Source: a virus
IMG/VR virus record: IMGVR_UViG_3300010300_000119
Span: 1 to 22,989 of that record
Length of the DNA stretch: 22,989 nucleotides
Strand: one strand, 5' to 3'
Shown one piece after another: positions 1 to 22,989 of the stretch. The notes beneath the pieces were generated by a model. It was not told the origin of the DNA. It saw nothing but the letters and a program-made list of their open reading frames with translations, and made no database searches. A program made the position numbers and the translations under genes. Within the stretch, counting starts at the first letter, position 1; each line of letters opens with the position of its first letter.

Positions 1-1
1 A

Positions 2-499
2 AACATAGATGGTGGAGCAGGAAGAGATGGTGCTATAGATTTAGGTGTTGCAGGTGCAAAATTCAAAGACCTCTACCTTTCAGGCGGTGCTTATCTAGGC
101 GGTACAGGTTCAGCAAACCATCTTGACGATTATGAAGAAGGTACTTGGACAGGAACTTTAACAGGAGGCACTTCAGCACCAACTACTGCTGTAACAAAAA
201 CAGGTTATTATACAAAAATAGGAAACATGGTAACTCTTTGGATTGAATTTAATAATGTAGATGTTACAGGTGCTTCTGGAACAGCAAAAATAACAGGACA
301 ACCTTTTAATCCAGCTGTTGGAAAATCTGCTGTTGGTGGTGGTTTTATGGGAAGAGCAGAATCAGATTTAATTGGTTCTTATATGACCTCTACAAGTGGT
401 GGAATACTTTGGGTTGATTATCAAGGAAATGGTGCAAATTATGCTACAACAGGTACTGGTACTTATGTACAAGCAACAATTACTTTTTCAGTTTCATAA
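2..499 (+). CDS. Phage tail fibre / receptor-binding protein, C-terminal part (5' truncated by window edge)
   Basis: The reading frame is open from base 2 to the TAA at 497-499, so the window catches the last 165 codons of a longer gene; the ATG at 227 is internal. The visible protein is rich in Gly, Thr and Ser. It contains a segment reading NHLDDYEEGTWTGTL, followed by a YYTKIGNMVTLWIEF strand. Both are typical of the C-terminal domains of tail-fibre and tail-spike proteins of marine phages, where a repeat-rich shaft ends in a small beta domain. The role would be host recognition at the virion surface. The next gene starts 48 bp downstream after a small hairpin. Family membership is from recalled motif similarity; the receptor is unknown. 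Confidence 0.7.
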   Translation, partial: NIDGGAGRDGAIDLGVAGAKFKDLYLSGGAYLGGTGSANHLDDYEEGTWTGTLTGGTSAPTTAVTKTGYYTKIGNMVTLWIEFNNVDVTGASGTAKITGQPFNPAVGKSAVGGGFMGRAESDLIGSYMTSTSGGILWVDYQGNGANYATTGTGTYVQATITFSVS

Positions 500-508
500 C
501 AACTAATA

Positions 509-528
509 TACCTAGTGGATTCTAGGTA
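509..528. other. Short hairpin between tail-fibre gene and next gene
   Basis: TACCTAG (509-515) and CTAGGTA (522-528) are perfect reverse complements around a 6-nt loop. No T-run follows, so this is not a classical intrinsic terminator. It could be a weak attenuator, an RNA-processing site or an mRNA 3'-end stabiliser. The AGGAG ribosome binding site of the next gene (536-540) lies just downstream. Confidence 0.4.
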
Positions 529-546
529 CGGACATAGGAGAAAAAA

Positions 547-840
547 ATGGCAATAACAAAAGAAATAATAGAAGATAAAATAGAAGTTGTAGGAGACTAC
601 AAAACTATACAGGTGCGAACAGCTACAGTCATCAAAGAAGATGGTGTAGAGCTTAGTAGGTCTTTTCATAGACACGCATTAGATTGTGTAAGCTCTGTAC
701 AAAACGATGACGATACTTGGACTCATACAGATACAGACGTATCAGGAGAGTCTACAGAGGTTCAAGGCATAGCTTCAGCCGTTTGGACAACAACAGTTAA
801 GAACGCTAAGAAAGCAGCTAACGAAGCTGCAGGAGTATAA
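547..840 (+). CDS. Small conserved-type phage protein, function unknown (97 aa)
   Basis: The gene starts at ATG 547 behind a good ribosome binding site (AGGAG at 536-540). The product is soluble and acidic, with no signal peptide or membrane segment. It has a central His-rich piece (SFHRHALDC) and an Ala/Lys-rich helical C-terminus (residues 85-97). It lies directly after the tail fibre and 2 bp before another small gene, a position often taken by tail-fibre assembly or accessory proteins in marine phages. No function can be assigned from sequence. Confidence 0.65.
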   Translation: MAITKEIIEDKIEVVGDYKTIQVRTATVIKEDGVELSRSFHRHALDCVSSVQNDDDTWTHTDTDVSGESTEVQGIASAVWTTTVKNAKKAANEAAGV

Positions 841-842
841 TA

Positions 843-1178
843 ATGGCAATAGAATGGACAATAACAAACACAGAGTACAACAACGACTCTGACAAAGGAA
901 TAGTACACGCTGCATGGCAATGTACAAATTCAGAAACAGTAGGTTCAGGCGATAGTGCAGTAGTGCATACAGGTACAGTATCAGGTATGGAGTCTTATAC
1001 TCCAGACGCTAGTGCTGACGGTTATGTAGCTTACGATAGTCTTACAGAAGCTAATCTAGTAGCTTGGGTAAAAGCAACATTAGGTTCAGAAAAAGTTACT
1101 GAAGTAGAAACTAAAGTAGCTGCTCAAATAACCAAGAGTAAAACTCCACCGACAGCGTGGGGAAAACCTTGGAGTTAA
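843..1178 (+). CDS. Small phage protein with WVKATLG-type C-terminal motif (111 aa)
   Basis: The start is ATG 843, 2 bp after the preceding stop (TAATAATG). The first half looks like a beta domain (MAIEWTITNTEY opening, many Ser/Thr/Gly). The second half is a helix carrying NLVAWVKATLGSEKVTEVE and ends in a Trp/Pro-rich tail (WGKPWS). This arrangement, a beta domain followed by a W-V-K-x-x-L-G helix and a terminal Pro-Trp, is recurrent in small phage proteins next to tail-fibre genes. The role is unknown. Association with tail fibres is inferred from position only. Confidence 0.65.
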   Translation: MAIEWTITNTEYNNDSDKGIVHAAWQCTNSETVGSGDSAVVHTGTVSGMESYTPDASADGYVAYDSLTEANLVAWVKATLGSEKVTEVETKVAAQITKSKTPPTAWGKPWS

Positions 1179-1226
1179 TTTAACCAAACACACCGACAAG
1201 TGTGCATAAAACCATAGGAGGATATT

Positions 1227-1469
1227 ATGGCCAATAAAGAAACTGTCAAAGAAGAAAACACCGTCACTATTGATGGGAACGAACTAAAAGAATCAGAACT
1301 AACTGAACAGCAAAAGTATTTTGCAAGTCAGATTCAAGAAGCAAGAGCAAAAAGAATGCAATTACAAAGACAAATGGACAGAAATACAGCTGTTATTAAT
1401 TCTTTTGAGTCTGCATTAGTAGAGACTACTAAAGAAATTGCAGAAGAAGTTTTATCTGAGGAAAAGTAA
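1227..1469 (+). CDS. Small coiled-coil phage protein (80 aa)
   Basis: ATG 1227 is preceded by a strong ribosome binding site (AGGAGG around 1217-1222). The product is highly charged. Residues 25-80 (QQKYFASQIQEARAKRMQLQ and onward) are predicted by eye to be a continuous helix or coiled coil. There is no signal peptide or membrane segment. Proteins of this kind, with an Asp/Glu-rich head and an N-terminal Gln-rich helix, are common and unnamed in phage genomes. A 48-bp gap precedes it and holds only a weak 5-bp hairpin. Confidence 0.65.
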   Translation: MANKETVKEENTVTIDGNELKESELTEQQKYFASQIQEARAKRMQLQRQMDRNTAVINSFESALVETTKEIAEEVLSEEK

Positions 1470-1470
1470 T

Positions 1471-1653
1471 ATGAACTTTATTAAAAATTTCTGGGATAAA
1501 TTTACTGGTACTGAAAGAGTTGAAGTAAGGGCAAGAAATAAAAAAGGCCATTACGTTGCAGACGATAAATCTACTCCTGATGTTAACGAAGCTTATACTA
1601 CCAAAAGAGTAAAAAAGAAAAAATCAAAAATAACAACTAATAATATAGGATAA
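1471..1653 (+). CDS. Small basic phage protein (60 aa)
   Basis: ATG 1471 was chosen over the upstream in-frame ATG at 1438. It immediately follows the preceding stop (TAAT-ATG), has the upstream GAGGAAAAG as ribosome binding site, and avoids a long overlap. The protein is strongly basic with a C-terminal Lys cluster (KRVKKKKSK, about residues 46-54), suggesting nucleic-acid contact or a disordered tail. The function is unknown. The next gene starts 2 bp after its stop. Confidence 0.55.
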   Translation: MNFIKNFWDKFTGTERVEVRARNKKGHYVADDKSTPDVNEAYTTKRVKKKKSKITTNNIG

Positions 1654-1655
1654 AA

Positions 1656-1838
1656 ATGGCTACTGTTAAAGATGCTTTAAATGCAATTGAATCACATGAA
1701 AAAGAATGTAAAGCTTTGTATAAAAGTATTGATAAAAGATTAGAAGATGGCTCAAAACGTTTTGATAAATTAGAAAATATGATTTGGGCTGTCTATCCTT
1801 TTATACTAGCAACGGTAATGTTATCTAGATTAATCTAA
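1656..1838 (+). CDS. Small C-terminally anchored membrane protein (60 aa), possible holin partner
   Basis: Residues 1-41 are charged and helical (HEKECKALYKSIDKRLEDGS and onward). Residues 42-59 form one hydrophobic segment (IWAVYPFILATVMLSRLI), giving a tail-anchored topology. The stop overlaps the next start by one base (TAATG at 1836-1840), so the two genes are probably translationally coupled and their products may act together. The next gene encodes an N-terminally anchored coiled-coil protein. A pair of small single-TM proteins is compatible with a holin/antiholin or pinholin-like role, but topology and position are the only evidence. Confidence 0.6.
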   Translation: MATVKDALNAIESHEKECKALYKSIDKRLEDGSKRFDKLENMIWAVYPFILATVMLSRLI

Positions 1839-2188
1839 TGGACTCTGTCGTCCAACTAATAAATGAAGTTGGTTTTCCAATAGCCGCAGCTATAGGGTTA
1901 GGTTTATTTATTTGGAAACTTATTAATAAAATTATTGACGGTATGGAAACCAAAGTAGACGTGCTTGATGAAAAAGTATCTGCCCAAATATCTGAAATAG
2001 AACAACGATTAGGTCAAAAACTAGATTCACAACATGGAATATTAGTAGCATTGATAGATAGAGTGCGTTCTGTAGACAATGAGATTATTAGACAAGACAC
2101 GCTTTTGAAGACTATACTTGGTGTACCACAATTGATGCACACCGATAGGTTAGCAAAGGCGGACAGAGATGACCAAAGAAAAGATTAA
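1838..2188 (+). CDS. Small membrane-anchored coiled-coil protein, holin-like (116 aa)
   Basis: One hydrophobic segment (about residues 10-32, GFPIAAAIGLGLFIWKLIN) is followed by a long amphipathic helix (about 36-90) and a charged tail (DRLAKADRDDQRKD). An N-terminal TM followed by a coiled coil is the layout of BhlA/UviB-type phage holin-like proteins, although similar small proteins exist with unknown roles. It overlaps its upstream partner by 1 bp and the csgF-like gene downstream by 20 bp in the +1 frame. It therefore forms the start of the envelope cassette transcript. Assignment as a holin is tentative. Confidence 0.6.
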   Translation: MDSVVQLINEVGFPIAAAIGLGLFIWKLINKIIDGMETKVDVLDEKVSAQISEIEQRLGQKLDSQHGILVALIDRVRSVDNEIIRQDTLLKTILGVPQLMHTDRLAKADRDDQRKD

Positions 2189-2711
2189 AAGAAAAGTAGG
2201 CAGACCAAGTAACGCAGAACTCAAGCGTAGAAAAGAAGAAGCTGAAAAAGATAAAATTCTATGGCTTGTTATGGCTGTAGGAATAGCACTAATTATAGGC
2301 ATATTTGTACAGAATCTTAAAGCAGACCAAATAGTTCATAAATTTAAGTCCCCTAGTTTTAACGGTATGGGTACCAGCTCACATTATCTTACGATTGAAA
2401 ACCAAGAGTTCTCAAGAAAATTAACCATTAAAGAAGAAATTAAAGCCTTGCAGGATGAAATAGAAAGAGAAAAAGAAAACTCTACCCTTGCAAGATTTAT
2501 GCGTAATCTTGAGTCAAGGGTATACGCAGAACTGTCAAGACAGCTAGTTAATAACCTCTTTGGTGAAACACCATCTGATTCAGGTACAATAACCTTAGAA
2601 GGAAACACCATAGAATATACAAGTGATGGTGTAACATTAACTCTTAAAATAACGGAAGCAGATGGAACGGTTACTGAAATTACAATACCTATCGGTACTT
2701 TTACTTTCTAG
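2169..2711 (+). CDS. csgF: CsgF-like curli assembly factor with cytoplasmic N-terminal extension
   Basis: CsgF caps the CsgG pore at the cell surface and couples curli secretion to nucleation. Residues about 53-66 (DQIVHKFKSPSFNG) match the start of mature E. coli CsgF (FQFRNPNFGG). This is followed by a helical middle and a region around LSRQLVNNLFG that matches the SQILGGLLSNI segment. The C-terminal beta part (GNTIEYTSDGVTLTLKITEA and onward, to TFTF) corresponds to the CsgF C-terminal beta domain. Unusually, about 29 charged residues precede the hydrophobic segment (30-47). They include KRKVGRPSNAELKRR, which resembles an AT-hook core. If the signal is cleaved, LKA-D at 52/53 is the likely site; otherwise it is an inner-membrane anchor. 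At 180 aa it is longer than E. coli CsgF (138 aa). Its last 50 bp overlap csgG. Confidence 0.82.
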   Translation: MTKEKIKRKVGRPSNAELKRRKEEAEKDKILWLVMAVGIALIIGIFVQNLKADQIVHKFKSPSFNGMGTSSHYLTIENQEFSRKLTIKEEIKALQDEIEREKENSTLARFMRNLESRVYAELSRQLVNNLFGETPSDSGTITLEGNTIEYTSDGVTLTLKITEADGTVTEITIPIGTFTF

Positions 2712-3492
2712 TTGTTCTATATTCAACCAGTTTGAAGATACGTACGAGAAAAGATTTAAGGCAAACGACGTAGTATCCATTCAAGACCTTCAATCTGTAC
2801 AATTAAAAAATGTAAACCTTCCAAAGGTAAGCCCAGTAGTTGCTGTATATCCAGCATCTTTTACGGACCAAACAGGTCAACGTAAAAGCAACAGCGAATT
2901 TGCTTTATTTAGTACAGCCTTAACTCAACAACCTAACGCACTTTTGATAAGAGCTTTAAAACATGCTGGAGACGGCAATTTTTTTAGAGTTGTAGAAAGA
3001 GTTGGTTTAGATAATCTTACTAAGGAAAGACAGCTTATAAGGTCAGCAAGAGAACAGTTTGCTAGTGAAGAAGATAAAAAAAAACAATTACAACCTTTAT
3101 TATTTGCAGGTGTATTAATGGAGGGAGCTGTAATATCTTACGAATCAAACTTAGAATCTGGTGGTATTGGAGCAAGATATTTAGGAATAGGAAATAGTAT
3201 TCAATACAGAGAAGATACTGTAACAATAAGTTTGCGTATGGTATCTGTAGCTACAGGTGAGGTTTTGCTAGAGGTTTTAAGTCAAAAAACTATATTTAGT
3301 TATGGCAAATCAGAGGATGTATTTAGGTTTATAGAAGCTGGAACTGAGTTAGTAGAAATAGAATTAGGTAACGCTAGAAACGAGTCATCAACAATAGCTT
3401 TGATGAAAACAATAGAAGGAGCTGTACTAGAATTAATAAAGCAAGGTTATACCAAAAAATATTGGGTTTTACAATCAGAAAATAAAGAGTAG
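2662..3492 (+). CDS. csgG: CsgG-like outer-membrane curli secretion pore lipoprotein
   Basis: CsgG forms a nonameric outer-membrane channel that exports curli subunits. The 276-residue protein aligns by eye along its length to E. coli CsgG (277 aa). Matches include VERVGLDNLTKERQLIR (E. coli LERQGLQNLLNERKIIR), YESNLESGGIGARYLGIG (YESNVKSGGVGARYFGIG), LRMVSVATGEVLLEV, and VFRFIEA. The signal peptide MERLLKLQYLSVLLLSSC has a lipobox with Cys18. Ser at +2 is compatible with outer-membrane sorting. The constriction loop differs: after TGQ it reads RKSNSEFALFSTA against FKPYPASNFSTA in E. coli, keeping the Phe (F83) but lacking the Tyr and Asn and being one residue longer. The signal peptide lies almost exactly within the csgF overlap. 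ATG 2662 is supported because it is what gives the lipobox. Confidence 0.93.
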   Translation: MERLLKLQYLSVLLLSSCSIFNQFEDTYEKRFKANDVVSIQDLQSVQLKNVNLPKVSPVVAVYPASFTDQTGQRKSNSEFALFSTALTQQPNALLIRALKHAGDGNFFRVVERVGLDNLTKERQLIRSAREQFASEEDKKKQLQPLLFAGVLMEGAVISYESNLESGGIGARYLGIGNSIQYREDTVTISLRMVSVATGEVLLEVLSQKTIFSYGKSEDVFRFIEAGTELVEIELGNARNESSTIALMKTIEGAVLELIKQGYTKKYWVLQSENKE

Positions 3493-3501
3493 AATATATA
3501 T

Positions 3502-4227
3502 ATGAAGAATAAACTTATAAGCTTAATTGCTGTTTTTTCTCTAGGAGTTACTGCAGCAGATAACGAAATTTACGTAGACCAGTCTGGTACTGGGGCTAAT
3601 ATAGACCTGGAACAATTAGGTATATCTAATATTATAGGTGGACTTAATTCAACATCAGGAAATCTTACAGCTTTTGATTTAGATGGTACTACTATGACAC
3701 TTGATATCAATATGATTGGTGCCACTAACAAGTTTCTTGGTGATATATTTGCAGATAATTTTACAGGTTTATACAACTTTACTGGTGGTACTAATACATT
3801 TACTATTCAAGTAGACCCAACAGACACATACAGTTCAGATGGTACAGACCAAAATGTAACTGTTACTGGTAGTAGTAATACATTTACTTTAAACCAAGGT
3901 ACAACTGCAATAGCAGCATCTCTTAATCTAGATTGGATTATTCAAGGCTCTAACAACACAGTAACATCAAACATAAATATTGATGGTGCTACAAACTATA
4001 TGGATATAGATGGTTCTGATAATACAGTAAATTATACTGGTACTGGTACTAATGCTTCTGCAGGTGGGTATTTTTGGTTAGACCATACAGGTGGTTCGAG
4101 AACTTTTAATATTCAACAACTGAGTACCCAAGATAATGACTGGCTTAAAATTATATCAATTGGCGGCAATGCTAGTTCTACTGTTTGCGTTATCCAAAAC
4201 GACCAAGGTACAAGCACAAGCTGTTAA
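3502..4227 (+). CDS. Secreted curlin-like repeat protein, candidate CsgG substrate
   Basis: A clean signal peptide (MKNKLISLIAVFSLGVTAA, cleaved about residue 19) precedes YVDQSGTGANIDLEQLGISN. This follows the curlin pattern of Q-x-G-x-x-N strand-loop-strand repeats. Downstream the protein is Gly/Asn/Thr/Asp-rich with recurring G-[ST/A]-x-N turns followed by alternating beta residues (residues 73-76, 96-98, 123-126, 149-152, 162-165, 171-174), as in a beta-solenoid. The repeats are degenerate and do not match E. coli CsgA closely. Two cysteines, C229 and C241, lie at the C-terminus. Directly following csgF and csgG, it is the obvious fibre subunit or exported substrate. The C-terminal 31 codons overlap the FecR gene. 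Amyloid formation is inference. Confidence 0.72.
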   Translation: MKNKLISLIAVFSLGVTAADNEIYVDQSGTGANIDLEQLGISNIIGGLNSTSGNLTAFDLDGTTMTLDINMIGATNKFLGDIFADNFTGLYNFTGGTNTFTIQVDPTDTYSSDGTDQNVTVTGSSNTFTLNQGTTAIAASLNLDWIIQGSNNTVTSNINIDGATNYMDIDGSDNTVNYTGTGTNASAGGYFWLDHTGGSRTFNIQQLSTQDNDWLKIISIGGNASSTVCVIQNDQGTSTSC

Positions 4228-5254
4228 TATAGGCGATATATCTGAACTAAATGGTTCGGCACAAATTGTAAGAAACAAACCACTAGATGCTACCTTAGAA
4301 TTTGCTATACAAAGCAATGATGAAGCTATTACATCTAATGGCAGGATGGCTATTACATTTTTAGATGATTCAATTGTAAAACTTACAGAACACTCACAAC
4401 TCTTAATAGATGAATATATCTATGACCCTGACCCATCCAAATCTAAAATGGCGCTTACCTTTGGTCTTGGAACAGCTAGATTTATTACAGGCAATTTAAA
4501 CCGAATAGATAAGCAAAACATTCAACTTAAAACACCTACAGCTAATATAGCTATTAGAGGTACAGACTTTACAGCAACGGTAGATGAATTAGGTCGTAGC
4601 CTTATAATATTATTACCAGATGCTCTAGGCCTATCTAGTGGCGAAATAATTGTAACTACAGCTATGGGGACTGTCACTCTTAACAAACCATATCAGGCAA
4701 CAACTGTTAGCGTGTTTGAATCAAAGCCAAGCAATCCAGTTATTTTAGATTTGACTTTGGATGTTATAGATAACATGCTAATTGTTACTCCACCTAAAAA
4801 AGAAGAGTCTGTTCAAGAAGAGGTATCTACCAAAAAACAAGAAAATATTTTAGATTTTAATGACCTAGATATAGATTATCTTGCAAAGGATTTTCTTGCA
4901 GCAGACGACTTAGAATTTACAGAGTTAGATATTAACTATCTTGATGTTAATTACTTAGAAGATTTATTAAATGTTTTAGATGCTCTTGCTATAGCAGAAG
5001 ATGAGGATGCTTTAGCTCAAGCAACAAGCACTCAAGTATCAGGAACGCTTTTGGGCAAGGACCCAGACACCCAAATAACTACTATTATTACAGGTCAAAT
5101 TGTTAGCTTAAGAAGAAGTGTAAACGAAACAGTACAATTAGATTTAAACAGCAACGACTCATATACAGTTATCTTTATACAAGATGGTATTTCTAATATA
5201 ATAAAAGTAAATGGAGGAAGTGATAGTGTTATTACTATTACTCAAAGTGATTAA
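4136..5254 (+). CDS. Secreted FecR-domain protein with acidic repeats and curlin-like C-terminal motif
   Basis: The signal peptide MTGLKLYQLAAMLVLLFALS continues to KTTKVQA, with likely cleavage after Ala27, giving a periplasmic or exported protein. Residues about 32-155 form a FecR domain: GDISELNGSAQIVR opening, DEAITSNGRMAITFLDDS core, then KTPTANIAIRGTDFTATVD at 132-150, the hallmark ending of this family. Residues 240-282 hold acidic near-repeats of the form D/E-L-D-I-D/N-Y-L. The C-terminus (about 345-370) contains QDGISNIIKV, sharing GISNII with the curlin-like protein encoded upstream. FecR domains typically relay envelope signals and, in bacteria, are often adjacent to CHASE2 cyclases, as here (stop/start overlap TAATG with the cyclase). 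It lacks the cytoplasmic N-terminus of classical sigma regulators. Confidence 0.82.
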   Translation: MTGLKLYQLAAMLVLLFALSKTTKVQAQAVNIGDISELNGSAQIVRNKPLDATLEFAIQSNDEAITSNGRMAITFLDDSIVKLTEHSQLLIDEYIYDPDPSKSKMALTFGLGTARFITGNLNRIDKQNIQLKTPTANIAIRGTDFTATVDELGRSLIILLPDALGLSSGEIIVTTAMGTVTLNKPYQATTVSVFESKPSNPVILDLTLDVIDNMLIVTPPKKEESVQEEVSTKKQENILDFNDLDIDYLAKDFLAADDLEFTELDINYLDVNYLEDLLNVLDALAIAEDEDALAQATSTQVSGTLLGKDPDTQITTIITGQIVSLRRSVNETVQLDLNSNDSYTVIFIQDGISNIIKVNGGSDSVITITQSD

Positions 5255-6999
5255 TGAAACGACTATTATTACCTATACTTATAATACTTTCTTTGCCGTT
5301 AATTTTTCAAAGCACGCCTACAGAAATACTTAAGTTAAAAATATTTGATACATTTGTAACAACGCCAGAACCTTCTGGTAATTTTGTAATTCTTAATATA
5401 ACCGAAGAAGATGTTGCTAAAGAAGGAGGGTGGCCTTTACCAAGAAGAACACTTGCTCAAATACAAGTTGACCTTATTAATCAAGGAGCTATCGGAGTGG
5501 GGTGGGTTATAAGTTTTCCTCAAGCAGATAGAATGGGAGGAGATGAAGTCTTTGCTACAACGCTGGGATATGCTCCATCTGTTTTAGCAATGTTTGAAAC
5601 TCCTAACGGTAAATATCCAAAAACTACTGGAACAGTTATTAAGGGAAACAATCCTGGAGGAATGTTAAGTCAAGGCGTAGTACAAAATATTAAAATTTTG
5701 CAAGACAACTCATTGCAAGGAATTGCAACTGCACCTACCGATATAGATAACTTAGTCAGAAGAATACCATTATTATTAAAAACTCCAGATGGATATGTTC
5801 CTGCTTTTGGTACAGAAGTATTAAAAGCACTAACAGGAGCAAAAACTTACATTATCACTACAAATAATAATGGTATACAAGAGATATCAGTCAGAGGAAT
5901 ACCGCCAATCAAAACAGATAGCCTTGGTCGTAAATGGATAAGCTGGGTAGATACACCAGAAACCAATTTACAAGAAATGAATGTTGCTGGCAAGTTTGTT
6001 TTTGTTGGCGTAACTGCTAATGGAATTATGCCTCAAATTGCAACTCCGTCTGGATTATTAGAGCCACATAAAATTCAAGCAGCATTATCTGAGTCAATTC
6101 TTATAGAAAACTCTCCAATAATTCCAGATTTTGCTTTAGCTTTGGAAATTTTAATTTTTGGAATTTTTGTCACTCTGACGTGGCTTGCAATCAATTATCT
6201 TGGTATAACTAAGGGCGTAAGTATAGCTGTAATTTTACTCTTAACTACAGCCCTCTCAGGCGTTTTTAGCATTCAAAAGGGTTATTTAATAGATTTTTCT
6301 TGGACTTTTGTATCTCAGTTCATAACTGCAGCTATTGCCTTCTATATAAACTTTAGAAAACAGTTTAAATTGCGTCAACAAATTAAAAAACAATTTGAAC
6401 ATTACCTTGACCCAAGACAGGTTAAACAACTCCAAGATAATCCTGAGTTGTTAAAACTAGGTGGAGAAAAAAGAATATGTACTTTTTTATTTACAGATGT
6501 CAGGGGCTTTACAAATTTATCTGAAAAACTAAAACCAGAAGAAGTAACTGACATAATGAACAAAGTTCTTACCGTACAAGTGGAATGTATCCAGGCACAT
6601 GGAGGAATGGTAGATAAATTTATAGGCGACGCATGTATGGCCATCTTTAACGCTCCTTTGGATTTAGATGAACATGAACAACGTGCTGTTGCCTGCGCTA
6701 GAGATATGAGAACAGCAATTCGCATGTTACAAAAAGAATTACCAGAACCAATTGCAATAGGTATAGGTGTAAATACAGGAGAAGCTATAATTGGCAATAT
6801 GGGTTCTGATACAAGATTTGACTATTCAGCTATAGGAGATGCAGTTAATACTGCAGCGAGACTTGAGTCAGCTACCAAAGAAGCAGGTGTTGATTTATTA
6901 ATTGGAGAGTCTACTCGTAAAAAAGTACCAGAAGCTACGTTTTGTAAAAAAATGTACGTTAAGGGTAAAAAAGACGCACTCAAAGTGTATACTATTTAA
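5254..6999 (+). CDS. CHASE2 - transmembrane - class III adenylate/guanylate cyclase
   Basis: A membrane sensor cyclase that would convert ATP (or GTP) to cAMP (or cGMP). Domains in order: N-terminal TM (1-18); periplasmic CHASE2 domain (about 25-290, with LKIFDTF and GGWPLPRRTLAQ motifs); three TM helices (about 293-317, 321-341, 350-366); a cytoplasmic linker helix; and a class III catalytic domain (about 405-581). Catalytic features are intact: metal-binding D415 (FTDVRGFT) and D459 (KFIGDA), substrate Lys K455, and transition-state N532 and R536 in DAVNTAARLES. The second purine-selecting position appears to be S525 (FDYSAIGD), so ATP is likelier than GTP but unproven. The start overlaps the FecR stop by one base. 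Class III cyclases of this architecture are ordinary in bacteria but unexpected in a phage structural/lysis block. Confidence 0.93.
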   Translation: MKRLLLPILIILSLPLIFQSTPTEILKLKIFDTFVTTPEPSGNFVILNITEEDVAKEGGWPLPRRTLAQIQVDLINQGAIGVGWVISFPQADRMGGDEVFATTLGYAPSVLAMFETPNGKYPKTTGTVIKGNNPGGMLSQGVVQNIKILQDNSLQGIATAPTDIDNLVRRIPLLLKTPDGYVPAFGTEVLKALTGAKTYIITTNNNGIQEISVRGIPPIKTDSLGRKWISWVDTPETNLQEMNVAGKFVFVGVTANGIMPQIATPSGLLEPHKIQAALSESILIENSPIIPDFALALEILIFGIFVTLTWLAINYLGITKGVSIAVILLLTTALSGVFSIQKGYLIDFSWTFVSQFITAAIAFYINFRKQFKLRQQIKKQFEHYLDPRQVKQLQDNPELLKLGGEKRICTFLFTDVRGFTNLSEKLKPEEVTDIMNKVLTVQVECIQAHGGMVDKFIGDACMAIFNAPLDLDEHEQRAVACARDMRTAIRMLQKELPEPIAIGIGVNTGEAIIGNMGSDTRFDYSAIGDAVNTAARLESATKEAGVDLLIGESTRKKVPEATFCKKMYVKGKKDALKVYTI

Positions 7000-7000
7000 G

Positions 7001-7396
7001 ATGAGCAAAGTGTTAATTGGAATTATAGTAGTAATGGGATTGGCAACTTATCTTCTTTGGAATCAAAATTCCAAACTATCTGCTCTTAACCAAGCATTTG
7101 AAATAAGAAACCAGGAACAAAAATTAGCTATAGAATCATTGCAAAATGATTTTACCTTGCAAACAGATAGTTTATTAGAGATTCAAAGTCGTAACCAAGA
7201 AATACAACAAGAGATGTCAAGATATCTTGACATATTTAAACGTCACGATTTAACTAGGTTAGCAGCAGCTAAACCTGGACTAATAGAACCAAGAGTAAAT
7301 AAAGGAACCAAAGATGTATTTGATAGCATTGAAGAAGATAGTCGTAACATCGACAGTCTTGATGATGGCTTGCAGTTGCAGTCTGATACCAAGTAA
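7001..7396 (+). CDS. i-spanin (Rz-like inner-membrane lysis protein)
   Basis: ATG 7001 follows the cyclase TAA by one base. The upstream in-frame ATG at 6902 would bury an extra basic segment inside the cyclase gene and push the TM away from the N-terminus. The 131-aa product has an N-terminal TM (about 4-20, VLIGIIVVMGLATYLLW), a long coiled coil (about 22-75), then FKRHDLTRLAAAKPGLIEPR and VFDSIEEDS, a segment recurrent in spanins of marine phages. I-spanins sit in the inner membrane and fuse it with the outer membrane together with an o-spanin at the final step of lysis. The o-spanin gene overlaps its 3' end by 83 bp in the +1 frame, the classical Rz/Rz1-like arrangement. Confidence 0.8.
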   Translation: MSKVLIGIIVVMGLATYLLWNQNSKLSALNQAFEIRNQEQKLAIESLQNDFTLQTDSLLEIQSRNQEIQQEMSRYLDIFKRHDLTRLAAAKPGLIEPRVNKGTKDVFDSIEEDSRNIDSLDDGLQLQSDTK

Positions 7397-7688
7397 ACAA
7401 CAGGTTGAAGTAATATCTAAGCCTATAGAGAGAACTATAGTGCAACCTATAATGCCAAGGGAAATAGATTTAAAAGACCCCTATTGGTATGTAGTATCAA
7501 ATAAAAACATTGATGAATTTTTAGTACAAGTAGAAAAAGACCAAGGACAAATGGTTTTTGTGGCTATGTCAGTAACAGATTACGAGCTTATGGCTTACAA
7601 CATGCAAGAATTAAAACGATATATTAATGAACTTACAGAAGTTGTTGTTTATTATAGAAAAGTAACAGTTAGCAAAAAAGATAATTAA
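7314..7688 (+). CDS. o-spanin (outer-membrane lipoprotein, Rz1-like role)
   Basis: The signal peptide MYLIALKKIVVTSTVLMMAC ends in a lipobox-like MMACSC, with Cys20 or Cys22 as the lipid-attachment site. The mature protein is not a short proline-rich Rz1 but a domain of about 100 residues (DLKDPYWYVVSNKNIDEFL, then FVAMSVTDYELMAYNMQELK and VVVYYRK) of the type paired with this i-spanin class in marine phages. Its first 83 bp overlap the i-spanin gene in the +1 frame, and that overlap encodes the entire signal peptide. It would be anchored in the outer membrane and contact the i-spanin coiled coil across the periplasm. Confidence 0.75.
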   Translation: MYLIALKKIVVTSTVLMMACSCSLIPSKQQVEVISKPIERTIVQPIMPREIDLKDPYWYVVSNKNIDEFLVQVEKDQGQMVFVAMSVTDYELMAYNMQELKRYINELTEVVVYYRKVTVSKKDN

Positions 7689-7731
7689 TCTGTTAAAATC
7701 AAGAAACCATTAATATTCAAGGGAGGATAAT

Positions 7732-7896
7732 ATGGGAATGATAGGAGAATGGCTAGGAATAGTAACTGGTGTTGTTTGCGCAGCATCTATTATTTGTTCG
7801 GTTACACCAACCCCAAAAGATGATGCATTAATAGGAAAACTTTACAAGATTCTAGAAATTGCAGCATTAAATATAGGTAAAGCAAAGGAGAAGTAG
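7732..7896 (+). CDS. Small hydrophobic phage protein, putative holin (54 aa)
   Basis: ATG 7732 has a strong ribosome binding site (GGGAGGA, 7721-7727) and the frame closes with TAG at 7894-7896. The product begins MGMIGEWLGIVTGVVCAASI and has one hydrophobic stretch (about 4-23). It continues ICSVTPTPKDDALIGKLYKI and ends LNIGKAKEK. The TPTPKDD-x-L-x-GK-x-Y-K-x-LE pattern is recurrent in small proteins next to endolysin genes of many phages. Its location between the spanins and the lysozyme supports a holin or lysis-regulator role, since the lysozyme has no export signal. The stop is directly followed by the nuclease start (TAGATG). It is short, so easily missed. Confidence 0.75.
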   Translation: MGMIGEWLGIVTGVVCAASIICSVTPTPKDDALIGKLYKILEIAALNIGKAKEK

Positions 7897-8277
7897 ATGG
7901 CTAAAGCACCAGATGCTTTTGTTTACAACGCAACCTTAGAGCGAATAGTCGATGGGGACACCTTTGATTGTTCGCTTGACCTTGGTTTTGATGTAAAACT
8001 ACACAAGCAAAGAGTACGCCTTCACGGTATTGATACTCCAGAATCACGCACCAGAGATTTAGCAGAAAAAAAACTAGGTCTTGCAGCAAAAGAAAGATTA
8101 AAAGAACTTTGCAAGGGTAAATTTAAAATTAAATCATTAGGAAAAGGTAAATATGGCAGAATACTTGGCATCCCTTATACAGAAGATGGCAAAGATATTT
8201 GCCAAATGCTCATCAAAGAAGGCCACGCAGTTGAATACCACGGCGGCAAAAAAGCAAAAGTATGGGGAGATTACTAA
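7897..8277 (+). CDS. Staphylococcal-nuclease-like (thermonuclease, SNase family) enzyme
   Basis: This family hydrolyses DNA and RNA with Ca2+. The 126-residue protein keeps the catalytic set by alignment to staphylococcal nuclease: D19-G-D21-T (metal site), R41, D46-T47-P-E49 (RVRLHGIDTPES; equivalents of R35, D40, T41, E43) and R88 in KGKYGRILG (equivalent of R87). There is no signal peptide, so it is cytoplasmic until lysis. AAAGGAG (7884-7890) inside the preceding gene serves as ribosome binding site. It could help degrade host DNA, reduce viscosity at lysis or recycle nucleotides. Its place inside a lysis cassette favours a late role, but the choice is not decided by sequence. Confidence 0.9.
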   Translation: MAKAPDAFVYNATLERIVDGDTFDCSLDLGFDVKLHKQRVRLHGIDTPESRTRDLAEKKLGLAAKERLKELCKGKFKIKSLGKGKYGRILGIPYTEDGKDICQMLIKEGHAVEYHGGKKAKVWGDY

Positions 8278-8278
8278 C

Positions 8279-8722
8279 ATGAATATATCTCAAGAAGGTT
8301 TATCTCTTATTAAAAAGTTTGAAGGTTGCGAGCTTGAAGCATATAAATGTGCAGCAGGAGTTTTGACAATAGGATATGGCTCTACCAAAGGCGTTAAAGA
8401 AGGCGATACTATTACTCAAGAAGAAGCAGATAAGTTACTTTTACATGAAATGGAAGAGTATGAAGGTTATATAAAAGATGCAGTAAATGTCGATTTACAC
8501 CAAAATCAATTTGATGCTTTAGTTAGTTGGGTGTTTAACTTAGGTCCAGCTAATTTAAAAGCATCTACTATGTTAAAAGTTTTAAACAATAAAGAATATG
8601 ATGACATTCCAGCTCAAATAAAACGTTGGAATAAAGCAGGTGGTAAGGTTTTACAAGGACTTATCAGAAGAAGAGAAGCAGAAGCCCTTTTGTTTGAAGG
8701 CAAAGAATGGCATGAGGTATAA
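8279..8722 (+). CDS. GH24 phage lysozyme (muramidase endolysin)
   Basis: ATG 8279 follows the nuclease stop by one base and has GGGGAG (about 8263-8268) at good spacing. The in-frame ATG at 8153 would overlap the nuclease by 125 bp and precedes the normal lysozyme N-terminus, so it is rejected. The 147-aa protein starts MNISQEGLSLIKKFEG and shows the GH24 catalytic arrangement E-8aa-C-5aa-T: E15, C24, T30 (KKFEGCELEAYKCAAGVLTI). Cys replaces the Asp of T4 lysozyme, as in other members of this family. The C-terminal part includes FDALVSWVFNLG and GLIRRREAEALLFEG, both typical. It cleaves peptidoglycan. With no signal sequence or SAR domain, it needs a holin for release. Confidence 0.95.
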   Translation: MNISQEGLSLIKKFEGCELEAYKCAAGVLTIGYGSTKGVKEGDTITQEEADKLLLHEMEEYEGYIKDAVNVDLHQNQFDALVSWVFNLGPANLKASTMLKVLNNKEYDDIPAQIKRWNKAGGKVLQGLIRRREAEALLFEGKEWHEV

Positions 8723-8725
8723 CTA

Positions 8726-10582
8726 ATGCCTTTAAGCAAGATTTTATTTAAGCCAGGTATCAACAGAGAAGGTACTGAATACGACAATACAGGCGGTTGG
8801 TTTGACGTAAATCTTGTACGTTTTAGAAAAGGTAGACCAGAAAAGTTTGGCGGTTGGTCAAAAGACAGCTCAAATACTTATTTAGGAACTGCTAGAGCTT
8901 TACATGCTTGGACCTCTTTAGGAGGTACAAAGTATTTAGGATTAGGAACTACTTGGAAATATTATATTAGAGAAGGAGACAGTTACTCAGATGTTACCCC
9001 CATACGAAAGACTACAACTGATGGTGTTGTTTTTTCTGCTACTAATGGCAGCTCTACTATAACAGCTACTGATAATCTTCATGGCTCAGTTATAAATGAT
9101 TTTGTCACCTTTACAGGCGCTGTTTCTTTAGGTGGATTAATAACAGCAGAAGTATTAAATCAAGAATATCAAATAACATCTGTTACCACTAATACATACA
9201 CTTTTGTAGCTAAAGATACAGATGGAAATGAGGTTATAGCAAACAGCTCTGATACTGGAAATGGAGGCTCTGGAGTAGATGGAATCTACCAAGTTAATGT
9301 AGGTTTAGATGTTTATATTACTGGTACTGGTTGGAGTTCTGGTACTTGGGGTGAAGGAACTTTTGGCTCTACTACAGCTTTATCTGCTACTAACCAGCTA
9401 AGACTTTGGACACATGACCACTTTGGCGAAAACCTCATAATAAACCCTAGAGCTGGCGGTATATATAGATGGGTAGAGAATAATGGCCTTACAACAAGAG
9501 CTGTAGACCTTTCTACTGTTTCTGGGGCTAACTTAGTACCAACAGTAGGCTTACAAGTTATTACCTCCGAGAAAGATAGGCATTTAATTGTATTGGGTTC
9601 AGACCCAGTATCAGGTGGAGCAAGGACAGGCGTTATAGACCCGATGCTTATATCCTTTAGCGACCAAGAAAATGACTTGGAGTTCCAACCTTTGATTACC
9701 AATACTGCTGGAGACTTAAGACTTTCATCTGGTTCTTCTATTATTGGGGCTACAAAATCTAGACAGGAAATACTAATATGGACTGATACTGCTTTATACA
9801 GTATGCAGTTTGTTGGGCCACCTTTTACATTTGCGGTTAACCTTATTAACGAGGGTACTGGTCTTATAGGACCAAAGGCTGTTATTACTTCAGCTCAGTC
9901 TATCTATTGGATGTCTTCAACAAACTTTTACGCTTATACAGGTAGCGTACAAAAGATACCTTGTAGCGTTCATAATTACGTATATGCGGATATAAACCTA
10001 AGTCAATCATTTAAAATACATGCGTTTACTATTACTGAAAAGTCTGAAGTTGGTTGGTTCTATTGCTCAGGAAGTGCAACAGAGATAGACAGATATGTTA
10101 TTTATAACTACGAAGACCAGGTTTGGTATTACGGCCAATTACAAAGACATGCTTGGCTTGATAGTGGTATTGAAGATTATCCTAGAGCTACTTACAACGG
10201 TTACTTATTTGAACAAGAAGATGGGTTTAACGATGATGGCAGTCCTATGACTAACGTATTTATAGAAAGTTCAGACTTTGAGGTAGGAGAAGGGGAGCAG
10301 TTTGCTTACGTGCAAAGAATGTTCCCAGATTTAAAATTCTTAGCTAATTCAGACTCAGGTAAAGTAAATCTTGTTTTAAAAACTAGAAATAATCCTGGAG
10401 AATCCCTTTCAACCAATTCTATATCTTCTGTAGGCTCATCAACTGGGCAAGTCAGTCTAAGAGCGAGAAGTCGTCAGGCTGTATTTAGAGTAGAGTCAGA
10501 TGATGATTCAGACGGTAACGATAACGTAGGTTGGAGACTAGGAGCTACTAGGTTAGATATTAAACCAGACGGCAGAAGATAA
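8726..10582 (+). CDS. Virion tail/stabilisation protein, P22 gp10-like (618 aa)
   Basis: A large beta-rich protein without signal peptide. The opening KILFKPGINREGTEYDNTGG and the following VNLVRFRKGRPEKFGGW are characteristic of a podovirus structural family annotated as phage stabilisation or tail-hub proteins. Residues about 95-165 hold an inserted small beta domain (VVFSATNGSSTITATDNLHG, then DFVTFTGAVSLGG and EYQITSVTTNTYTF) common in phage virion proteins. The remainder looks like a beta-propeller: repeated blade-like strands such as WTDTALYSMQFVG, IYWMSSTNFYAY and RYVIYNYEDQVWYYG. It would close the head-tail junction. It abuts the lysozyme gene (3 bp gap) and overlaps the next start by one base (TAATG). 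The gp10 equivalence is from motif memory and is less certain than its virion role. Confidence 0.68.
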   Translation: MPLSKILFKPGINREGTEYDNTGGWFDVNLVRFRKGRPEKFGGWSKDSSNTYLGTARALHAWTSLGGTKYLGLGTTWKYYIREGDSYSDVTPIRKTTTDGVVFSATNGSSTITATDNLHGSVINDFVTFTGAVSLGGLITAEVLNQEYQITSVTTNTYTFVAKDTDGNEVIANSSDTGNGGSGVDGIYQVNVGLDVYITGTGWSSGTWGEGTFGSTTALSATNQLRLWTHDHFGENLIINPRAGGIYRWVENNGLTTRAVDLSTVSGANLVPTVGLQVITSEKDRHLIVLGSDPVSGGARTGVIDPMLISFSDQENDLEFQPLITNTAGDLRLSSGSSIIGATKSRQEILIWTDTALYSMQFVGPPFTFAVNLINEGTGLIGPKAVITSAQSIYWMSSTNFYAYTGSVQKIPCSVHNYVYADINLSQSFKIHAFTITEKSEVGWFYCSGSATEIDRYVIYNYEDQVWYYGQLQRHAWLDSGIEDYPRATYNGYLFEQEDGFNDDGSPMTNVFIESSDFEVGEGEQFAYVQRMFPDLKFLANSDSGKVNLVLKTRNNPGESLSTNSISSVGSSTGQVSLRARSRQAVFRVESDDDSDGNDNVGWRLGATRLDIKPDGRR

Positions 10583-10920
10583 TGGCAAAGTTACTAGAAA
10601 CTAGCCTTCCGCTTGCTCAGGGAGAGATATCTCCTGAAATTTTTAATAGATTAGTTAGGATTCTTGAGTTAAACTTAGGACAGTTCGACCCAAATCGAAC
10701 GCCGCAGTTCAACGAAACAGAAATTGCGCAATTAAACTTTTTAGAAGGTGATGTAATCTGGAATACTTCTCAAGGAGTGTTGCAAGTTTATATAGGGAAC
10801 AGTTGGACTCAGCTTCATACACCTAACTCACCCAATAATGGTTTTAAGGCTACAGCTTCTTTAGGTGCTGTTTCTGTTATAACGAAAGGTGATATAGCAG
10901 TAAATATAACAGTAGCTTAA
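10582..10920 (+). CDS. Small virion-associated protein with fibre-like repeat (112 aa)
   Basis: The start codon overlaps the stop of the preceding structural gene (TAATG, 10580-10584), indicating coupling. The N-terminus (ETSLPLAQGEISPEIFNRLV) is helical. The middle contains GDVIWNTSQGVLQVYIGNSW, a short beta motif (GDVIWNT-x-x-G-x-L-x-VY-x-G) seen in phage tail-fibre and appendage proteins. There is no membrane segment. It probably forms part of, or attaches to, the tail or head-closure complex encoded next door. The exact role is unknown. Confidence 0.6.
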   Translation: MAKLLETSLPLAQGEISPEIFNRLVRILELNLGQFDPNRTPQFNETEIAQLNFLEGDVIWNTSQGVLQVYIGNSWTQLHTPNSPNNGFKATASLGAVSVITKGDIAVNITVA

Positions 10921-10938
10921 AATTTAGGATATTTTTAT

Positions 10939-11679
10939 ATGTTTGCAAAACAAAAGATACAGGAAGAATCATACAAGCTTAAAAACTTATTGCTTGGATT
11001 TCCTTCTGATTGGTTTGTTAACAAAGATACTTTACAAAAATCAAAAGAATCTATTCCTAATATTGTAGATTTTTACAAAAGCCAGGGTACAGGCAATCCA
11101 GAAAAGCTACCATTACAAAATATTATTCAAGAACCTTTAAAGGATGTTTATACAATTCCTTTGTTTTCTGACAAGTTTTGTAAGGTATTGCTAGACGAAA
11201 TAGACAATATGCAAAAAGAGTTTGCATTTGTACCAAATCCAGATGAAGACAAGTTAAGACAGATACCAGAGATAGTTCTTAACGAAAAATGTCCAGAACT
11301 ATACGATTCGTTGATGCAGGTAGTTCAATCACTAATTAACCCAATACTATTAACTATATGGAATCGTCACGTTACAGGCGGAAACATACAGATAGCTAAC
11401 TACAATTTAAAAGATAAAAAGCAAGGAGCTTGGCATCACGACGCCAGTTCAGACGTTAGTATTGTAGTCCCTTTAAATACAGGCGATTACAAGGGTGGAG
11501 GAACAGAATTTTTAAATAGAGGAGTCGTAGAGCCATTACCTACAGGTAGCGGTTTGATATTTCCAAGTTATACACACATGCACAGAGGACTAGCAGTAAA
11601 GGAAGGAGATAGATATTTGTTGGTTTTTTGGTTAACATCTATAGATGAAGATATTAACAGCGAAGAAAATAAAGGGTAA
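10939..11679 (+). CDS. 2-oxoglutarate/Fe(II)-dependent oxygenase (prolyl-hydroxylase-like fold)
   Basis: The 246-residue protein carries the jelly-roll oxygenase signature. The iron ligands are H166-x-D168 (GAWHHDASSDVS) and distal H215 (THMHRGLAV). R225 (GDRYLLVFW), ten residues after the distal His, is placed to bind the 2-oxoglutarate carboxylate. VPLNTGDYKGGGTEFL is the usual strand before the distal His. Phages carry such enzymes widely; proposed roles include hydroxylation of proteins or nucleobases, but the substrate cannot be read from sequence. It lies between virion genes with 18 and 9 bp gaps, so it is expressed late with them, which suggests a virion-protein or host-envelope substrate rather than a replication role. 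That last step is inference. Confidence 0.85.
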   Translation: MFAKQKIQEESYKLKNLLLGFPSDWFVNKDTLQKSKESIPNIVDFYKSQGTGNPEKLPLQNIIQEPLKDVYTIPLFSDKFCKVLLDEIDNMQKEFAFVPNPDEDKLRQIPEIVLNEKCPELYDSLMQVVQSLINPILLTIWNRHVTGGNIQIANYNLKDKKQGAWHHDASSDVSIVVPLNTGDYKGGGTEFLNRGVVEPLPTGSGLIFPSYTHMHRGLAVKEGDRYLLVFWLTSIDEDINSEENKG

Positions 11680-11688
11680 AATTGTAAT

Positions 11689-13203
11689 ATGAATAGAATA
11701 GACAACAGCGGACAGGGATTAGCAAAGCTAGGACGTGACGAAGATAAGTATATGGCTCACGTTGCGCCAAATGAAATGGTCGTACCACCTGTTATATCTC
11801 CAGAGACAAGAGCGCTTATAGAAGCGGAAATGAAAGCAGTAGGGCTTGACCCAAATGAATATACTGTTGGTGAAGGAATGTCTATCAATCCAATTACAGG
11901 TATGCCTGAGTTTGGTTGGTTAAAGAAAACATTTAAGTCTGTAAAGAAAGTTGTTAAAAAGGCTGCTCCTGTTATAGGTGTAGCAAGTATGTTTATCCCA
12001 GGACTAGGGCCAGCTATTAGCGGAGCTTTAGGTGGATTGGGTAGCAGCGTTGTAACAGGTCTTAGCAAAATACCAGGAATCGGCGGAGCTTTATCATCTG
12101 GCGCATCTGCTCTTGGTAGAGGTATCGGCGCTTTAACAGGTATGGGTGGTGGAGCTGCAGGAGCAACAGGCGGAGCTACTAGCGGTAATTTATTTTCTAG
12201 AATCAGAAGCGGTATAGGAAGTTATTTTAATCCAGCAGAAGGAGCAACAGGAATCTTTGGCGGGAAAATTGGTCCAAGCATTAGAAGTGGTATAGGTGGT
12301 TTATTTAGTGGAGGTATGGGTAATATACCTGGTATGCCAGGAGGTCAACAAGAGGGCGGATTTATGAACGCTTCTTACACTCCTAGCGCTTCAGATATAG
12401 ATGATTTGTTTAATAGCGGCAAATTAAAATATATTGAAGGCTATGATGGATTGCCTGGACATTTAGAAAGCGCAGATGGCCAAAAGTTTAATAGTGTTGA
12501 TGAATATTTTGCATCTCAACAATCTTCTGGAGGATTGGGGAGCCTTTTAGGTAATTTCTTTGGTAGTGGCAAGTCACCTTTACAATTTTTAAGTTCTAAG
12601 TTATTACCTCAAGGTATTGAAGATGCTTTAGGTACAGGTCCTGGAGGCGGAGGTCTATTTGGCGGAGGAAGTCAAGGAGGCGGAGGTCTTGGAGGAATGC
12701 TTGGAGGCAATATGGGAGCAGCAGGTATAGCCGCTCTACTAGGTAAAACAGTTTACGACGCTGCCAAAGAAAGACAAGGTGGATTAGCTGCAACCCCAGC
12801 AGTAACAATGGATGCTCTTGGTAGATACTCTTTAGCTAACGCTTTAGGTACTGGAGGAACAAGAGAAGAGTTTGGTTTAGGACCAGCTCCATCTTCTTTA
12901 AAATTTAATATGGGTGGCCCAGTTAACAGACAATATTTTAATCAAGGTGGCGCAGCAATTAAAGAACAAGACATGCGTGATGGTGGTGAATCAGCTGGTC
13001 CTGGAACAGGAACTTCAGATGATATACCAGCGATGTTAAGTGATGGTGAGTTTGTAATGACCGCTAAAGCTACACGTGGCGCAGGTGCTTTTGGTATGAA
13101 CAAAACAAAATCAGGTATAGAGCTTATCAAAGGTGGTAAAGCTTCTAGAGAAAAAGGCGTAGAAAACATGCGCGAACTTATGAACATTTTTGAGGCAATA
13201 TAA
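11689..13203 (+). CDS. Gly-rich virion protein with amphipathic N-terminal segment (504 aa)
   Basis: The N-terminal motif AHVAPNEMVVPPVISPETR (about residues 23-41) and the C-terminal region DDIPAMLSDGEFVMTAKATR followed by GGKASREKGVENMRELM recur in structural proteins of marine podoviruses. Between them lie a basic amphipathic stretch (WLKKTFKSVKKVVKKAAPVI), a hydrophobic Gly/Ala/Ile region (about 95-160) and long Gly-rich linkers (about 275-345). This is compatible with a protein ejected with or around the DNA, or with an assembly scaffold. No enzymatic motif is visible. It overlaps the next start by one base (TAATG). The virion role is inferred from family resemblance and gene order. Confidence 0.62.
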   Translation: MNRIDNSGQGLAKLGRDEDKYMAHVAPNEMVVPPVISPETRALIEAEMKAVGLDPNEYTVGEGMSINPITGMPEFGWLKKTFKSVKKVVKKAAPVIGVASMFIPGLGPAISGALGGLGSSVVTGLSKIPGIGGALSSGASALGRGIGALTGMGGGAAGATGGATSGNLFSRIRSGIGSYFNPAEGATGIFGGKIGPSIRSGIGGLFSGGMGNIPGMPGGQQEGGFMNASYTPSASDIDDLFNSGKLKYIEGYDGLPGHLESADGQKFNSVDEYFASQQSSGGLGSLLGNFFGSGKSPLQFLSSKLLPQGIEDALGTGPGGGGLFGGGSQGGGGLGGMLGGNMGAAGIAALLGKTVYDAAKERQGGLAATPAVTMDALGRYSLANALGTGGTREEFGLGPAPSSLKFNMGGPVNRQYFNQGGAAIKEQDMRDGGESAGPGTGTSDDIPAMLSDGEFVMTAKATRGAGAFGMNKTKSGIELIKGGKASREKGVENMRELMNIFEAI

Positions 13204-14546
13204 TGGCAGTTGAAACTTACAGCGCAAGCAATCAAGTAGCTCCAATAGCTACTGGCTTTACAAGAGATGACAGTCAAAGCGACCCTTACGTAAGAGAACT
13301 CTATTTTGGTGGTCCAAATAGTCCTGGAATGATTAATCAGGCGTATGCTGCCGCTCAAAAAGGATATTTAGACAATCCATTTCAAGCTAAGGGCGTAGCA
13401 GGATTTTCTCCTTTCGCCAATCAAGCAATGGGTTCTGCTTACTCTGGTATAGGTGGATACAAACCATATTTAGATTTTCAGAAAGATGCTTTATTAGAAG
13501 GTATGGGGACTATTGGCGACCAAAGAGGCTTAACAAATGAAGCTTTAGGTGCTTATAGAAGAGCTGGAGAAATGCAACAACCATATTTATCTCAAGCTCA
13601 AGGACAATACGGAGCTGGATTAATGGACTTGCAATCAAGCTTTGGTCAGCAAGGGCCATCAGCTAGAGACTTTCAAAGAGCTTCACTAAGAGGATTTGAC
13701 CCACGTTCTTCTGCTGCTTATAACAATCCGTTTGAGCAACAGGTAGTACAACAAACAATAGATGACGTATTCAAACAAGGCGAAAAAGCTGATATTGCTC
13801 AAAGAGCAAGAGACATAAGTTCAGGCGGAGAATCTGCTTTTGGTTCTAGAGCTAGGCTTGGAGCTGAAGAAAGAAGAGCTGCACTTGGTAGAGGTTTAGG
13901 TGAGGCTTTAGCTGGCATACGTCAAGGTGGATTTGATACAGCTCAAAGTAGAGCTATACAAGAATCTCAATTTGGCAGAGGTGCTTTAGAAAGAGCTGGA
14001 GGATTTGAAGCTGGACTTGGCAGAGATATGGCAGGTGCTAGAAGAGGATATGCAGGCGATATAATGGGATTAGGCACTAGAAGAGGCGATATAGCTAGAA
14101 CTACAGCAGGAGATATAAGAGGTATATCTTCAGACCTAGGCGGTCTTGGAAGGGATTACGCTTCGTATGGTAGCGATATGGGTAGATTAGGTGGTATATA
14201 TCAACAAATGGGCAGAGATGAAAGAAGCGAATTGATGGACTACGATAGAATGTCTAGAGATATGAAGCAAGCTGAAATAGATGCGATGTATCAAGCAGAT
14301 GAAAGAAATAGATTTGCTCCGATGAAAGCTCTTGGTTTTGTTCAAGGATTTGCTCCAGGTTATCAAGGAGGCAGTTCAAATGTTAGAACTACTTACGGTA
14401 TGCCTAGAGACCCATTAGCAGAAGGCTTAGGTACATTTATGAATACTTACACCAACTACGCAAATGCTGGTCAAGGACAAGGACAACAGAGTGGTTTAAG
14501 CCAAGAAATGATAGATTATCTGAAAAAAGGCGGATTTAGCGTTTAA
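13203..14546 (+). CDS. Arg/Gly-rich virion protein with short-period GDI-type repeats (447 aa)
   Basis: Soluble, no signal peptide, rich in Gly, Arg, Gln and Ala. The ISSGGESAFGSRARLGAEER region followed by GIRQGGFDTAQSRAIQESQF belongs to a recurrent marine phage structural family. From about residue 275 to 330 the chain repeats [GRS]-D-[ILMY] units at intervals of 11, 10, 8, 7, 7 and 7 residues (RDM, GDI, GDI, GDI, SDL, RDY, SDM), implying a regular helical or fibrous element. It is coupled to its neighbours by a one-base overlap upstream and a 1-bp gap downstream. It probably belongs to the inner core/ejection set with the two large proteins that follow; this is inference. Confidence 0.6.
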   Translation: MAVETYSASNQVAPIATGFTRDDSQSDPYVRELYFGGPNSPGMINQAYAAAQKGYLDNPFQAKGVAGFSPFANQAMGSAYSGIGGYKPYLDFQKDALLEGMGTIGDQRGLTNEALGAYRRAGEMQQPYLSQAQGQYGAGLMDLQSSFGQQGPSARDFQRASLRGFDPRSSAAYNNPFEQQVVQQTIDDVFKQGEKADIAQRARDISSGGESAFGSRARLGAEERRAALGRGLGEALAGIRQGGFDTAQSRAIQESQFGRGALERAGGFEAGLGRDMAGARRGYAGDIMGLGTRRGDIARTTAGDIRGISSDLGGLGRDYASYGSDMGRLGGIYQQMGRDERSELMDYDRMSRDMKQAEIDAMYQADERNRFAPMKALGFVQGFAPGYQGGSSNVRTTYGMPRDPLAEGLGTFMNTYTNYANAGQGQGQQSGLSQEMIDYLKKGGFSV

Positions 14547-14547
14547 T

Positions 14548-16734
14548 ATGAATATACTTAACAGAAGAATGTTTGCAGAAGGAGACGTAGCAACTACGCA
14601 ACCTACTCCTGGACAAATGGTAGATATACCAAACTTAATCAATTACTACGTAAGTCAAGGCTATAATTCAGTAGATATTAAAGAGATGTTGCCAGAAGTA
14701 CCGATGGCTGTTATTGAATCTGCTGTCAACGCTTTAGGTGGTAGTGTTAATCCAGCTATAGCAAGCCCTGGAGCAGATGAGTTTTCTGGTAATATTAATC
14801 CTTTTGTAGAGATGCAAGAAACTACAACTCTGGCTAATCAACAAGGTGATACAACAATCAATCCAAGTTTTCCTCAGCCAGCAACACCACCAGAGCTTCC
14901 AAGTGAAGCTGATATATCAATGATACCAGAAGATATTAGAAGATATATGCAAGCAACTGCTCAAATTTTTGATGATGAAGGTATGGTTTCAGCTATTATG
15001 ATGAACTTTGACCTAAGTGAAGAAGAAGCAAGAAGTATTGTTGGTATGTCTCCTAAGCCAAGTACAGATATAAATGTAATTGAGCCTAGTTTAGAAAAAG
15101 TTTCTTTGACCGCTAAAGAAGATGACCTTCCAGAAATTTCAGAGATTGGAACGGCCACTGAATTAGGTCCAAATCAATATAGAAACGCTGAAGGAAAATT
15201 ATTTACTATAGACTCAGAAAAGTTTAAAGATATATTAATGTCTGAAAACATCAGAGAATTAGAAGCCTTAATACAAAATCCAGACGTAAAATATGGTTCA
15301 GATTTACAAGAAATATTTAGACAAGTTGTTGGTAAAAGAAAAGCAGGATTTTCTTCAACAAGCCCTTCTACATTTAAGTTTGGTGAATTTTTACCAGACC
15401 CGTTAAGTCTTAGGTCAGGAATTGAAGACGCAGGTAGTTTTGCCTTGGATTATGGAAAACAATTAACAGAAGGAGTAGGAAATCTTTTTGGTGGATTTAT
15501 GGCTGATACAGACGGCGCTCAAGACTTTTTTCCAAGCGAGAGATTTAAATTTGATAAAGATACATATTTTACAGACCCTACAATTGGTATTAGCGATTCA
15601 GGAAATAAAAGGCAAGGATTTACTAACGAAACTCTTGATGGAATCGTTTTAAGGTCTAGTCTTGGAGAAATAGACCAAAGCTTAGAAGAAATAGCAAAAG
15701 AAGAAGCTAAACCTATTGAAGAAAAGGCAACCGAAGTTACTCCTGGAGAAACTCCAACTACTGACGACGACGCAACAGGTACATCTGCAGACCCAGTTAA
15801 GGCAGCAGAGCCTGGAGATGACAAGAAAGATGAAGATAAAAAAGATGCTGACTTACCTCAAGGAATGACAGTAGCAACAGAAAACGACCAAGCCGAGCAA
15901 TTGTTTACAACACTTGGTAACGCATTTAACAGCGACGCCAACCTAAGAATGATGAGAAATGTTGGTAAAGCCTTAACTCAATATGGCAATCTTGCAGAAG
16001 GTATTGGAGTAGGCAGTGCCGCAGCTTCAGAAGAAAGACAGTTACAAGAACAATTAGACGCTAAAAGAGATGCAGAGTTGGCCGCAGCGGGTGGATTAAG
16101 TGTTGGAGATAATGAAAAAGTTTTAAAATCTAAAGAAAGTTTAAACGATTATATAAAAGATTATAATAACGCTATTGCAGCAGAAGAGTTAACAACTGGT
16201 ATTTTAGGAATATTATCAAACCCATCTACAAATATTACTTCTTTTGCAAGTAAAATAGGAACTACTGTAGATGAATTTTTAAATTTTGCTGGTGTAAAAA
16301 ATGTTAAACAATTTGAAAGCATGAAGCCAGGACAAAGAGCTAAGGCTATGCTAAAAGTTTTAACAAATAGAGATATTAAAGAAATATTAGGTGAGTCAGG
16401 AAGAACTATCTCTAATATTGATAGACAAATAGCTGAAAAAATTATGGGTAGCTTAAGATTGTTTGACCCAGAAGATAGTGTTGGAACTATGAAATTTAAA
16501 TTAGAAGAAAATTTACGTTCAATTACTACTAAAAAATCTTTATCTCAAAGAAATATTAAAGCTAACGCAAAATTTATAGCTGGGTATGACCCAAAATCTA
16601 TTTTTGATGATATTGAACTTTTAATGATTTTAAATGATGAATTGGGTTATAACTTACAACGTCAATCGTCTGCACAAGCAACCACGCCAAGTTCTAATCC
16701 AGATGATATACAACTAGATATTACTGGCCAATAA
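14548..16734 (+). CDS. Large virion protein with acidic disordered linker (728 aa)
   Basis: The N-terminus (NRRMFAEGDVATTQPTPGQM) resembles the opening of many marine phage structural proteins. Residues about 28-62 look like a UBA-like helical unit (NLINYYVSQGYNSVDIKEML). A second similar unit lies at about 138-167 (DEGMVSAIMMNFDLSEEEAR). Residues about 380-437 are a Glu/Asp/Lys/Pro/Thr-rich disordered linker. The C-terminal half is helical (EQLFTTLGNAFNSDANLRMM and onward). No enzyme motif is seen. The product is probably an internal virion or ejection protein because of its size and its place between two other long structural genes. The stop overlaps the next start (TAATG, 16732-16736). Confidence 0.6.
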   Translation: MNILNRRMFAEGDVATTQPTPGQMVDIPNLINYYVSQGYNSVDIKEMLPEVPMAVIESAVNALGGSVNPAIASPGADEFSGNINPFVEMQETTTLANQQGDTTINPSFPQPATPPELPSEADISMIPEDIRRYMQATAQIFDDEGMVSAIMMNFDLSEEEARSIVGMSPKPSTDINVIEPSLEKVSLTAKEDDLPEISEIGTATELGPNQYRNAEGKLFTIDSEKFKDILMSENIRELEALIQNPDVKYGSDLQEIFRQVVGKRKAGFSSTSPSTFKFGEFLPDPLSLRSGIEDAGSFALDYGKQLTEGVGNLFGGFMADTDGAQDFFPSERFKFDKDTYFTDPTIGISDSGNKRQGFTNETLDGIVLRSSLGEIDQSLEEIAKEEAKPIEEKATEVTPGETPTTDDDATGTSADPVKAAEPGDDKKDEDKKDADLPQGMTVATENDQAEQLFTTLGNAFNSDANLRMMRNVGKALTQYGNLAEGIGVGSAAASEERQLQEQLDAKRDAELAAAGGLSVGDNEKVLKSKESLNDYIKDYNNAIAAEELTTGILGILSNPSTNITSFASKIGTTVDEFLNFAGVKNVKQFESMKPGQRAKAMLKVLTNRDIKEILGESGRTISNIDRQIAEKIMGSLRLFDPEDSVGTMKFKLEENLRSITTKKSLSQRNIKANAKFIAGYDPKSIFDDIELLMILNDELGYNLQRQSSAQATTPSSNPDDIQLDITGQ

Positions 16735-19700
16735 TGAGAACTTATAACGTAAAGCTAGCTGAAGGTGTTTTTGTTAGAGTAAACGCTGACAATCCAGAAG
16801 ATGCTGCCGCTAAAGCTAAAGCAGAAATTGCAAAAAGAGAAGGCTCTAGAGCATACGACAAAGTTTATTTTGATTACGAAACAGGTATACAAAACAACGC
16901 TTTAAGAGCGCAGTTAGCTGTAGCTGAGGATTTTTATAGAAAAGATGGTGAATACGTTTCTGAAAGAGAAAACGTATTAAATAACTTTCCTGGTATTGGT
17001 TCAAGCGGATATGTAAGAGACTCAAAAGGCAGCCTTGCCTTAACACCTGCAGCCCAAACAGCTTTAGGTTTAAAACCATCTAATAAAAATATTGTCATTG
17101 ACGAAAATAAAGCATTTACCTCTGGAGACTACGCAGATTTAGCTGGATACGCTGGACCTGTACTAGGAGCTATCGCAGCAGTTAATCCATACCTTAGAGG
17201 TGTGAAATGGTTAAGAGGAGCTTTAGACTCTAGAGTAGGAAGAGCTTTGTTAGTTGGAGCTGGTTCTGGTATTGGTAAAGCAGCAGAAGAATCAAACGAG
17301 ATTGCTAGAGGCGTGCAGCTACAAAACGAAGAAGAAGTAGGGAAAATGGTAAAAGACGAGGTAATTCTTGGTACCGTTGCTCAAGGTGCTGCAGAAGTTT
17401 TAGGCGGTATATTTAAAACGTATTTTGGTAGAACGGCAACAAACGGTAACGTAAGAGATTCTCGTTTTATTATGGATGGTTACGATTTAGGAGATGTAGC
17501 CAAGGTAGACGCACAAATAGCAGTTAAAAAAAATATAACCGACCCTAATTTTAAGGCTACTAGAAAAGAAGTTTTAAAAGAATTTAAACAACAAAAAATA
17601 AAACCTAAGTTTCCAAGAGGTATTGTTACCCAAGCAGCTTTGGGAAGAACTATTCCATCAAGAGGTCAGTCTATTGCTGAAGCAGTAACAGGTGCAAGTG
17701 CAAGAGAAAAAAGAGCAAGTGCAAACTTGGTAGCTCAAATGGATGATTTCTTTAAATCTATAGGAAATGCAGACGCTACTATAGATGATTTTATTTCTGC
17801 TGGGGCAGTAGGTAAGGTTGCTGGACAGGAATTAAAAGCTGCCACTACTGCATTTGATAAAGCAATGAATCTTTCTGACCAAAAGTTAGACCAACTTTTA
17901 AAGAAGATGTTAAACGAAATGAATACAGTTCAAGGCCTAGGAGAAGTTTCTGGGTCTGCTTTAAAAAGAGAACTCATGGATTCAATTGGGTCATCTTACA
18001 AAACTTGGCATACAAGTAAAAATAAATTATATGCAGCATCTGACAAGGCATTAGCAGAGGCAGGAGCTATGCCAGCAATACAGAATCAAGTCAAAGCTTA
18101 CAGTAGCGTATTTAAAGAAATATTAAATAGAGCAGACGTTGAGGATGTATTGTTTAAATATCAAGGAAAACCAGTTACTTATTTAAAAGAACTTGCAGAG
18201 GGTGGAAACATTGAAAACTTAGAACAATTAATAAAAGCTCAAAGTGAAGTTAAGTCATTGTTAAGCGTATTAGGTCAAAAAGGTGCTACAAGCGGAACAA
18301 GCTACAGGGTAATGAAAGAAGTATCTGAAGAAATAAATAATCTATTTAAAGATATTGCTAGTGGAAAAGCTTTTTTAAGCAAAGGAGCTTTTGCGGGAGT
18401 AGAGGGAGCAAATAAAACAGCTGCCATGAATGCAGCAAAGGCATTTGGAAAAGCCAAAGAAGAATATAAAAAAGGAATGCAAAAATTTGATAACACCATA
18501 GCTCAAAAAGTTATTAATGATATTAAATTTAACAAAGGACAGGGCAATCCAGATGAAATGTTTGCTTTTATAGATGGCCCAAACAACTCTAGAATTGTTG
18601 ACCAGATTTTGTCAAACATAGCTCCAGGCCAAAAAGATATGTTTAGAGGGAAAATGGCTAAATTATTAATGCAAAATGTTATTAAAAAAAGCACCGACCA
18701 AACAACAGGACTATTAAAACCAGCGCAATTTAGTACAAACATCTTAAAATATGAAGACACTTTAAGACCTTTGTTTGGAGCCAAGTATGAACAAAACATA
18801 CAATTGCTAAGAGAGATAACTAGGTTAAATCCAAAAATAAATAAAAAAGATTTAGACAATTTCTTTAGAGCTTTGGACGAAGACCCATCTCAATTTGTAA
18901 TGGCAAAGCCATCTCAACAAAGAACTCGAGCGCAAATAGAAGGAAGAGAACCTGATTTTTTTCCAGGAGATAAAGGTTTTGATGCGCAAAAAATGATTGC
19001 AGATTATCCTGAATTAGATACAGCAAACGTTCTTCTAAAAACACTGAGAGATAAAGCAGTATTAGCAGCAGATGCAGAAAAACTTTCTAAGTCTGCATTT
19101 ATGAAGACTGTTAATCAAGAAACTCCAGAAAGAATTGTAGCTTCTATATTTAGACCTCAATCTGCTGTAGATATTAACTACTTAAAAAATACTTTAGAAC
19201 CAGCAACTTTTGCTAAAGTTAGAGAAAATGCTTTAGGACAATTACTTACTGATGCTGTTAGTGTTGGTTCGCTAAAATCAACAGCAAAACTTACAGATAT
19301 TTTTAAACCTAATCAATTTAAAAATGCTATGGAATCATACGGAGATGAAACTCTTGAGGCAATGTTTGGTAAAGACCAGTTGCTTGCATTTAAAGCATTC
19401 CAACAATCATTGGATTTACAAGTAGGAGCTTCTAAAGGATTAACAGCTGGTGGTATTGTTGCTGGAGCTATCGGTGCGCAAGCTCTTAATATATCTTTAC
19501 TTCCAACTATTGTTGGTTTAAAAGTTTTTGCAAACGTTATGTCTAACCCAAAAATTGTTAGACTTATGGCAAGAACAGATACAAGTTCAACTTTACAAGT
19601 AATAGATGCTTTTGAAAAAGCTTTAAGATTAACTGCAGCTCAAAGTATACAAGAAGAGGCAGGACAAGCAGAAGCTGGTATTATGGAAGAACTTAGAAAG

Positions 19701-19913
19701 CAAGTAGAATCTCCAGAAAATCAATCTGTCGCAGAAGAATTGAGAGGACAGGTAGAACAAATAGCAAAACCAATCAAAGCATCTGTACCAGATTTACCAG
19801 ATATTATTCCAGCAAATTTAAGCGCTCAAAATCAAGCACCCATTAACAGAAGCTTATTAGGTGGAAATCCAGCCAACGAGAGTATTGCTGAAAGTCTAGG
19901 CAGACTGGCCTAA
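16734..19913 (+). CDS. Very long internal-virion / DNA-ejection-type protein (1059 aa)
   Basis: The longest gene here and the last of the + strand block. The first 30 residues contain VRVNADNPEDAAAKAKAEIA, an N-terminal motif of large podovirus structural proteins. Hydrophobic, Gly-rich segments occur at about residues 136-185 (LAGYAGPVLGAIAAVNPYL and ALLVGAGSGIGKA) and 898-943 (GLTAGGIVAGAIGAQALNIS and onward), flanking a long, mostly helical, charged middle. Size, helical content and late membrane-active segments resemble internal core proteins that form a trans-envelope conduit during DNA ejection. No lytic transglycosylase motif is recognised. Its TAA shares bases with the TAG stop of the convergent nuclease gene. 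Confidence 0.6.
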   Translation: MRTYNVKLAEGVFVRVNADNPEDAAAKAKAEIAKREGSRAYDKVYFDYETGIQNNALRAQLAVAEDFYRKDGEYVSERENVLNNFPGIGSSGYVRDSKGSLALTPAAQTALGLKPSNKNIVIDENKAFTSGDYADLAGYAGPVLGAIAAVNPYLRGVKWLRGALDSRVGRALLVGAGSGIGKAAEESNEIARGVQLQNEEEVGKMVKDEVILGTVAQGAAEVLGGIFKTYFGRTATNGNVRDSRFIMDGYDLGDVAKVDAQIAVKKNITDPNFKATRKEVLKEFKQQKIKPKFPRGIVTQAALGRTIPSRGQSIAEAVTGASAREKRASANLVAQMDDFFKSIGNADATIDDFISAGAVGKVAGQELKAATTAFDKAMNLSDQKLDQLLKKMLNEMNTVQGLGEVSGSALKRELMDSIGSSYKTWHTSKNKLYAASDKALAEAGAMPAIQNQVKAYSSVFKEILNRADVEDVLFKYQGKPVTYLKELAEGGNIENLEQLIKAQSEVKSLLSVLGQKGATSGTSYRVMKEVSEEINNLFKDIASGKAFLSKGAFAGVEGANKTAAMNAAKAFGKAKEEYKKGMQKFDNTIAQKVINDIKFNKGQGNPDEMFAFIDGPNNSRIVDQILSNIAPGQKDMFRGKMAKLLMQNVIKKSTDQTTGLLKPAQFSTNILKYEDTLRPLFGAKYEQNIQLLREITRLNPKINKKDLDNFFRALDEDPSQFVMAKPSQQRTRAQIEGREPDFFPGDKGFDAQKMIADYPELDTANVLLKTLRDKAVLAADAEKLSKSAFMKTVNQETPERIVASIFRPQSAVDINYLKNTLEPATFAKVRENALGQLLTDAVSVGSLKSTAKLTDIFKPNQFKNAMESYGDETLEAMFGKDQLLAFKAFQQSLDLQVGASKGLTAGGIVAGAIGAQALNISLLPTIVGLKVFANVMSNPKIVRLMARTDTSSTLQVIDAFEKALRLTAAQSIQEEAGQAEAGIMEELRKQVESPENQSVAEELRGQVEQIAKPIKASVPDLPDIIPANLSAQNQAPINRSLLGGNPANESIAESLGRLA

Positions 19914-20392
19914 CTCTTTTTATTATAAGTTAAACCCATTTCTTCTCTATCAAATCCTAGCGGGTGTTCTGATAGACAAGTCATTTCATCTTTACTTAAG
20001 TGAACGTATGGCTCTGAGTCTTCTTCGTAAATAGGCTCTGCTATCGTACCGAATCTAACGTCATACTCTTTGCCTGCTTTCCAAGTATGTGAGTAAACGC
20101 TATCAGTCATAGCAAATACCAGGACAAAAGGATGGCCAGTAGCTAAAGACAAAGCTGCACCCATTCTTAATTTAGAGGTGCTAAGTAATAAAGTGTCATA
20201 CCTATCTATACCGAAACTACGACATTTAACTTCTAGCCAAAAGCAAGAGTCACTACTTTCGCACCAGTAATCTAGTCCGTAAGATACTGGTAGCTTGTTG
20301 CACCTAACATCCCACAATCCTTCTATAAAACCAGCTACACGCTCCTCGCGTTTCTGGTCGCTTATTGTTTCCATCTTTGGTTTTGGATTCAT
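19910..20392 (-). CDS. PD-(D/E)XK-type nuclease-like protein (160 aa)
   Basis: The start at 20392 has a strong ribosome binding site on the minus strand (AAAGGAG, 8-10 bp upstream) and the gene follows the primase by 11 bp. The core LPVSYGLDYWCESSDSCFWL-EVKCR places D41 and E54-V-K56 in the D-x(n)-E-x-K arrangement of the restriction-endonuclease-like fold. TLLLSTSKLRMGAALS and HPFVLVFAMTD follow, as expected for the later helix and strand. Candidates are a Holliday-junction resolvase-like or VRR-like endonuclease, or a recombination/processing exonuclease. Its place after the primase suggests DNA replication or repair. The C-terminal 30 residues are unassigned. The gene overlaps the 3' end of the convergent + strand gene by 4 bp. 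Confidence 0.6.
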   Translation of the reverse strand: MNPKPKMETISDQKREERVAGFIEGLWDVRCNKLPVSYGLDYWCESSDSCFWLEVKCRSFGIDRYDTLLLSTSKLRMGAALSLATGHPFVLVFAMTDSVYSHTWKAGKEYDVRFGTIAEPIYEEDSEPYVHLSKDEMTCLSEHPLGFDREEMGLTYNKKS

Positions 20393-20403
20393 ATTCCACT
20401 CCT

Positions 20404-22524
20404 TTAATCATCAAAGAACTCAGGATCAATAGCAACAATACGTTTTGTTGGCCTACCTGTAGTTTTAGTCTTAACATCTTTCTCTTGGATTTCTCCAGAG
20501 TTCTTCAGTCTTTCTATAATTTCTTTTACCTCGTATGACTTCATACTTCTAAATATTTCACGCCTATCTATATCACGCTTACTGATACCTATATCTCCTT
20601 GCGACCTAATAAAGCTTAAGACTTGTTTTATCTTGCTTTCTGTCTCTGAGCCTGCAACTTTGTCTTCACAGTTATCTACAAGTAATTGGTCATAGTAATA
20701 AACATAATCAATTGCCCACTTAGTTATATCACTCCTAATAATATTGGTCTTATGGTCATCCGCTAAAGCGCATATCAAAGCTAATCTCATAGCCTTTTCT
20801 CTAGTTCTAGATAGCAATACTTCTAGTCCATCTTTCTCTAGAGCGTCTTGTTCTTCTATTAATTTGTATGCAAGCTTGGTTAATAAGTCTTTACTTTCAC
20901 TATCAAAAGTAAGAACACGTTGTCTAAAATCCATCTCTGAGTTGTTCTTAGCAAGCTCTTCCATTTCATTCTTAGTCTCTCGCATCTTTCTAACCCACTC
21001 ACATATAGCATGAGAAGGTTCTCTGAATGGAACCATCCTACCTACAACTCTAGGAAGTTTGGATTCAACAACAATAAACCTATTTAAAAATCCATCTACA
21101 ATTCTGCCTGTAGATAAAGCACCGTAAAAATTCTTTGGAACACTCATACCCATAAGTGTTATAGCTGGTTTAATTGTTGACCTATCCATAGCTTCTTGTT
21201 GTTGCTTGCTAGACATATTCATTAAAGAGTAGTTATCAGGTCTGATAGTACCGTGACAACGACCCCAGGCTTCCATCAGAGCTTGCAGGGCGTCTTCTTT
21301 ATTAGAGTTGGATGACTTGGCTATACTTTCTAATCTTTTACCAAACTCGTCCATTACAGTTATGTGCGTCGGTTTGTGTCGCAACAAACTATAGACAGCT
21401 CCACTTGATGTATAGCCATCTCCAGCCATCAAATCTACATGGCCAGAACTATCTAACACAGACTCAATAACTGTCTTAGTATTTTCTTTACCCTGACCAG
21501 ATTTTGCAATACACATAAAATACAAAGATGAAAAGTTATTCATATCTGATTTATACATACGACCAGCAGCAACTGAACCTACACCCAAGGCTGACTGCAG
21601 GCTTAATCCTGGCTGAGATATTTGAGCTATTTGCTCTGAATATTCATAGATGTCCTTAATAATTCCTGGAGGGTTATACAACTCACTTGGTTCTTTTATT
21701 ATCCTGTTTTTAGATATGTAACTAGGAGCAGCTTGATTCTTACGCTCATGGGTTCTCATGATAGAACTTACAGTTGTAGCTATCTCTGAATCTTCTAAAG
21801 GTGGTTTGTTGCCTCTATTCCAAGACTGCAAAAAGAATTGAGTAAAGTCTGTATTCAATCCTTTGGCAATCAGATAACCTGCCAGTCTAGCTGCAGTATC
21901 ATTACGGCTTCCTTCAGCGGCGGCTTCAAGGGAGAGAGGTGTCGCTATAGGTTTGCCGTTAATCTTGTCTGCGCCAGTTACCTTTACCCAGTCTTCACGA
22001 GAGAAGTCTGGCAAGTCACCTGTATCATGCAATTCCCAACCTGGTATTACTTGTGGTTCATAGATGGCGCCAGTAGCATGAATATTATAGGGGGCAATAA
22101 TCAAGCCACCAACGCCTCTTATATCAATGAGTTTTTCTGGGTCATAACCAGTAACTCTACGAGCGACATAAGTTGTAAAATTTTCTGGGTTGTTATAGTA
22201 ATAGTGCATACCCTTACCAGTAGCTACCTTTAAAGGTGTAACAGGTAAATTATTTGCAGCCCACGTGACTGCTTCTGGGGTATCTGCATCTATAACTAAA
22301 AACTTACCAGTCACTAAAGCTACGACTAAATCATCGCGGCCTTGAAACCATTTAGTTATCTCTTCTGTCGTTGGTTGTTCGCTCTTGAATCTTTCCCAGC
22401 TTCCAAGTTCTCTTGGAGGGACTTTGTTATGACGTAGTAAAGGTACTACACTAAAGCCTGATTCTGCATAGGCAAGCGCTAAATCCAACGCAGAGTCTTC
22501 TGCTGTTGCTTTGACGTTGAACAC
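20404..22524 (-). CDS. Prim-Pol primase fused to DUF3987-type helicase/ATPase domain
   Basis: A 706-aa replication protein. An N-terminal Prim-Pol (archaeo-eukaryotic primase) domain spans about 10-165: ALAYAESGFSVVPL opening, catalytic D79-A-D81 (VIDADT), H107 (KGMHYYY) and D134 (IDIRGVGG). A small helical domain (EGSRNDTAARLAGYLIAKGL, 204-223) links to a P-loop ATPase about 330-500: Walker A-like KSGQGKEN (K346) with Glu in place of the usual Ser/Thr, and Walker B HITVMDEF (D392, E393). Residues about 628-697 look like a winged-helix domain. It would synthesise primers and unwind DNA at the fork. The start is GTG (22522-22524), with GAAGAA overlapping the upstream stop region as ribosome binding site, so translation is probably coupled to the HTH gene 5 bp upstream. 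Confidence 0.83.
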   Translation of the reverse strand: MFNVKATAEDSALDLALAYAESGFSVVPLLRHNKVPPRELGSWERFKSEQPTTEEITKWFQGRDDLVVALVTGKFLVIDADTPEAVTWAANNLPVTPLKVATGKGMHYYYNNPENFTTYVARRVTGYDPEKLIDIRGVGGLIIAPYNIHATGAIYEPQVIPGWELHDTGDLPDFSREDWVKVTGADKINGKPIATPLSLEAAAEGSRNDTAARLAGYLIAKGLNTDFTQFFLQSWNRGNKPPLEDSEIATTVSSIMRTHERKNQAAPSYISKNRIIKEPSELYNPPGIIKDIYEYSEQIAQISQPGLSLQSALGVGSVAAGRMYKSDMNNFSSLYFMCIAKSGQGKENTKTVIESVLDSSGHVDLMAGDGYTSSGAVYSLLRHKPTHITVMDEFGKRLESIAKSSNSNKEDALQALMEAWGRCHGTIRPDNYSLMNMSSKQQQEAMDRSTIKPAITLMGMSVPKNFYGALSTGRIVDGFLNRFIVVESKLPRVVGRMVPFREPSHAICEWVRKMRETKNEMEELAKNNSEMDFRQRVLTFDSESKDLLTKLAYKLIEEQDALEKDGLEVLLSRTREKAMRLALICALADDHKTNIIRSDITKWAIDYVYYYDQLLVDNCEDKVAGSETESKIKQVLSFIRSQGDIGISKRDIDRREIFRSMKSYEVKEIIERLKNSGEIQEKDVKTKTTGRPTKRIVAIDPEFFDD

Positions 22525-22529
22525 TTCTG

Positions 22530-22865
22530 TTATTCTTCAAAAGTAGTTTCAAGTGGTCCATAGATAGATTCAAAGTCTAGCTTTCCGTCTGCTGCTTTGA
22601 TTATCTTTTTAGCCTGTTTTATAGAAGGTTGACGCCTACCATATCTCCAGGACTTTGCTGTTGCTTCAGAGCATTCAAATAATTTTGCTGCTCCAGCGTT
22701 GCCTATATAGGCAATATAATCTTTTAAAGATATACGTTTCACTTCTCTCTCCTTGTATTCTGGCTCTAGTTTGTTAGCATATAAAGATTCTAAATCTTTA
22801 TCACATAACTGCTTTAGCCTGTATAAATAATTCACTTTCCATTGATTTTTATTGACTTCGCTCAT
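22530..22865 (-). CDS. Small HTH DNA-binding regulator (111 aa)
   Basis: Residues about 54-90 form a helix-turn-helix of Cro/CI type: NAGAAKLFECSEATAKSWRY, with recognition-helix candidate SEATAKSWRYGRR, then QPSIKQAKKIIKAADG. The first 50 residues are helical and charged. The last 10 are acidic. There are no membrane or protease-like elements, so it is Cro-like in size rather than a full LexA/CI-type repressor. It is the first gene of the minus-strand replication operon. It lies 35 bp from a symmetric promoter/operator (22901-22931) that it may bind to balance its own operon against the divergent gene. The regulatory role is inference from position. Confidence 0.72.
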   Translation of the reverse strand: MSEVNKNQWKVNYLYRLKQLCDKDLESLYANKLEPEYKEREVKRISLKDYIAYIGNAGAAKLFECSEATAKSWRYGRRQPSIKQAKKIIKAADGKLDFESIYGPLETTFEE

Positions 22866-22900
22866 AGTTGCTTTCTGTAATAAATTTATTTTGAACTAAA

Positions 22901-22929
22901 AGTATACAGTTATAAATTTTATCTGTATA
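22901..22929 (-). promoter_or_regulatory. Predicted leftward promoter for the HTH-primase-nuclease operon
   Basis: On the minus strand the same elements occur by symmetry: -35 TATACA (22929-22924), 17 bp, -10 TATACT (22906-22901). Transcription would start near 22894, about 28 nt before the HTH gene start. The ribosome binding site there is weak (AGAAAG). It overlaps the rightward promoter completely, so RNA polymerase probably cannot occupy both at once. Confidence 0.6.
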
Positions 22930-22931
22930 CT
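22903..22931 (+). promoter_or_regulatory. Predicted rightward promoter for the gene at 22958
   Basis: -35 TATACA (22903-22908, 4 of 6 to consensus) and -10 TATACT (22926-22931, 5 of 6) are separated by 17 bp. Transcription would start near 22938, giving a leader of about 20 nt that contains AGGAG (22946-22950) before ATG 22958. The elements lie inside the inverted-repeat arms, so any operator-bound protein would block it. Confidence 0.6.
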
Positions 22932-22957
22932 ATTATTTTATCTTTAGGAGAAATGAT

Positions 22958-22989
22958 ATGAGCGATATTATAAGTCGTATAAAAAGCCC
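22958..22989 (+). CDS. 5' end of a divergent gene (truncated by window edge)
   Basis: ATG 22958 follows AGGAG (22946-22950) by 7 bp. The ten complete codons read MSDIISRIKS and the frame is open to the window end. Another ATG at 22953 is only 2 bp from the ribosome binding site and is less likely. Facing an HTH gene across a symmetric promoter, it could be the partner regulator or the first gene of a rightward early operon. Too little is visible to assign it. Confidence 0.5.
   Translation, partial: MSDIISRIKS

Follow-up and report, generated by a model that had tools for sequence, protein, structure and literature searches.

A FecR/CHASE2-cyclase pair within a phage-borne curli secretion cassette: a candidate envelope-to-cytosol signalling arm

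What use could a phage make of a secreted FecR-domain protein and a membrane-bound nucleotide cyclase encoded side by side among its late genes? The question is raised by a 22,989-bp IMG/VR viral contig of a marine phage (referred to here as the window, meaning the whole stretch of DNA analysed), in which lysis and virion genes surround such a pair; no near-identical phage records were found. A sequence-only reading had described the two as a signalling pair, unusual in a phage, that might raise host cAMP. This interpretation is partly supported. The features of the locus are listed in Table 1.

Table 1. Genes of the cassette and of the adjoining lysis region in the window.
Feature	Position	Strand	Basis and remarks
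Single-TM coiled-coil-like protein, 116 aa, cassette head	1838..2188	+	phrog_18771 E 2e-16; holin phrog_4898 E 7e-5 (weak)
CsgF, curli assembly component, N-terminal extension and TM segment	2169..2711	+	PF10614 E 5.6e-16; TM-like residues 30-48
CsgG, curli outer-membrane secretion pore	2662..3492	+	PF03783 E 2.6e-46; solved CsgG chains 4uv2/4uv3/3x2r E ~2e-43
Secreted curlin-like repeat protein, probable CsgA/B-type fibre subunit	3502..4227	+	family resemblance
FecR-domain protein with signal peptide, 372 aa	4136..5254	+	PF04773; first 92 nt overlap curlin-like gene
CHASE2 + TM + class III nucleotide cyclase, 581 aa	5254..6999	+	PF05226, PF00211; catalytic D415, K455, D459, S525, N532, R536
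Probable i-spanin	7001..7396	+	ATG one base after cyclase stop; N-terminal TM
Rz-like o-spanin	7314..7688	+	phrog_812 E 3.7e-12
Phage lysozyme / endolysin	8153..8722	+	PF00959 E 2.2e-48

The pair was confirmed by Pfam profiles and by the sequence of the junction (gatTAATGaaa), at which the FecR stop codon (TAA, 5252-5254) and the cyclase start codon (ATG, 5254-5256) overlap by one base. The three profiles proposed for checking it all matched: FecR (E 3.2e-9, 37.6 bits against a cut-off of 24), CHASE2 (E 2.6e-25, 89.9 bits, residues 12-305 of the cyclase) and Guanylate_cyc (E 4.2e-20, residues 409-579). All 29 members of the FecR family match the FecR profile, and the signal-peptide-like N-terminus of the window protein suggests that it is exported. 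Neither a FecI sigma factor nor a FecA receptor was found among the window proteins scanned, and iron regulation should not be read from the FecR name. An AlphaFold2 model of this protein was poor (pLDDT 41.7, pTM 0.22) and unusable for interface inspection. A curlin-like repeat seen by eye at the FecR C-terminus (QxGxxN...ITITQ; 22/29, most podo-type members) was provisionally rejected, because the segment profile scored a shuffled sequence above any real curlin; Curlin_rpt gave no match in the FecR members.

The cyclase has an N-terminal hydrophobic segment (residues 4-22) and a hydrophobic block after CHASE2 (residues 295-341), consistent with a CHASE2-multi-TM layout; the block expected from the CHASE2-3TM architecture first proposed is thus present, but the hydropathy scan did not confirm a count of three TM segments. 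The five catalytic residues originally listed, including the metal-binding D415 and D459 and the transition-state N532 and R536, are all in place, and the second base-selecting position, absent from that list, is S525. D415, K455, D459 and R536 are kept in 80/80 homologues and N532 in 79/80, while position 525 is occupied by S in 66, T in 13 and D in one. A second set, of 89 homologues anchored on CsgG, shows no changed catalytic residue (the two sets overlap slightly and together comprise about 160), and neither set contained a truncated cyclase ORF. In adenylate-type enzymes the ATP-selecting Lys is paired with Asp, Thr or Ser, the partner being Thr or Ser in class IIIb. The combination of Lys455 with Ser/Thr525 fits a base pocket of the bacterial adenylate-cyclase type, and the predicted product of the window enzyme is cAMP; the solved structures nearest to it are those of bacterial cyclases (6fht, 2w01, 3r5g, 1wc1). 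The median dN/dS of the cyclase, about 0.21, indicates that purifying selection acts on it, and the CHASE2 and catalytic domains have similar values; the sensor is, therefore, retained as well as the enzyme. The claim that a phage encodes, among its late genes, a complete and apparently active class III cyclase together with a FecR protein is thus supported at the level of sequence.

The pair does not stand alone. The first description omitted the four genes directly upstream (1838-4227), which encode a single-TM protein, CsgF, CsgG and a curlin-like protein, and the pair forms the end of a six-gene curli (type VIII secretion system, T8SS) cassette in the order 1-TM protein, CsgF, CsgG, curlin-like protein, FecR and cyclase, published in 2022 (PMC9599517). 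CsgG and CsgF both score above their Pfam cut-offs, as expected for type VIII secretion; both are recognisable as counterparts of the products of the E. coli csg operons, and CsgG matches solved E. coli chains. In contrast to those operons, no CsgE is seen in the cassette: the periplasmic gate had no match among the window proteins scanned, and its absence is likewise given for the pelagiphage cluster (PMC9599517). FecR and cyclase, for their part, lie outside the canonical curli operons (PMC9599517). The product of 3502-4227 is probably a CsgA/B-type fibre subunit, judging from family resemblance, without a significant direct match: it is 33% identical to an HTVC008M protein annotated CsgB, its Curlin_rpt score is 8.1 bits against a cut-off of 20.7, and 14/29 family members match Curlin_rpt weakly (best E 8.6e-6). 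The second curlin genes of HTVC008M and Melnitz exceed this cut-off. The window protein was modelled as an all-beta repeat (pLDDT 78.7, pTM 0.76) that had no PDB fold match at E <= 0.001; the fold-search list was rich in beta-helix proteins, with the CsgA fibril 8enq and FapC appearing at non-significant E only. In related phages, a "histidine kinase" is reported at the head of the cassette, whereas the 116-aa protein of the window matched no histidine kinase Pfam model up to E 1.

The cassette is conserved in content. CsgG-anchored loci contain CsgF in 142/142 cases, the 1-TM protein upstream of csgG in 137/137 and the curlin-like gene in 133/133; FecR is present in 111/111 of those with enough downstream sequence, and the cyclase in 67/68. 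Anchoring on the cyclase gives FecR in 56/57 loci and CsgG in 35/35, so that the linkage of FecR and cyclase to CsgG appears near-obligate. A survey of viral genomes found a relative in at least 598 viral contigs, and the supposed rarity of such genes in phages is not borne out for marine phages. FecR was also expected beside CHASE2-cyclases in bacteria, and this adjacency was found in 6 of the 20 best alphaproteobacterial loci, none of which (0/20) has curli genes; the phage cassette thus combines a secretion system with a sensor pair that already existed. Alphaproteobacteria do carry CHASE2-cyclases (155/289 genomes), which speaks for host DNA misassembled beside phage genes, but their best matches are far weaker than the phage ones, the GC content of the cassette (34.5%) is near that of the rest of the window (37.3%) with third-position GC alike, and the same cassette and neighbours recur on many independent viral contigs and in the cultured phages HTVC008M and Melnitz. 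Misassembly is, thus, excluded. A promoter scan gave 32 matches, a count no different from that of shuffles (30.3).

Phages are known to interfere with cyclic-nucleotide-based defence, and the cyclase could accordingly be imagined as a decoy or countermeasure. The membrane-bound, periplasm-sensing architecture and the curli linkage do not fit such a role, and no defence-related neighbour was noticed, which makes it very improbable.

A curli cassette with FecR and cyclase has already been described and is widespread in ocean phages. The pelagiphage cluster was first noticed by Zaragoza-Solas et al. 2020 (PMC7029224). Wittmers et al. 2022 (PMC9599517) described it from pelagiphages of both podo- and myovirus type, reporting that the module is conserved and expressed and that it includes FecR and an "adenylate cyclase"; Melnitz has it too (PMC9004378). 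The cluster of HTVC023P-type podoviruses and of myoviruses has the same content and order (CsgF, CsgG, CsgA/B-like, FecR, adenylate cyclase), but in the window FecR and cyclase are not separated by a second curlin gene. HTVC023P has virion genes related to those of a 41-kb relative of the window lineage (MCP 68%, portal 48%). HTVC023P-type replication genes were not found in the window (a fragment) or this relative: the HTVC023P helicase is absent from both, although present in 61-63 kb cassette-bearing contigs, and the window lineage has a PrimPol gene, which was not found in HTVC023P. The myovirus HTVC008M (KC465899) has orthologous genes in the same order, with a cyclase annotated "adenylate/guanylyl cyclase" (34.7% identical over 96%), but an additional gene, with PA14 and curlin repeats, separates its FecR and cyclase genes, and its cassette is not beside lysis genes. 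CHASE2 is absent from the main text of PMC9599517. The present comparison adds this architecture, catalytic conservation in essentially all of about 160 homologues, a dN/dS of about 0.21, the linkage counts and the tally of at least 598 contigs.

The sequences themselves establish that the gene order is conserved, that the catalytic centre is intact, that purifying selection operates and that FecR and cyclase are linked to CsgG almost without exception. We favour, with slightly better than even confidence, the reading that the curli cassette is a mobile, phage-borne unit in which the pair is an integral arm signalling from envelope to cytosol. During infection, the curlin-like subunit would be exported by CsgG/CsgF, and the Sec-exported FecR protein would act in the periplasm, signalling the state of the pore, fibre or envelope to CHASE2 of the cyclase in the inner membrane. 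The cytoplasmic cyclase domains would then dimerise and convert ATP to cAMP, which may act via a putative receptor, so that fibre production is matched by changes in the infected cell or in the phage programme. The closest experimental precedent is provided by Sinorhizobium, in which the CHASE2 cyclases CyaD1/D2/K raise cAMP once a protein signal is perceived via an outer-membrane beta-barrel (PMC13001267). CyaD1 without CHASE2 is constitutively active (PMC5498481), indicating that CHASE2 can restrain such an enzyme. The S. meliloti system (CyaD1/CyaD2/CyaK, NsrA, Clr, SMc02177) resembles the cassette in its CHASE2 membrane cyclase, its upstream outer-membrane protein and a nearby FecR-domain gene, smc02177, in the cyaD1/clr region (PMC5498481); it differs in having a CRP-family receptor, Clr, and no described curli genes, and in being bacterial and symbiosis-related. 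The dispensability of smc02177 for signal perception (PMC5498481) weakens the idea of FecR as the sensor input.

The position of the window cassette, between a holin-like gene (phrog_4898) and the spanins and lysozyme, suggests another role: through its CsgG pore and its holin-like 1-TM protein, the cassette would monitor the envelope and set the time of lysis, with cAMP as part of the clock. In 24/44 cyclase-anchored loci a lysozyme follows within 3.5 kb, and CsgG was suggested to act as a pinholin or gated pore by the authors describing Melnitz (PMC9004378). The match to holins is weak, however, no similar lysozyme is found nearby in the other 20/44 loci, and the cassette of HTVC008M and Melnitz adjoins baseplate/tail genes rather than lysozyme; the cassette is thus a unit independent of its lysis context, and a function in lysis timing seems quite unlikely.

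A signalling arm needs a receiver, and here the favoured reading meets a difficulty. SAR11 is the host group of HTVC008M, and the window phage may have a different host. In a census of 147 Pelagibacteraceae genomes, the only class III cyclases to exceed the cut-off lie within this phage cassette (2 contigs), and the cNMP-binding domain PF00027 is present in nine, six by weak matches only (ribosomal S13, as a control, was found in 127/147). Neither the complete genomes of HTVC008M and Melnitz nor ten large viral contigs contain PF00027. The SAR11 hosts of cassette phages thus seem to lack recognisable cAMP machinery, and this shortage of receptors on both sides counts against the signalling-arm reading. 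It bears as well on the initial proposal that the phage raises host cAMP or exploits cyclic-nucleotide responses, for which SAR11 offers no known receptor. Such a takeover, with a late rise in cAMP reprogramming host transcription or metabolism via CRP-type receptors, is compatible with the complete cyclase and with the frequency of cNMP-binding domains in many bacteria (PF00027 in 10/14 control genomes), and the window phage may have a CRP-bearing host; it leaves the near-obligate linkage to curli genes unexplained and, in view of the Pelagibacteraceae counts, appears unlikely. As to the host of the window phage, the window and its relatives have no tRNA genes, and the window PrimPol gene, with no match in 297 Pelagibacteraceae genomes, is uninformative. 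Membership in MAGs was rejected as a guide: contigs of relatives fall in MAGs assigned to Pelagibacter, Marinimicrobia and Flavobacteriaceae, a pattern suggestive of phage contigs that were binned together with cells.

A bolder reading, put forward tentatively and with rather less than even confidence, is that phages equip hosts that lack cAMP signalling with a complete and self-contained cAMP circuit, which runs from envelope to cytosol and is wired to the phage secretion system; the receptor would be an unrecognised phage or host protein. If so, the phage would bring a second messenger foreign to the cell. With the comparison made here, the loose annotation "AC, FecR implicated in T8SS" becomes a sharp question, as a conserved, apparently active cyclase is retained by phages whose hosts are seemingly without a class III cyclase or CRP-type receptor; the receptor may be of another kind, the product may not be cAMP, or the real hosts may differ, and each of these options is testable.

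The placing of a FecR gene beside a CHASE2 sensor gene has a further parallel in the biofilm-linked BiofilmReg operon of Burkholderia (PMC5192318), in which the gene for a LysM-FecR protein adjoins that of a CHASE2 histidine kinase, with a response regulator; its output is a histidine kinase rather than a cyclase, and it has no curli genes.

The window is an entire IMG/VR viral record (22,989 bp), in which the plus strand carries nearly all the long ORFs of positions 1–19,913; neighbouring ORFs are separated by short gaps or overlap slightly. The FecR and CHASE2-cyclase genes proposed by the sequence-only reading, joined at a TAATG junction, match all three Pfam models (Table). They do not form a stand-alone pair: genes encoding CsgF, CsgG, a curlin-like protein and a single-transmembrane (1-TM) protein lie directly 5' of them, and genes for a probable i-spanin, an Rz-like o-spanin, a nuclease, a lysozyme and a virion stabilization protein lie on the 3' side. 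With csg genes directly upstream and lysis genes directly downstream, the pair is the end of a curli/type VIII secretion system (T8SS) cassette adjoining lysis genes.

Cassette genes and related features in the window and compared loci
Feature	Locus	Position	Strand	Remarks
1-TM protein	window	1838-2188	+	116 aa, coiled-coil-like; cassette head
1-TM protein	L002 (HTVC008M)	3126-3407		93 aa
1-TM protein	L003 (Melnitz)	3210-3488		
1-TM protein	L107 (compared contig)	1916-2263	-	
CsgF	window	2169-2711	+	PF10614 5.6e-16
CsgG	window	2662-3492	+	PF03783 2.6e-46; solved CsgG chains, E about 2e-43
Curlin-like repeat protein	window	3502-4227	+	secreted
Curlin-like/fecR overlap	window	4136-4227	+	92 nt
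FecR	window	4136-5254	+	Pfam FecR 3.2e-9
CHASE2-cyclase	window	5254-6999	+	Pfam CHASE2 2.6e-25, Guanylate_cyc 4.2e-20
Second curlin	L002 (HTVC008M)	6583-7908		PA14 domain, Curlin_rpt repeats (E 5e-8)
Second curlin	L003 (Melnitz)	6885-7901		passes Curlin_rpt cut-off
Cyclase	L003 (Melnitz)	7917-9968		
PrimPol-DUF3987 and Cro-like genes	window	19910-22865	-	
PrimPol-DUF3987 and Cro-like genes	L109 (compared contig)	4295-6782		

The 3' end of the curlin-like gene encodes, in another frame, the FecR signal peptide; this overlap has the same length in three compared loci (L011, L018 and L078) and is below 30 nt in Melnitz. In window CsgF, the conserved part is preceded by a basic extension at the N-terminus and by a TM-like stretch (residues 30–48); the protein may therefore be anchored in a membrane, or its translation may begin further downstream. 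Positions 1–9000 contain nine terminator-like sites, versus 4.3 expected from shuffles (sd 2.0).

A module comprising CsgF, CsgG, CsgA/B, FecR and adenylate cyclase, frequently with an additional CsgA/B, has been described in HTVC023P-type podoviruses and pelagimyoviruses, together with its expression and global distribution (Wittmers et al., 2022; PMC9599517); FecR and cyclase are absent from canonical curli operons (PMC9599517). CsgF/CsgG had been seen in earlier work (PMC7029224), and a lysis role has been suggested for the CsgG pore of Melnitz (PMC9004378). Given this description and the annotation of an HTVC008M gene as 'adenylate/guanylyl cyclase', the window cassette is a further member of the module. 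The core of this biologically interesting system is already published and widespread, contrary to the view that a complete second-messenger synthase is unusual in a phage late operon: a search with the window cyclase found relatives in at least 598 viral contigs. The genes csgA/csgB were stated to be lacking in Melnitz (PMC9004378), in contrast to its second curlin gene (Table).

The tight linkage statistics are new here. At the 80 cyclase loci kept from these relatives, with neighbours counted only where the contig was long enough, FecR was present at 56/57, curlin-like protein at 44/44, CsgG at 35/35, CsgF at 25/25 and the 1-TM protein at 22/22. Anchoring on CsgG, used to avoid selecting on the cyclase, placed FecR 3' of CsgG at 41/41 loci (HTVC008M-type query) and 70/70 (window-type query), and the cyclase at 19/20 and 48/48, respectively; these counts cover the best 80 loci per query, and thus sample near relatives, some perhaps near-duplicate contigs. 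At the sole CsgG-anchored locus without a cyclase (L225, from 10571 on), a further small curlin-like protein is encoded about 6 kb 3' of fecR.

The 1-TM protein heads the cassette in all 137 CsgG-anchored loci (74/74 HTVC008M-type, 63/63 window-type), at the position of the 'histidine kinase' described in related phages (PMC9599517). This annotation looks doubtful, because the protein is too short for such a domain and yields no Pfam histidine kinase match up to E 1.

All five catalytic residues previously named (D415, K455, D459, N532, R536) are present in the window cyclase; the base-selecting position, omitted earlier, is S525. Four are invariant across the window protein and 79 full-length homologues, N532 being absent once, in Melnitz. 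No changed catalytic residue was found in the CsgG-anchored set where the position was covered, nor any prematurely ended cyclase ORF in either anchored set. Pairwise dN/dS, about 0.21, is similar for the CHASE2 and catalytic domains, and the closest solved proteins are bacterial cyclases. The window enzyme is apparently active and predicted to make cAMP; the CHASE2 assignment and the conservation of this putative active site are new here. The Melnitz enzyme may be impaired or altered: its transition-state Asn is replaced by Ser, its base-selecting position holds Asp, and its C-terminus is extended.

The best reading of FecR and cyclase is a sensor arm, of which we infer the coupling, product and target: exported FecR and periplasmic CHASE2 would keep track of curli secretion or of the envelope and would control cAMP synthesis inside the cell. 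Sinorhizobium provides a precedent, as its CHASE2 cyclases CyaD1, CyaD2 and CyaK raise cAMP upon a protein signal perceived through outer-membrane NsrA (PMC13001267), and CyaD1 is constitutive once CHASE2 is removed (PMC5498481). The cyaD1 region includes a FecR-domain gene, yet this gene is dispensable for signal perception (PMC5498481). CHASE2-cyclase relatives occur in 155/289 alphaproteobacterial genomes (E ≤ 1e-40). The proposed bacterial FecR/cyclase neighbourhood was borne out at 6 of the 20 best loci, a lower bound given several short contigs and a FecR profile built from phage proteins; CsgG or CsgF was found near none of the 20, so the phage cassette looks as if such a pair had been combined with a curli system.

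The suggestion that the pair raises host cAMP meets a difficulty in SAR11 (Pelagibacteraceae), the host group of HTVC008M. In a census of class III cyclases and the cNMP-binding domain, a cyclase above the cut-off was found in 2/147 genomes, both times inside this phage cassette on contigs binned with cells, and CsgG in the same two. Binning has placed phage contigs with the full cassette in Pelagibacteraceae genomes (L084 and L105, one titled Candidatus Pelagibacter MED605), where the phage genes would pass for cyclases and CsgG of the host. The cNMP-binding domain was detected in 9/147 genomes, mostly weakly, by a search that works, since ribosomal protein S13 was found in 127/147; none was detected in the complete HTVC008M and Melnitz genomes or in ten large cassette-bearing contigs. 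Action through CRP would thus fail for SAR11 unless the receptor has another fold, and may apply in another host. This apparent lack of a cAMP receptor in SAR11, as cNMP-binding domain, is new here.

The window lineage, through a 41-kb relative, has virion genes in common with HTVC023P, DSL-LC04 and CRP-902 (MCP 58–68%, portal 41–48%). Its PrimPol gene matches CRP-902 and not HTVC023P. The HTVC023P helicase is missing from this lineage; two 61–63 kb contigs with the same cassette do encode it. The predicted replication module differs from that of HTVC023P despite an HTVC023P-like capsid and portal.
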